Both the position numbers and the translations under genes were made by a program. Below the pieces are notes generated by a model. The model made no database searches, was not told the origin of the DNA, and saw only the letters and a list, made by a program, of their open reading frames with translations. Positions 1 through 55,060 of a stretch of DNA of 55,060 nucleotides are shown here, one piece after another. Positions within the stretch are counted from its first letter, which is position 1. Each line of letters opens with the position of its first letter. Source of the stretch: Candidatus Firestonebacteria bacterium RIFOXYD2_FULL_39_29 (GTDB taxonomy: Bacteria; Oederibacteriota; D2-FULL-39-29); NCBI GenBank assembly GCA_001778375.1, contig MFGV01000045.1:1-55060 (forward strand), written 5' to 3'.

Positions 1-3000
1 CGTTGTTGCGGCATTTGCAGGAGTTGCGTTATCATTCGCATTCAGCACTATATTATATGTCGTGCCTTCCACCAGGGTATGGCCAAAACTATACAGGTCG
101 TACGTCTGGGCGCCGGCATTAAGTTTCGAACCAGTCACCGTCAGAATATGCGGCGCGCTTGCATCCGCAGGGCCGGATATGTAATTGAACCGGATAGTCA
201 TTGAATACAGACCTTCGCTGTTTGTCCATCCTACAACCCTGCCTGTGGCATTTACTTTTGATTCCGAGACAGGCGTTACCGTGCCAAAATTCGGAATTAC
301 ATTATCAAAGCTGAAGTTAACTGTAGTATACGAACTCTGCGCATTTTTCGGGTTTGAGGAGTCGATAGCTTTTACTTCAATTGTATAATTATTCGCGGTG
401 TCCCACGTAGCATCAGCATAAGACCAGTTGGAAGTACCTGTCGCGGTCACCCAGTTTAACGTACCGGTCACCCAGGTGGTTCCGGACCAGACATAGTTAT
501 CAGTCGTTCTTTTTATATTAAGCTGCACTGTAGAGACTGCAGAACCCGTGTCGGATGCCGTACCGGTTATTACCGCCAGACTGCTGTACGAGGTTGAGGG
601 CTGCGGAAGGACTACAGTCGAAGTAGGCACCTGGTCATCAAAGGTAAAGGTATTTCCCGCGCCGGCAGTTTCTGCAGTTCCGGTATTATCCGTCGCCTGG
701 GATTGTATAATATATATTTTGTTCGTCGTCCAGCTGGCTGCAGGATAACTCCAATTCGACGTTCCGGTTGCAGAAAGAGTAAAGCCAGGATCTGAACCTT
801 CCCATGAATCTCCGTCCCACCACAGGGTACTGCTCATATTTTTAATTTTTAATTTTATATTGCTCACTCCGGAACTTCCCGTATCAGAAGCAGTACCGGT
901 TATAGTCCCCAAAGCGCCGTAGTAATTTCCGCTTACAGGGACGGTTATGATTGAACCGGGGGCCTGATTATCAAAGAGGAAGCTGTTACCATCTCCGAAA
1001 CTCTCTTCGTTTAATGCAGCATCTATAGCTTTAGATTGCGCAAGATAGGTAACCCCGCTTGCCGGTGTCGGAATTTCCCAGGACCAGTTAGCCGTCCCGG
1101 TGGCATTTAGCCATACTTGCGGCGTATCCCATGCTCCACCGTTCCAGTATTTGGTATCCGAGAATCTCTTGTAGCTCACTTGTACAGTTACAACTCCGGT
1201 CCCGGTAGCCGGATCGCTTGCCGTACCTGTTATCAAAGATATAGTGTTAAGCTTTGAACCATTAACCGGATCAACTATAACAGAGGACGGTGCCACATTA
1301 TCAAAGGTGAATGTTTTACCTGCCCCGGGTGTCTCTTCATTTCCGGCGAGGTCAACAGCCATTGACTTTACTATATATGTCTTACCGCTGGCCCACGCAG
1401 GCGAGGTTTTATTCCAGGAAGTCGTCCCCTCAGTAGCCGGCAGCCAGGTCTCTGTCCCTCCCCAGGTCCCGCCGTCATAATAATTATTATTTGTATCATT
1501 CCTTATTGAGATTTTAATAACACTGAGACCGTGAGTATCGGAAGCCGTACCGGTTATCCCCGCAAGAATTTTGAGTTTGGAACCGCTCAAAGGACTCGTT
1601 ATAGTAGAGTTGGGTGCAGACGTATCATAAGTGAAAGTACTGCCGGTTCCTAGTGACTCCGTATTGGTGGCGTTATCTATTGCCTGCGACTGTATTTGAT
1701 ACACCTTATCGTTCGTAACAGTTACCGACCCGGTTGAATATGTCCAGTTAGCGCCTGTTGTAGTAATATAGGTAGAGGTTCCGCTCCAACTTCCTCCGTT
1801 CCACCATTGCGTATCTGTAACGTTCTTAATATATACCCTGACCAGGGAAAGCCCTGACATATTCGGGGCTACATCATTGGCCGTACCGCTAACCGAAGAG
1901 AAGGTTTTAATAACAGCTCCGTTTGCGGGAGAAACAACAGCAGATTCCGGAGAAGTCGAATCTGCAATATAAGTAAAGGTCACTCCGGAAGACGGTGTTT
2001 CCCAGAGCAAACCGTTATCCTGCGCCTTACTTCTTAACTGATAATCCTTGTTTGAGGTCCATACCGTTACGGTAGAACTCCAGGTGGTGGTCCCGTCAGC
2101 ATCAACCCAGGTATCCGCACCCCAGGTGCTTCCGGTCCAGTAGGTTGTATCCGTAATATTTTTTATGTTGACCTGAACCTTCTTAACACCGGCAAGATTA
2201 TCCGACGCGGTACCGGCAGGCGCAGGCGCAGAGTATAACGTCTGTCCGTTGGTAGGACTCGTTATGGCAGAAGACGGCGGTGTCGTATCAAATTTAAAGG
2301 AGTTCCCAACCCCCGCTGTTTCAGTATTGCCCGCAAAGTCCGTACCTTGCACCTGAATAAGATATATCTTTCCGCTGGTCCACGCAGGCGTCGCATAAGT
2401 CCAATTATCAGTACCAACAACACTAAGGTTATACCCGGGATCTGAAGAAGTCCAGCTCCCGTCATAGTAAGTTGTATCTGTGATGTTTTTTATCCTGAGT
2501 TTTACAAGAGTAACCCCGCTGGTAGTATCGGTAGAGGTACCGGTAATTCCCGCAAGAGCGGTAAAACTACTGCCGTTTGCCGGTGACGTCACGACAGAAA
2601 CGGGCGCAGAGGTATCATATTTAAATGTCTTTCCCTCAGCGGCGGTCTCATTGTTTGCAGCGCCGTCTATAGCCCTGGAAGAGACAACATAAGTCTTGCC
2701 GTCAGTAAGTGCAGGTACCGTGAAAGTCCAGGCCGTGGTTCCGGCAGCGTTTATCCAGGTATCAACAATATCCCAGACAGAACCGCCCTGGAAATATAAA
2801 GTATCAGTTACATTGTAAATCCTTATCTTAACAAGGGTAACTGTAGCTGCATTGTCCGAAGCCGTGCCGCTAAACTCCGAAGGCTGTGTCTTTATATTCG
2901 CGCCTGCTGACGGATAAGTTATCGTGGAAGAAGGATTCGTACTGTCGAAAAGGAAACTGTTTCCCGTTCCGGCTGTTTCCACGTTCCCGGCTGTATCTGT

Positions 3001-6000
3001 ATTTCTGGCCTGAATGAGGTAACTGACACCGCTTGCAAGCGTAGGCAGCGTATAAGTCCAATTAGTAGTTCCTGTCGTTGCAGGAAGCCAGGTTAAATTA
3101 TCCCCCCACGGAGTTGTGATATCATAGTAGGTGTTATTCTGCATATTCTTTACGGAAACTTCGACCAAGGCCACACTCCTGTTATCCGCTGCGGTTCCGG
3201 TTAACGCCGCGATAGCTTTTAATTTAGCGCTGTTTGCCGGCACGGTTATCGTAGTAGTACCGGCAATTCTGTCTATTGTAAAAGTATTTCCTGAACCGGG
3301 AGTTTCAATGTTATTTGCGTAGTCCATGGCTTTTGTCGTAATCTGGTAGGTCTTACCGTCAGTCCACGTCGGGATTGTTCCGTTATACAGCCAGGCAGTC
3401 GATCCGCTTGTTGAAAGCCAGTTTATTCCGGCCAACCAGGCTCCACCCTGCCAATATTCGTTATCGGTAACGTTCTTAACAGCAACCTCCACACTGGAAA
3501 CACCTGCCCCGGGCATCGTATCGGAGCTGGTACCGCTTATAACCGCGGGACTGAAGTAGTTGCCAGAATTAGCCGGGAAGGTAACTACTGAAGCCGGCTG
3601 TGTGGAATCGGCAAGATACTGGAAAGTTATACCTGATCCGGGAGTTTCGCTATTTATTGCGCCGTCAACAGCCTTCGAACGGATAAGATACCAGTGTGTT
3701 GTTGTATAAGTCGGTCCTGAATAAGTCCACGTTGTCGTTCCCCCGGCATTAAAGGCAAAATCCGGATCAGTGGTGACCCAGGTTGAGCCGGTCCAGTAAG
3801 TAGTATTGTCCAGGTCCTTGATATTCAGCAGGATAGTTACTATTCCCGTTGAGGCATCATATGCCGTACCTGAAAGTGTCGGTGAAGCATATATCTGCGA
3901 ACCGGTAACGGGACTGGTCACGCTGGAAGTAGGAGCAGTAGTATCAAAGGTAAACGAATTACCGGTACCAGGAGTCTCGGAATTACCCGCATTATCAATG
4001 CCATATTTACGGATGAGGTAGCTCTTCCCATCTCCCCACGTTGGCGCGGTGTAGTTCCAGTTCTGAAGCCCTGCCGTCGGGGAAAGCCACGTTTCAGAAG
4101 CATCCACAAAAGAAGAGCCATTATACCATTTTGTATCCGCAAGGCTCTTTATGGAAATATAGAGAGCGCTCATGCCGCTCGTGGCGTCCGAGGACGTTCC
4201 GGTTATAACCGTCAAGGCCTTGATTTTTCCGCCATTTGAAGGCGAAACTATAGTTGTAGTGGGCACTGTAGTATCATACTTAAAGGTTATAAGAGCGGAG
4301 CCGGTCTCTGTATTATTTGCGCCGTCCTTACCTCTGGACTTTACTATATATGTCTTACCATCTTCCCAGAGAACCACTGCCCCGTTATAGTTCCAAGCAG
4401 TGGTGCCGCCGACATTTACCCAGGCCAGCGGTGTGTCCCAAACAGTGCCTGACCAGTATTTTGTATCTGTTTCGCACTTTAACTGCATTTGAACGAGAGA
4501 AACTCCTGTATTTCCGTAAGCAGCATCGGAACAGGTACCGGTAATCCCTTCCGGCGCGATTTTAAGATTTGCATTGCTTGCGGGATAGGTAACCGCGGAA
4601 ACCGGTGCAAGAGCATCGTAAGTAAAGGACCACGCGGTCCCTACCGTTTCAAGGTTGCCTGCATTATCCTTTGCCATTGTGCTTATTTTATATGTGACGC
4701 CGGTGCTCCAGGCAGGAGAAGAGTACGTCCAGCCGGTTGTGCCGGTACAGAAAAGCCAGGACGAACCCGGCTCCCATGAATCTCCGTCCCAATATTGCGT
4801 ATTATTATTATCAAATATATTAATGGAAACCGAGGAGGTGTCTGACGAAGCCGTTCCTGAAAGAACGGTAAGTGAACTCTTCTTGTCTCCATTCGTAAAA
4901 GCAGTTATCGTAGAAGTCGGTTTTGTCGTATCATAAGTAAAGGTGCTGTATGTGCCGGGAGCTTCAATATTGCCTGCGTTATCTTTTGCTTTCGTGTGTA
5001 TTATATAATCCCCGTCCGAAGGTAACGCCGGCGGGGTGTAACTCCAGGCAGCCGTACCGGTACATACCAACCAGTATTCTACCGGAGAGGAGAAGGAGGT
5101 ATTATTGTACCAGTTACCGCCCACAAACAATAAACTTATTGAAACACCGGTAGCAGCCGTATCAGAGGAAGACGTACCCGAAATTACGGTAAGCGTGCTT
5201 CGCAGAGAGCCGGTAGCGGGATATGCTATCACAGTTGTCGGCGGAGTATTATCAAAACTAAACGAGGATTCCGTAAATGCGCTTTGTGTATTGCTTGCAG
5301 CATCTGCCGCCTTAGACTGCACGGTGTAAACTTTGCCTGTTACCCAGGAGGAGATATTATAAATCCAGTTGTTAGTACCGGTTGCACCCAGCCAGTTAAG
5401 CGAACCACTAACCCAACTGCCCCCGTTCCATACGGTGCTATCGGTAATATTTTTAATGTTTACCTGGACGCTTACTACCGAAGAAGAAGCATCGGTAGCC
5501 GTACCCGAAATCTGACTCAGGGTATTATAGGTGGTTCCATTCAGAGGCGGGTTGATAGTAGAAGAAGGCGGTACATTATCCAGTCTGAAAGTATTACCTG
5601 TTCCCGGAGTTTCTACATTGGCAATATTATCCTCAGCCATAGTAACCAGCAAGTAATTCTTATCGGATTCCAGCGCAAACGGAGCCGTACTATAACTCCA
5701 GTTTAGCGTACCCGTAGCAGTATGCCAGTAATCTGTTGATCCGCTTACCCAGGAAAGACCGGTGGTAAAGGTTTCCGTATCTGTAAGATTTTTTATAGTA
5801 AACTTGACATTATTGACTCCGGCTGTCGCATCCGTTGCCGTACCTGTAAGGTACGGCAGACTATTATAGGTCTGGCTTAAAGGAGCTGCTACTGTTGAAA
5901 CAGGTTTGGTTGTGTCTATCTTGAACGTAGTGCCAAATCCCGGAGTCTCTATGTTTTCAGTCGGAGTAACAAGATCCTTCGCTCTTGACTGGATAACATA

Positions 6001-8451
6001 GGTTCTATCGGATGTAAGCGGAGTTACTGAAGTGTCGTAAGTCCATGCAGCAAGACCGGTTGCGCTAACCCAGGCGCTTCCCGCCTGCCAGGTACCTACC
6101 CCATCCCAATATAAATTATCAGTAACGTTATAGATCCGTGTTTGAACAACCTGAAGACCTGAGCCGCCGGAGTCTGTCGCAGTTCCAGTAATCCCTGCCA
6201 GTGCAGTTTTTACATCATTATTTGAAGGATAAGTTATCACGGAAGAAGGAGAATTATCATCATAGATAAATGTCACACTTGTCCCGGAAGTAGCGGCGTT
6301 TGTAGCCGTATCCACGGCTTTTGTCCTGATTATATACTGCTGGTTTGTCCAAGTTGGCGCAGGATAACTCCAGCTTGTTGTTCCGGTTACTCCCTGCCAT
6401 TGCGTTCCTGCTCCCCCGGAAAAATCAGAGCCGTTATAATACCCGCCAATCTGGTCCTTGATACTTACATATACATTAGTCAAAACACCGGGGGAGGTAT
6501 CTGAACCAGTACCTGTTATTCCGGCGAGTGTTTTTATCTTTGCTTCGTTTGCAGGTACAGATATTGTTGACAAAGGATTTGTTGTATCATATATAAAACT
6601 GACACCTGCGCCGGGAGTTTCAACATTTCCCGCCTGGTCTGTGGCTTTTCCTCTAATAAGAAAATTACCATCACCAGAAATGTTTGTTAGAGTCTTTGTC
6701 CAAGTATTTAAACCTGTTACAGTAAGCCAAGTTTCCACACCGGCCGTCCAATCTGTACCACCTGCATACCACTTACCCAAATCGGTATTCTTTACGCTTA
6801 TTTTTACATCACTTACCAACGCTGCATTATCAGAAGCCGTACCGGAGATAGTAAAAAGCGAATTAAACTGTGAGTTTGTTGCAGGATTGGTTACACTTGA
6901 AACTGGTGCTCCATTGTCAAAAAGAAAGCTGTTTGTTGTTGTTGTTGAGACATTTCCGCCATAGTCAGCAGAGTAAAAACTTACATCATAGTTCTTTCCG
7001 TTTGAAAACGTTACACTGCTTGTATCGTGCGTCCATGTCGGATCGGCATAAGAAGAGGGGCTTAACCAGGTATCAACGCCCCACGCCGCGCCGGTCCAGT
7101 AAAGCGTATCTGTTGTATTCTTAATTTTGAGATAGTTTGTTTTAACGCCGGTCGAAGCCGTATCCGTAGCAAGACCTGTTATCGCAGATAACGCATTGTA
7201 TTTACCGCCGTTTGAAGGCATAGTAATTGAGGATGTGGGGTTGGTATTGTCTATTCCCCAATAGAAAGGAGCATCACCGTAAGTGACATCCGTCTGTCCT
7301 GTCCAATTATTGGTCGTAAGGGAAAAGTAACCTTGATTCTCAGAGGACCCGCCTTGAAAGCCCACCCTGAAATAAGGCGAGGTCGGCGTTGTATCATAAT
7401 AGGTGTTTGCCAGTATATAATAGCCCGTTCCGGACGCTGAACCCGGAGAGGTAAAATACAACCTGTATTTTTTGTTAGCAAGCAGCGTTATTGGAGAAGG
7501 CAATACTTTTGATATCCAGGAATAAGATGTTGTTACATCACCGCTATTGCAAAAGAGTACACCGGTTGTTACAGAGGTAGTATCTGTAATATTATACAGG
7601 TTCCAGTACAAACTATCCGCCGGGCTTGAAACCTTTGCAACGTAAGCATAGAGTCTTGCAACATTTGTCTTGGGACCGCCTGTAACTGTGAATATCTCCC
7701 CCGCTGAACGAACCGTAGCCCCGGTACCGCAGATATTAACATTAGTTGTCGCTGCGATGGTGGCATCAGCGACAAGAACCAGGCTTCCTTCATAATCAGT
7801 AGTACCATAATCAATTACAAATTGCGGCTTACCATCACCAGCAACCCATGCACTTCCATCATAATATTCCGTTTGCAGATCCGGATCATCATACTCTGCA
7901 GTTATCGGAGTTGCGGTATTGCACTGATACGTCTGAGAATCAAAAGGAGATTTCTGTCTAAGAGTGGCATAGTCAGACGCACCTAGACTGCCGCCCGATT
8001 GATATTGAGTAACTATGTGGTAAACTGTTCCCTGGGTAAGAGTAACGTCCGGGAAATTTATAGTTGTGGTACGTTCCCCATTTCCACCCGTGGTAGCATC
8101 CAAAGAACAAAGCCAGGTACCTGTCGGCTCACCGTTGCTGTCGGCTTGAATACCCCATCGGTGTGTTCCCGAGGTACCCGCTTCAGTGGTGCGAAGCCTC
8201 ATTTGAGTGGCAGTACCGCCCACCCTGCAGGTAAACCTTATACCGTTTTTAATCGTACTATTGGTAATATTGTAAAGATTTGAGCCGGAATTAAAAGCAT
8301 TTGTATTACCCCAGGTGGTATCAGCAAAGGATTTTATAGGCAGAGAAATAATAAATGAAACTAATACAAATGCAAAAAGAGTTCTTAATAAAATATTAAG
8401 AGGGTTGGTGGTTGGTGCCTTCCTTCGGTATGTCCACCCTGCTCTTCTCAT
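1..8451 (-). CDS. Giant secreted Ig-like repeat protein, 3' end outside window
   Basis: The frame stays open from an ATG at 8451 to the left edge (2,817 codons, no stop), so the C-terminus is missing. A GAGGAG ribosome binding site lies 4 nt before the ATG. Residues 1-43 form a signal peptide with a long charged N-region and a hydrophobic core, with likely cleavage after SFA. Residues about 44-395 hold two beta-sandwich-like segments without repeats; I do not recognise the family. From about residue 400, some 21 repeats of about 110 residues follow, each with the pattern DxxxPxSxIxxPxNG, then ITGTASD, then GVxxVxVxIKN, then YWxG. This is the usual look of bacterial Ig-like (Big_7-type) domains. 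The last visible 120 residues diverge from the repeat. Probably a cell-surface or extracellular adhesive or structural protein; ligand and anchoring are unknown because the C-terminus is cut off. Confidence 0.85.
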   Translation of the reverse strand, partial: MRRAGWTYRRKAPTTNPLNILLRTLFAFVLVSFIISLPIKSFADTTWGNTNAFNSGSNLYNITNSTIKNGIRFTCRVGGTATQMRLRTTEAGTSGTHRWGIQADSNGEPTGTWLCSLDATTGGNGERTTTINFPDVTLTQGTVYHIVTQYQSGGSLGASDYATLRQKSPFDSQTYQCNTATPITAEYDDPDLQTEYYDGSAWVAGDGKPQFVIDYGTTDYEGSLVLVADATIAATTNVNICGTGATVRSAGEIFTVTGGPKTNVARLYAYVAKVSSPADSLYWNLYNITDTTSVTTGVLFCNSGDVTTSYSWISKVLPSPITLLANKKYRLYFTSPGSASGTGYYILANTYYDTTPTSPYFRVGFQGGSSENQGYFSLTTNNWTGQTDVTYGDAPFYWGIDNTNPTSSITMPSNGGKYNALSAITGLATDTASTGVKTNYLKIKNTTDTLYWTGAAWGVDTWLSPSSYADPTWTHDTSSVTFSNGKNYDVSFYSADYGGNVSTTTTNSFLFDNGAPVSSVTNPATNSQFNSLFTISGTASDNAALVSDVKISVKNTDLGKWYAGGTDWTAGVETWLTVTGLNTWTKTLTNISGDGNFLIRGKATDQAGNVETPGAGVSFIYDTTNPLSTISVPANEAKIKTLAGITGTGSDTSPGVLTNVYVSIKDQIGGYYNGSDFSGGAGTQWQGVTGTTSWSYPAPTWTNQQYIIRTKAVDTATNAATSGTSVTFIYDDNSPSSVITYPSNNDVKTALAGITGTATDSGGSGLQVVQTRIYNVTDNLYWDGVGTWQAGSAWVSATGLAAWTYDTSVTPLTSDRTYVIQSRAKDLVTPTENIETPGFGTTFKIDTTKPVSTVAAPLSQTYNSLPYLTGTATDATAGVNNVKFTIKNLTDTETFTTGLSWVSGSTDYWHTATGTLNWSYSTAPFALESDKNYLLVTMAEDNIANVETPGTGNTFRLDNVPPSSTINPPLNGTTYNTLSQISGTATDASSSVVSVQVNIKNITDSTVWNGGSWVSGSLNWLGATGTNNWIYNISSWVTGKVYTVQSKAADAASNTQSAFTESSFSFDNTPPTTVIAYPATGSLRSTLTVISGTSSSDTAATGVSISLLFVGGNWYNNTSFSSPVEYWLVCTGTAAWSYTPPALPSDGDYIIHTKAKDNAGNIEAPGTYSTFTYDTTKPTSTITAFTNGDKKSSLTVLSGTASSDTSSVSINIFDNNNTQYWDGDSWEPGSSWLFCTGTTGWTYSSPAWSTGVTYKISTMAKDNAGNLETVGTAWSFTYDALAPVSAVTYPASNANLKIAPEGITGTCSDAAYGNTGVSLVQMQLKCETDTKYWSGTVWDTPLAWVNVGGTTAWNYNGAVVLWEDGKTYIVKSRGKDGANNTETGSALITFKYDTTVPTTTIVSPSNGGKIKALTVITGTSSDATSGMSALYISIKSLADTKWYNGSSFVDASETWLSPTAGLQNWNYTAPTWGDGKSYLIRKYGIDNAGNSETPGTGNSFTFDTTAPTSSVTSPVTGSQIYASPTLSGTAYDASTGIVTILLNIKDLDNTTYWTGSTWVTTDPDFAFNAGGTTTWTYSGPTYTTTHWYLIRSKAVDGAINSETPGSGITFQYLADSTQPASVVTFPANSGNYFSPAVISGTSSDTMPGAGVSSVEVAVKNVTDNEYWQGGAWLAGINWLSTSGSTAWLYNGTIPTWTDGKTYQITTKAMDYANNIETPGSGNTFTIDRIAGTTTITVPANSAKLKAIAALTGTAADNRSVALVEVSVKNMQNNTYYDITTPWGDNLTWLPATTGTTNWTYTLPTLASGVSYLIQARNTDTAGNVETAGTGNSFLFDSTNPSSTITYPSAGANIKTQPSEFSGTASDNAATVTLVKIRIYNVTDTLYFQGGSVWDIVDTWINAAGTTAWTFTVPALTDGKTYVVSSRAIDGAANNETAAEGKTFKYDTSAPVSVVTSPANGSSFTALAGITGTSTDTTSGVTLVKLRIKNITDTTYYDGSWTSSDPGYNLSVVGTDNWTYATPAWTSGKIYLIQVQGTDFAGNTETAGVGNSFKFDTTPPSSAITSPTNGQTLYSAPAPAGTASDNLAGVKKVQVNIKNITDTTYWTGSTWGADTWVDADGTTTWSSTVTVWTSNKDYQLRSKAQDNGLLWETPSSGVTFTYIADSTSPESAVVSPANGAVIKTFSSVSGTANDVAPNMSGLSLVRVYIKNVTDTQWWNGGSWSGTSTYITTTGANWTYSTGSVTVTNDKVYQIQSQAIDNATNTESLGTGSTFTYDTSAPNSTITSPLSGSKLKILAGITGTASDTHGLSVIKISIRNDTNNNYYDGGTWGGTETWLPATEGTTSWNKTSPAWASGKTYIVKSMAVDLAGNEETPGAGKTFTFDNVAPSSVIVDPVNGSKLNTISLITGTASDPATGTGVVTVQVSYKRFSDTKYWNGGAWDTPQVWLNATGTANWSWEIPTPASGVTYLAQSKAIDAALNEESFGDGNSFLFDNQAPGSIITVPVSGNYYGALGTITGTASDTGSSGVSNIKLKIKNMSSTLWWDGDSWEGSDPGFTLSATGTSNWSYPAASWTTNKIYIIQSQATDNTGTAETAGAGNTFTFDDQVPTSTVVLPQPSTSYSSLAVITGTASDTGSAVSTVQLNIKRTTDNYVWSGTTWVTGTLNWVTATGTSNWSYADATWDTANNYTIEVKAIDSSNPKNAQSSYTTVNFSFDNVIPNFGTVTPVSESKVNATGRVVGWTNSEGLYSMTIRFNYISGPADASAPHILTVTGSKLNAGAQTYDLYSFGHTLVEGTTYNIVLNANDNATPANAATT
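590..7262 (-). repeat. About 21 tandem ~330-bp units encoding Ig-like domains
   Basis: Domain starts (codons for D-x3-P-x-S) fall near 7255, 6930, 6595, 6265, 5930, 5590, 5260, 4940, 4620, 4290, 3950, 3625, 3290, 2955, 2630, 2300, 1975, 1640, 1310, 985 and 650. The mean spacing is about 330 bp. The protein pattern is strong but the DNA copies are diverged, which suggests old duplications kept by selection rather than recent slippage. Units 12 and 17 carry a few extra residues before the conserved proline. Confidence 0.8.
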
Positions 8452-8495
8452 GGTCTCCTCGGGTTCGGTAGAACTTTTCCTGATTCTACAGCTAT

Positions 8496-8524
8496 ATTAT
8501 AGCAAACGCTGTGCCAGTTGTCAA
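8496..8524 (-). promoter_or_regulatory. Near-consensus sigma-70 promoter of the giant repeat gene
   Basis: Read on the minus strand: -35 TTGACA (8524-8519), 17-bp spacer, -10 TATAAT (8501-8496). The start point would be near 8489, giving a leader of about 38 nt before the ATG. Both hexamers match consensus exactly, the strongest housekeeping promoter in the window. Confidence 0.85.
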
Positions 8525-8613
8525 CAAATACATAGAAATTTGTTATTGTACTGATTCCTAAATACTTCTACGATATTTTTAAAGTAATACTTTAACACAC
8601 CTACCCCTATTTC

Positions 8614-8651
8614 TATGGATTCTCTTCCATACATATGGATTCCTTTCCATA
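8614..8651. promoter_or_regulatory. Two tandem 18-bp dyads, possible operator
   Basis: TATGGA-N6-TCCATA occurs at 8614-8631 and again at 8634-8651, a centre-to-centre distance of 20 bp, about two helical turns. A related dyad, ATGGAA-N4-TTCCAT, lies at 8839-8854. The tandem pair is about 90-130 bp upstream of the -35 box of the giant repeat gene. Spacing and symmetry suit a dimeric regulator bound to one face of the helix. The regulator is unknown. Confidence 0.45.
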
Positions 8652-8929
8652 CAAGCGATATCATCCCCTAAATACAACTTTACAAACCTTAAAAACCTTT
8701 TATAATGGTGACAGTCACCGCAAATGCGTTATAGCATAAACTTTTTCTAGTTTTTAGATTTTTTAGACAAAACCTCACCTAAACCCCAATTGTAGCTGCT
8801 TGCAGATAGCACCAGCATCCAAAGCTTCAGCAATCACAATGGAATGGTTTCCATATCGCTATTTAGCCTATAATAATCAGTGTTATTCAGCTATTTTCTC
8901 CGTGTTTTAGTTATTAATACATTCCGTTG

Positions 8930-9001
8930 TCTATAAGCAAAACTTTTCTCGATATGTAAGATATATACATGCCAACATCCGTTGACAAAACGAGATAAAA
9001 G
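8930..9001. repeat. 72-bp dispersed palindromic element, copy 1
   Basis: The core 8943-9001 matches 28625-28683 at 56 of 59 positions, and the match extends left to 8930 with one small indel. The element folds on itself: an outer stem pairs CTTTTCTCG with CGAGATAAAAG, and an inner one pairs GCCAAC/GTCAAC with GTTGAC around ATCC. It has the size and shape of a REP/MITE-like unit. Confidence 0.7.
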
Positions 9002-9103
9002 TCCGTAAGGTCTAAGGTCCATAAAGTAAAATCTTAAAAATATTTTTTAAGATCAAATACCTAAAATATATCAATACCACCTCTAAAAATAACCTTATAA
9101 ACC

Positions 9104-9376
9104 TTACAAACCTTTTCTAGCCATCTTTCTCTCGACCCTATGTCCTATAATTCTAAGCTTACCTTTTGCATCGCAGCCAATTACTACATATGACAGATAA
9201 TCCTGTCCTAAATGATCGTCAATTTCACGTTTTACCCAAATTCCGTAGTTATTTTTGTCCGATAGCACCATTTTTAATAGCTTCTGCACCTCATTCCTGT
9301 CAACCGGGATTCCGTGTTTTAACCTATCCACCAGGAAGTGAACTTCGTTTATAGAGTGAGGCACATGGCTGAGCAT
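9104..9376 (-). CDS. Small protein of unknown function, 90 aa
   Basis: I do not recognise this protein. The ATG at 9376 is preceded by GGAGG at 5 nt spacing; a GTG six bases upstream lies inside that ribosome binding site and is less likely. The protein is soluble and charged, with a helical N-terminal half and a C-terminal half predicted as beta (around IWVKREIDDHLG and YLSYVVIGCDAKGKLRIIG). The last three residues overlap an intergenic word repeat. It stands alone between the giant surface-protein gene and the AbiE pair. It could be a small regulatory or toxin-antitoxin component, but nothing in the sequence proves this. Confidence 0.55.
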   Translation of the reverse strand: MLSHVPHSINEVHFLVDRLKHGIPVDRNEVQKLLKMVLSDKNNYGIWVKREIDDHLGQDYLSYVVIGCDAKGKLRIIGHRVERKMARKGL

Positions 9377-9687
9377 AAGCACCTCCGGTGAAAACTATTC
9401 CACTGATTACAAAGCTACCGGATTCCACTGATACAAACTAGTTCTCTTTTGCTTCTTTCCTTTCGTCTGCTTTCTTTGCCGTACGTCCTGTTTTCTTCTC
9501 CTGCTTCTTTTCCTTCACTTTCTTTACTTTTCCCACTTTCTCCACTTTTTTATTGAGCATTTTCCATGCCAGCTTCAAAACATATTACAAAACCTGAATT
9601 CTCGCCCTCGCGACCTCAAATACTGTGGAAGTATTTACATATAATGAGGAAGCAATTCCATATTATACCGATAAGAACCGATTGCTA
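9377..9687. other. Intergenic gap with a purine/pyrimidine tract and a 40-codon Lys-rich frame
   Basis: The word TTCCACTGATTACAAAGCTAC appears at 9398-9432 and recurs in other gaps. From 9441 to 9550 the plus strand is almost all pyrimidine. On the minus strand this gives an ATG-started frame (9560-9438) of 40 codons with about 17 lysines and no clear ribosome binding site. A similar tract lies at 40470-40535. I treat it as low-complexity sequence rather than a gene. Confidence 0.4.
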
Positions 9688-9743
9688 TTGACATAAGCGC
9701 ACATAATGTATATACTTACTAACAAGTAGTGCATATATGTGCG
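9688..9743 (+). promoter_or_regulatory. abiE promoter with overlapping inverted repeat
   Basis: -35 TTGACA (9688-9693), 17-bp spacer, -10 TATACT (9711-9716). The inverted repeat CGCACATA (9698-9705) / TATGTGCG (9736-9743) brackets the -10 box and the expected start point. AbiEi antitoxins are known to repress their own promoters by binding inverted repeats, so this is a reasonable autoregulatory operator. Confidence 0.65.
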
Positions 9744-9751
9744 GAGGTAAT

Positions 9752-10354
9752 ATGTCAATTAACACACAAAATATCTTAAAATTTTTTAAAGCTACTGGAG
9801 GAATAGCTAAATTTTCTGTACTAAGAAAAGCCGGGTTCCATCATGATACAATTAACGCTGTTGTAGCAGAAGATAGAGTAAAAATAATTTCACGCGGGAT
9901 ATATCAGCTGAGCGACCATGATATTGGAACATACCCGGATCTGGTTCTTGCTTCTCTTCAGTCACCGAAGGGAATTATCTGTCTGGCTTCCGCTCTTGCG
10001 TTTCATGAAGCAACAACCGAGATTCCCGGTTATGTGGAAATAGCTATCCCCGCACAGACACGAGCAAATAAAATTAAATACCCGCCGGTAAGATTTTACC
10101 GATTTGATGAAAATGCGTATAACGCCGGTATTGAAGAACATAAGATCGGATCACAAAAAATAAGGGTTTACTCTCTTGCCAAAACAATAGCTGATTGTTT
10201 TAAATTCAGAAGCAAAATAGGCATGGGTATTATCAGGAACGCCATGAAAACAGCAATAATGGAAAAAAATGTAAATCTGAATGAGTTGATAAAACACGCG
10301 AAAATTTGCCGGGTTGATAATGTAATTAAACCGGTCCTTGAGGCCATGCTATGA
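9752..10354 (+). CDS. abiEi: AbiEi-family antitoxin / transcriptional regulator
   Basis: This 200-aa protein has an N-terminal winged-helix region (LKFFKATGGIAKFSVLRKAG) followed by the AbiEi pattern of SRGIYQLSD, ALAFHEATTE and VRFYRF. In this type IV toxin-antitoxin family the antitoxin does not bind the toxin but counteracts it and represses the operon. I chose the ATG at 9752, which has GGAGGT 4 nt upstream; a start at 9737 would include the ribosome binding site. The gene ends in an ATGA overlap with the next gene, typical of abiE operons. A promoter with an overlapping inverted repeat lies just upstream. Confidence 0.9.
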   Translation: MSINTQNILKFFKATGGIAKFSVLRKAGFHHDTINAVVAEDRVKIISRGIYQLSDHDIGTYPDLVLASLQSPKGIICLASALAFHEATTEIPGYVEIAIPAQTRANKIKYPPVRFYRFDENAYNAGIEEHKIGSQKIRVYSLAKTIADCFKFRSKIGMGIIRNAMKTAIMEKNVNLNELIKHAKICRVDNVIKPVLEAML

Positions 10355-11265
10355 AAGATAATGTCAGGAATATTGCGGCTTCTGTGAAAGCCCGTTTAAT
10401 GAGTAAAGCGAAGGAAACTAACCGGCCTTTTGCGGAAGTTTTGCAGTATTTTGGTATGGAGAGGTTTCTTTACAGACTCAGCCGGTCAAAATATTCAGAG
10501 AAGTTCATTCTTAAAGGCGCCTTAATGTTTACTGTCTGGCAAATTCCGGAGAGAAGAACAACTCTGGACATTGATTTCTTAGCACGTTATGACAATCAAA
10601 TAGACTCAATTGAAAATGCTATGAAAGATATCTGTGAAATAAGCATTGAATCTGACGGTATTGTTTTTGACCTTTCTACCGTAAAAGGGACCAGAATAAA
10701 AGCAGATGCGGATTACGAAGGAGTGCGAATAAAACTTATTGGATTTCTGGAACAGTCAAGAATTCCATTACAAATTGATATAGGATTTGGTGATGTAGTC
10801 TATCCAAATCCAAAGACTATAGATTACCCTGTTGTTTTGGATTTTCCCAAACCGCATCTTAAGGGATATCCCGCTGAAAACACTATCAGTGAAAAGTTTG
10901 AAGCTATGATAACGCTTGGTTCTTTGAACAGCCGTATGAAGGATTTCTATGATATCTGGCTTTTAATGAGACAGCATGACTTTGACGGAACAAACCTTGC
11001 CGCAGCTATTCAAAATACATTTACGCAAAGAAAGATTGAACTTCCGGCGAAGAAACCACTTTTTGCCGAAGAAATCTACGATCACGGCTCCGATCGTCAA
11101 AAGCTCTGGAAGGCTTTCATCGTTAAAGAAGAAAGTAAAATCGCACCGGAGCACTTATCTAGTGTAGCAAAAGAGATAGAGGATTTTCTTATTCTACCTG
11201 TAAAGGCAATAGCCAAAACAAAAGAATTTAACAAACACTGGAAAGCTCCAGGCCCATGGAAATAG
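10351..11265 (+). CDS. abiEii: AbiEii/AbiGii-family nucleotidyltransferase toxin
   Basis: This 304-aa protein is of the AbiEii family. The nucleotidyltransferase signature is visible: LKGALMF followed by RRTTLDIDFLAR, which carries the paired metal-binding aspartates (DID). Later segments include VRIKLIGFL and SEKFEAMITLG, typical of DUF1814 proteins. AbiEii toxins transfer nucleotides to cellular targets (tRNA in studied relatives) and cause growth arrest during phage infection. Translationally coupled to abiEi by ATGA. The pair sits among repeats next to a tyrosine recombinase gene, but I see no attachment sites that would prove an island. Confidence 0.9.
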   Translation: MKDNVRNIAASVKARLMSKAKETNRPFAEVLQYFGMERFLYRLSRSKYSEKFILKGALMFTVWQIPERRTTLDIDFLARYDNQIDSIENAMKDICEISIESDGIVFDLSTVKGTRIKADADYEGVRIKLIGFLEQSRIPLQIDIGFGDVVYPNPKTIDYPVVLDFPKPHLKGYPAENTISEKFEAMITLGSLNSRMKDFYDIWLLMRQHDFDGTNLAAAIQNTFTQRKIELPAKKPLFAEEIYDHGSDRQKLWKAFIVKEESKIAPEHLSSVAKEIEDFLILPVKAIAKTKEFNKHWKAPGPWK

Positions 11266-11381
11266 AGTATTTTTTTAATTCAGACTTTGTACTTTCACTT
11301 CCAGACTCTGTCTTCCCCTTTTCACTTGCAAATCCTCCAAACATCTAATCTTCAAACCCTCAAACCATCGGACTTCGTCCT

Positions 11382-12272
11382 TCACGGCCTCGGATGATAT
11401 TTTTTATGCACTTCACGGAGGCGGGATCTGTCCACATGCGTATATATCTGCGTCGTCGAAATACTTGAATGCCCGAGCATCTCCTGCACGCTTCTGAGAT
11501 CGGCACCGTGAGTGAGAAGATGCGTGGCAAAGGAATGTCTTAAAGTGTGAGGAGTCACGTGTTTTGCTATACCTGCCGCCGCGGCACGCTTCACTATTAT
11601 CTTCCAGAGCCAGACCCTGCTGAATTTTTTTCCTCTTTTATTTAAAAATAGCTCTCCGGAAGAGGAGGAGGTTTTCTCGACTAATTCAATGCGTATTTTT
11701 CCTATGTATTCATCCACCCAATCCGCCGCTACCTTTCCTACCGGAACTATCCTTTCTTTGCTCCCCTTCCCCATGCACCTTATATACTGCGCAACTGTAT
11801 CATAGTCATATATTTTCAGATTAGAAACCTCGGAGATGCGCATACCTGTGGCATACATCAACTCGAGGAGCGCGCGGTCCCGGAGATCATCTTTGTCTTT
11901 TTGATTTACAGACTCCAGCAGCCTGACAATCTCCTGTTCCGAAAGAACATCCGGCAGTTTTTTCATAAGCCGGGGAGATTCCAGTTCTGCCGCGGGATTT
12001 TCCTCCATCTTTTTTTCCAGAGAAAGAAATTTAAAAAAAGTTTTGATCGCAGAAAGTTTTCTTGCAGAAGAAGAGGGATCATATTTCTCCTTCACGGATG
12101 AAAAATAATCCAATATGTCATGCTTGGTGATTTTTGCCGCATCACCAATACCTTTTTTTTCGATGAACAGTAAAAACTGATTAATATCATTTTTGTACGA
12201 ACTCACCGTACTGACAGGATATCGGCGTTCGGTGGAGAGGTACATTAAGAATTCAGGAACTAGTTCCAGCAT
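11382..12272 (-). CDS. xerD: XerD/XerC-type tyrosine recombinase
   Basis: A 296-aa protein of normal Xer length. An N-terminal SAM-like core-binding domain (about 1-90) is followed by the catalytic domain with all expected residues: Arg in ATGMRISEV, Lys in GKGSKERIVP, HxxR in HTLRHSFATH, the second His in MLGHSS, and the nucleophile Tyr in TQIYTHVD. Xer recombinases resolve chromosome dimers at dif. XerD is more likely than XerC by length and the HTLRHSFATHLL segment, but this is not certain; a phage-type integrase is less likely. Start ATG with GAGG upstream. A large palindrome separates it from acylphosphatase. Confidence 0.88.
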   Translation of the reverse strand: MLELVPEFLMYLSTERRYPVSTVSSYKNDINQFLLFIEKKGIGDAAKITKHDILDYFSSVKEKYDPSSSARKLSAIKTFFKFLSLEKKMEENPAAELESPRLMKKLPDVLSEQEIVRLLESVNQKDKDDLRDRALLELMYATGMRISEVSNLKIYDYDTVAQYIRCMGKGSKERIVPVGKVAADWVDEYIGKIRIELVEKTSSSSGELFLNKRGKKFSRVWLWKIIVKRAAAAGIAKHVTPHTLRHSFATHLLTHGADLRSVQEMLGHSSISTTQIYTHVDRSRLREVHKKYHPRP

Positions 12273-12292
12273 GAAAACCTCACAAAAAAATG

Positions 12293-12425
12293 ACTAAGGA
12301 CTATTGACTAATGACTATTTATTGTTGGCGGAAAAACCCCGCCTCATATTTATATTTACACTTTATAATATCGCGGCGCTCTTTTGCCGCGTTCATCAAA
12401 TAGTCATTAGTCAATAGTCACTAGT
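12293..12425. repeat. 133-bp palindrome with 28-bp GACTA-word arms
   Basis: The left arm 12293-12320 and right arm 12398-12425 are inverted copies with two mismatches, made of the words GACTAATGACTATT. Between them lie two smaller hairpins: GGCGG/CCGCC (12327-12343) and CGCGGC/GCCGCG (12372-12391). It fills the whole gap between the recombinase and acylphosphatase genes and may act as a terminator in either direction. Confidence 0.75.
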
Positions 12426-12432
12426 ACTTTCT

Positions 12433-12705
12433 TTATTTGATTTCAAATCCGTTGAATTCTTCCGTCGCCTTTTCCCACTCTATCTCCGTATACTTTATAT
12501 GTGTCGCAAAATATTCCTCTATTTTTTTAAGAAATTCAATCAGATGCTTTTTCTCGCCTTCGGCAATGAGCTCTACCCTGCCGCCTGAAAGATTTTCAAC
12601 CGTACCCGTAACATTTCCGAGCCGTTCGGCGATATCCTGACAGGTAAAACGAAAACCCACGCCCTGCACGGTACCTGTAAAATAGACATGAACCCTACTA
12701 GACAT
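12433..12705 (-). CDS. acyP: Acylphosphatase
   Basis: The 90-aa length is typical. The family signature is present as VHVYFTGTVQGVGFRF, with the catalytic Arg in GVGFR; the catalytic Asn is probably the N of GTVENLSGG. The enzyme hydrolyses the carboxyl-phosphate bond of acyl phosphates in the cytoplasm. The ATG is preceded by GGGGGGTTAA rather than a normal GGAGG site, as in two other genes of this window. Long intergenic palindromes lie on both sides, so it may be its own transcription unit. Confidence 0.92.
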   Translation of the reverse strand: MSSRVHVYFTGTVQGVGFRFTCQDIAERLGNVTGTVENLSGGRVELIAEGEKKHLIEFLKKIEEYFATHIKYTEIEWEKATEEFNGFEIK

Positions 12706-12720
12706 TTAACCCCCCGGGTA

Positions 12721-12907
12721 AAGCAATCACTAACCTTAAATAATCACTAAGATCTAAGCACTAAATTCTAAACAAAAAACAAATACTTAATAATTAAATC
12801 TCAAACTAAATCGTTGGAACTATATTAATATCTTCCTTTTTAGTGCTTAGTGCTTTAATCTTAGTCATTGTTCTTCTTAGTGCTTAGTGCTTTAATCTTA
12901 GTCATTG
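12721..12907. repeat. Word-type inverted repeat with a 30-bp tandem duplication
   Basis: The left part (about 12725-12775) contains AATCACTAAG and CTAAGCACTAAATTC. The right part contains the inverse words, and 12841-12870 is repeated exactly at 12878-12907 (period 37 bp). The second unit ends two bases before the stop codon of the DUF3137 gene. The same words recur near 36920 and 47470. Confidence 0.7.
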
Positions 12908-12909
12908 CT

Positions 12910-13887
12910 TTACTCTTTCGTCCATATTCTTGTATTTAAATTCAAATCTTCTACTATCCCTGTCAAAAGCGCAAGGTCATTATAATACTCCAGCACTACA
13001 TTAAAATCCAGAAGGGTGGTAAAAAGTTTGGGCTCGAAAAGGTTTTTATTATAAGAAAGGGCAATATAAACTTTTGAATCCACAAACGACATATGTAGAG
13101 GCCTTCCTGTTTTTTTCTTGAACTCCATTATTCTTTCCATTAAACTCGTAGAAAGGATGTATCTTGCAGTTACCTGGTTGTCACCGTAGACTGCGAACTC
13201 TTTTTCAAACTTCGGATCTTCAAGTTTTATCAGCTTTCCCCTCGTGAAATTATATTCCTGAAGCATCGTTCCGAGAAAACCAAACATTCTTTCAGCCGTA
13301 TCGGGAAGCACAACCGTAACACCGGCAAAAGTCTTATTAAAATCTGCGATAAAGAAGATACCTCTGAAAATAGTATGCCAGGTGGTACGGACATTCCCTT
13401 TACTGTCACGTGATTCCGTCTTATACTCCGAATGCACCTCTGAGAATTCTATCGCAGTTTTATCCAGTTTACCTCCGACATAATCCTCCCCTTTATACCT
13501 GTCGGGATTCTTCGGAAATATCCGGCTCGTCATATACTGTGACCCGGGAATACAGGACCCCTGGTCAAAAAAGAGGCTGTCATCAAAAAACTTAACAAGC
13601 TTTCCTATTATTTCACTTTTGAACTGCCGTTTGTAACTTTTCGATACAATATAATATACCAATGCAAATATTGCCGCACCGATTAGAACGGGAATAAACA
13701 CAAAATAGAGGCCTGAGTTCCCGGCAGAAGCAAGAATTATGAGACAAATGACAAGCACCATAACTGCTGTCACTGCTCCGGATATTCCTACAACACTGAC
13801 AATCTTTTTACGCTGCCTCTCCAGAGGAAGGAGAGATATATACAGTTTTTCCCTATAGAATATTTTTAACTCTTCAATACTTTTCAT
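12910..13887 (-). CDS. DUF3137 membrane protein
   Basis: The 325-aa protein has two transmembrane helices near residues 35-60 and 64-85, then a large domain with FRGIFFIADFNKTF and VVLPD, the pattern of DUF3137 (Galanin-like) proteins. Function is not known for the family. DUF3137 genes are often next to lemA, as here. I prefer the ATG at 13887, which gives a 4-bp ATGA overlap with lemA; a GTG nine bases upstream lies too close to the GGAG. The pair probably forms a small two-gene operon. Confidence 0.85.
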   Translation of the reverse strand: MKSIEELKIFYREKLYISLLPLERQRKKIVSVVGISGAVTAVMVLVICLIILASAGNSGLYFVFIPVLIGAAIFALVYYIVSKSYKRQFKSEIIGKLVKFFDDSLFFDQGSCIPGSQYMTSRIFPKNPDRYKGEDYVGGKLDKTAIEFSEVHSEYKTESRDSKGNVRTTWHTIFRGIFFIADFNKTFAGVTVVLPDTAERMFGFLGTMLQEYNFTRGKLIKLEDPKFEKEFAVYGDNQVTARYILSTSLMERIMEFKKKTGRPLHMSFVDSKVYIALSYNKNLFEPKLFTTLLDFNVVLEYYNDLALLTGIVEDLNLNTRIWTKE

Positions 13888-14444
13888 TTTTTCCACTGCT
13901 CCGCGACATTAATATTCTCCCTGCCTTTTTCCGTAATAGAAAAATAGTCACCTTCTTTAAATCCGAGAAGACCGGCGAGAATATTGAACGGGAACAGCAT
14001 AACCGCATTATTATAATCATTTACCGAGGCGTTATAGGCGCGCCTTTCGGCGGAAATTTGTTCCTCCACTTCATTAAGAGTTTTTTGCAGGTGCATAAAA
14101 TTATTACTTGCTTTTAACTCGGGATAACTTTCGGAAACAGCCATTATGCTTTTTAGAGTATTTCCCATTTCATTATCAATTCCTTCTTTTTCTTTTCCGC
14201 TTTTTTGTCCGGAGATTGCCGCAGACCTCAGTTTTGCTATCTCGGTTAAGAGCGCGCTCTCATGCTTTACATAACCCTTTACCGCTTCAACGAGATTTGG
14301 TATCAAATCATACCGCTTTTTCAAAAGCGCATCAATCGAGGCAAAAGCATTTTTCACCTGGTTCCGTTTTGTAATCAAAAGATTAAAAATAAAAACAACT
14401 GCGACAAACAGAAGGCACAGCCCGATTATAAAATAATTACCCAT
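13884..14444 (-). CDS. lemA: LemA family protein
   Basis: This 186-aa protein has one N-terminal transmembrane helix (about 3-24) followed by a long helical domain with the LemA hallmark KKRYDLIPNLVEAVKGY and, later, AERRAYNASVNDYNNAV. LemA proteins are membrane-anchored helical-bundle proteins of poorly defined envelope role. The ATG is preceded by GGGGGTTAA. It overlaps the DUF3137 gene by ATGA, and an 86-bp gap separates it from the end of the ExbB/ExbD gene unit upstream. Confidence 0.92.
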   Translation of the reverse strand: MGNYFIIGLCLLFVAVVFIFNLLITKRNQVKNAFASIDALLKKRYDLIPNLVEAVKGYVKHESALLTEIAKLRSAAISGQKSGKEKEGIDNEMGNTLKSIMAVSESYPELKASNNFMHLQKTLNEVEEQISAERRAYNASVNDYNNAVMLFPFNILAGLLGFKEGDYFSITEKGRENINVAEQWKK

Positions 14445-14530
14445 TTAACCCCCATGCTATGGCACAAGCATTAAGAATAACCCTTTGAAAGACTGGCGGG
14501 TGGTTTAATAAATTCTTTATTGTTTAGAAA

Positions 14531-15598
14531 CTATCTCTCCCTGTCAAAAGTTGTCTCTTTTTTTTCAGGAATGAATTCTTCATACTTTACTTCATATTTA
14601 TAATTGGAAGGCATTATTTCCCCTTCATAAACTATATTAAATTCCTTTTCCGCCTTTGAATAAATGGATTCGTTAAATTTATATGTTTTGAGAAGCGCTT
14701 CGTTATTTTTACCGGTCAAAAGAGAGTAGTAGACCGTCACGTCCCTGATAGAAAGCATTTTACCGTTTCTTATCCTGGCCTTGACTTCCAGCGAACCCGG
14801 TTTTTTTAAAAATCTGCATTTTGCCACTTCGACCTCTTCGCCTGCAGTAAAACTACCGTACTCGATATCCCCAAAATCATATTGTTTATCTTTGGCCTGA
14901 AACGAATCGACTAATACTTTTTCTTCCTTCAGTACCGAGTATTTTATTAACACCTGATAGCTTGTATAATCGGGAAGATTATTTATCTTAATATTATAGG
15001 TCTTTGTTTTGCCTTTCCCTATTTTACCGTCTTCAAGCAAAACATCCTTTTCCTTCATAAGTTTTCTTTCAACATTAAGAAACTTTATATTAAGGGTTAA
15101 ATCTCCGGCATCTGATTCACCGCTGTTTCTCACTATGCATTTAAGATACCCATTCTCATCTATATATTGGCTTAAAATGGTTATTACCGCTTCGTCTTTT
15201 TTTTCACCGTCCTGCTGCGGAGGGTTAAACAGGTCTGAACCGTGGAAAATAATCTCTTTTTTTCCTTTTTTATCGGAGTAATTTATCTTTAGATCATAGA
15301 CTTCAAAATAAGGACAACCTTTTATATTTATATTAAAATCTTTTTTTGAATTTACATATATATACGGCAGGATAACAGGGTCGGACTCTTTTAAAACTTT
15401 CAAATCCCTGTCAAGAACTACAAGCTTTATACTGACATCCCGGAAACTGCTTTCGAAATTACTTCCAATACTGCCGCTAAAAAATACCTGATGTTCAAGT
15501 CTTGATCTTGCTACAGATATATTGGATACCTCTATACCGGCTTCACAGAAATTATTAGCCTCAAGGAATATAAATAATAGTATAAACAATTTTTTCAT
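14531..15598 (-). CDS. Secreted multi-domain beta-sandwich protein, last gene of the ExbB/D unit
   Basis: I recognise no exact family. Residues 1-20 form a signal peptide (likely cut after CEA). The remaining 335 residues are rich in beta strands and look like three successive sandwich domains. The middle one (YLKCIVRNSGESDAGDLTL) resembles CARDB or FxLYD-type domains, which occur in surface and periplasmic binding proteins. It ends the nine-gene unit 42 bp after the second exbD. Probably a periplasmic or outer-membrane-facing partner of the motor; no enzyme motif is visible. Confidence 0.6.
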   Translation of the reverse strand: MKKLFILLFIFLEANNFCEAGIEVSNISVARSRLEHQVFFSGSIGSNFESSFRDVSIKLVVLDRDLKVLKESDPVILPYIYVNSKKDFNINIKGCPYFEVYDLKINYSDKKGKKEIIFHGSDLFNPPQQDGEKKDEAVITILSQYIDENGYLKCIVRNSGESDAGDLTLNIKFLNVERKLMKEKDVLLEDGKIGKGKTKTYNIKINNLPDYTSYQVLIKYSVLKEEKVLVDSFQAKDKQYDFGDIEYGSFTAGEEVEVAKCRFLKKPGSLEVKARIRNGKMLSIRDVTVYYSLLTGKNNEALLKTYKFNESIYSKAEKEFNIVYEGEIMPSNYKYEVKYEEFIPEKKETTFDRER

Positions 15599-15640
15599 CA
15601 GACACTTCTTTCTTGTAACTTTAAAATTTCAGGGCGAATG

Positions 15641-16042
15641 CTACTCGGACACAAATGAAATATTCTTAATTCCGCTCTTTGCGCATAAATTCAAAACATC
15701 AATGACTTCCTGATAAAACACTGAGTCTCTTCCTTTTATGGATACAGATACGGTATCTGCAACAAGTGAAAGACCTTCTAATGTTCCCGCAAACACGCTA
15801 AGATCCTGCTCTTCATCATTAACTATCAGTTTTCCTTTTCCGACAACTTCAACATTCATAGCGGTAAAAGCATCCGTATCAGCCGCAGATTCCTGAATAA
15901 TAGGCAATACAGCATCAAGTTTCAGCTCATCTTTAACCAGTTTGCCAAAAGTCATGTAAAATATCAGGAGCATGAGTATTGTATCAATGAGAGGGATTAA
16001 TTCTATCCTGCCTTTTTTCAAAGCTCTTCTGGCTATTCTCAC
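15641..16042 (-). CDS. exbD: ExbD/TolR-type motor protein (second copy)
   Basis: The 133-aa protein has the standard plan: a short cytoplasmic N-terminus (KKGRIELIPLIDT), one transmembrane helix with the conserved protonatable Asp (PLIDTILMLLIFYM) and a periplasmic domain to the end. ExbD/TolR dimers couple proton flow to work on a TonB/TolA partner. Start is GTG with AAGGAG at 5 nt spacing. The periplasmic part is clearly different from the first copy, so the two probably form a heterodimer or serve two partners. 12 bp follow the previous exbD. Confidence 0.9.
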   Translation of the reverse strand: MRIARRALKKGRIELIPLIDTILMLLIFYMTFGKLVKDELKLDAVLPIIQESAADTDAFTAMNVEVVGKGKLIVNDEEQDLSVFAGTLEGLSLVADTVSVSIKGRDSVFYQEVIDVLNLCAKSGIKNISFVSE

Positions 16043-16054
16043 GTTTACTCCTTT

Positions 16055-16465
16055 TTACTCACTCTCTAAAGTCGCAAAAGTAATATTTGATATTCTGTTT
16101 CTGGAGCATAACCCCAGTATCTTTGATATTTCCCTGTACTGAAGCTTGGTATCCCCTCTGACCGCTATTGACATTTTCGGATTCTGCTTCATGTAACCGT
16201 TTATAAGTTTTTCCAGGGAATCCAGATCATATTTTTCTTTATTGACCAGGATCTGACCTGAAACAGGAATATTAATAATTAACGCATCGGGAGCTTTTTT
16301 CCACTTACTGGCCTCTGCAGCAACCGGAAGCTTAACGCCATACTCAAGCTCCATTTCGGCAAATGTCGAAAAACTCATATAAAAGATCAGAAGTATCAGC
16401 ATTGAGTCAATCATAGGGATCAACTCTACTCTGCCTTTTTTTACAGGTCTCCTCTCAAATCTCAT
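16055..16465 (-). CDS. exbD: ExbD/TolR-type motor protein (first copy)
   Basis: A 136-aa protein with the same layout as its neighbour: KKGRVELIPMID, a transmembrane helix with the conserved Asp, then a periplasmic domain containing MSIAVRGDTKLQYREI, typical of ExbD. I chose the ATG at 16465 (AAGGAG 5 nt upstream); a GTG at 16471 overlaps that ribosome binding site. It follows exbB by 15 bp. Two consecutive exbD genes after one exbB are seen in several bacteria, and the pair here is diverged enough to be functionally distinct. Confidence 0.9.
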   Translation of the reverse strand: MRFERRPVKKGRVELIPMIDSMLILLIFYMSFSTFAEMELEYGVKLPVAAEASKWKKAPDALIINIPVSGQILVNKEKYDLDSLEKLINGYMKQNPKMSIAVRGDTKLQYREISKILGLCSRNRISNITFATLESE

Positions 16466-16480
16466 TAGCACTCCTTAGTT

Positions 16481-17314
16481 TTATTGTACAGGATTCGCGC
16501 TTGCTTCTCCTGTGCTTTCCGGTTGTTTTCCTGCTTCTACTTTGAACTCCTCTAATCTTAAAAGAAGCAAGGTAACATTTTTTTCAATACTCATCAGGAT
16601 CTGTTCTTTTCTTCCGTTTAATAAATTATAGCAAAACAAAGACGGGATAGCTACTGCAAGTCCACCGGCTGTGTTTATCAGAGCTTCAGCGATACCGCCT
16701 GCCAAAAGCTCAGGTTTACCCATACCGACAGAAGCAACGACGTTAAACGATCCGATCATACCTATAACGGTACCAAGTAACCCAAGAAGCGGGGTCAGGG
16801 TAACCATGGTATCAAGTTGAGGAAGCCGTCTTTCCATGCCTATTGTTTCAGACAGTATCTGAGCTTCAATTTCTTCTTCCATTTTCTTTCTGTCAGAGCC
16901 TTTTTCATACTGCACCAAAGCTACTTTTACGACCCTTGGAAGAGCACCTGTAGTTCTATCACAAAGTGTCATTGACATTTTTATATTTGACGTTTTCATA
17001 AGAGCATCAATAAATTTCTTTTCTTCCTTTACAGTAGCATTTTTAAAATACGTAAACCTGTCAAAGATAAGCCCTACTGCAAACATAGAACAAATCAGTA
17101 TTACTGCAAAGATCGGACCGCCGCCCTTAATAAACTGGAAAAAGGTCAGTTTTTTTTGTCCTAACCCGTCACCGCCGGCTTTTCCGTCCTGGGCATTTTC
17201 TATACCCGCGCCATCGGCTTTTGCCTCCTGAGCATTTACCATACTTGAGAACTGCAAACAAAGAAACAATGCAAGTATGCTCATTACTATAAAACTTATT
17301 TTTCTGTTAAACAT
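16481..17314 (-). CDS. exbB: ExbB/TolQ/MotA-type proton channel
   Basis: This 277-aa protein has a cleavable-looking signal peptide (1-28), a short Gly/Ala-rich periplasmic segment, then the usual three transmembrane helices: GGGPIFAVILICSMFAVGLI, and the conserved pair TLTPLLGLLGTVIGMI and AEALINTAGGLAVAIPSL. The conserved channel Glu (AEAL) and Thr residues are present. It forms the pentameric channel around the ExbD helices. The signal peptide is an addition over E. coli ExbB but is known in other phyla. AGGAGG precedes the ATG. It is placed between the TPR gene and two exbD genes. Confidence 0.9.
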   Translation of the reverse strand: MFNRKISFIVMSILALFLCLQFSSMVNAQEAKADGAGIENAQDGKAGGDGLGQKKLTFFQFIKGGGPIFAVILICSMFAVGLIFDRFTYFKNATVKEEKKFIDALMKTSNIKMSMTLCDRTTGALPRVVKVALVQYEKGSDRKKMEEEIEAQILSETIGMERRLPQLDTMVTLTPLLGLLGTVIGMIGSFNVVASVGMGKPELLAGGIAEALINTAGGLAVAIPSLFCYNLLNGRKEQILMSIEKNVTLLLLRLEEFKVEAGKQPESTGEASANPVQ

Positions 17315-17337
17315 TTTCCTTCCTCCTTTAGTTATTT

Positions 17338-20136
17338 TTAATTCTTTATTTTAAATTCGGCGTCTTTCTTGTATTTTCCATTAGGATATCTTTGAATTAA
17401 TGCCTCATAGTACTTTTTTGCATCGTCCTTCTGTTCTAAAAATTCTGCGCACCTCCCTGCCTTAAACAAAGCTTCTTCCGCAATATCCTTATAGGCCGCA
17501 TAAACAAACGCGACTTTTGCATACTGCGTCAGCGCTTCTTTGTACTTGTTTAATTTAAAATAACTGCTTGCAAGCTTATAAGTACTTTCTGCCGCCGTTT
17601 TTCCCCGGGCCTTATTAATAGACTTTTTGTAATATTTTATCGCCTCTTCCATATTTCCTTTATCAAAATTAACTTCAGCGAGCACCAGACTTATCTCCGG
17701 CAGGGAGTTCATATCTTTAAATTTTACCATAGGCTTTTTCAAGAACTCATAAACATCACTTGCTTTTTTTCCCGAATCAAGCTGATGGTAAGCTATTCTT
17801 GCATAAATATACGGCAAAACGCCATCATCAGTATACCTCGATATTGCCTCGTTGTAAAGTGTAAAAGCTTCTTTTCCTCTATCTATGGACTCTAAATTAC
17901 TTGCAACAATATAATAATTCCTTGCAGAAAAATACTCTTTTGGTATGCTATTACTTACCTCTCCCCACAATTTCAGCGCCTGCTCCACCTTCTTTTGCCT
18001 GAAATATAAGTCTATCATTGCCATTTTTATTTTACCGAGTAAAGTATTATTGTTTTTTTTCTTTTCAGCAAATTTAGTAAACCTGGCAATTCCTTCATCC
18101 AGCGCCTTCTGTCTTGCATAGATCTCTGCCAGTCTGTCCAGACTGGTATCTACTATTGCGTAGTCGTTCACCTTGTCAACCAGATCTTCATAGTCTTTTT
18201 TAGCTTTCTCAAATTCTTTTTCGGAAAAATTATATTCCGCAATTTTGAATTGTATCTTTCTTCCAATTTCTGTATCATTCCACTTTTTAGCCTCATCAAA
18301 ACTTTTATATCCCTGTTCTTTTTTGCCGTCAGTAATCAAACTCCAGCCAATCCAGTAATACGCTTCCGCGCAATACGGACTATCAGGATAATCTTTAAGC
18401 AGTATCTCATACATCTTTGACATATCTTTATATTTTCCTTGTTTATAATAAAGATCCCCCATTTGAGTCCTTATTCTCGGAGATGCAGGAGACTTGGGAT
18501 AATCTTCCAATGCTCTTTCATATATATCGTAAGCTTCTTTATATTTCTGATCAGCCATATAAATATCGCCTATGGAAGAAAACACATTTGGACTCATCTC
18601 ATCTTTGGGATATTTCTGGACAAATAACTTTAAATACTCTACCGCTTTTACATAGGCGCCTTTTTTTCCGTATGAAAAACCAATCTGATAGAGCGTATTT
18701 TTATAGTACTCTTCCTGCGGATACTCATCAATTATTCTCTGATAGGAAGCATTGGCTTTATCGAATTCCGATAAATTGTAATATGCATTCCCCTGATAAA
18801 ACAAAGACCACCCGGTGAACAAGCTTTTTTCCTCTTTTTTTATTATTCCTTCAAAAATATTCGAAGCTTCATTGTAGTCTTCCAGTCCATAAAAGGCCAG
18901 ACCTATCTTATACAGACCCTCATCTTCTATCTTTTTTGTATTAAACTTCAGCAGTCCGCTCTTGTACTCCGAAACTACGTCACTGTAATTCTTGGATTTT
19001 AAAAGAGAATCGATATAACCAAGCCTAATGTTGTCTCCCAATTCGGTATCCGCATTCTCTTTTATGAACTTTTGCGCATTTCTTTTGAACTCCTCGGTTT
19101 TTCCTTCAAGCAAATAGCTTACCGCTATGGCATAACTTGCATCCTTCACAAGATCGCCTTTGGGATCAAGAGTCAGAATCTCATTGAAACTTTTTCTTGC
19201 CTCTTCAAACTTTTTCAATTCGACAAAACACTGACCAATCTTGAGTTTGCTTAAAAAAGACGGATCCTTGCCGGCTTTAGCATTCTCCAGCGCTTTTTTC
19301 AAATCAGTTTCTTTCTTTTTTAAAAGACCTATAGCTTTTTCCATACCCGGAGCTCTTGTTTTCTCTATACCTTTGACCTTTTTAGAAACTTCATCTATTT
19401 GCTTTTGTATCGCAGCTAAGGTTATATCTTTGCCGGGAACTTTATTAAAGAAAATAATAGCATGTTCATAGCTTTTTGCCGCAACTAATTGATCGGCAAT
19501 CTGATATATGATATTTGCTATCAGCGGATTTTTCCTCATATCCGCAATTTTACTTTCAAATATCTTATTTGCCCCTGCCGGATCTTTTTCATCAACAAGT
19601 ATTCTTGCGAGTAATAACTCGGCATTATCCAGCATCTCATGTCCGGGAAATCTGTTTATTAAATATTTAATTGTTTCCTTGGCTTTTGAATTGTCTTTTT
19701 GGATAAATTGAAGGTTAGCTATGGCAACATACAGCTCCGGGGATCCGCCGGCTATTGCCTTATTGCCTCTTTCATAACTTGCCATCGCCTTGTCATAATC
19801 TTTCTGGTCTATGTAGCATTCACCCAGTGCCGTATAAATCATTACTTTCATATCCGAATTAAGTTTGCTCAATTCTTCAAGTTCTTTTATCGCTTCACCA
19901 ACTTTTTTTTGCATAAAGTAGCAGATAGCAAGATCGTATTTTACATAAGGAATGAGCTCGGACTTGGAAAAGTCCGTCAAGAATTTTTGATACGCAGCTT
20001 CGGCTTTTGCATACTCGCCTTTTGAAGCTAATTCCGAGGCTTCTTTGTACACCGCATCAGGCCAAATTATCTCATCCTTAGCTCTTAGATTTGCAATAAA
20101 CACAAAAAACAAAATAACAGAAAGAATTATCCTCAT
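17338..20136 (-). CDS. Large secreted TPR-repeat protein of the ExbB/D unit
   Basis: Residues 1-19 are a signal peptide (cut after LRA). Most of the remaining 913 residues are tetratricopeptide repeats of about 34-37 residues, for example KSELIPYVKYDLAICYFMQK and FYQGNAYYNLSEFDKANASY. A charged, coiled-coil-like insert lies near residues 240-300. Pairs such as YPKSPASPRIRTQMGDLYY resemble YfiO/CpoB-type outer-membrane TPR proteins. Tol systems also carry a TPR protein (YbgF/CpoB) next to the motor, so an envelope scaffold role is likely. It lies 8 bp after the HEAT/toroid gene and 23 bp before exbB. AAGGAG precedes the ATG. Confidence 0.85.
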   Translation of the reverse strand: MRIILSVILFFVFIANLRAKDEIIWPDAVYKEASELASKGEYAKAEAAYQKFLTDFSKSELIPYVKYDLAICYFMQKKVGEAIKELEELSKLNSDMKVMIYTALGECYIDQKDYDKAMASYERGNKAIAGGSPELYVAIANLQFIQKDNSKAKETIKYLINRFPGHEMLDNAELLLARILVDEKDPAGANKIFESKIADMRKNPLIANIIYQIADQLVAAKSYEHAIIFFNKVPGKDITLAAIQKQIDEVSKKVKGIEKTRAPGMEKAIGLLKKKETDLKKALENAKAGKDPSFLSKLKIGQCFVELKKFEEARKSFNEILTLDPKGDLVKDASYAIAVSYLLEGKTEEFKRNAQKFIKENADTELGDNIRLGYIDSLLKSKNYSDVVSEYKSGLLKFNTKKIEDEGLYKIGLAFYGLEDYNEASNIFEGIIKKEEKSLFTGWSLFYQGNAYYNLSEFDKANASYQRIIDEYPQEEYYKNTLYQIGFSYGKKGAYVKAVEYLKLFVQKYPKDEMSPNVFSSIGDIYMADQKYKEAYDIYERALEDYPKSPASPRIRTQMGDLYYKQGKYKDMSKMYEILLKDYPDSPYCAEAYYWIGWSLITDGKKEQGYKSFDEAKKWNDTEIGRKIQFKIAEYNFSEKEFEKAKKDYEDLVDKVNDYAIVDTSLDRLAEIYARQKALDEGIARFTKFAEKKKNNNTLLGKIKMAMIDLYFRQKKVEQALKLWGEVSNSIPKEYFSARNYYIVASNLESIDRGKEAFTLYNEAISRYTDDGVLPYIYARIAYHQLDSGKKASDVYEFLKKPMVKFKDMNSLPEISLVLAEVNFDKGNMEEAIKYYKKSINKARGKTAAESTYKLASSYFKLNKYKEALTQYAKVAFVYAAYKDIAEEALFKAGRCAEFLEQKDDAKKYYEALIQRYPNGKYKKDAEFKIKN

Positions 20137-20144
20137 ATTTCTCC

Positions 20145-22514
20145 TTAATATAAATCTATAATACTCTCCTGCATTTTTTTTAACTGCAAGATAGAGATAT
20201 AAAAATCCGCGGCTAAAACCGGTTCATACCACTTTGCGGACCAGCTGCCGTCTTCTAATTGTTCCTTCATCAATTTTTCCACCAATTCCTTATAGTAATA
20301 ATGTATATTATTATCCTTATCGGTTATAGTATCAAGCCCATACAGATTAAGCGACTCTGCTAATGCTTTCAAATAATAAGGATAATGCTTGTCGGATTTA
20401 GCTTTTGGATTCTCTTTCAAAGTATAATTTTTAGATAACCAGTCTATTGATTTTTTTACTTCATCAGAAGAAAGAGGTTTTTTAAAAAGTGATTGCAGAG
20501 AAAGTCCGACAGCAGTCATTGAACCGTATGAGCTCCTTGTGGTTTCATTGTCATCGGCATAACCAAAACCGCCGTCCTCATTCTGATGATTCTTCAAATA
20601 ATCCAGCATCTTTATCCACATCTCGTCGTTTTTTTGGATATTCAAAAAATTATATCCTTCTTCCAGTCCCTTGGCTACATTTTCTGTTGCGCTCATATCA
20701 GCCCGGCTTCCTTTATAGTAGCCGAACCCGCCCTCTTTGTCCTGAATGCTTTTCATAAATTCAACAGATTTTTTCACTTTTTCTTTATATACAGGATTAC
20801 CTGTCTTCGAAAGCACTTTTATAGCCATTCCTGTAAGGTATGAAACTTTTTCTTTTTCCACTTCATTATTCGAGAAATAGGAGCCATCCGCTTGTTCGTG
20901 TTTAAGCATGAAATCCACTGCTTTTTTCACCGGCTTATCTTCTTCACTCCATCCCTGTTTAAACAATACCAGAAGCGCCATTTGCGTGGCGCCTAAAGGA
21001 AAATATGCGCTTTTAAAACTGCCATTTTCCTCCTGCTGTGAAAGTAAGAACCTTATACCTTTCCTTATAGAAGCTTCTTTGCTTTGTTCAAATACTTTTC
21101 CGGTAGTTAATGTAAAATTCAAAGCAAGTAAATCCAGCTTTTCCTGTTTCTTTTTTATAATACCGGAAGTTATCTCGTCATAATTCATCCTTTCTATATC
21201 AAGCGCAGCAGCAGCAGCGGAACTGACCCATAAATCTTTGTCCTCCAAAAGTTCTTTGAGTTTTAAAATATCCTGTTTTTTAAAATTCTCACCCAAAGCT
21301 TTTATGGCAAACCATCTTACGGTAACATCCTTATTCAAATCTCCTGCTATAGCCAAAAGAAGGTCTTTAACCTCGCTAAGATTAAATTTACCCAGGGCAT
21401 AGACAGCTCTTTGCGCCACATTTTTATCCGTATCCGAAAGCATTTCCAGCAGTTTTTCTTTTGATTCTTTCGTCCGGTTATCACCAAGCAGGGAAATTAT
21501 CTCGTATCTCACAAGAGGGCTCTTGTCGGAAGCAAGGCTGAATAACTTCGGAAAAAGTTTTTCGTCCTTCAAATCTACAAGCAATTTTACGGCGATTAAT
21601 CTTACTTTATCATCCTTATCTGCGAGAGAAGTCAGGAAAAGGTCCTTTACTTCCTGACTCATCGGTTTGATCATGCTTAATGCCGTAAAAACATACCACT
21701 TTATATCAGGTTTATTTAAAAATTCTATCAAAGGCCTGACGGCTTTCTCTTTAAAATCATGAGCCAATACTTCCGCGGCTTTTTCCCTGACCTTAAACTT
21801 GCCTTCGTAATGGCTATAATACGCATCAGAAAAAGTTTCTATAATGTATTTTATGGATGTTTCATTACCTATGCTGCCTAAAGCTTCCAGGGCGGATATT
21901 TTCAGCGAAGGCCTTGAAGTATTAAGAATCTCAATCAAATATTTTTCCGCGGCTTTTTCCTTGTTTTTTCCCAGTATGCCGGCTGAAAAACAGGCCCGGT
22001 AAATATTAATGCTGTTAAGCGCTTTTATCAAAGCATCCGTATTGCTTTTAGATATTTTTTGAAGTTTTGCTGCAGCTTTATTGCGGATATTGTAATCATC
22101 GGATCCCAGTTCTTTTATCAATAAATTTGTAAGCTCGTCGCCGGAATAGACCTCTTTTTCCTCTTCTTTTGCCTGCCATGCCGAGGTTTCAAGCAGAACT
22201 TTATACCTTGTCTCTATCTTTTTATAATTTACGTCATCTTTCTTCTCTTTGTAAATCTTCATAAGCTCTGCATATGCTTCCGGAAATGTCGAATCATAGA
22301 AGTCAATTATCTCTATTAGCATTCTTTCGGCTTCTGCGAGGTTTTTCTCTTTTTTATTCAATCCTTCAAGGACGATATTAAAATGCCATCTGGCTTCTTC
22401 ACGGTAATCTATCTCGGGCAGAACCTGTTTCACATCCTCTGATGCGCTTTTTTCTTTTGCCTGAATACTGCAAGCCAGAAATAATACTAAAAATAATAAT
22501 ACTGCCTTTTTCAC
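20145..22514 (-). CDS. Secreted HEAT-repeat protein with C-terminal squalene-cyclase-like toroid
   Basis: This 789-aa protein starts with a signal peptide; the segment FLACSIQA could be cut after QA or at the Cys as a lipoprotein. Residues about 35-115 look TPR-like, and 125-455 are HEAT repeats (LIKELGSDDYNIRNKAAAKL, VRYEIISLLGD). Residues about 475-789 form an alpha/alpha toroid of the prenyltransferase/squalene-cyclase type, with QW-like turns QQEENGSF, QADGSYF, QDKEGGFGY, QNEDGGFGY and QLEDGSWSAKWY. The cyclase acid motif DxDD is not seen, so a binding rather than catalytic role is likely. Start is GTG sharing its G with the upstream TAG stop; AGGAG lies 5 nt before. It belongs to the ExbB/D unit. 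Confidence 0.85.
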   Translation of the reverse strand: MKKAVLLFLVLFLACSIQAKEKSASEDVKQVLPEIDYREEARWHFNIVLEGLNKKEKNLAEAERMLIEIIDFYDSTFPEAYAELMKIYKEKKDDVNYKKIETRYKVLLETSAWQAKEEEKEVYSGDELTNLLIKELGSDDYNIRNKAAAKLQKISKSNTDALIKALNSINIYRACFSAGILGKNKEKAAEKYLIEILNTSRPSLKISALEALGSIGNETSIKYIIETFSDAYYSHYEGKFKVREKAAEVLAHDFKEKAVRPLIEFLNKPDIKWYVFTALSMIKPMSQEVKDLFLTSLADKDDKVRLIAVKLLVDLKDEKLFPKLFSLASDKSPLVRYEIISLLGDNRTKESKEKLLEMLSDTDKNVAQRAVYALGKFNLSEVKDLLLAIAGDLNKDVTVRWFAIKALGENFKKQDILKLKELLEDKDLWVSSAAAAALDIERMNYDEITSGIIKKKQEKLDLLALNFTLTTGKVFEQSKEASIRKGIRFLLSQQEENGSFKSAYFPLGATQMALLVLFKQGWSEEDKPVKKAVDFMLKHEQADGSYFSNNEVEKEKVSYLTGMAIKVLSKTGNPVYKEKVKKSVEFMKSIQDKEGGFGYYKGSRADMSATENVAKGLEEGYNFLNIQKNDEMWIKMLDYLKNHQNEDGGFGYADDNETTRSSYGSMTAVGLSLQSLFKKPLSSDEVKKSIDWLSKNYTLKENPKAKSDKHYPYYLKALAESLNLYGLDTITDKDNNIHYYYKELVEKLMKEQLEDGSWSAKWYEPVLAADFYISILQLKKMQESIIDLY

Positions 22515-22960
22515 TACATCTCCTTTTGCTTGTTTATTTTAAATATTACATAAGCAGATGTCGAAGAGAAAATAAACAGGCTGACTATAACCATGACTGT
22601 GAGCCCCATATATAAGGCAACATCCTCATCATTCAAAAAATCCAACCCGCCGAACAGATATGATCTTATAAATAAAAATCCCGCAAGTAAAATTAAAATA
22701 GCCGCTCCCTGCAAAGTAAGGATTATGGTCAATTGAATATTTATTTTCTTTTTGCCGATAGAAGAGCTAATACTCGTAAAATCCTGCTGCTTACCCAGAA
22801 ATTTAAGCAAATCATCTTGAGTTATAAAATTCATTTCCACAAGAACATCTCCGAGCCTTTTTTCTATACTGGTTTTCTGCCTTGCAACAGCCTTTTCTAA
22901 TTGATCCGGAGTTATCAGATTTTCCTGAACAAGCATATCTCCTAAATGTTGTTTTGCCAT
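22514..22960 (-). CDS. Small membrane protein with MshEN/T2SSE_N-like domain
   Basis: The 148-aa protein begins with two helical halves: HLGDMLVQENLITPDQLEKA, then RLGDVLVEMNFITQDDLLKF. This is the repeated RLGxxL pattern of MshEN domains, found at the N-terminus of PilB/GspE ATPases and, in some, binding cyclic di-GMP. No ATPase follows. Instead there are two transmembrane helices (about residues 76-100 and 113-143). The first Arg is replaced by His and the usual Gly by Asn in both halves, so nucleotide binding is uncertain. GGAGG precedes the ATG. The gene lies between the HEAT genes of the ExbB/D unit and could be its cytoplasmic sensor. Confidence 0.75.
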   Translation of the reverse strand: MAKQHLGDMLVQENLITPDQLEKAVARQKTSIEKRLGDVLVEMNFITQDDLLKFLGKQQDFTSISSSIGKKKINIQLTIILTLQGAAILILLAGFLFIRSYLFGGLDFLNDEDVALYMGLTVMVIVSLFIFSSTSAYVIFKINKQKEM

Positions 22961-22978
22961 AAAACGCCTCCAAGTATT

Positions 22979-23755
22979 TTACTTTTTTTCCTTCTTTTTT
23001 GATTCAATCAGCAAGACGCCCCTGAAGGCAACCTGCCTTATGAGCTCGTCATCATCATTTTTTGAAATATATTTCAGTCTTTTATATGATTCTTCATCGG
23101 CAAGATTGCTCAAGACATTCACGCAGGCACCGCGGATTGTCTTGTCACTTGCCGCAAGGCCCTCGCGTATGATAGATACATAGCCCAAATCCCCTGTTGC
23201 CGCAAGCATAGCGGCCGAATAGATCCTTACATCTTTATTCCTGTCTTTAGTCAGAGCTCTTACAGTTTCCAAGCCGGAAGAATCTCCAAAACTGTTCAGT
23301 GAAACGGCTGCCGCAGCTTTAACCATTGAATCCTTATCGCTCTGCATCAAGACCCTGAGAGCAGGAATGCATTTTTTCTCACCAAGGATGGCCAGGCTGC
23401 TTGCAGCCGATGCCCTCACCACTCCAAATTTATCTTTTAAACCCAGTATAATAATGTTAGTTATGGAAGGCTTGTCCTGCAAAAGCGACAATGAACTGAT
23501 CGCCGCCGCTCTCACATTTTCATCCGGGTCTTCAAGTAACTCCCTGATAGACGGCAGCGCCGAAGTATCACCCGCAACTCCCAAAGCCATACAAGCATCC
23601 TGTCTTATAAAACTGTCCGGGCTTTTCAGCTCTGTTTTAAATTTTTCAAGATTGGCCTTGTATTCTTCCATTTTCTTGTCAAAATTTACGTCAACCTGAG
23701 CAAAAATACTGAAGCAAAAAACAAAACCAAAAATTATTCCGGGCATTTTTCTCAT
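22979..23755 (-). CDS. Secreted HEAT-repeat protein
   Basis: Residues 1-19 are a signal peptide (cut near FAQ). About six HEAT/PBS-lyase-type repeats follow: SPDSFIRQDACMALGVAG, DENVRAAAISSLSLL, FGVVRASAASSLAILG, DSMVKAAAAVSLNSFG and NKDVRIYSAAMLAATG. Such repeats form curved solenoids for protein binding; no catalytic motif is seen. The start overlaps the upstream stop by ATGA, so it is translationally coupled to the TonB-like toroid protein. Presumably a periplasmic adaptor in the ExbB/D machine. Confidence 0.85.
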   Translation of the reverse strand: MRKMPGIIFGFVFCFSIFAQVDVNFDKKMEEYKANLEKFKTELKSPDSFIRQDACMALGVAGDTSALPSIRELLEDPDENVRAAAISSLSLLQDKPSITNIIILGLKDKFGVVRASAASSLAILGEKKCIPALRVLMQSDKDSMVKAAAAVSLNSFGDSSGLETVRALTKDRNKDVRIYSAAMLAATGDLGYVSIIREGLAASDKTIRGACVNVLSNLADEESYKRLKYISKNDDDELIRQVAFRGVLLIESKKKEKK

Positions 23756-25179
23756 TTTTTTATCTCCTTTTCCGCGATCTGATATAAAGGGATGTACCTG
23801 TAATACACTTCAAGAGAAAGAACTACCATCGCTGTTGAATATGTAAGCGGAAGAGTTTTCTCCGTATAATTAATACGGGGAAGCTGTTGAAAACTTCCGT
23901 CTTCATTCTGAAGGGATACAATATAATCTCTGAATTGCTTGTTCCATCTTTCCCAGGTAGCTCCGCCTGCCTGGAACGAAGCCAGGTTCATGTAATAAAT
24001 CGTATAAAAATCAGTTAACCTGGAAATTTCCACTTTATCGATCTGCCGTATCAGATCATTCGCCAGGGGGGTTTTCATTTTATTTCCCAAAGCAAGACAG
24101 AATAAACCTACCCAGGGAAGCGGAGGACCTTTTCCATCTTTCAGATAACAGCCTTTTGTTTTAATTACAAATTTAATCGCATCATCCAAAGCCGTTTTCG
24201 TTTCAGCCGGCATTATTCCGGCATAGTAAGCATCCTTCAATGCCATAATACCCCAGCCTGTAACGGAAAGATCCGCATCAGTTGAAGCCGATCCATATCT
24301 CCATGCTTTTTCAAGATTGTTACCTTGAGCATTTAATACAAATTCAGTTGCTTTTTGTACATTTGTTTTGATACCGCTGGCTCCGCCGACTGAATATGCT
24401 TCTGATAGAGCAATCATATCAATAAAGTGAGTATACATAGAATTTTTATTCGGAGTCCCAATCCCGCCGCTTTCATCCTGCTGGTTAACTAAATAAGACA
24501 CGGCGTTTCTTAAGGTCTTCGCATATTTATGAGGAGAATCTACCCTGTAACCGGCTCCAAGAAACGCAAGAGTACAGAGGCCTGAGATCCCGTTAGTCGT
24601 ATTTGCGCAGCTTCCCATGCCATATTTTTCTTTGCCTTCCCATGAACCGTCAGCTTTTTGTACTTTAAATAAGTATTCAAGTCCTTTATTTACCGCTGCT
24701 TCTGTCACCGGCGATCCGCCGTATTTTTTCGCCATTTCTGTCCTGTTCATCCTGGCAGAAAATATACCTATACCTGCTCCGATACCTTTACCAATACCGG
24801 TGCCCATACCGCCGCCCTCACCGCCTCCGGCTCCGACAATATCCAGCGGCTTAATGGCAGCAGCGGTTGATTTAGTTGAATCTGCAATCTTTGTGTTAAT
24901 GACGACTTTCGCATCAGTAACTTTGATCTCTTGCTTTGCCGTTGAAGGAATATCCACGGGTTTTGAAGTCGGAAGTTGTTTTTGTGTTTCCCACTCCGGC
25001 GTCTCTGCCTTTCCGCCGCCGCCCATCTGAAGGATACCTCTAAAAACTGTTTTTCTCATTGTCGGATTTACTATAACTATCCCGCTGACTAAAAAGAGGA
25101 TCAGAAGGTGCGCCGTGAAGGAAACAAAGAAAAACTTTGATTCTTTGATCTTTTCTTTAATTTTTTTCATTAGACCCAT
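23752..25179 (-). CDS. TonB-like anchored protein with C-terminal alpha/alpha toroid
   Basis: First gene of the ExbB/D unit, 475 aa. Residues 1-15 are cytoplasmic and basic; one transmembrane helix (about 16-37) contains S20-x3-H24 (SFTAH). TonB proteins carry an SxxxH signature in this helix that contacts ExbB/ExbD. A linker follows with a Pro/Lys/Thr-rich part (about 50-110) and a Gly-rich part (112-140), as expected of a periplasm-spanning protein. Instead of a TonB C-terminal domain, residues about 155-470 form a squalene-cyclase-like toroid with QKADGSWEG, QDESGGIG and QNEDGSFQQ. No DxDD acid motif is visible. GAGGAG lies 5 nt before the ATG. The architecture suggests that proton-motive force is delivered to a toroid-binding partner. 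Confidence 0.8.
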   Translation of the reverse strand: MGLMKKIKEKIKESKFFFVSFTAHLLILFLVSGIVIVNPTMRKTVFRGILQMGGGGKAETPEWETQKQLPTSKPVDIPSTAKQEIKVTDAKVVINTKIADSTKSTAAAIKPLDIVGAGGGEGGGMGTGIGKGIGAGIGIFSARMNRTEMAKKYGGSPVTEAAVNKGLEYLFKVQKADGSWEGKEKYGMGSCANTTNGISGLCTLAFLGAGYRVDSPHKYAKTLRNAVSYLVNQQDESGGIGTPNKNSMYTHFIDMIALSEAYSVGGASGIKTNVQKATEFVLNAQGNNLEKAWRYGSASTDADLSVTGWGIMALKDAYYAGIMPAETKTALDDAIKFVIKTKGCYLKDGKGPPLPWVGLFCLALGNKMKTPLANDLIRQIDKVEISRLTDFYTIYYMNLASFQAGGATWERWNKQFRDYIVSLQNEDGSFQQLPRINYTEKTLPLTYSTAMVVLSLEVYYRYIPLYQIAEKEIKK

Positions 25180-25594
25180 TAAAGCTCCTCTATTCTATGA
25201 CTTCTTGGAATATTTTTGTTCTTTTAAACCTGTTTACAAGAGATACTTTTCCGGCAAATGTTACTTAAATTTATCTGCGCCTATATACCCCGTATATTCT
25301 TTATTATTATATTATATGGTCTGGATAAACGCAAGTGGTATCTCCTGAAATCCGAAGTAGAAAACATACCTTTATTGGCTCGCATAATATTAAGGTTTAG
25401 CGGGATTTTGGGTTCGATTCCCACTCAATACTTTCGGGTACAGGGCCATGAATCTGAAGTATGTCTTTGTTACAAAGCTACGGGAATCTCCGCTCTTGGC
25501 CCGCCTATTGGCGAGGTCTCGCACAGCATTGTAGCGGACGAGATCTCACCATAGGTGGACACTGATTAGGCAATAGACATTATGGTTTATGACG
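25180..25594. other. 415-bp gap upstream of the ExbB/D unit, word repeats only
   Basis: I see no convincing gene. The first 80 bp should hold the promoter of the nine-gene unit, but no hexamer pair is clear. At 25469-25495 lies the dispersed word ACAAAGCTACGGGAATC. At about 25500-25556 a degenerate inverted pair of the GAGATCTCACC-ATAGG type follows. A tRNA-like T-arm at 25410-25422 lacks the other arms. Confidence 0.4.
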
Positions 25595-26227
25595 TTATGC
25601 CATAAACTGGTTATTTCTCCGCTCCTCTCCTATCGTGGTAAGATACCCGTGTCCGGGATAAACTTTTGTTGCATCCGGCAGCTTCATGAGCTTTTTAAGC
25701 GACTCCATGATAACGTAAAAGGACGCATTAGCAAAATCAGTTCTTCCTATGGAACGATAAAACAAAGTATCCCCGGAAAACAGCTCCTCCCCTGTTAATA
25801 AGCAGATGCCTCCGGGACTATGTCCGGGTGTATGGATCACTTTTAACTCCAGGTTACCCGCCTTAACCGTGTCACCTTCTTTCAGAAAAGCATCCGCCTT
25901 CGCGGAAACCGTACCGTCCCCGAATAAAGCAGAACCGTTTGCTTCCGGGTGCTCGGCAAAAATAACATCTTCTTTATGAATTAAGAACTCCGCCTTTGTC
26001 TTTTTTCTAAGCTCGTTTACCGCGCCCAGATGGTCATAATGACCGTGAGTTGCTACTATTTTTTTAACTATAACACCGTTTTTCTCTATATTTTTCCAGA
26101 TCTTTTCAAAATCCGCGCCTGGATCAATAACTACGCCTTCTTTTGTTTCAGGATCGGCTAAAATATAGCAATTAGTCAGTATTTCCCCTACAATCACCGG
26201 TTTAATTAAATTAGGGACAGCGACCAA
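25595..26227 (-). CDS. Metallo-beta-lactamase-fold hydrolase (glyoxalase II-like)
   Basis: This 210-aa protein has the family core: LTNCYILADPETKEGVVIDP, the metal motif THGHYDHLG, the second His in HTPGHSPGG, the bridging Asp in FSGDTLF, and YPGHG near the end. Small proteins of this kind hydrolyse thioesters such as S-lactoylglutathione or act as persulfide dioxygenases; the substrate cannot be read here. The start is TTG with AAGGAGA upstream. The first eight codons and the start codon come from a 22-bp dispersed repeat, so the N-terminus MVAVPNLI looks repeat-derived. Confidence 0.85.
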   Translation of the reverse strand: MVAVPNLIKPVIVGEILTNCYILADPETKEGVVIDPGADFEKIWKNIEKNGVIVKKIVATHGHYDHLGAVNELRKKTKAEFLIHKEDVIFAEHPEANGSALFGDGTVSAKADAFLKEGDTVKAGNLELKVIHTPGHSPGGICLLTGEELFSGDTLFYRSIGRTDFANASFYVIMESLKKLMKLPDATKVYPGHGYLTTIGEERRNNQFMA

Positions 26228-26230
26228 TTA
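26209..26230. repeat. 22-bp dispersed repeat covering the hydrolase start
   Basis: The 22 bases, with core TTAGGGACAGCGACCAATT, are identical to 40425-40446 and to the inverted arm 40450-40471. Here only one arm is present, and it supplies the TTG start and first codons of the hydrolase gene. A transposon end begins 9 bp further right. Confidence 0.8.
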
Positions 26231-26238
26231 ATTTCTCC

Positions 26239-26660
26239 TTTAACCCAAGTTCCGCTGAATTAGGCATATTTAGACTCATTTCCCTTATTTAAAGCCTTTT
26301 TTTATTAAAGGTCTGTACCACATTTCAATTTCAAATCGATTGAGAGTTTTTCAGGAATTCGGATTTTCAAAGCATTTAATAATAATCGTTCTTCCTCATC
26401 CGGTCGAAATACTCTACGCAATCGTAGTCTATATCTTTCTACTAAAGACCAGTAAACATGATCCTTGCCGTCTTTATTATGATTTTGTTTTTTTAAAAAC
26501 ATATTATGAGTATTTTCTAATACCCGCGCCAATATGTCAATATACTAGGTCTGTACCACACGCTATTTTAAAACTTTTTATGACAAAAATGCTGCTTTTA
26601 TATGAACTAAATATTTTTAAAATCGCACTTTTAACATAATTCAGCGGAACTTGGGTTAAA
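26239..26660. mobile_element. 422-bp transposon relic with 24-bp terminal inverted repeats
   Basis: The ends 26239-26262 and 26637-26660 are perfect inverted repeats of 24 bp (core CCCAAGTTCCGCTGAATT). The interior holds a 65-codon transposase remnant on the minus strand. The first 70 bp from 26240 are repeated exactly at 54991-55060. Length and content suggest an internally deleted, MITE-like derivative of an IS1634-type element, movable only in trans. A 13-bp direct repeat GGTCTGTACCACA lies inside at 26310-26322 and 26548-26560. Confidence 0.8.
26305..26502 (-). pseudogene. Internally deleted transposase (IS1634-like)
   Basis: The 65-codon frame joins two parts. The N-terminal part (MFLKKQNHNKDGKDHVYWSL) matches the usual start of IS1634-type transposases, which read KGKxYxYWxLVES. 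The C-terminal part (DEEERLLLNALKIRIPEKL) resembles the tail of the same family (LGLxLPERL). The catalytic DDE core that would lie between them, several hundred residues, is missing. Family assignment is from memory of these patterns and is moderate. Confidence 0.6.
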
Positions 26661-26665
26661 CAAGC

Positions 26666-28561
26666 TTATCTGTTATTTTCCAGCGTGTTCTTTTTCATCA
26701 GATAATAAGCAGCTTTGTTCGGGAACCCTCTGCTTGCAAACATTTCAGAGTTCATCTTGAGCAACTCTACTACTTTAGCCCTGGAATCTTTTGTGTTTTT
26801 CCCCGCAAAACGTTTGTTTTGCAGCAATACGCCGTCATAATACTTCTTTGCCATATCATAATTCTTTTCGGAAAGCTCCGCAAGCCGCCCCATGCTGATT
26901 AAGGCTTCCATATATGTAGGATAAATACTAAGGGCTTTTTCAAACATCAAAGAAGCATCGCTGTAAAACCGGTTTTTCAAGTAAAACTCCCCCTGCATAG
27001 TCATTGCCCAAGCATAATGCTCCAGTGTCATTTTTTCCCTTTCATAACCTGGAGAGTTTTTATCCGTGCCGCTTCCGTTTAATCCCTTATAGGAAGACCA
27101 GAGAGCGTCAACTTTCACTTTATCATATATGGTTGTCACGCCTTTTTTTTCAATCCGGTACATCATTCCAAAAGGGGCAATTTCATGTTCCGTCCATAAA
27201 GCGCTTTCGAAAGGAAAGTAATTTAAAAAGATATTTTTCTTCCCATAATTTTGTTTTAAAAATTCCGGAAGCACCAGCATATTACCCGGAATTATCTCAA
27301 TACTTCTGTCGTAACCCTGCGCAAACTCAAGGTACCAGAGGGAAAATATCGGCAAGTCCCCGTTAACGACCACCACGGAATCTTCCTCCACGGTCTTTAA
27401 TATATTTTTTCCGAAATTATAATCTGCAAAATAGTTCTTCATGTCAACTGTAGCATAATTACCGGGAATAAAAGAAATAGCGAATACAGAAAAACCGGCA
27501 TAAGCGTATTTTTTATATCTCCCAAGATTTGCCATAAGCCATTTAATACCAAAGGCCATGATCACCGCCGCCGAGACAAAAGAGGCAAAATAGTAAGTTG
27601 CAATATTTTGAGGGTCTACAATATTGTAATTTACAAACAGAAAGGTGTTAACAACTATCACACCGAGGAGAAAATACCCTATTCTTGCTCTCTCAATATA
27701 TATACGCCATAGACCGAGAAGTAAAAGTAAAAACCCTCCCGGAGTAAATTCATTCACATAATTTTTAATCAGATGCAGATAAAGTTTTTTAAAAATAGAT
27801 ACAGGCGCCGCCGTGAACATTGCATACCGGTAGTCCTTCGCAGAGATATGATTAATTATTTTTTCTATCGTATCCGGGGTCCCCCATTTCAAAGGCGTTG
27901 CAGAAGCGCGGAGCGGCAAGTACAGGTAAAGAAGTAAGGGAAGTAAAAAAAGCAGGGAAAGAAAAAGCCATTTTTTAGGATTATAACACTTCTTTCCGGT
28001 TAGAAATAAAAGGAATAGTACAGGTAAAACAAAAGCAACGATGGCAAGGTGGTGAGTGAGAGCCAATCCCAGAATGAAAACAATCAGTGGAATTGTTTTT
28101 TCTCTCAAATTAACCACAAGCCATATCAAAAGCGCCGCAAAGAAAGCGTAAAGAGAATATTTTTCCGCAAATATTGAATACGCCCAAAACGTAACGGAAA
28201 ACGCAAGCATCAAAGAAACAATAGCTGAAATAAAGCTGCTCTTTAACAGCCTCTTGACCGAAAAAAACACCAAAATCACAGCTAGAGCCCCGAATAATGC
28301 CGACATCAGATTATATCGAAACGCTATCTCCGAAACAGGCATAAACGAAAACGCTTTTCCAATAAGCATATAAAGAGGAAACCCCGAAGGGTGCGATATC
28401 CCCAGAAGATACGAAGCCGTAACCATATCCCCCGAATCCCTAAAACCTATTGTGGGGGCAAGCGTTAAAAGGTAGACCGACAAGATGAATACGAATAGGA
28501 CTGGAGCTATTAACTTGTTAATCAGCATACTTGTTACTGCAGGTTTTTTCCTTTTTTTCAT
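26666..28561 (-). CDS. DUF2723 membrane glycosyltransferase-like protein with TPR tail
   Basis: This 631-aa protein starts with a DUF2723 domain: a first helix followed by LAPTIGFRDSGDMVTASYLL and ISHPSGFPLYML. The acidic residues in the first loop and the HPxGxP motif are features of GT-C type glycosyltransferases. About nine transmembrane helices extend to near residue 350. A soluble part follows, with TPRs near the C-terminus (EALISMGRLAELSEKNYDMA). DUF2723 proteins are thought to transfer sugars from lipid carriers to proteins or lipids. A paralogue lies at 32952-35267. The gene belongs to the glycolipid block with GT9, LPLAT and LpxK. Confidence 0.85.
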   Translation of the reverse strand: MKKRKKPAVTSMLINKLIAPVLFVFILSVYLLTLAPTIGFRDSGDMVTASYLLGISHPSGFPLYMLIGKAFSFMPVSEIAFRYNLMSALFGALAVILVFFSVKRLLKSSFISAIVSLMLAFSVTFWAYSIFAEKYSLYAFFAALLIWLVVNLREKTIPLIVFILGLALTHHLAIVAFVLPVLFLLFLTGKKCYNPKKWLFLSLLFLLPLLLYLYLPLRASATPLKWGTPDTIEKIINHISAKDYRYAMFTAAPVSIFKKLYLHLIKNYVNEFTPGGFLLLLLGLWRIYIERARIGYFLLGVIVVNTFLFVNYNIVDPQNIATYYFASFVSAAVIMAFGIKWLMANLGRYKKYAYAGFSVFAISFIPGNYATVDMKNYFADYNFGKNILKTVEEDSVVVVNGDLPIFSLWYLEFAQGYDRSIEIIPGNMLVLPEFLKQNYGKKNIFLNYFPFESALWTEHEIAPFGMMYRIEKKGVTTIYDKVKVDALWSSYKGLNGSGTDKNSPGYEREKMTLEHYAWAMTMQGEFYLKNRFYSDASLMFEKALSIYPTYMEALISMGRLAELSEKNYDMAKKYYDGVLLQNKRFAGKNTKDSRAKVVELLKMNSEMFASRGFPNKAAYYLMKKNTLENNR

Positions 28562-28574
28562 ACCTTACCTTCGT

Positions 28575-28812
28575 TGCCGACCGTCTAAAAGTCCATAAAG
28601 GTCTTTAAAAGTCTATAAGCCAAGCTTTTCTCGATATGTAAGATATATCCTTGTCAACATCCGTTGACAAAACGAGATAAAAGTAAAATCTCGAAATTAA
28701 TTTATCTTGTCATCCTGAAATATATTCAGGATCCAGTGTCTTTATTATTAAATAACATTCCAGCTTTTACTTTTATAGACGTTATGGACTTTTACAGACC
28801 TTTATGGACAAT
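28575..28812. repeat. Composite intergenic repeat: AGTCTATAAAG words, 72-bp element copy 2, GGATCC hairpin
   Basis: The outer parts are inverted words (GTCTAAAAGTCCATAAAGG at left, CTTTTATAGACGTTATGG at right). Inside are copy 2 of the 72-bp element (28611-28683) and a hairpin of TCCTGAA/TTCAGGA near 28712-28734. It fills the gap between the GT9 and DUF2723 genes. Related words occur at 31965-32010. Confidence 0.7.
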
Positions 28813-28813
28813 C

Positions 28814-29824
28814 CTATATTATATTTCTGATCGCTTCAATAACTTCCCCTGCACCAATTTTCTCCGCACACCTATAATGTCTCATCCGGCATCTTTTTCC
28901 TCCATGCAACGAACACGGCTTGCACGGGAGCTCTACGTTCATTATTTTGTTTGTCTTCGCCCTTACGGCAAAACCAAATTTCGGGGTCGTGGCGCAGAAT
29001 ATTGATACTGCGGGGGTTTTTACGGCTGTTGCTATATGAAAAGGAGCTGAGTCGTTCGTAACAAGCACCGAGCACTCTTTTATCTTTAAGATCATATCTT
29101 TAAGTGTAGTTTTCCCCGACAGGTCATATATATTCTGTTTGTTTTTTACGCCAGAAAGTATCTTTGCATTTATTTCTTTATCTTTCTCATCTCCAAATAA
29201 AACAACTTTAACTCCCTTTCCCGAAAAATACTCCGCAACTTCAGTATAACTTTCCACCGGCCATCTTTTGGTGTTCTGTTTTCCGCCGGCATGAATTCCT
29301 ATTGTTTTTACGAGTGATTTTTTAATTTCCGGCATTTTTATCTCCGGAAGTTCACCGGCGTAAGTTATACCGAGTGTTTTTAACGCTTTGAAATAATTTT
29401 TAATAACATTATCTTCTTTCTTGTAAATCTCCGGCAGGAACGGGAACAATCCCCGCATATACGCATGTCCAACCAGACCCCGGCGCCGCAGCACCCCTTT
29501 TTTATACCTGAGCGTTTTAATATCAGAATAAAGAGAAACAATAAAACTTCTCAGATTTGCATGCAGGTCAATTATCAGGTCGTAATCCTTATTCAGCCCT
29601 TCCGCAAACTTGATAAGCGCTTTCAGTTTAAGTTCTTCTTTTGAAAGTCCGATAACTTTATTAAAGGCCGTATTCCCTTCCAGCACTTCCGTATACTCTT
29701 TCTTTGTAAGAAAAGTAATAGTACTCTCCGGAAATTTCTTTTTTATCGCCGGCAGCACTGAAGTTGCAAGAATAACATCGCCGAGAGAGCTGAACCGGAT
29801 TATCAATATATTCTTTGGATTCAA
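28814..29824 (-). CDS. Glycosyltransferase family 9 (heptosyltransferase-type)
   Basis: This 336-aa protein shows both GT9 signatures: IIRFSSLGDVILATSVLPAI at the N-terminus, and VGIHAGGKQNTKRWP-like (IGIHAGGKQNTKRWP) then NDSAPFHIATA in the donor-binding half. Heptosyltransferases WaaC/WaaF/WaaQ add heptose to lipid A-Kdo or the inner core; which acceptor is used cannot be told. Near the C-terminus lies a Cys-rich stretch (CKPCSLHGGKRCRMRHYRC) often seen in WaaF-type enzymes. Start is TTG with GGAGGAG upstream. Its neighbours lpxK and the acyltransferase support an LPS role. Confidence 0.88.
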   Translation of the reverse strand: MNPKNILIIRFSSLGDVILATSVLPAIKKKFPESTITFLTKKEYTEVLEGNTAFNKVIGLSKEELKLKALIKFAEGLNKDYDLIIDLHANLRSFIVSLYSDIKTLRYKKGVLRRRGLVGHAYMRGLFPFLPEIYKKEDNVIKNYFKALKTLGITYAGELPEIKMPEIKKSLVKTIGIHAGGKQNTKRWPVESYTEVAEYFSGKGVKVVLFGDEKDKEINAKILSGVKNKQNIYDLSGKTTLKDMILKIKECSVLVTNDSAPFHIATAVKTPAVSIFCATTPKFGFAVRAKTNKIMNVELPCKPCSLHGGKRCRMRHYRCAEKIGAGEVIEAIRNII

Positions 29825-29845
29825 GAGAACTCCTCCATGTAGTTC

Positions 29846-29958
29846 ATAAAGTTTTTAAAGTTTGTAAGGTTTGTAAAGTTTTACATTAATGTAACTTTAT
29901 TATATAAATACCTCAACTGAAAAAGACCTTACAAACCTTACGAACCTTATAAACCTTT
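29846..29958. repeat. Palindrome of CCTTACAAA words
   Basis: The left arm has TTTAAAGTTTGTAAGGTTTG and the right arm has ACCTTACAAACCTTACGAACC followed by more words; the two are inverted. The centre is AT-rich. The right arm runs into the last codons of the acyltransferase gene. The same words occur at 8680, 9090 and 48370. Confidence 0.7.
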
Positions 29959-30837
29959 AACTTGGCGCGTTTTCCAGCGCCTATGCACCCAGAACCACTG
30001 CTCCGGATATTTCCTTACATATCTTTCCAGCACGGCTGACCAGTTCTCGGTATTTTTCTTTACATCTGATTCAAAATCCCCCGTTTTCACAAGCGGGAGC
30101 TCCGGTTCGATATGAAGAGTAAAAGTATTGTCCTTTTCCCTTACGATGAAAGACGTTATTATTGCTGCTTTTGTCTTGAGCGCCATTACGGCGGGGCCCC
30201 TGTTCGTGGAAGCCGGCCTTCCAAAGAAATCAATGAAAACGCCTTCCCCGTGCGCATCCTGATCCGCCAGAAAGCCCACCATACCTTTATTTTTCAACGC
30301 ACGAAATATTTCTTTTACTGCATTTCCTGTAAAAATAATGCGTATACCTGCGTTTGTCCTGTATTTTGTGATTACTTTATCGGTTAGACTGTTACTTTGT
30401 GGAAAAGCTATCACGGTACTGGACCCATACTCTGTGTAACGGGCGCCCATAAGTTCCCAGTTGCCGAAATGCGAAACGATAACAATCACGCCTTTACCTT
30501 TATTTAGCGCGGCTTTAAGATACTCTTCACCCTGCACTTTTATAAGTTTCTTGATTTTCTCCGGAGATAATTTGGGAAGATATAAGAACTCGGCAAGACC
30601 CCGCCCCATATTATCGTAAACTTTTTTAATTATACTCTCTAGCTCCGTCTCGCTTTTTTCAGGAAATGACGGTTTTAAATTATCAAACGCTATAGTCCGG
30701 TGTTTTTTATCAAAAAGATAAAGAACCTTCCCAAAAAAAGCTCCTATCCCGGAAGCAGTACTGTACGGCAACCGTCTGAGTATAAAGCCGGTTGTGACAA
30801 AAAATATGTACTCTAAAAAATGAAATATTTTCCTCAT
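29947..30837 (-). CDS. Lipid A biosynthesis acyltransferase (LpxL/HtrB type)
   Basis: The 296-aa protein has an N-terminal hydrophobic segment (about 8-30) and the LPLAT catalytic motif H-x4-E as SHFGNWELMG, followed by a segment including GFLADQDAHGEGVFIDFFG that resembles the acceptor-side motif of HtrB-type enzymes. These enzymes add a secondary acyl chain to Kdo2-lipid IV-A at the inner membrane. The start overlaps the lpxK stop by ATGA. No ribosome binding site is needed if translation is coupled. Whether it is LpxL- or LpxM-like cannot be decided. Confidence 0.88.
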   Translation of the reverse strand: MRKIFHFLEYIFFVTTGFILRRLPYSTASGIGAFFGKVLYLFDKKHRTIAFDNLKPSFPEKSETELESIIKKVYDNMGRGLAEFLYLPKLSPEKIKKLIKVQGEEYLKAALNKGKGVIVIVSHFGNWELMGARYTEYGSSTVIAFPQSNSLTDKVITKYRTNAGIRIIFTGNAVKEIFRALKNKGMVGFLADQDAHGEGVFIDFFGRPASTNRGPAVMALKTKAAIITSFIVREKDNTFTLHIEPELPLVKTGDFESDVKKNTENWSAVLERYVRKYPEQWFWVHRRWKTRQVKGL

Positions 30838-31949
30838 ATATTATTTATGGCGAGTATGCCGCAGAAAACCACGGAGGTAACTCCGTGGATGAATGCGGCA
30901 TGAATAATAAATTGAATTCCATTCGCCGAAACTCCGGACGTAAGTCCGCAGAGGTTCATTTTATCCTGCAACTCTTTTTCGCCTTTCAATATTTTTAATT
31001 CCACATTTAAGGCATAGATCTTCTTTGATAATCCGGTTTTGTCAAGTAACTCAAGCTTAACTGCGTCTTTTTCCGTAGTTATAACAATATCGAATAAAGA
31101 AGAATTTTCATTTATTGTTTTTATATCTCTTTCAGAATATGAATAATGATCAGGATAAGACAACCATGTTATGCTCCCTGGGTTTAGACCGGAAATAACT
31201 TTTCCAAAATACTTAGGATTACCTATTGCAGACAAAGCCAATACTTTTTTCCCGCCAACCGAAGAAAGCGGAAGCTTGTCATTGTTATCGAAAATATTGT
31301 AAAGTTCATACGGTTCATAAATGCTTTCCGCTATTTTCGCATGATCATTCCATTTTTGAATTACCGCCAAAAGCTCTTTCATATTAACGGCGTCATTAGT
31401 TTTTGTAAGTATTATCATATCCGCATCCGCCAGGTTTTCCATCTTTTCCCTTAGAATTCCCGCAGGCAAAAGCTTTCCATTCCCGAAAGGATTTGAAGCA
31501 TCAATAACAAGAAGCTCCAGATTGCGATATAGAGAATGTCTTCTCTGAAAACCATCGTCTAAAACACAAAACTGCACGCCATATTTTTCTATTGCGTACA
31601 AACCGCCCTTATACCTGTTAACCGCGGCAATTACAGGCACATTTGTTTTTCTTGCCAGTAATACCGCTTCATCCCCGCATTCCTTAGGGCTGCTTTCAGG
31701 TTTTACATCGAGAAGTTCCGCCTTATTCTCACGCTTATAACCTCTGGTAAGTATTGCCGCTTTTCCTGTTTTTGAAAGTTGTTTTACCACATATTCGGTT
31801 ACAGGAGTCTTCCCTGTCCCTCCTGCTGTAATATTTCCCACGCTGATGACTTTGCATTGTAAACTCTTAAGCTTAAGTACGCCCAATTTATAAAGCGCTT
31901 CTTTTATTTTAAGCCCCAGTAGGTAAACCATAGCCAAAATACTTTTCAT
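30834..31949 (-). CDS. lpxK: Tetraacyldisaccharide 4'-kinase
   Basis: This 371-aa protein phosphorylates the 4' position of the lipid A disaccharide at the inner membrane. Visible motifs are an N-terminal membrane segment, the P-loop GNITAGGTGKTPVTEYV, and VLDDGFQRRH. The normal domain ends near residue 330 (LKGEKELQDKMN). The last ~40 residues (CGLTSGVSANG onward) are hydrophobic and encoded by two palindromes at 30856-30948, so the tail looks acquired by repeat insertion in frame. AGAGGA precedes the ATG. It overlaps the acyltransferase start by ATGA. Confidence 0.92.
   Translation of the reverse strand: MKSILAMVYLLGLKIKEALYKLGVLKLKSLQCKVISVGNITAGGTGKTPVTEYVVKQLSKTGKAAILTRGYKRENKAELLDVKPESSPKECGDEAVLLARKTNVPVIAAVNRYKGGLYAIEKYGVQFCVLDDGFQRRHSLYRNLELLVIDASNPFGNGKLLPAGILREKMENLADADMIILTKTNDAVNMKELLAVIQKWNDHAKIAESIYEPYELYNIFDNNDKLPLSSVGGKKVLALSAIGNPKYFGKVISGLNPGSITWLSYPDHYSYSERDIKTINENSSLFDIVITTEKDAVKLELLDKTGLSKKIYALNVELKILKGEKELQDKMNLCGLTSGVSANGIQFIIHAAFIHGVTSVVFCGILAINNI
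30856..30948. repeat. Pair of GTAA-loop palindromes inside the lpxK 3' end
   Basis: CCACGGAG-GTAA-CTCCGTGG (30869-30888) is a perfect hairpin nested in ATGCCGCA/TGCGGCAT (30856-30863 and 30894-30901). A second hairpin, CGGAC-GTAA-GTCCG, lies at 30935-30948. The shared GTAA loop and CGGAS stem suggest two copies of one REP-like unit. Confidence 0.7.
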
Positions 31950-32013
31950 TTAAATCATCCTCTTTGAAACATTATAGACTTTTAAAGACTTTTACGGACC
32001 TTTGGACTGTCTT

Positions 32014-32955
32014 TTAAAATATCACCTGAAAATAGTAATCAAATTTAATATCTTTTATTTCCTTTTTTTCTTCAGGTATTTTTGGGGCAGTAAGATAGCT
32101 TTTATCTACGAAAAGCTTTCTAAACCAATCCTCCGGAACTTCGCAAAACACCCCGTAAACAACAGCTTCTTTTGTCCAATCTTTTGCCCAGCCGGGAGAG
32201 TAAAAATCATACCGCTTCTGCAAACCGCCTTGAGGGGTTCCGTCATCGACAAAAATTGAGGTATCATGAACATCCACTTTTATGAACTGCAAGTCCGTAC
32301 CTCCCCATTTCAGCGCAACCAGCTTCCAGATATACTTTTGCCTGTTTTGTACAAGCTCGTCGGTCCTTACGACAGGAACACGGCTTTCTTCATCCGAACT
32401 TTCAAGTTCTTTTTCAGAATACTGCTTAAATTTTTCATTCCCTTTTCCAAGAGTTTCCTGCAATATAACCTGCTCCCAATAACTCTGTGATATATAAACA
32501 CCTCTGTCAAAATAGCTCCCGTTAAGTTTTACGGAATAAAAAATCAGTTTGTGTAATCTTACGTCTTTCTTTACTGCAAAAAAATCCGGTTTTCCGGGAT
32601 AGAACCTGAAATTAAGAACCTTTTTATTTACATCAATAAGTTCTACCACATAACCCAAAATATCAAGATCCCTGCTGTCCGGATAAAGATCAAAAACATA
32701 AAACCCTCTATACTCCCGGATATTCGGAAGTTTTTCAAAGGGCTTATAATAACCGGAGGCATAATAACCTTCATGTCCGTAGTCATACCTATCAAGCAGG
32801 TATTTAAAGCCCGGCACTTTTTCCGCCTCAGGAGAGGTAAGACCCCTGCCTCTTGTTTTTAACAGAGCTGTATCCTTAATATCTTTATTGTTCCCGCAGG
32901 ACAGAAAAAAGATCAAAAGAAAAATAGAACCACCCTGAATAATTATTTTTTTCAT
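32014..32955 (-). CDS. Predicted lipoprotein of unknown function
   Basis: This 313-aa protein has a short hydrophobic signal segment ending in FLSC at residue 20, which fits a lipobox, so it is probably a lipid-anchored periplasmic or outer-membrane protein. The rest is soluble and mixed alpha/beta, with no motif I recognise; segments such as VVRTDELVQNRQKYIWKLVA and WKLVALKWGGTDLQFIKVD suggest an OB-like beta domain of the kind used to describe DNA/lipid-binding folds, but this is a guess. Its start overlaps the stop of the DUF2723-TPR gene by ATGA, so the two are translationally coupled and probably work together. Confidence 0.7.
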   Translation of the reverse strand: MKKIIIQGGSIFLLIFFLSCGNNKDIKDTALLKTRGRGLTSPEAEKVPGFKYLLDRYDYGHEGYYASGYYKPFEKLPNIREYRGFYVFDLYPDSRDLDILGYVVELIDVNKKVLNFRFYPGKPDFFAVKKDVRLHKLIFYSVKLNGSYFDRGVYISQSYWEQVILQETLGKGNEKFKQYSEKELESSDEESRVPVVRTDELVQNRQKYIWKLVALKWGGTDLQFIKVDVHDTSIFVDDGTPQGGLQKRYDFYSPGWAKDWTKEAVVYGVFCEVPEDWFRKLFVDKSYLTAPKIPEEKKEIKDIKFDYYFQVIF

Positions 32956-35267
32956 TTATTTAACGCCTTCTTAGCCATCAGTATATTTTCTTTAACCCTA
33001 GGATAGTCCGGCTTCAAAGAGTAAACAATCTCCCACTCCCGCAGGGCTTCAGTATACATATTTTTCTTATAATATATTACTCCGATATTATGGTGGGATT
33101 CCACCTTGGAGTGATCAAATCCGGCTGCTTTTTTATATTCAATAAGCGCCCTGTCAAGATCCCCGATATTTTCGTAGGCTACGCCAAGATTATTACACGC
33201 ATCGGAATTGCCCGGATTCAGAGCCAGCGCTTTGTTGTAGTATTCAACGGCTTTTTTAAATTCTTTTTTCTGATGATAAAGTATTCCCATATTAGCAAAG
33301 GGTTCGGAATAATCAGGCCTGAGCGCTATTGCATTTTCATAAGCTTTTATTGCCAATACATCCTTGTTTTGTATGGCATAGATTGTCCCGATACCGTTAT
33401 ATGCTTCGGCATAATTGGGATTAAAACCCAGGGCTTTATTGTAGAATTCCAGCGCCTTATCGTAATCCCCCTGCTGGTAGTAAATCACGCCCATATTAGT
33501 ATAATCTCTTGCAGAAGAAGGACTGTTACTCACAGATTTTTGCGTATACTTTATCGCCCGTTCTTTATCCCCCATACCCATAAAGATTACGCCTAGATTA
33601 TTTGGAACCCATTCGGAGTCATAGCCCGCCAGCCCGCATTTTTCATAAGCTTCAATTGCTTTTTCCTTAGCCCCTATTTTCATGTAATATTCACCATAAG
33701 CATAGTAATACTGCGCCACAACATCTCTAAGGAGATAATCCTTATGGTAATTCTCAGAGCCGGAAAGATCATATCTTAGTCCGGGATCTGCCGGTTTTCC
33801 GGGCTCGCCTTTTACAAGTTTTAAAAGTATCCCATGCTGTTCTTTTCTGAAATCCTGGAACAGGTAATCTTTACTTCCTATTATGGGAATATATACCGGC
33901 CTGGAAGTTTCCGAAACTATATCCCTGTGCATCTTATTCCGGAGAACATCCCTGTCTCTTCTCGGCATTTTAAGAAAATCTTCGCCATAAATATTTTTAA
34001 AGACAATTCCTATTTCATCGTAAATCGTAACATCCGGACGGAGTTTATCTACATATTTAAGGTAACCAAGAACGAACATCTGATTATCTCCCTCGCAGAA
34101 AAATATTGCATTTTTTTCCAGAGATTTTAAAATATTAATCCCGTAATTATACGCGATCTTATTGTTCCCGAGATTGTTAATTTTAATATTATTTATGAAG
34201 GTCGGCAGCAGCAGCAGGGGGATAAACATAAAAGTATATCTTATTTTTCGGGCAATTAACGTATATCCGAATCCCGCGAAAACAGCTATAAAAGCAAAAG
34301 CCGGAATGAAAAACACTTCATTGACATAAACATTTTTCGGGTTAATCTCGTAGTTAATCATATACATCATCCCAAAAACGGAAGTTAACAATAAAAGCAT
34401 GAAGATATAAAATAACTTCTTATCTTTTTTATAAAAAGCGTAAATTCCCGGGAAAGCAAGAAGGAGCGGGAAAATAGTAAAATCAGAACCGAGCCATTTA
34501 ATAAACACTTTTGTCATGGCATAAAAACTCGAAAATGACCTTGCTAAAGTTGTCAGCTCTCCATATTGTTTCCTGAAGATATGATATAGCATTCTTTCAA
34601 TGTTATACGGGTTCCCCCAGTTCATCGGCGGATTCGAGTTTGCGCTGACTATCAGATAGAAATAAGAAGAGAGACCGATAAGGGAAAGGGAAAGTATCTT
34701 TAATACCGTAACCAGCTTTAACCAATCTTTTCTTGCAAGATAAATATACAGCAATAACCCCGGAAAAACAACTGCCACAGTATGGTGATTGGCCAGAGAA
34801 AAGCCAAGAAGTATCCCGAATAAATATTTTTTATTATACTGCACCGCAAGTATAAGGCTGAAGATAAAAAGAATATTTAAAGTATAGATTCCGCCTTTGG
34901 AATGAAGCGCCTGCACCCAGAAAGTCTCGCCCAACAGCATCATAAAAGAAGTGAAAGCAGAAGCAGTCAAAGCATACTTTTCTTCCTTTAATAATTTTCT
35001 CATTATTAAGAACAGAAAAACAATTGAAAGCGCGCCGCAAAGGACGGAAAGCAGATTTATCCTGTAAGCAACATTGGCTAAAGGTAAATACGTAAACAGA
35101 TGGGAGAACATCGTAAAGACAGGATAACCCGGAGGATGTCCGACTCCTAATGTGTAGGCAGCGGCATTCAACTCGCCGTCATCTCCTATATATATAGTAG
35201 GACAGGCGGTATAGACCAGAAGAAGAAGAGAACAAATCAGTATTGCCGAGGATAAATACTTTCGCAT
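32952..35267 (-). CDS. DUF2723 membrane protein with long C-terminal TPR domain
   Basis: A 771-aa paralogue of the gene at 26666. The DUF2723 part shows IGDDGELNAAAYTLGVGHPP near residue 30 and about ten transmembrane helices to residue ~360. A soluble linker follows, then about seven TPRs from ~545 to the end (VPNNLGVIFMGMGDKERAIK, AEAYNGIGTIYAIQ). The architecture recalls eukaryotic-type O-mannosyl or O-GlcNAc transferase systems, where TPRs select protein substrates, but the reaction here is not known. It follows obgE with no gap (AAGGAAGG precedes the ATG) and overlaps the lipoprotein gene. Confidence 0.87.
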   Translation of the reverse strand: MRKYLSSAILICSLLLLVYTACPTIYIGDDGELNAAAYTLGVGHPPGYPVFTMFSHLFTYLPLANVAYRINLLSVLCGALSIVFLFLIMRKLLKEEKYALTASAFTSFMMLLGETFWVQALHSKGGIYTLNILFIFSLILAVQYNKKYLFGILLGFSLANHHTVAVVFPGLLLYIYLARKDWLKLVTVLKILSLSLIGLSSYFYLIVSANSNPPMNWGNPYNIERMLYHIFRKQYGELTTLARSFSSFYAMTKVFIKWLGSDFTIFPLLLAFPGIYAFYKKDKKLFYIFMLLLLTSVFGMMYMINYEINPKNVYVNEVFFIPAFAFIAVFAGFGYTLIARKIRYTFMFIPLLLLPTFINNIKINNLGNNKIAYNYGINILKSLEKNAIFFCEGDNQMFVLGYLKYVDKLRPDVTIYDEIGIVFKNIYGEDFLKMPRRDRDVLRNKMHRDIVSETSRPVYIPIIGSKDYLFQDFRKEQHGILLKLVKGEPGKPADPGLRYDLSGSENYHKDYLLRDVVAQYYYAYGEYYMKIGAKEKAIEAYEKCGLAGYDSEWVPNNLGVIFMGMGDKERAIKYTQKSVSNSPSSARDYTNMGVIYYQQGDYDKALEFYNKALGFNPNYAEAYNGIGTIYAIQNKDVLAIKAYENAIALRPDYSEPFANMGILYHQKKEFKKAVEYYNKALALNPGNSDACNNLGVAYENIGDLDRALIEYKKAAGFDHSKVESHHNIGVIYYKKNMYTEALREWEIVYSLKPDYPRVKENILMAKKALNK

Positions 35268-36281
35268 TTAACCTTCCTTTTCTCTCAACTTTTTAACTTT
35301 AGCAAAAACTGCAAAAACAAGGTCTTTCAGCCCTTCTCCTTTCATCGCACAGATGGAATAAACTTTTCCCTTTCTTTTTGAACTCAGATACTTCTGTAGT
35401 TTTTTCAAATTTTCTTCGGCACCGGGCATGTCCATCTTATTTGCGACTATTACTTGCGGCTTTTTGAGTAACTCTTTACTATAAGCGCCCAGCTCTTTAT
35501 TAATTGCTTCGTAATCTTTCCTGGCATCCCTTCCATAAGCGGAAATATCTATCATATGCACAAGAATTTTTGTCCTCTCAATATGTCTTAAAAATTCATC
35601 TCCGAGCCCGACCCCGAGAGAGGCGCCTTCAATAAGTCCCGGAAGGTCTGCCCAGACAAAACTGGTATATTCGTCAATTTTTACAACACCCAGATTCGGG
35701 GAGAGCGTAGTAAAAGGGTAATTTGCAATCTTTGGATTGGCATTGGAAACCTTTGAAAGCAAAGTGGATTTTCCCGCATTCGGATAGCCGATAACTCCGA
35801 CATCCGCAATAGTCTTTAATTCAAGGAGAAGTTCGCGTGACTCTCCCCGTTCTCCGTTTTCCGCTATCCTTGGTGTCTGAAAGGTGGAAGTTTTATAAGA
35901 AGCATTCCCCCTCCCGCCTTTTCCTCCCTTAGCAACAAGAAGTTTTTGGCCCTCTTTTAAAATATCACCGAGAAGCTCTTCTGTCTCAAAATCCCTGACA
36001 ACAGTACCAAGCGGTACGTTGATTATTATATCTTTAGCGTTTTTTCCGAACATATTACTGCCCAGGCCATGCTCACCGTGAATGGATTTGTAATAAGGCT
36101 TGAATTTAAAATCAATAAGCGTAGCCATACTGCTGTTTCCAACAATGATAATATCCCCGCCCTTCCCGCCGTTTCCGCCGTCCGGACCGCCCTTTGGAAT
36201 GTACTTCTCCCGCCTGAAACTTATACAGCCCCGCCCGCCCGCTCCCGCCTCAACGTATATTTTTACTTTATCTATAAACAT
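35268..36281 (-). CDS. obgE: GTPase ObgE/CgtA
   Basis: This 337-aa protein has the glycine-rich Obg fold (about 1-157; GGNGGKGGDIIIVG), then the G domain: G1 GYPNAGKSTL, G3 DLPGLIEGA, G4 NKMD and G5 SICAMKG. The C-terminal OCT extension is absent or very short, as in several phyla. ObgE binds the 50S ribosomal subunit and links GTP levels to ribosome assembly. There is no ribosome binding site; a TAAAAT box 6 nt before the ATG suggests a leaderless mRNA. It is probably the first gene of the glycolipid block. Confidence 0.95.
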   Translation of the reverse strand: MFIDKVKIYVEAGAGGRGCISFRREKYIPKGGPDGGNGGKGGDIIIVGNSSMATLIDFKFKPYYKSIHGEHGLGSNMFGKNAKDIIINVPLGTVVRDFETEELLGDILKEGQKLLVAKGGKGGRGNASYKTSTFQTPRIAENGERGESRELLLELKTIADVGVIGYPNAGKSTLLSKVSNANPKIANYPFTTLSPNLGVVKIDEYTSFVWADLPGLIEGASLGVGLGDEFLRHIERTKILVHMIDISAYGRDARKDYEAINKELGAYSKELLKKPQVIVANKMDMPGAEENLKKLQKYLSSKRKGKVYSICAMKGEGLKDLVFAVFAKVKKLREKEG

Positions 36282-36287
36282 AAGTGT

Positions 36288-36316
36288 ATTTTAGCATATT
36301 TTGGGGGATTTTTCCA
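36288..36316 (-). promoter_or_regulatory. Leaderless-type promoter of obgE
   Basis: Minus strand: -10 TAAAAT at 36293-36288, then 6 nt to the ATG at 36281. A weak -35 (TGGAAA, 36316-36311) lies 17 bp upstream. No GGAGG-like site fits between. Confidence 0.5.
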
Positions 36317-36481
36317 TGAACCATTCACAAATTTTGGAAATGGGGAGGTAATTTGTCCGGTTCCCACCCCTCCAAAGTAACAGACGGGCAAAAAAGAATC
36401 AGGCGTAAAAGGAGCAAAAATATTCCTTATGCTCTAAATAATATTTGGAACAGATTTACCGCCCAGGAGTAAACTATAGAA

Positions 36482-36874
36482 TTAAGATCTCTTTTTTCCA
36501 ACACTCTTACCTTTTAATCCGTTAAATCCCTCTTTTTTATTCGGAAAATCAGAGTCCGCAGCTTTGCTAAGGACTCTTTTTTCTTCCGCCACTACTGCTT
36601 CAGCGGCTCTTTTAAACCAATTTGAAGGATTTAAATATCTTTTATATTTTTTATACGTTTCTTCCCCGACCAAGAACACTCCTATCCAAAATATTATTTC
36701 AGCAAAAACGAAAAGCACGGTAACAATTGACAGCTTGACTTTATCGGAATACGGAAGAAAAGGTATATAAGCCCCGATCACCCACTTTAAAAAAGACAGT
36801 ATTATGAGTACAACCCCCAATTTAAAAAGAAAGGTGGTTTTCTTCAAACGCCGGTTATTTTCTTTATCTTCCAC
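36482..36874 (-). CDS. Small two-helix membrane protein (transporter-suffix-type)
   Basis: The 130-aa protein has two transmembrane helices (about 17-37 and 48-70) around IPFLPYSDKVKLSIVTVLFV, then WIGVFLVGEETYKKYKRYLN and a charged tail. This pattern matches short proteins that annotation pipelines call transporter suffix domain-containing proteins; no function is established. The last 45 residues are a Lys-rich extension. Start is GTG with AAGGA 6 nt upstream. It stands alone between obgE and the iron genes, separated by a 200-bp gap on one side and a word palindrome on the other. Confidence 0.65.
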   Translation of the reverse strand: MEDKENNRRLKKTTFLFKLGVVLIILSFLKWVIGAYIPFLPYSDKVKLSIVTVLFVFAEIIFWIGVFLVGEETYKKYKRYLNPSNWFKRAAEAVVAEEKRVLSKAADSDFPNKKEGFNGLKGKSVGKKRS

Positions 36875-36919
36875 TTCTCATCCTTTAAAACAGCAGATTT
36901 ATTTATGCAAACATATAAA

Positions 36920-37055
36920 TTCTAAGCACTAAATTCGAAACTCGAAACAAAACTAATAAAAAATCAAACAAAAGCAATATCAAACTCAATTTCTTTTTTT
37001 ATTACTTTTCCTCTTCGGATTTGTTTCGAGTTTCGAGCTTAGAATTTCGAATTTC
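36920..37055. repeat. Word palindrome with TCGAAACTCGAAACAA arms
   Basis: TCGAAACTCGAAACAA (36935-36950) is perfectly inverted at 37021-37036, and CTAAGCACTAAATTC / CTTAGAATTT words extend both arms. The 31 bases at 36932-36962 are repeated exactly at 54837-54867. It lies between the small membrane protein and the DtxR-type regulator gene. Confidence 0.75.
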
Positions 37056-37111
37056 CAGCACCTGACAGCAAAAGCTTAGAAAACATCAAAAAGTCACTTC
37101 ATCTCACTTGT

Positions 37112-37762
37112 TTACTTCGTAATACGAATAAAGACATCCTTGGCAATATTTTCATCCACCGCAAACTGGCTGTTACCGACTTTAAACAAATACGATGGGA
37201 AATTCTGAAGAAGAGCTATCTCCATGCCGGGAAGTATTCCCATTGCCATAATTGTCTGGAGTTTATCCTTGTCTTCAGACTGAATGTAAGAGATCTTTCC
37301 TTTTTCCCCCGGTTTTACAAGGGAAAGAGGAGCCATTACTCTTATATCCTTTATTCCCCGCTCTTTGCAACACTTTCCTTCCGGTATTTTCGTCCCGTGC
37401 GGACAGGTAGTCGGATGTCCGAGAAGCCTGCATATCTGCTCGTCAATACCTCTATGCAAAATATGCTCGAACTCACAAGCCGATTCGTGTACGCAAACAC
37501 CTTTCATATCAAAAATGTCGGTCATGAGCCTTTCTGCCAGACGGTGCCGCCTGACAACATCTCTTGCCTCGACCTCGCCTTCTTTTGTCAGTTTTATAAT
37601 CCCGTTTTTATCTGTTACCAGGTTTTTCTTTATCAGTTCTCCGTACACTGCCCCGTCCTGCTTGATCTTTAATTGCTCGCAGGTAAGGCCTTTTCTTTTT
37701 TGTTCGATAATTTCTATATATAACCTTTCCAGTATCTCTTCTGTCTCATGCGAAATAGTCAT
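37112..37762 (-). CDS. DtxR/MntR-family metal-dependent regulator with FeoA domain
   Basis: This 216-aa protein has an N-terminal winged helix (about 1-65), the DtxR dimerisation and metal region with HRLAERLMTDIF, ACEFEHILHRGI and LLGHPTTCPHG, and a C-terminal FeoA/SH3-like domain (about 145-216). An extra Cys pair (GKCCKE) sits after the HPTTCPHG motif. These regulators repress iron or manganese uptake when loaded with metal. It follows feoB by 12 bp in the same direction, so it likely senses the iron that FeoB imports. GAGGTG lies 5 nt before the ATG. Confidence 0.9.
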   Translation of the reverse strand: MTISHETEEILERLYIEIIEQKRKGLTCEQLKIKQDGAVYGELIKKNLVTDKNGIIKLTKEGEVEARDVVRRHRLAERLMTDIFDMKGVCVHESACEFEHILHRGIDEQICRLLGHPTTCPHGTKIPEGKCCKERGIKDIRVMAPLSLVKPGEKGKISYIQSEDKDKLQTIMAMGILPGMEIALLQNFPSYLFKVGNSQFAVDENIAKDVFIRITK

Positions 37763-37774
37763 AATACACCTCGA

Positions 37775-39694
37775 TTAAAGCGTGATTTTAAATAAATTTA
37801 ATAATAAATTAAGAACAAATCCGGTAGTAAATGAAATGACGGTAACAACTCCGGTAAGAGCCATTGCCGTGCCGAATTTTCTTTCTTTGATCATCATGAT
37901 TAGCTGGGCAATACACGGCAAGAACAATGTCATGACCACTATAGCTACAAGTATCTGATTGTGTGACAGCAAGCCCGCTCTTTGCATATCAAATAAACCG
38001 GCCGCTCCGTAATCTCTCCTGAAAAATCCCATAATAAATATAGCTGCAGTGTTTACCGGAAGGCCGATGACTTTAAGCGGATACTCCACAGTTTTTATTA
38101 AGAAAGCCAGCAGATGCGTATGATCGGCCGCCCACATGGCGACACTGACTATTAAAAACACCGGTATTACTTCCTTTATATACCACTCCATTCTGGTATA
38201 GGTTTTTACGAATAAATTGGAAAGTTTAGGGAGCCTTAGAGGCGGTACTTCCATGAAGAAAACAGGCGCTTCCCCGGGCAATATCTTTGCAGCAAGAAAT
38301 CCCGCTGTTATAAAAATTACGTTTATTACACCGAGCCATATCCCGAGTATCACCGGAAGTCCGCTTAACATTGCCATAATAACCCCAAGCTGGGCGGAGC
38401 AGGGAATTGCAAGAGCCAGAAGTAATGTTGCAATAAGGCGTTCTCTCTTGGTTGCCAGAGTTCTGGTAACCATCGTCGCCATAGTACCGCAGCCAAGTCC
38501 AAGCACCATAGGTATTACCGCTCTTCCTGAAAGTCCCATTTTTTTAAACACCCTGTCTATTAACATTGCAAGCCGCGGCAAATAACCGGTGTCTTCAATA
38601 ATTGCAAAAACAAAAAAGAAAGTAGCAACAATAGGAAGAATTATCGCAAAAGCGTACCGGAGGCCCAGAGTCACCAACCCGTATTCATGCACAAATAAAT
38701 CCTGCGCGATTCTCCAGGGCAGAGCGTGTTCAACAAAATTCGCAACGGGAGGAATTATCCATTTATCAAACATTGTTTTTTCCAAAAAGTCGACGAACAC
38801 ACCGGCACCAAGCTTACCTACGAACAGATAAAGCCCAAAGTAAAGGACCGAAAATAAAATGATATAACCGCCAAAAGAGCTCATGGTAAGACGGCTTAGC
38901 CATTCGGCAAACCCGCCCATCTGCTTGCCTTTGTTAACACCCGCTCTATCAAGTATTAAAGAAGCTTTGGCCTGTCTTTCCAGCGCAATGAGATAACTTA
39001 ATGGTTTGGAATATTTCTTTTTTAGTTTTTCAATTTCTTTTTCGGCGTTCTTTGCAGCTGTTTTATTTTCTTTGGAAAGTTTTTCCGCAATTTCTGTATC
39101 TTCCTGAAGAAGGAGCAAAGAATTAAGCCTGCCAAATTCTGACTTTGATAAAAACTCTTCAAGACGGGCGTCATACTTAACAATATCATTTTTACTCCCG
39201 CCTTGCTTATAATTTGCTATTTTATCTTTTAGATTGGAAAGTCCCTGCCCCATAGTGCCGATTGCGGTAAGCACGGGAACCCCGAGTTCGGCTTCTAATA
39301 GTTTTGTGTCAAGTTTTATGCCCAAACGCTCAGCTTCATCCATTATATTTAAAACGAGGATAACAGGTAGGTCCGCCTCAATAAGCTGGAGAGTAAACGG
39401 CAGCATTCTTTCAATATTTTTTGCATCCAGGACGTGAATAATAACAAACGGTTTTTCCGCAAAGATAATGTTTCTGGAAACCCTCTCTTCCTCCGTAACC
39501 GGTACAAAAGAGTACATACCCGGAGTGTCTATTACTTCATACTCCTGTCCGCCTATCTTTGAATTGCCGCGAAAAACTTCCACCGTCGTCCCCGGATAAT
39601 TAGACACCGTAGCATAGCTTCCTGTCAGCGCGTTAAAAATAACGCTCTTCCCGACATTAGGATTCCCCGCTATTATTATCTTCTTAACTTCCAT
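37775..39694 (-). CDS. feoB: Ferrous iron transporter FeoB
   Basis: This 639-aa inner-membrane protein has a cytosolic G domain with G1 GNPNVGKSVIFNALTG, G3 DTPGMYSF and G4 NIMDEAERLG, a helical spacer, then about eight to ten transmembrane helices with VLGLGCGTMATMVTRTL, the typical Cys-containing FeoB gate segment. Slightly shorter than E. coli FeoB (about 770 aa). No separate feoA is seen; the FeoA domain is in the downstream regulator. No ribosome binding site is visible, and TAAAAT lies 6 nt before the ATG, so translation may be leaderless. Confidence 0.95.
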   Translation of the reverse strand: MEVKKIIIAGNPNVGKSVIFNALTGSYATVSNYPGTTVEVFRGNSKIGGQEYEVIDTPGMYSFVPVTEEERVSRNIIFAEKPFVIIHVLDAKNIERMLPFTLQLIEADLPVILVLNIMDEAERLGIKLDTKLLEAELGVPVLTAIGTMGQGLSNLKDKIANYKQGGSKNDIVKYDARLEEFLSKSEFGRLNSLLLLQEDTEIAEKLSKENKTAAKNAEKEIEKLKKKYSKPLSYLIALERQAKASLILDRAGVNKGKQMGGFAEWLSRLTMSSFGGYIILFSVLYFGLYLFVGKLGAGVFVDFLEKTMFDKWIIPPVANFVEHALPWRIAQDLFVHEYGLVTLGLRYAFAIILPIVATFFFVFAIIEDTGYLPRLAMLIDRVFKKMGLSGRAVIPMVLGLGCGTMATMVTRTLATKRERLIATLLLALAIPCSAQLGVIMAMLSGLPVILGIWLGVINVIFITAGFLAAKILPGEAPVFFMEVPPLRLPKLSNLFVKTYTRMEWYIKEVIPVFLIVSVAMWAADHTHLLAFLIKTVEYPLKVIGLPVNTAAIFIMGFFRRDYGAAGLFDMQRAGLLSHNQILVAIVVMTLFLPCIAQLIMMIKERKFGTAMALTGVVTVISFTTGFVLNLLLNLFKITL

Positions 39695-39700
39695 ATAGTT

Positions 39701-39778
39701 ATTTTACAGGTTTTAACAAGCTTTTTATATGATATTTATCACACGAAATTCAAATGCTGTCTTTGATGAATTTCGTGT
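39701..39778 (-). promoter_or_regulatory. feoB upstream region: -10 box, small dyad, 12-bp hairpin
   Basis: -10 TAAAAT (39706-39701) lies 6 nt from the ATG. TGATA-TT-TATCA (39730-39741) is a short palindrome near the -35 position and could be a metalloregulator operator, though arms of 5 bp are weak. Next to it, ACACGAAATTCA (39741-39752) pairs perfectly with 39767-39778. Confidence 0.4.
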
Positions 39779-40029
39779 TCGATTCCGCTGATTTTAAGAG
39801 CGGATTCCACTGATAAAAGATAAGACAGTTCTGAATTTTTGTAGTGTCCGTTTTCTAAGACAGAAGAATCTTTCTCTTTTGTCAGCGCAATATTTTAGCT
39901 TATAAATCATTCGTTTTGAATCAGCGAAATCCCGTAGCTTTGCAATCAGTGGAATCGGACCCCGGATTTAGAACATACCGAAGTATTCTCTATAATTAAG
40001 AAACCAGTTGGCAAACAGTAGTTTTCAGG
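39779..40029. other. Gene-free gap with inverted GATTCC-CTGAT words
   Basis: GATTCCGCTGATTTTAAG and GATTCCACTGATA (39780-39814) face the inverse form at 39919-39958, which contains CCCGTAGCTTTGCAATCAG. The same words occur at 9398, 25469 and 53650. I see no gene. Confidence 0.55.
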
Positions 40030-40059
40030 TTGCGCTGTCGGGGTCCCATATGTTATTAT
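40030..40059 (+). promoter_or_regulatory. Promoter of the SMR/EamA-like gene
   Basis: -35 TTGCGC (40030-40035), 18-bp spacer, -10 TATTAT (40054-40059). The ATG follows 9 nt after the -10 box and there is no ribosome binding site, so the mRNA probably starts at or just before the ATG. Confidence 0.5.
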
Positions 40060-40068
40060 ATTTTTACT

Positions 40069-40425
40069 ATGACAGTAGACACAAAATCTATAGCTTTAAT
40101 ATTAGTTTCTGTACTTATGATAGCCCTTGGACAGGTTTTCTGGAAATTAGGGACCAATCAGACAGGCGCCGGAGCTTCTCTTATTAAAACAATCACCAAT
40201 ATCTGGTTTATTCTCGGTTGTTTAATGCTTCTCGGCAGTTCCTGGGTATGGATTTTAGCTCTTCAACGTGTTGATCTTAGTTACGCCTTCCCCTTTCAAG
40301 CCCTAGCCTATGCCCTGATATTTTTCTTCTCCATCTTCCTCTTTAAAGAAAAAATAACCCTTCTAAAAGTTATAGGCACATCCCTTATCATCATCGGAGT
40401 ATTATTTGTAGCTAAAAGCAAATAA
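40069..40425 (+). CDS. Four-helix SMR/EamA-like transporter
   Basis: This 118-aa protein has four transmembrane helices and the SMR/EamA pattern: LGQVFWKLG in helix 1, LGSSWVWILALQRVDLSYAF joining helices 2 and 3, and KVIGTSLIIIGVLFVAKSK at the end. Proteins of this size work as dimers; relatives include small multidrug exporters and ArnE-like undecaprenyl-sugar flippases. The Glu expected in helix 1 of true EmrE-type drug exporters is not seen, so a lipid-linked sugar or other substrate is more likely. The ATG at 40069 is chosen because the longer frame starts in the promoter. A relic of a second copy lies at 42063. Confidence 0.8.
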   Translation: MTVDTKSIALILVSVLMIALGQVFWKLGTNQTGAGASLIKTITNIWFILGCLMLLGSSWVWILALQRVDLSYAFPFQALAYALIFFFSIFLFKEKITLLKVIGTSLIIIGVLFVAKSK

Positions 40426-40471
40426 ATTAGGGACAGCGACCAATTAAATTAATTGGTCGCTGTCCCTAATT
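40425..40471. repeat. 47-bp perfect palindrome at the transporter gene end
   Basis: Arms 40425-40446 and 40450-40471 (22 bp each, no mismatch) flank a 3-nt centre. The left arm begins at the last base of the TAA stop. The arm sequence also occurs singly at 26209. A T-rich run follows, so it may now serve as a terminator. Confidence 0.85.
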
Positions 40472-40539
40472 TTCTCTCCTTGCTTCTCTTTCTTTGTTTG
40501 CTGTCTTTGCTTTCTCCGCTTTACTTGCTTTTTCACGCA

Positions 40540-41667
40540 TCATGCGCTGAGACCGGCAAGCCATTTGCCGGCGGGGGTAACGAGTATACCGTCAGGTTCG
40601 CTCGTCTTGTCAAGATTGTGAACAAGCTGGACCGCTTTTGCTTTTTTAAAATGTTCTGCAAAATATCTCAATCCGGGGGCAAGGCTCCTGTCAGAGAGTT
40701 TCACCTCTATAAGTTCTGTCAAACTGCCGCTTTCTGCGATCGCAAAATCTGTTTCTTTTCCTTCTTTGGTTTTTACATATTTTAAACTGATATCGGATCC
40801 CTTGGTGTCCTGCAGATACTGAACATGCTTTAAAAGAGAAACAGCAACGGTATTCTCCAGCTTTATTCCTTCATCCCCATCAACATAACCGGTATCATAG
40901 AAGTAAACTTTTGGTTCCTTTAGTATGGACCTTGCGATGTTCTGATGAAAAGGGTGAACCACAATAATAATAAAAAGATCTTCCAGCACCTGCAGATATT
41001 TTTTTACCGTGACGGGAGAAACCTGCATATCAACGGCCAGACCGCTGTAAGATATGGGTGAGCCGACCCGCTTTCTGAGAAGTTCAAGCAGAAGCTTCAT
41101 AGCCCGGAGTTCCGTCACTTTCCCAAATTCAAGAATGTCTTCTCTTATAATATTTGAGAAATACTGAGCTCTCCATTTATTCGCATAATCCAGAGAGCCT
41201 GAGAGAAAAGGCTCGGGAAATCCGCCCAGCCGGTTCAAAGTTTCAAGCGTTTCAAAAGGATCCCTGCCTGCAGATAATTCTTTTACACTGAGAGGATTAA
41301 GCCTATAACCAAAATATCTCCCGGCCAGAGAATCACCTGCTTTTTTAAAGGTCTCAAGTCTCGCGCTTCCGGTTACCAAAAAGGTCTGTTTCCCCGACCT
41401 GGTATCAAACACCCCTTTTAGATAGTTTTTCCAGTCTTTCTGCTTATGTATCTCATCGAATATTACAAGATCGGTTTTTAAAGACCATGTACGATTTAGT
41501 ATTGTCTTGGCATCATTAATATCGTCATAATTTAAATACAGAGGTTCCTCAAATGACTCAGCTAACTGCTTGGCAATGTAAGTTTTGCCAACCTGCCTCG
41601 GACCTGTAATAAAGACCATCTTCTTTTTCAAGTCTTTTACTATGTCTGTTTCCGTATATCTTTTCAT
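40540..41667 (-). CDS. AAA_14/DUF4143 ATPase
   Basis: This 375-aa protein has the two-part plan of the family: an N-terminal AAA domain with Walker A TGPRQVGKTYIAKQL, Walker B LVIFDEIHK and VTGSARL, and a C-terminal DUF4143 region with a restriction-endonuclease-like core (KYVKTKEGKETDFAIAESG, then LIEVKLS). These proteins are common, variably distributed and of unknown role, sometimes proposed to act in toxin-antitoxin or defence. A strong promoter lies directly upstream and puts the start at the ATG of 41667, leaderless. A pyrimidine tract and the 47-bp palindrome follow the stop. Confidence 0.88.
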   Translation of the reverse strand: MKRYTETDIVKDLKKKMVFITGPRQVGKTYIAKQLAESFEEPLYLNYDDINDAKTILNRTWSLKTDLVIFDEIHKQKDWKNYLKGVFDTRSGKQTFLVTGSARLETFKKAGDSLAGRYFGYRLNPLSVKELSAGRDPFETLETLNRLGGFPEPFLSGSLDYANKWRAQYFSNIIREDILEFGKVTELRAMKLLLELLRKRVGSPISYSGLAVDMQVSPVTVKKYLQVLEDLFIIIVVHPFHQNIARSILKEPKVYFYDTGYVDGDEGIKLENTVAVSLLKHVQYLQDTKGSDISLKYVKTKEGKETDFAIAESGSLTELIEVKLSDRSLAPGLRYFAEHFKKAKAVQLVHNLDKTSEPDGILVTPAGKWLAGLSA

Positions 41668-41673
41668 GTGACT

Positions 41674-41701
41674 ATTATACACGCAATTATTGTTTAGTCA
41701 A
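41674..41701 (-). promoter_or_regulatory. Strong promoter of the DUF4143 ATPase gene
   Basis: Minus strand: -35 TTGACT (41701-41696), 16-bp spacer, -10 TATAAT (41679-41674), then AGTCAC and the ATG at 41667. There is no room for a ribosome binding site, so the mRNA should be leaderless. The -35 overlaps the last codons of the small frame at 41687-41887. Confidence 0.75.
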
Positions 41702-41887
41702 GATTATTCGATAATACACTTTAGTTTGGTCAGAAGTATTGCAATATAAGGAGTATTCTATGTCTTTTTTGCCAAGTATATTTAATTTATTGAAGACAGA
41801 TCTTTTTTTAGAGACTTTCTCAAAGATATCTTCATCACTGTAGATATCACCTTTCTTTACTGCTTCCAGCAAAGCCTTTTTTCTCAC
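41687..41887 (-). CDS. Hypothetical 66-aa frame, possibly a gene fragment
   Basis: I do not recognise it. The composition is protein-like: a Lys/Glu-rich helical start (MRKKALLEAVKKGDIYSDED), then NILGKKDIEYSLYCNTSDQT and a beta end. The start is GTG without a good ribosome binding site, and the stop lies in the promoter of the ATPase. It may be a remnant of a longer small protein. Confidence 0.35.
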   Translation of the reverse strand: MRKKALLEAVKKGDIYSDEDIFEKVSKKRSVFNKLNILGKKDIEYSLYCNTSDQTKVYYRIILTKQ

Positions 41888-42062
41888 TCAAGCGCAAAAA
41901 CTTTTCCTTGCTCACTTTCTTTTCTTCCTCCGCCTAGGCGGATTTTGCAAAGGATTAATGGTTAGATATTTATACCTTTGCTCACCTTCGTACTTTCGCC
42001 CGCTACCCTAACACGATACCCGCCGCCTCCTTTTATAATTCTTCAGGTCCTGCTATTACCGG

Positions 42063-42197
42063 CCTTTTCAGGCTTTAGCTTATGCCCTAATTTTCTTTTT
42101 TTCCATCTTTCTTTTTAAAGAACCGGTAACACTTCTAAAAGTTATTGGTACGGTCATGATCATCGCAGGAGTCATTGTCGTATCCAAAAGCAAATGA
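42063..42197 (+). pseudogene. C-terminal relic of a second SMR/EamA-like transporter
   Basis: The frame reads PFQALAYALIFFFSIFLFKE, then VTLLKVIGT, and ends in SKSK and TGA. It aligns with the last ~44 residues of the protein at 40069-40425 without gaps. Both copies have the same orientation and flank the DUF4143 gene. Upstream of about 42060 the similarity stops, so three quarters of the gene is gone. A 14-bp palindrome TCCGCCTAGGCGGA (41929-41942) lies between. Confidence 0.8.
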
Positions 42198-42207
42198 GAT
42201 TTTATAT

Positions 42208-42894
42208 TTACAATACTTTTAAAAAATTTGTATATATTATCTGAGCCCGCCGTTCATATTCCACCTTGTTTTTATAGGATTCCAGTATTATTTTAGAGCG
42301 CTCCCGGGATAACAGTTCGTTTTTTAGCCAGCCTTCTATCATCTGTGGTGTTGCTTCTATATGAAACTGAAACCCATATGCATTTTCTCCGTATTTAAAA
42401 GCCTGACTTACCTCTGTATCAGAAACCGAGAGTAAAGTACTTTTTTTAGGGAGTTCGAACATATCCTCATGCCACTGGAAGACATTAAATTTATGGGAAA
42501 TATTTTTAAAGAAAGGATCCTCTTTTCCTTCTTTTGTCAGACTGATCTCATACCATCCAATTTCTTTTACAGGAGCCTTTTTTATCTTTGCTCCAAGCGC
42601 TTTTGCCAGAAGCTGGGCTCCGAAACAAATTCCGAGAAAAGGGATCTTTTCCCGGAGAATTTCCTTTATAAATATATTTTCTTCCTTAAGAAAATAATAT
42701 TTATCTTCTTCGTAAACATTCATCGGACCGCCCATTATCACTACAGCTTTATATTCTTTGATATTTTCCGGAAAGGATTCTCCTTTTGCCAATTCGAGAA
42801 TGACAGGAACAAAACCTCTTCCCTTAAAAAATGTTTCAAGCGTTCCGGCTCCCTCATTTTCAATATGTTTGACTATTAAGATCTTATTATACAT
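42208..42894 (-). CDS. Class I glutamine amidotransferase-like protein
   Basis: This 228-aa protein has the GMP synthase-type GATase fold: VVIMGGPMNVYEED, the nucleophile Cys in FLGICFGAQLLAKALG, and the His-Glu pair in FQFHIEATP. Stand-alone proteins like this often act on gamma-glutamyl compounds or as peptidases; the partner is unknown. The chosen ATG at 42894 has GGAG 9 nt upstream; a start at 42930 would have no such site. It reads toward the transporter relic. Confidence 0.85.
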   Translation of the reverse strand: MYNKILIVKHIENEGAGTLETFFKGRGFVPVILELAKGESFPENIKEYKAVVIMGGPMNVYEEDKYYFLKEENIFIKEILREKIPFLGICFGAQLLAKALGAKIKKAPVKEIGWYEISLTKEGKEDPFFKNISHKFNVFQWHEDMFELPKKSTLLSVSDTEVSQAFKYGENAYGFQFHIEATPQMIEGWLKNELLSRERSKIILESYKNKVEYERRAQIIYTNFLKVL

Positions 42895-42957
42895 ATATTT
42901 ATTCTCCGCATTTGTTTTTTTAATCTGCATATTGTCAGTAGAATTTCAAAATGACCG

Positions 42958-44937
42958 CTAATTCGAAATTGTTTTTACCGCTTCTTCGGCTGCCTCGGCT
43001 ACTCCGGGGTCGGGATCTTTCATGCCTTCATATATTACAGACAGAAATAGTTTATCATTCAGGTTTTCAAAACCTTGCATTGCTGCTTCCCTCGTTAATG
43101 GATTCCAATCCTTAGCGGCCGTCAGCAGTATCGGAATAACTGCTTTTTCTTTGAGCTTTCCAAGCGCTCTAATCTCAACAGGGCGGAGATTGAATCTAAA
43201 ATCCTGTTTATTAATTATTTTAAGTATATCTTTCGAAGTTTCCTTCATTATTTTATTGCCGTCTTTCACAGACACCTCATAGACTTTTTGTGCGGCATCC
43301 GCACCGGCTGCTCTCGCATAGGCAGTCAGCGCCGTAACTTTTATAAGACGATCCCGGTCGTTAATGCATTTTTCCAATATTTCCATAATTTTCGCTTTGT
43401 CACTCTTATAATAATTCATCAATAAATAACCAAGAGCCCTTATGGCCGTAAACTTTATCTCTTTCGAAGAAGTTTCTGTTAAGGCTAAAGCCACTTCTTT
43501 GGCTGCATCCGGATAAAACACATTTGAAACTGCTTGAATGGCTTTTCTTTTAATATCATCCTCCGGGTCTTTAACTGCCTCCAGAAGAGCAGGAAAAGTC
43601 TTAGGATCATTTAACCTCTCAAGAGCGCGGACAGCATACCATCTGACATTCTTTTCCGGATCTTTTAATTTTTCCGCTACTTTTAACGTTATTTTTTCCG
43701 TACCTATTCTCCCAAGAAGTTTTACCGTATTGCATCTTATATTTACATCCTTGCTGTCTAAATCTTTGACCAACACCGCAATATCATACGTCTTCTCTCC
43801 TAAATTGGCAAGTCCTACAGCTCCGCCGATTTTTGCTTCTATTTCACTATCACCAACCATCCATTTTAACGGATCTCTGGCCTCCATTACTTTCAGTTTT
43901 CCGAGAGATATTGCGGCATACATTCTGACAATTTTATTCTTATCGCGCAACGCTTTAAGCAAAGGCCTTGCCGCTTCCTTGCTCCCTTTTCCCGGCATAC
44001 CCAGATTAAGAGCCGCCTCCGCCCTTACTGTTTCATCAGGGTCATTTAACAGGCCGATTACAGTTTGTATCTCCTCCTTTCCTTTAATTTCGATTAGAGT
44101 TTGAATAGCCTGTATTCTTAGAAGCCGGTCCTTATCTTTCGCGGCATCTAAGGCGCTTACCGGGGTAACAAACCTGCTAAATCCGGAAATCACGGTCATA
44201 TTCCCTTTTGTAAGCTGGGTCTTTTCCGAGCGTCCCTTTACAGATACATTTCCCTCTATTACGCTGACAATAGTTTTAAATTTCATTGCCGAGACTATAA
44301 AACCGGTACCAAGCACCATTATCTCACCATTGTCCGTCTTTACGGTAAATTCCTGGCCCGGATACTTTCTAATGTCTGCTTTCATCTCTCCAAAAAGCGA
44401 ACATGTTTTTTTACGCCGTCCAAAAGTATTTATTACAAACCTTGCACCCTTAGTAAGTTTTATCATACTTCCGTCATTCAACAAAAGTTCAAGGTCGGAA
44501 CTTCCTGCATATACCGGTTCGCCCGTCTTTATCACAAACACCCGGCCTTCTTCAAATGCAATTTTATCTCCGGTTTCTTTTCCCTGTCCGACAATAACAG
44601 GAAGAGAAAAATAATAAACCGCCGTCAGGATTATTATTAATATAATAGCAATAAAACCGGCAAACGCCGGCTTAAAGAATGAAAAAAGGAAAGACTTGCT
44701 TTTTTTAGTTTTTTTATCTGTAAGCGCTGATATTACTTTTTCTTCAAAGTTTCCGTTTACCGGAGGGACTCTCCATTTTGAAAGGATTTCATTCATCTTC
44801 TCATATTCTCTGAAAAACCAGGAACAATCCGCGCATTCCTGCAGGTGCTTTTCCGTGTTTTCATACGCTTGTTTTGAAAGAGATTTTTCAAAATAGCTCT
44901 GAATATTTTCCCTTATTTTTTCACATTGTTTTTCCAT
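42958..44937 (-). CDS. Anti-sigma factor with zinc finger, FecR domain and HEAT repeats
   Basis: This 659-aa protein is a fusion. Residues 1-50 form a zf-HC2 anti-sigma module with H31-x3-C35-x2-C38 (HLQECADC). A transmembrane helix follows (about 90-113), then a periplasmic FecR domain (about 125-255; VLGTGFIVSAMKFKTIVSV and IEGNVSVKG). From ~265 to the end come about ten HEAT repeats (DPDETVRAEAALNLGMPG, NKIVRMYAAISLGKL). The first part should hold the ECF sigma factor at the membrane; FecR receives the outside signal; the HEAT solenoid is an unusual sensor. It overlaps the sigma gene by 17 bp. Confidence 0.88.
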   Translation of the reverse strand: MEKQCEKIRENIQSYFEKSLSKQAYENTEKHLQECADCSWFFREYEKMNEILSKWRVPPVNGNFEEKVISALTDKKTKKSKSFLFSFFKPAFAGFIAIILIIILTAVYYFSLPVIVGQGKETGDKIAFEEGRVFVIKTGEPVYAGSSDLELLLNDGSMIKLTKGARFVINTFGRRKKTCSLFGEMKADIRKYPGQEFTVKTDNGEIMVLGTGFIVSAMKFKTIVSVIEGNVSVKGRSEKTQLTKGNMTVISGFSRFVTPVSALDAAKDKDRLLRIQAIQTLIEIKGKEEIQTVIGLLNDPDETVRAEAALNLGMPGKGSKEAARPLLKALRDKNKIVRMYAAISLGKLKVMEARDPLKWMVGDSEIEAKIGGAVGLANLGEKTYDIAVLVKDLDSKDVNIRCNTVKLLGRIGTEKITLKVAEKLKDPEKNVRWYAVRALERLNDPKTFPALLEAVKDPEDDIKRKAIQAVSNVFYPDAAKEVALALTETSSKEIKFTAIRALGYLLMNYYKSDKAKIMEILEKCINDRDRLIKVTALTAYARAAGADAAQKVYEVSVKDGNKIMKETSKDILKIINKQDFRFNLRPVEIRALGKLKEKAVIPILLTAAKDWNPLTREAAMQGFENLNDKLFLSVIYEGMKDPDPGVAEAAEEAVKTISN

Positions 44938-45487
44938 GATCCTCTTTAAGATACGGCCAAAGCAAATCTTTTAGTTTTATTTTGGCCCGGTTCAATTTTG
45001 ATTTTACAACAACAGAAGGTGTATTCATCAGACCTGCTATTTCTTCATAAGAAAACCTTTCATATTCTTTCAGGATAAAGAACATTCGCTGATCATCAGG
45101 AAGCGTTTCGATACATTTTTCTACTCTTTGCTTTAATTCTCCTGTAAGTTCTTCGCTCTCCGTACCGTCATCCAAATAAATATTTTCTTCCACAGGATCC
45201 AGCTGGAGCCGCTTAATCCTCAACTCATTAAAGCAATAATTTCTGACAACAGTAAAAACACATGCTGAGAACTCACCCCCCCCGTCCGTATCATACTTTT
45301 TCATAAAATCATAAAGACGTACAAATATTTCCTGTACATAGCCTTCAACTTCATTGGCATACTTCCCGCCTAAAAATCTATAAACAACTGAAAAAACAAA
45401 GCCCTGATAATGACGAATAACAAGGCGGTATGCTTCCATATCGTTTTTCTTGCATTTTATTAGTATTTCATTACTTATATTTTCCAT
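44921..45487 (-). CDS. ECF RNA polymerase sigma factor
   Basis: This 188-aa protein has sigma region 2 (about 8-80; AYRLVIRHYQGFVFSVVYRF, VQEIFVRLYDF) and region 4 (about 120-178; LPDDQRMFFILKEYERFSYE and PSVVVKSKLNRAKIKL). It directs RNA polymerase to stress or envelope genes once released by its anti-sigma partner, which is encoded by the overlapping downstream gene. No ribosome binding site is seen; a -10 box lies 7 nt before the ATG. I cannot tell its target promoter. Confidence 0.92.
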   Translation of the reverse strand: MENISNEILIKCKKNDMEAYRLVIRHYQGFVFSVVYRFLGGKYANEVEGYVQEIFVRLYDFMKKYDTDGGGEFSACVFTVVRNYCFNELRIKRLQLDPVEENIYLDDGTESEELTGELKQRVEKCIETLPDDQRMFFILKEYERFSYEEIAGLMNTPSVVVKSKLNRAKIKLKDLLWPYLKEDHGKTM

Positions 45488-45494
45488 TAATTAT

Positions 45495-45523
45495 ATAATA
45501 CAATATTTTCTGTGTTAAGTAAA
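45495..45523 (-). promoter_or_regulatory. Leaderless-type promoter of the ECF sigma gene
   Basis: Minus strand: -35 TTTACT (45523-45518), 17-bp spacer, -10 TATTAT (45500-45495), then 7 nt to the ATG at 45487. It looks like a housekeeping promoter, not an ECF-type one, so autoregulation is not obvious. Confidence 0.55.
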
Positions 45524-45571
45524 CGACGTTGAAACTTTATTTTACATAATTGGTCAGTCAACAGAGGTAGG

Positions 45572-45701
45572 CGCAGGCTTTAGCCTGCGAAAAGTACAGG
45601 TAAATACGGATTTATGAAAATCGAAGAAAAGAAAGACGATAGCAACACGAAAAATAAGAAAGTACATTAAAGGGGACTGTACCGACCTTGGGGCTGTCCC
45701 C
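45572..45701. repeat. Two hairpins in the gap between sigma gene and next frame
   Basis: CGCAGGC-TTTA-GCCTGCG (45572-45589) is a perfect 7-bp stem. GGGGACTGTACC ... GGGGCTGTCCCC (about 45673-45702) forms a GGGGAC/GTCCCC stem followed by a T-rich run. Both resemble widely scattered REP-like hairpins. Confidence 0.6.
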
Positions 45702-45729
45702 TATCTTTTCTTTTTTATTAATATTTTCA

Positions 45730-46003
45730 TTACACTTCCCAAGATAAATTTAAAGTCGCTGTCCCGATTATTGGTATGGTAAGTGTTTCTTTTCCTTCAT
45801 CCACGCTTTCTTCACGCTCTCTTATGCTCGTGAGGTAGCTTTGAGAAACTTGTTTTTTCAAGGCTTTTATGCCGTTTTCAATATCTTTGTTTTCTATCGC
45901 TCTGATCTCTTTTATAAACCTGCTATGTTTTAGTGCTTGGAAGGATGTTATTAATGACTTCGGCAAGTACTTTTTCCTGATCTGTTATGAACTTTATATT
46001 CAT
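45730..46003 (-). pseudogene. Small gene with a frameshift
   Basis: An ATG at 46003 with GGGGAG 6-7 nt upstream opens MNIKFITDQEKVLAEVINNI and stops after 26 codons. Removing one base from the AAAA run at 45928-45931 (minus strand) joins it to a 66-codon frame starting HSRFIKEIRAIENKDIENG that ends at 45730, giving about 91 residues. Without this, the second frame has only a poor TTG start. I do not recognise the protein. Either a real frameshift mutation or a sequence error. Confidence 0.55.
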
Positions 46004-46295
46004 CTATTCTCCCCCCAAGAGCCGGAATATTTACTTGATTTTACCACAAAAGCTGTGCGTTTTACAGGTTAAAGCTAAACAAAACCTTTGTCTATCAAAG
46101 TAAAAAAATAATAAGAGCAGATTATTTATGATGCCTTACCGATAGTATAATTCTATTTATCCGTGTCATCTCTTTTAATTATCAGCGCCATCAGACCCTG
46201 AATTCCGGGTCTTTTTTTCATACATATATACGCATAATATATGGTAAAATATTTAGACTTATTTAAAATCTCTATTTTTCAACGGAGAAAGGCTT

Positions 46296-47465
46296 ATGAA
46301 AGCTAAATTTCTGACCAGGGAGCAGTTTGAAAAGGAAGAATATCTTTTTCTTGCCCCTTATGCAATGAAAAGCGGGGATTCCAAAGGCAGGGAATATCCG
46401 GAACCGGAGCATAATTTACGCTCGGCTTTTCAAAGAGACAGGGACAGGATAGTTCATTGCAATGCTTTCCGCCGTCTGGAATATAAAACCCAGGTATTTG
46501 TTATCCATGAAGGGGATTACTACAGGACCCGTTTAACCCATACCATTGAAGTATCCCAGGTAGCACGTTCTCTTGCCAGGAATCTCAGATTAAATGAGGA
46601 CCTGACGGAGGCAATTGCACTCGCGCACGATCTCGGGCATACGCCTTTTGGCCATTCCGGCGAAGAAGTATTAAACAGACTGATGAAAACTCACGGTAAA
46701 TTTGAACACAACCAGCAAAGTTTAAGAATTGTAACAAAACTAGAAAAACGCTATCCGGATTTCCCCGGCCTAAACCTTACTTTTGAAGTAAGGGATGGCT
46801 TGGATAAACACAAATCAGATTATGATATTCCGGCAGCAAAAGGAACTACAACAACACTGGAGGCAGAGATAGTAAATCTTTCGGATGAGATCGCATATCA
46901 TACACATGATCTTGATGACGGGATAAAATCCCAGTTAATAAACATTGAGGATCTGAGTAAAGTCAGGATTTGCAAGGAATTACTGGGGAAAATACAGACA
47001 AAAGAGGATGAGCTTAGAAGGTATGAACTGGTTAAACTGCTTATCAACTATTTTTGTAAAGATCTTATTACCCAGACCCTGGCAAACATAGAAAAATGCA
47101 ATATTAACAGTATTGCCGACGTGGAAAGATCAAAGATCAAGGTCGTTTCTTTTTCCAAGGAAATGAATGAAAAAAAACGGGAGCTCAGGGATTTTCTTTA
47201 TAAAAATCTATACAAGCATTACAGGGTCGTCAGAATGGAAGTAAAGCATCAGAACATTCTTGAACAACTGTTTGAAAAATACGATAAATTTTTTGAACAT
47301 AATCCTGCAAAAGGAAAATACAGCATGCTGCCTCAGGAGATCAGAAACAGAGTGTCAAAAGATTCTGACAAATACAGGGTTATTTGCGACCACATTGCGA
47401 ACATGACGGACAGATACGCACTGGATGAACATAAAAAGCTTTTTGACGCGTCGGAAAAAGTCTAG
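46296..47465 (+). CDS. dgt: dGTPase-like HD-domain triphosphohydrolase
   Basis: This 389-aa protein belongs to the deoxyguanosinetriphosphate triphosphohydrolase group. It shows RDRIVHCNAFRRLEYKTQVF, then the HD metal ligands: RLTHTIEV, LAHDLGHTPFGHSG and the late Asp in LSDEIAYHTHD. It cleaves dNTPs to deoxynucleoside and triphosphate, adjusting the dNTP pool. The length fits the shorter dGTPase-like type. GGAGAAAGG precedes the ATG. First gene on the plus strand after a long minus-strand run. Confidence 0.93.
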   Translation: MKAKFLTREQFEKEEYLFLAPYAMKSGDSKGREYPEPEHNLRSAFQRDRDRIVHCNAFRRLEYKTQVFVIHEGDYYRTRLTHTIEVSQVARSLARNLRLNEDLTEAIALAHDLGHTPFGHSGEEVLNRLMKTHGKFEHNQQSLRIVTKLEKRYPDFPGLNLTFEVRDGLDKHKSDYDIPAAKGTTTTLEAEIVNLSDEIAYHTHDLDDGIKSQLINIEDLSKVRICKELLGKIQTKEDELRRYELVKLLINYFCKDLITQTLANIEKCNINSIADVERSKIKVVSFSKEMNEKKRELRDFLYKNLYKHYRVVRMEVKHQNILEQLFEKYDKFFEHNPAKGKYSMLPQEIRNRVSKDSDKYRVICDHIANMTDRYALDEHKKLFDASEKV

Positions 47466-47470
47466 AAAAG

Positions 47471-47571
47471 CAAAATCACTAAGAATTAAGCACTAATCAC
47501 TAAAAAGACATATAATATAGGTTCGATGATTTTGTTTAGAATTTAGAATTTTGATTTTAGTGATTGAATTT
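47471..47571. repeat. Word palindrome with AATCACTAAG/TTAGTGATT
   Basis: CAAAATCACTAAGAATTAAG and GCACTAATCACTAA at the left face ATTTTAGTGATTGAATTT at the right. The words are shared with 12721-12907 and 36920. It fills the gap between dgt and the DedA gene. Confidence 0.65.
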
Positions 47572-47611
47572 ACATTTGTATCAATGTAATCTAATTCGTA
47601 TAGGAGAACAA

Positions 47612-48277
47612 ATGTTAACAGAAATAACATTAGAAACAACCGTTGAAGCCGGGGTAAGTGCCGGAATAATCGGAAAAATTATCGGTGTTTTGGCGGGATT
47701 TATAATCGGCACTATATCTACATTGGGTTATTCCGGAATCGTTTTAATGATGGCCATTGAGTCCGCCTGCATTCCCCTTCCCTCCGAGATAATAATGCCT
47801 TTTTCCGGATATCTGGCGGCAAAAGGGCAGTTTACACTCTTCTGGGTATCTTTCGCGGGAGCACTCGGTTGTCTGGTCGGCTCTATTCCTACATATCTTG
47901 TCGGTCTTTACGGCGGCAGACCTTTGCTTGAAAAGTACGGCAAATACGTACTTATTTCTCATCATGACATGAAGATCGCCGATAAATTCTTCGAAAAATA
48001 CGGTGACCTGGCAACTTTCATCAGCAGATTACTTCCGGTAGTACGCACCTTTATCTCGCTTCCTTCCGGAATAGCCAAAACAAATTTCCCAAAATTCTGT
48101 CTGTATACTTTTCTCGGATCTTTTGTCTGGTGCTGGTTTCTGGCCTGGGTCGGTTTTAAAATGGGCGAGAACTGGGACACGCTCGGGGTATATTTCCACC
48201 GATTTGACGCCGTTATCGGAATAGTAATCCTTGCCGGAGCGATCTGGTATGTAAGAAGGCACTTGAAACAAAAATAG
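47612..48277 (+). CDS. DedA/SNARE-associated family membrane protein
   Basis: This 221-aa protein has about five hydrophobic segments and the DedA core: SACIPLPSEIIMPFSGYLAA, GALGCLVGSIPTYLVGLYGG, and the basic/acidic motif KFFEKYGDLATFISRLLPVV followed by RTFISLPSGIAKTNF. DedA proteins act in the recycling of undecaprenyl phosphate and membrane lipids. An N-terminal part of about 25 residues is slightly longer than usual. The ATG at 47612 is chosen for AGGAG at 6 nt spacing; a longer frame from 47564 has none. Confidence 0.9.
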   Translation: MLTEITLETTVEAGVSAGIIGKIIGVLAGFIIGTISTLGYSGIVLMMAIESACIPLPSEIIMPFSGYLAAKGQFTLFWVSFAGALGCLVGSIPTYLVGLYGGRPLLEKYGKYVLISHHDMKIADKFFEKYGDLATFISRLLPVVRTFISLPSGIAKTNFPKFCLYTFLGSFVWCWFLAWVGFKMGENWDTLGVYFHRFDAVIGIVILAGAIWYVRRHLKQK

Positions 48278-48428
48278 CAGAAAAGCTGAGGCTTAGAGGT
48301 TTAGATGGTTGGAGGCTTAGCAAAATCTCGAGGACAGAGGTCGGGTAAAGCAAATAATACCTCCTCTAAAGAAAACTTTACAAACTGGTTTTCATTTTAT
48401 ACCAGTGTAATAATTTAAAGGAAAACCT

Positions 48429-49829
48429 ATGACAACAGTACGCTTTGCTCCTTCACCTACGGGGAATCTTCATATCGGGGGCGCCAGGACGGCGCTTTTT
48501 AATTATTTATTTGCCAAACATACAGGCGGGAAGTTTATTTTAAGGATTGAAGATACGGATCAGGAAAGATCCAAAAAAGAGTTTGAAATAAATATTCTTG
48601 AGTCAATGAATTGGCTGAGACTGGATCACGACGAATTATACCGGCAGTCGGAGCGCATGGATATTTACAAAGAGTACGCTAAAAGACTTGAGGATAACAA
48701 CAGCACATATAAATGTTTTTGCACAAAAGACGAACTGGAACAGAAGAGAAAACTTTTCGAAAAACTGAAAAGACCCTACAAATACGACGGTACGTGCAGA
48801 AAACTATCAAAAGAAAAAGCTGAAGAATTCAAAAACGCCGGCAAGCCGTTCGTAGTCCGCTTTAAGATGCCCGAAGAGGGTGAAACGGTGATAAACGACC
48901 TTGTCAGGGGTAAAATAACTTTTAATAATAAAGAACTTGACGATATCATCCTTGAAAGAACCGACGGTGTGCCGACTTATAATTTCTGCGTGGTCGTAGA
49001 CGACGCCTTAATGAAAGTAACGCACATCATTCGCGGTGAGGACCATATCTCCAACACTCCCCGCCAGATACAGCTCTATAAAGCGATGGGGTTTGAGCTT
49101 CCGGAGTTTGCCCATATACCTTTGATACTTGCCTCCGACAAGACCCGTCTTTCAAAAAGAGCGGGAGCCGCGGCAGTCACAGAGTATCAGGAGGAAGGTT
49201 ATATTCCTGTTGCCGTGGTTAATTTTCTGGCGCTACTCGGGTGTTCCTACAGCGCAACGGAAGAAATATTCCCTTTAAGCGAACTTATCAAAAGATTTGA
49301 GATGAAACAGGTGAATAGAAGCCCTGCGATTTTTGATTTTACAAAACTGGATTTTTTGAACGGCTATTATATAAGGCAAAAAACTGAACCGGAGATAGCA
49401 GATTTAGTCCGGCCTTTTTTGTTAAAAGCAGGAATAACCCCGGAAGAAAATCTTCTCTTAAAGGTCGTCAAACTAGAGAAAGAACGCCTTAAAAAGCTTA
49501 CGGACATTATTGATTCCAAATATTTCTTCACCGACGTTACGGAATATGACCCGGCGGCCTTTGAGAAACACTTTAAAGATCCGGCCAAGATAGAACTTTT
49601 TAAGAGATACCGCACCGAAGTCGCCGCTCTCTCCTTCACCGCCGCGGAACTGGAAGCTTTTACAAGGTCCTTTGCAGAGAAAAACGGTAAAAAACTCGGA
49701 GAACTGGTGCATCCAGTACGTCTGGCTTTAACAGGAAAACTTATCTCCCCCGGACTCTTTGAAGTAATGGAAGTGCTTGGGAAAGAGATTTGTTTGAAAA
49801 GATTTGACGTAATACTATCTAAAAATTAA
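48429..49829 (+). CDS. gltX: Glutamyl-tRNA synthetase
   Basis: This 466-aa class I synthetase charges tRNA-Glu. The HIGH motif is PSPTGNLHIGGARTAL, and the KMSKS motif appears as KTRLSKRAG. VDDALMKVTHIIRGEDHISN and the C-terminal helical anticodon domain follow. The normal family length is 460-480. Upstream lie degenerate words and the small hairpin ACTGGT/ACCAGT (48384-48406). It ends about 170 bp before a bidirectional terminator shared with the cold-shock gene. Whether it also charges tRNA-Gln cannot be read. Confidence 0.96.
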   Translation: MTTVRFAPSPTGNLHIGGARTALFNYLFAKHTGGKFILRIEDTDQERSKKEFEINILESMNWLRLDHDELYRQSERMDIYKEYAKRLEDNNSTYKCFCTKDELEQKRKLFEKLKRPYKYDGTCRKLSKEKAEEFKNAGKPFVVRFKMPEEGETVINDLVRGKITFNNKELDDIILERTDGVPTYNFCVVVDDALMKVTHIIRGEDHISNTPRQIQLYKAMGFELPEFAHIPLILASDKTRLSKRAGAAAVTEYQEEGYIPVAVVNFLALLGCSYSATEEIFPLSELIKRFEMKQVNRSPAIFDFTKLDFLNGYYIRQKTEPEIADLVRPFLLKAGITPEENLLLKVVKLEKERLKKLTDIIDSKYFFTDVTEYDPAAFEKHFKDPAKIELFKRYRTEVAALSFTAAELEAFTRSFAEKNGKKLGELVHPVRLALTGKLISPGLFEVMEVLGKEICLKRFDVILSKN

Positions 49830-50002
49830 TATAAGCGGTTTACATCTACATTAAATTGTCAATCGTAAATCTAGACTGTGTCGCAATGTAGTTGATTCCC
49901 TCCTTAAAGATTGGCGGGCAAGCATCAGGCACGCTCGCCTTCGCCGGAACGGCCTAAATCGAGCAACTACAACCTATGAAATATCTTGTATCTCTTCGCT
50001 CC

Positions 50003-50048
50003 AACAAAAAAGCCCGGCTGGAATTAACCAACCGGGCTTGATTTTTTT
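50003..50048. terminator. Bidirectional intrinsic terminator (gltX side and csp side)
   Basis: AAGCCCGG (50010-50017) pairs with CCGGGCTT (50032-50039), extended by TGG/CCA after one mismatch. On the plus strand a T7 run follows at 50042-50048; on the minus strand a T run follows the other side (50010-50003). Confidence 0.85.
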
Positions 50049-50051
50049 AAG

Positions 50052-50252
50052 TTAGAGTTTTACTACTTTCGTAGCCTGCTCACCCTTGGGACCGTTTTCG
50101 ATTTCGAATTCGACAGCCTGTCCTTCGCTTAAGGTCTTGAATCCGTCACCCTGGATCGCGGAATGATGTACGAATACATCTTTTCCTGATTCCGGAGTAA
50201 TGAAACCATAGCCTTTCTGGTCGTTAAACCATTTCACTTTTCCTGTTGCCAT
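50052..50252 (-). CDS. Cold-shock domain protein (second of tandem pair)
   Basis: This 66-aa protein has the full [23 protein letters not shown] (RNP1 KGYGFI) and DVFVHHSAI (RNP2 VFVHH). It binds single-stranded RNA/DNA and melts RNA secondary structure. It is nearly identical to its upstream neighbour in the core. GGGAAGTG precedes the ATG by about 9 nt. No promoter is obvious in the 80-bp gap from the first csp gene, which instead holds a terminator. Confidence 0.95.
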
Positions 50253-50290
50253 TTTGTTGTATCACTTCCCTTTTTATTAGATTCTTGGAA

Positions 50291-50332
50291 CAAAAAGCCC
50301 GACCGGCGTAAACCAACCGGGCTTTATTTTTT
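50291..50332 (-). terminator. Intrinsic terminator between the two csp genes
   Basis: AAAGCCC (minus strand, 50325-50319) pairs with GGGCTTT (50300-50294), with inner CGG/CCG pairing, followed by a TTTTTG run. It lies just after the stop of the first csp gene and ahead of the second. Confidence 0.8.
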
Positions 50333-50335
50333 AGG

Positions 50336-50536
50336 TTAGAGTTTAACTACTTTAGTAGCTTGCTCACCCTTGGGGCCGTTTTCGATTTCGAATTCGACGT
50401 CCTGTCCTTCTCTCAAGGTCTTGAATCCTTCACCCTGGATTGCGGTATGATGTACGAATACATCTTTTCCCGATTCCGGAGTTATGAAGCCATAACCCTT
50501 CTGGTCGTTAAACCATTTTACTTTTCCCTTTGCCAT
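50336..50536 (-). CDS. Cold-shock domain protein (first of tandem pair)
   Basis: This 66-aa protein has RNP1 KGYGFI and RNP2 VFVHH like the second copy, with small changes in the loop after ([15 protein letters not shown]). I chose the ATG at 50536, the position conserved in the paralogue; the GTG twelve bases upstream lies within the GGAAG ribosome binding site. A strong promoter and an intrinsic terminator lie in its leader, so transcription may be controlled by readthrough. Confidence 0.95.
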
Positions 50537-50574
50537 TTCTTGTCTCACTTCCTTTTCCTTAAGATTTTACCAAC

Positions 50575-50611
50575 AAAAAAACCGCCCGGAGAAGCATTTT
50601 CTCCTTGCGGT
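50575..50611 (-). terminator. Intrinsic terminator in the csp leader
   Basis: Minus strand: ACCG (50611-50608) and GGAGAA (50604-50599) pair with TTCTCC (50593-50588) and CGGT (50584-50581), followed by seven T (50581-50575). It lies between the csp promoter and its ATG, about 38 nt before the start codon, so it could attenuate csp transcription. Confidence 0.75.
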
Positions 50612-50649
50612 CGAAAACTGCTCTTGCTGGTACTGTTAGGTACATTTAC

Positions 50650-50678
50650 AGTATACACTATAATTCCGGTTTTGACAA
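50650..50678 (-). promoter_or_regulatory. Promoter of the csp pair
   Basis: Minus strand: -35 TTGTCA (50678-50673), 17-bp spacer, -10 TATACT (50655-50650). The leader to the ATG at 50536 is about 107 nt and contains the terminator hairpin, similar in plan to long cold-shock leaders. Confidence 0.7.
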
Positions 50679-50817
50679 GCCCCCCTGCCTTATTTTGATC
50701 TAAAAGCTTATAATGAAACGTGTTTTTAGCCTTTAAAAACTACAATTAGTAGTGGTTTTGAAGATTTATTGTCAATATATAGTATTTTGATAATTCTTGC
50801 ATTTTTGACGGTTTTTC

Positions 50818-50847
50818 AACAAAAAGGGCGCGATTTTCACCGCGCCC
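50818..50847 (-). terminator. Terminator of the SPFH/NfeD unit
   Basis: Minus strand: GGGCGCG (50847-50841) pairs with CGCGCCC (50832-50826) around an 8-nt loop, then TTTTTG follows. It lies 28 bp after the stop of the SPFH gene. Confidence 0.85.
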
Positions 50848-50874
50848 CGTAATTCTTTACTGAGAAATAGCAAC

Positions 50875-51753
50875 CTATTTTTTTGCCGCTATGGCTTCTT
50901 TAATATTCTCCACAAAAGGCTTAAGTAACGTTGTAAACTCCATCGGGAAGATATATTTCGTTGACGGAGAAGCACCAAGTGCTTTTAGTGTATCGAGATA
51001 CTGCAAACTCATTGTCTTTGCATCAATTGATTTCGCGGCGCCAAATATGCTCTCAAGCGCCTTCGCATAACCTTCAGCTTTCAGTATCTGCGACTGTCTT
51101 TCACCTTCGGCTCTAAGTATCGCTGACTGCTTTTCGCCCTCGGCAATCGTAACAGCGGCCTGTTTTGTACCGTCTGATTCGGTTACCACCGCTCTTCTGT
51201 GTCTTTCTGCCGCCATCTGCTTGGTCATTGCGGACTGAACTTCCGTCGGCGGAAGAATTTCACGGATTTCTACGGAGGTTACTTTCCCTCCCCATCTGCC
51301 GGTTACTTCATCTAATTTGGTTCTTAGAATGACATTTATCTGTTCTCTCTTGGAAAGTACTTCATCAAGTGCCATATCGCCGACAACAGCTCTTAAGGTT
51401 GTTGTTGCTATACCCTGCAAAGCTCCCGCGAAATTGCGTACCTGAATAACGGAAAGCGCCGGGTCAATAACCTTCCAGTAAATAAGAAAATCAACGGAAA
51501 CAGGCGCATTATCCTTGGTAATGCAGGTCTGCTCAGGAATTTCAAGAAAGGATTCTCGAAGGTCCACCCAGACTATCTGATCCATTATCGGCCAGACAAA
51601 AGTAATCCCGGGACCAAGAACGCCGCCGGGAGCATGTTTTCCGAATCGGAATAAAACTAACCGTTGATACTCCCTTACGATCTTTATTGCATTGAACAAC
51701 ACCAATAGTACAAATATTATTGGCACAACTACAAAAACAAAAAACGTCCCCAT
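50875..51753 (-). CDS. SPFH/Band 7 membrane protein (slipin type)
   Basis: This 292-aa protein has an N-terminal transmembrane helix (about 4-24) followed by REYQRLVLFRFGKHAPGGVL and the SPFH core (about 30-190; VDLRESFLEIPEQTCITKDN). A long helical part comes next with GEKQSAILRAEGERQSQIL, the typical slipin coiled coil. These proteins form oligomeric rings in membranes and act in membrane organisation and protease control. It is 22 bp after the NfeD gene, the usual pairing. GGAGGT precedes the ATG. Confidence 0.92.
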   Translation of the reverse strand: MGTFFVFVVVPIIFVLLVLFNAIKIVREYQRLVLFRFGKHAPGGVLGPGITFVWPIMDQIVWVDLRESFLEIPEQTCITKDNAPVSVDFLIYWKVIDPALSVIQVRNFAGALQGIATTTLRAVVGDMALDEVLSKREQINVILRTKLDEVTGRWGGKVTSVEIREILPPTEVQSAMTKQMAAERHRRAVVTESDGTKQAAVTIAEGEKQSAILRAEGERQSQILKAEGYAKALESIFGAAKSIDAKTMSLQYLDTLKALGASPSTKYIFPMEFTTLLKPFVENIKEAIAAKK

Positions 51754-51775
51754 GTGCTACCTCCTTAAATCTATT

Positions 51776-52060
51776 TTAATATATTTTCTCCACAATTATT
51801 TTTACTCCATCAACAGCCACAACTTTTACTTTTGCTCCAACTTCAATCGTGTCCTGATTCTTACTTCTTGCCGTATAATCCTCACGGCTGACATATACGA
51901 TGCCTTCCGGTTTTAGAATCTTTGTTACCTTCCCTGTTTCTCCGAGCAAACTTTCAGCTCCGCTCACCGCTTTACTACGTAACGCCTTAATACCAAGTAA
52001 CGCAAGAAAACAGACAAAAATAAAACATAGTACAGCAAGAACTATCGAGATTAAAGACAT
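51776..52060 (-). CDS. NfeD-like C-terminal OB-fold protein
   Basis: The 94-aa protein has one transmembrane helix (about 4-24) and then an OB-fold: LLGETGKVTKILKPEGIVYV, then IEVGAKVKVVAVDGVKIIVE. This is the short NfeD form that partners SPFH proteins. I start at the ATG 52060 because the GTG nine bases upstream overlaps the GAGG ribosome binding site. The gene begins a two-gene unit with the slipin. Confidence 0.88.
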   Translation of the reverse strand: MSLISIVLAVLCFIFVCFLALLGIKALRSKAVSGAESLLGETGKVTKILKPEGIVYVSREDYTARSKNQDTIEVGAKVKVVAVDGVKIIVEKIY

Positions 52061-52128
52061 ATTTTTCACCTCTTCTTATCGCTTTATATTAGATATTTTA
52101 ACATATTTTTACGCAATATTTCCTGCTT

Positions 52129-52776
52129 TTATTTTATTTTCCTAAACCCTTTTTCCCTTAACAAGCACGAATCACACACCCCGCAAGGCTTTTTACCGCC
52201 GTTATAGCAAGACCAGGTTAACTCGTAAGGCACTTTAAGCTTAATCCCTAATTTAATTATCTCCGCTTTTGTCAGATTAATCAACGGCGTTTCTATCTTT
52301 AATTTATTTCCGGAGACACCGCTTTTAGTTCCGAGGTTCACTGCTTTTTCATAGGCCTTAATATAATTCGGACGGCAGTCAGGGTATCCGCTGTAATCCA
52401 ATGCATTTGCTCCTATGAAAATCTTTTTAGCACCGATTGATTCGGCATAAGACGCGGCAAAACCTAAAAATATTGTATTTCTCGCCGGAACATAAGTAAC
52501 GGGTATATCTTTTCCGATTTGCTTATTCTTCACCGGTACTTTAACCTTCCTATCCGTTAATGCGCTCTTAGACCATGGCAGCGCTATTTTAACTACGATG
52601 TAGATACATTTGTTCATTTTTGCCAGTTTTACAGCCGCTTTTAACTCTTTCTTGTGCCTTTGCCCGTAGTCGAAAAGGAGGCAAAAACATTTAAAGCCCT
52701 TTGCTTTTGCATAATACAGAGTTGTTGTGGAATCTAGCCCGCCTGACAGTAATATTACCGCTTTTTTATTCGCCAT
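52129..52776 (-). CDS. queC: 7-cyano-7-deazaguanine synthase QueC
   Basis: This 215-aa enzyme makes preQ0 from CDG and ammonia in queuosine synthesis. The PP-loop SGGLDSTTTLYYAKAKGF is at the N-terminus, VPARNTIFLGFAASYAESIG in the middle, and the C-terminal zinc cluster is C-x7-C-x2-C-x2-C (CYNGGKKPCGVCDSC). It overlaps recO by 11 bp. No other queuosine genes are in the window, so their loci are elsewhere. Confidence 0.95.
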   Translation of the reverse strand: MANKKAVILLSGGLDSTTTLYYAKAKGFKCFCLLFDYGQRHKKELKAAVKLAKMNKCIYIVVKIALPWSKSALTDRKVKVPVKNKQIGKDIPVTYVPARNTIFLGFAASYAESIGAKKIFIGANALDYSGYPDCRPNYIKAYEKAVNLGTKSGVSGNKLKIETPLINLTKAEIIKLGIKLKVPYELTWSCYNGGKKPCGVCDSCLLREKGFRKIK

Positions 52777-53530
52777 AAGATTTTATACTCTCCATTACTT
52801 TTAAGCTTTTTAATTTCAGCTCAAAGTTATATTCAAGAAAATGTTCCACTACTTTTTCTATCTCCATATGAGATTGATTATCTATGGTTATTTTAGAAAG
52901 TGTATCAAATGTTTTCCTGTGAAGAAAATCCATAAGTTTAAGCGTATTATTATACACTTCGACCGTTGAAACTCCGCTTGCGCACGTTTCGCAAACTACA
53001 CCCCCGTGTTTGGGACTTACGGACATCCGTTTATTCTGTTTTAAATCAGAGCCGCAAGAGGTGCAGGAATCAAGCGCGATTCTGAAACCCACCTGGGTGA
53101 GGAACTTCACCATAAACATTGAAAATATCTTGTCTTCATGTTTTTGCGTATCCAATCTATGCAGAGTATGAATGAAAAGTTCATACAAAGAATGACTTTT
53201 TTCCCCGAACGGTACAAAAGTATTCACAAAATCAGAGACCGCAGAAGCATAAGTATATTTTTTTACGTCTTTGGAGATATTCTTAAAATGCGTGGCAATC
53301 TGACTTTGAGTTAACAGATAAAGATCCGCGTATGTTTGCTTATACAAAAACAATTTTGTCTCCGTAAAAAGTTCCACCGTAGAGCCAAACCGGCTCTTCA
53401 TCTTCTTTGCACCCTTCGCCACCGCGTGGATCTTCCCGTATGCCTTGGTATAAATAGTAAGGTGTTTGTTCGCTTCGCCATAGCTTCTGACTTTAATGAT
53501 TATGCCGGTAGTTTTATGATACGGATTCAT
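52766..53530 (-). CDS. recO: DNA repair protein RecO
   Basis: This 254-aa protein has the N-terminal OB fold (TTGIIIKVRSYGEANKHLTI and KIHAVAKGAKKMKSRFG), a helical middle, and a zinc site with CTSCGSD and CETCASG. RecO loads RecA onto SSB-coated single strands together with RecR. AAGGA precedes the ATG. It is followed immediately by queC, with translational overlap. Confidence 0.92.
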   Translation of the reverse strand: MNPYHKTTGIIIKVRSYGEANKHLTIYTKAYGKIHAVAKGAKKMKSRFGSTVELFTETKLFLYKQTYADLYLLTQSQIATHFKNISKDVKKYTYASAVSDFVNTFVPFGEKSHSLYELFIHTLHRLDTQKHEDKIFSMFMVKFLTQVGFRIALDSCTSCGSDLKQNKRMSVSPKHGGVVCETCASGVSTVEVYNNTLKLMDFLHRKTFDTLSKITIDNQSHMEIEKVVEHFLEYNFELKLKSLKVMESIKSYGE

Positions 53531-54050
53531 TTTTTCCTTGGTGCAAACGTTTTCATCGTATATTTATACTTCGCTTATTTATTAGCAGTTACTTATTTGC
53601 TAGCAATGATTACGCATCCGCCAGTTATTTTAGGCGGATCTTTCGAAGAGATTACAAAGCTAGCTGATTCCGCTGATTTAGTAAAAGCGTGTTCACTTTA
53701 TATATAGTATTATAGCAAAAAAACAGATTATAATGCTATTTTACAATGAAAGGCCGTTTCTTGCGGAAATTGGAGGTCGCAATTTTCTACCTCAAATTTG
53801 ATTAATACGGCGGAAAGTACTATTCCGCTTTCACTAAATCGTCATTTGTCATTTGTAAATCGTAAATATCTTTACTAGTAGTACATCTTTAGTTTGCCTT
53901 TTATTACCAGTTTGCCACTATAGTCATTTGTTATACAACTCAATACTTTTCGAATTTATAGTTCGACTTACTTTAATATATTAGATATTGTCGTCCGCCG
54001 GTCTTTATGCCTGCCCGCCAGTTATTTTTGGAGGGGAGGATAGTGCTTAG
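53531..54050. other. 520-bp gene-free gap with hairpins and word repeats
   Basis: ATCCGCC/GGCGGAT (53616-53622 and 53633-53639) forms a hairpin. The words GATTACAAAGCTAGCTGATTCC follow at 53650, and GTCATTTGTCATTTGTAAATCG near 53840. The left arm of the 52-bp inverted repeat ends the gap. I see no gene. Confidence 0.55.
53990..54041. repeat. 52-bp inverted repeat flanking an OM barrel gene, left arm
   Basis: The arm (core GCCTGCCCGCCAGTTATTTT) is inverted at 54758-54809 with one mismatch in 52 bases. The arms bracket the gene at 54051-54716, with 716 bp between them. The word CCGCCAGTTATTTT also occurs in the hairpin at 53618. Confidence 0.85.
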
Positions 54051-54716
54051 TTATTTATCTTTGATGGGGTCTATCGGCTGCGGGCCGTCTTCCACCGGTT
54101 TACTTTCCGGTTTTACTTCGGGAAGCGGGGCAACAGGACTGATATCAAAGTTATAGCAGAGAGATATCACAACATAAGGCGAGAAAGTGGTAGGGAATCT
54201 GTAATAAAAATAATCTGTGTTTGCAAAGTCGTAGAACAGGTAGTTTTTATAGGGATAAACAGTGAGGCCAAGGCCGATATCCAGCCACCAACCCTTGGCA
54301 ATCGTATTTCTAAGTCCCGCTGAAACACCGTTATGCACTTCCCCGATGAACCTCATCGTGTCGGAAAGTTTTGTTTCAATACTTGCAAAGACAAAATACG
54401 GAAAAGGATTTATGCCGATAGAAAGCTCTCCAAGATCAATATTTTTTGTCCAGACCGCGTAAGGGTAAAGTCCGAAAACAAAGGAAGCGCCGAGAGCCAG
54501 CCGTCCGCCTTCAAAATCTTTTAAAAGCTGGTATTTTATCCCGTGCGCTCCTATTTCCAGACTGTCAGCGATGGAGAGATCCAGATAGATAATGCCGGCG
54601 GATAAAGTATTTTTTGGAAGGACATTTGCAGTAGGAACTGACATAAGCCAGGTAGGCTCATTGTCTGAATATGCCATGCCAGAAAGTATAACAATCAGTA
54701 TTAATATTTTTCTCAT
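54051..54716 (-). CDS. Predicted outer-membrane beta-barrel protein
   Basis: This 221-aa protein has a signal peptide (1-17; cut after AYS). The rest alternates hydrophobic and polar residues in strands ending in aromatic residues (LALGASFVFGLYPYAVW, FSPYVVISLCYNF), as in small outer-membrane barrels. The opening WLMSVPTANVLPKNTLSAGI resembles proteins annotated near capsule or YjbH-type genes, but I cannot assign a family. A Pro/Lys/Asp-rich tail (PEVKPESKPVEDGPQP) follows the last strand. The ATG is preceded by GGGGGTTAA. The gene is bracketed by 52-bp inverted repeats. Confidence 0.7.
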   Translation of the reverse strand: MRKILILIVILSGMAYSDNEPTWLMSVPTANVLPKNTLSAGIIYLDLSIADSLEIGAHGIKYQLLKDFEGGRLALGASFVFGLYPYAVWTKNIDLGELSIGINPFPYFVFASIETKLSDTMRFIGEVHNGVSAGLRNTIAKGWWLDIGLGLTVYPYKNYLFYDFANTDYFYYRFPTTFSPYVVISLCYNFDISPVAPLPEVKPESKPVEDGPQPIDPIKDK

Positions 54717-54757
54717 AGTTTAACCCCCTAAAACGATTCCTCCAAACTCGAAGCACA

Positions 54758-54809
54758 ATCCTCCCCTCCAAAAATAACTGGCGGGCAGGCATAAAGACTG
54801 GCGGACGAC
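54758..54809. repeat. 52-bp inverted repeat flanking an OM barrel gene, right arm
   Basis: Inverted copy of 53990-54041 with a single mismatch. It lies 41 bp upstream of the barrel gene start. Further right, 54837-54867 repeats 36932-36962 exactly, and TCCGCC/GGCGGA (54930-54950) forms another hairpin; no gene is visible to the window end. Confidence 0.85.
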
Positions 54810-54990
54810 CAGTTTCTATTAAATCAAGGTCAGTCGAATTCGAAACTCGAAACAAAACTAATAAAAAGAAAACAAAAGAAACACTAACCTCGGCTTCTCT
54901 TTTATTTATTTTTTTTCGAATTTGTTTAGTCCGCCAATTATTAGGGCGGATAGAATTTTGTACTTTTTAACGCCATCTATTATCCCATGC

Positions 54991-55060
54991 TTAACCCAAG
55001 TTCCGCTGAATTAGGCATATTTAGACTCATTTCCCTTATTTAAAGCCTTTTTTTATTAAA
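54991..55060. mobile_element. Left end of a second copy of the TIR element
   Basis: The last 70 bases are identical to 26240-26309, including the inverted-repeat end (CCCAAGTTCCGCTGAATT) and the transposase stop codon position. The rest lies outside the window; it may be a full-length insertion sequence with its transposase on the minus strand. Confidence 0.85.

Follow-up and report, generated by a model that had tools for sequence, protein, structure and literature searches.

A TonB-like anchor joined to a predicted alpha/alpha-toroid head in a candidate Ton/Tol-type force-transduction operon of Candidatus Firestonebacteria

To our knowledge, Ton and Tol motors were known to act through one family of C-terminal domains before vWA heads were described in 2025. 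In those vWA force transducers of PVC bacteria, a TonB/TolA-like anchor with an SHLS motif and a disordered linker carry a non-TonB head, and the genes lie downstream of a TPR gene, a tolQ-like gene and two tolR-like genes (Williams-Jones et al. 2025, PMC12204202). Within the SHLS motif of TonB, S16 and H20 touch ExbB in cryo-EM, and the second half (Leu, Ser) is less well conserved for Ton (PMC12215075). TonB additionally binds ExbD through its D-box (PMC10907165).

In the window, a 55,060-nucleotide stretch of a Candidatus Firestonebacteria genome, nine intact minus-strand ORFs span 25179 to 14531, with spacings of -4, +18, -1, +8, +23, +9, +12 and +42 bp in transcription order (Table 1). 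An earlier note on this DNA had described nine co-directional genes with gaps of at most 42 bp, encoding a complete proton motor beside solenoid and toroid proteins. The ORF coordinates and the motor residues agree with that description, as do the Pfam and NCBIfam calls on the nine proteins, which returned ExbB, two ExbDs, a TPR protein, two HEAT proteins and an MshEN-type protein (NF053729, above cutoff). TonB_C (PF03544/PF13103), TolB and Pal, all listed as missing by the earlier note, were indeed absent from the Pfam scan of the nine proteins. Its "beta-sandwich" label for the last gene is unproven, because the 355-aa product has no family match and its single-sequence AF2 model, nearly all strands, is of low confidence (mean pLDDT 38.9) and too poor for a fold search. 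What the description overlooked is that the anchored toroid protein, tor1, is itself, judging from its sequence, the TonB equivalent, and that vWA and DUF4159 heads occur on similar anchors.

Table 1. Features of the nine-gene operon, in transcription order.
Feature	Coordinates	Strand	Basis
tor1, TonB-like transducer, 475 aa: transmembrane anchor, linker and alpha/alpha toroid head (predicted)	23752..25179	-	AF2, Foldseek
tor1 transmembrane helix, residues 15-37, KFFFVSFTAHLLILFLVSGIVIV	25069..25137	-	AF2 model, aligned anchors
tor1 SFTAH, Ser20-x3-His24, the Ser-His half of the TonB/TolA SHLS motif	25108..25122	-	anchor alignment
tor1 disordered Gly-rich linker, residues 53-141	24757..25023	-	pLDDT <50
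tor1 alpha/alpha toroid head, residues 144-461	23797..24750	-	AF2, Foldseek, Pfam
HEAT-repeat protein, 258 aa, signal-peptide-like N-terminus	22979..23755	-	HEAT_2 6.7e-33; N-terminus read from sequence
MshEN-type c-di-GMP-motif protein, 148 aa, C-terminal hydrophobic segments	22514..22960	-	NF053729 1.9e-19, above cutoff
Secreted HEAT-toroid protein, 789 aa	20145..22514	-	HEAT_2 4.4e-36, SQHop_cyclase_C 1.2e-16
Secreted TPR protein, 932 aa	17338..20136	-	TPR families (Pfam)
ExbB, 277 aa, pore threonines T182 and T215	16481..17314	-	PF01618 3.2e-30
ExbD1, 138 aa, transmembrane Asp22	16055..16471	-	PF02472 1.7e-21
ExbD2, 133 aa, transmembrane Asp20	15641..16042	-	PF02472 2.5e-14; Asp read from sequence
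Secreted protein, 355 aa, no family match, probably all-beta	14531..15598	-	no Pfam match; AF2

By alignment, the motor residues are intact. T182 and T215 of ExbB align with TolQ/ExbB structures and are conserved across 26 ExbB-family proteins, and Asp22 of ExbD1 aligns with TolR Asp23. TolQ/TolR models give the window ExbB and ExbD their best scores, and the plan of motor plus transducer is that of TolQ-TolR-TolA-TolB-Pal, although the operon encodes neither a TolA C-terminal domain nor TolB nor Pal. With the Ton system it shares the ExbB/ExbD motor residues, an SxxxH transmembrane helix and a linker, but it lacks TonB_C, has two different ExbDs and contains extra TPR, HEAT and MshEN genes. 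In the ExbB tree, the window protein forms a long branch, weakly grouped with ExbBs of its own phylum and apart from those linked to toroids, so shared descent of the whole operon lacks support.

The AF2 model of tor1, built from a 35-row alignment (mean pLDDT 76.6), comprises a helix at residues 15-37, a linker below 50 and a toroid mostly above 90. Foldseek matched it to squalene-hopene cyclase, MmpH, AprG, C3 and FTase (E about 1e-5 to 1e-4), and the Pfam scan returned Pec_lyase just above cutoff (2.5e-6) and SQHop_cyclase_C below it (5e-5). Of the two toroid assignments in the earlier note, that of the HEAT-toroid protein is above cutoff, and that of tor1, for which the cyclase models remain below cutoff, is confirmed by AlphaFold2 and Foldseek. 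Across 13 aligned anchors, seven columns are invariant, including Ser20 and His24. The full SHLS motif is absent, with Val at both +7 and +11 from His24 as read from the sequence, and no D-box-like strand is evident after the tor1 helix. The features found in tor1 are an N-terminal transmembrane helix with Ser-x3-His, followed in the AF2 model by a disordered linker and a globular head. Sequence and model together give tor1 the three-part plan of TonB and TolA, except that a predicted alpha/alpha toroid takes the position of the TonB C-terminal domain.

Anchored toroids recur beside motor genes in other genomes. Of 52 anchored toroids, 18 have exbB/exbD in their loci, whereas all 23 secreted toroids lack them (Fisher p 8e-4). 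SxxxH is present in 37 of the 52 (missing from 15), compared with 1 of 158 further hydrophobic N-terminal segments from these loci and 6% of composition shuffles. Both counts include related genomes, so the p-values overstate independence. The retrieved DNA of 34 of the 52, much of it on short contigs, contains no motor gene. The genomes concerned are mainly Kiritimatiellae, Lentisphaerae and Verrucomicrobia, and the linked genes are frequently in the order TPR-exbB-exbD-exbD-toroid; named species with such genes include Chthoniobacter flavus and Pontiella sulfatireligans. Toroid relatives occupy the slot after TPR-tolQ-tolR-tolR; the operon in the window has an uninterrupted TPR-exbB-exbD-exbD block but opens with tor1. 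Of the 18 linked toroids, 11 have a D-box-like strand after the helix, as do 2 of the 34 unlinked toroids; the rate among background windows is 1.4%. The co-occurrence of toroid and exbB/exbD genes mentioned in the earlier note does recur elsewhere, and the condition under which it would have called the grouping accidental, homologues never linked to exbB/exbD in other genomes, does not hold for the toroid gene, given the counts for anchored and secreted toroids. For the HEAT and MshEN genes, and likewise the beta-rich gene, no neighboring exbB/exbD was found in the loci from other genomes. Derivation of the heads from the MoxR-operon toroids of Firestonebacteria was rejected (AU p 0.0007); one common origin for all the anchored toroids was not (p 0.28).

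The position after exbB-exbD-exbD is occupied by an anchored toroid in locus L136, an anchored DUF4159 protein in L177 and an anchored vWA-like sequence in L180, and anchors resembling that of tor1 also bear vWA or DUF4159 heads. Within the same genome, three further toroids sit on nearly the tor1 anchor, away from any motor gene. The four proteins share 90-95% identity in their anchors and 51-70% in their heads; divergence at fourfold sites is likewise lower in the anchors than in the heads, suggesting that anchor identity partly reflects gene conversion and not constraint alone. Stop codons flagged in two paralogues by the whole-genome search were ruled out, both frames being intact. The resemblance to the PVC vWA transducers extends to the anchor, the disordered linker and a non-TonB head; in tor1, however, that head is a toroid instead of a vWA domain, and here one genome carries four anchored toroids on nearly one anchor, three of them away from motor genes. 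The main text of PMC12204202 makes no mention of toroid, prenyltransferase or squalene, and a literature search that covered a minority of subscription journals found no description of a TonB-toroid system or a DUF4159 version. The head types vWA and DUF4159, and in relatives toroids too, also occur in the MoxR-DUF58-BatA/vWA-DUF4159 operons, but ExbB/ExbD were not found in the DNA retrieved for these operons and their toroids are secreted, not anchored.

We propose, with a probability of roughly two in three, that the operon encodes a Ton/Tol-type proton-driven force-transduction machine with tor1 as its force arm. Its most likely function is to apply proton-driven force to an envelope target via exchangeable heads. 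ExbB and the ExbD1/ExbD2 pair would form the motor, to which tor1 would be physically coupled by its Ser-x3-His helix binding ExbB, as in TonB and TolA. The flexible linker would extend into the periplasm, where the toroid head would grip a periplasmic or outer-membrane target for the motor to pull or remodel. The secreted TPR, HEAT and HEAT-toroid proteins would probably be target-side adaptors, the MshEN protein probably a c-di-GMP-dependent switch, and the three other anchored toroids probably alternative heads sharing the same motor.

Alternatively, the toroid may be a carbohydrate- or lipid-active enzyme or carrier near the motor, its anchor serving for tethering and assembly and force being of little weight. 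Its nearest folds include squalene-hopene cyclase, AprG and the methylmannose polysaccharide hydrolase MmpH, and several polar or aromatic residues (Y249, H251, E260, D303) are invariant among 35 toroids. We regard this as unlikely. The DxDD motif of class II terpene cyclases occurs neither in tor1 nor in the toroid portion of the HEAT-toroid protein, in line with the earlier note (its sole occurrence is in the HEAT part of the 789-aa protein, at residue 299), and mere tethering would need neither the motor-binding Ser-His pair kept in the anchor nor the D-box-like strand of linked relatives. The earlier note took the missing motif to suggest binding rather than catalysis; with carbohydrate-active and terpene enzymes among the nearest folds, either may apply. 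A gliding or surface-transport machine that moves surface adhesins, like the Agl-Glt system of Myxococcus, would also fit a heterologous ExbD pair beside TPR and HEAT proteins, since AglR-AglQ-AglS likewise combines a single TolQ-like protein with two TolR-like ones, operates together with TPR proteins and has a TonB-like coupler, GltG, bound by AglR (PMC3169522). The tor1 head, however, is a toroid, the Pfam scan of the operon revealed neither an OmpA-like Glt component nor an adhesin, and the toroid slot also accepts DUF4159, which makes gliding quite improbable. We know of no gliding system with DUF4159. A Ton system for nutrient uptake, equipped with an atypical TonB and serving TonB-dependent receptors, would account for ExbB-ExbD, the TonB-like anchor and the three TonB-dependent receptor plugs encoded elsewhere in the genome, but is very improbable: the operon lacks a TonB C-terminal domain, and the genome already has three TonB_C proteins (each also with SxxxH in its N-terminal helix), of which one belongs to a classical ExbB-ExbD-TonB locus and another lies next to a receptor.

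Extending the force-transduction reading beyond this operon is more tentative. Possibly, in several phyla, one ExbB-ExbD-ExbD motor serves several envelope targets through swappable TonB-like arms, whose toroid, vWA and DUF4159 heads would come from the MoxR-DUF58-vWA periplasmic stock and whose distant members would share the motor through a conserved anchor, with c-di-GMP control in this lineage. If so, toroid and DUF4159 heads, and near-identical anchors with different heads, would make the motor a general power unit with plug-in tools. Toroid proteins of this type are usually named prenyltransferase/squalene oxidase repeat proteins; they and DUF4159 gain a functional hypothesis. A ring-shaped toroid tip on a TonB-like arm, with other end domains in other phyla, suggests a family of envelope machines.

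Among the accessory genes, TPR proteins of similar length to that of the window precede exbB in eight loci (L046, L047, L048, L054, L063, L074, L136 and L180). A profile of these eight scores another TPR protein of this genome equally well and does not single out the window protein, so their kinship is argued by position and length only. The HEAT-toroid protein has a full-length homologue (45%) in one other Firestonebacteria genome; in a related genome, the nearest homologue of its gene lies upstream of a MoxR-DUF58-vWA operon. The MshEN-type protein matches MshE (5htl) at 9.4e-9 and contains tandem 24-residue RLGxx motifs, one spanning residues 5-28, in which His replaces Arg, and one spanning residues 35-58; by sequence, it thus has the two tandem 24-residue motifs that characterize MshEN c-di-GMP receptors.

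The nine open reading frames that an earlier note had claimed for the operon are all present and share the minus strand; neighbours overlap or lie no more than 42 bp apart. Domain scans bore out its HEAT, TPR, ExbB, two ExbD and MshE-type c-di-GMP motif assignments, along with toroid repeats in two of the proteins; the MshEN protein carries a pair of motifs in tandem that match the N-terminal domain of MshE. Having described a motor unit without a TonB C-terminal domain, the note missed that the first gene product, tor1, has a TonB-like build of membrane anchor, linker and toroid head. Its transmembrane helix contains Ser20-x3-His24, whose counterparts in E. coli TonB, Ser16 and His20, contact ExbB, the histidine being essential (PMC12215075). 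This SxxxH motif also lies in the N-terminal helix of the genome's three TonB_C proteins, and a domain scan found no TonB_C domain in tor1. Foldseek neighbours of the tor1 toroid were squalene-hopene cyclase, the polysaccharide hydrolase MmpH, AprG, farnesyltransferase and complement C3. Genes for LemA and DUF3137 proteins follow on the same strand, 86 bp downstream, and may be co-transcribed with the operon.

Coordinates of features in the window, in this genome (G000; C, contig) and at loci of toroid or anchor relatives (L)
Feature	Location	Strand	Remarks
tor1 transmembrane helix	residues 15-37		single helix, after short N-terminus
tor1 disordered linker	residues 53-141		
tor1 alpha/alpha toroid	residues 144-461		confident in predicted structure
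LemA and DUF3137 genes	window 12910-14444	-	
DUF4159 protein on TonB-like anchor	L130:8192-9511	-	PF13709 2.8e-25
DUF4159 protein on TonB-like anchor	L177:8386-9957	+	7.5e-28; directly behind exbB-exbD-exbD
Tandem anchored toroids	G183:C1 near 1344700-1347900 (L172)		
MoxR-DUF58-BatA-DUF4159-vWA-DUF4175 operon	G000:C81 (L171:6241-16344)		this genome
Membrane-type, ExbD-like and TonB_C proteins	G000:C46 (L129:1318-4598)		
Sigma factor and anti-sigma genes	window 42958-45487	-	
TMEM260-like proteins	window 32952-35267 and 26666-28561	-	

A GTDB genome search yielded 80 loci with toroid relatives, from which 52 proteins were counted as anchored after misread starts were set aside. SxxxH occurred in the helix of 37 of these 52, compared with 1 of 158 other N-terminal hydrophobic segments at the same loci; exbB or exbD genes accompanied 18 anchored toroids and none of 23 secreted ones; and a strand of the form of the D-box, the ExbD-binding motif of TonB (PMC10907165), was found in 11/18 linked and 2/34 unlinked toroids, p-values on all three counts being guides only because related species and short contigs are included. 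TPR-TPR-exbB-exbD-exbD-toroid was a frequent order in Kiritimatiellae, Lentisphaerae and Verrucomicrobia.

A profile of the anchor alone matched similar anchors in Chthoniobacteraceae-type genomes, where they are borne by toroids, by vWA proteins (L132, L137) and by one DUF4159 protein (L130). The slot behind exbB-exbD-exbD is occupied by a toroid at L136 and, at L180, by a protein that reads like vWA in sequence and has no Pfam vWA call. Transducers with vWA heads are known from a matching gene setting, and further kinds were expected (Williams-Jones et al, 2025, PMC12204202); the main text of that study mentions neither toroids, prenyltransferases nor squalene. The literature searched held no DUF4159 protein on a TonB-like anchor, and within its reach neither the two head types, toroid and DUF4159, nor the group of orphan arms appears to have been described before. 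The toroid system is a variant of a known machine type, not a new type.

In the best-supported of the proposed mechanisms, ExbB with ExbD1 and ExbD2 would convert the proton gradient into movement; tor1 would dock through its Ser-His helix, and its head would grip a partner in the periplasm or outer membrane and pass the force to it. Candidates for such partners, or for adaptors, are the TPR, HEAT and HEAT-toroid proteins, and the MshEN protein, with its MshE-like motifs, may act as a c-di-GMP switch. Other exbB/D-toroid loci showed no HEAT or MshEN genes, so the roles of these genes are proposed from operon membership.

Three further anchored toroids are encoded in this genome (contigs C5, C83 and C41), and no exbB was found in the DNA fetched around them. 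Among the genome's anchored toroids, protein identity is 90–95% in the anchors and 51–70% in the heads. Divergence at fourfold-degenerate sites is likewise lower for anchors than for heads, a pattern that points to gene conversion or segment exchange in addition to selection. A similar contrast was found in tandem pairs L172, L176 and one pair of L173, and not in L035. The paralogues are most simply read as sharing one partner, for which the window motor is the likeliest candidate. The anchors of the L172 pair, on a 2,664,102-base chromosome, are identical and lack SxxxH.

Toroids, vWA and DUF4159 are also components of MoxR-DUF58-BatA operons. The one in this genome contains no toroid; four relatives (G002–G005) have toroid genes within or adjoining theirs. 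The genome's four toroid heads form one clade, whose grouping with Firestonebacteria MoxR-operon toroids was rejected by tree tests; a single origin of all anchored toroids was not rejected. Among 45 Firestonebacteria genomes the anchor was found only in the present one, and other genomes of the phylum have no close homologue of the window ExbB (best-scoring match, 36% identical), which the ExbB tree does not tie to toroid-linked ExbBs. From these distributions and trees, tor1 was probably acquired from a source outside the phylum, and the motor may have a different one.

Elsewhere in this genome, a 400-aa membrane-type protein not matched by PF01618, two ExbD-like proteins and a TonB_C protein are encoded consecutively, possibly another odd motor. 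In the window, an ECF-type sigma factor gene is followed by one whose product combines zinc-finger anti-sigma, FecR and HEAT-repeat regions, and lipid A genes lie between the genes for two TMEM260-like O-mannosyltransferase proteins, of which one has a long TPR tail.
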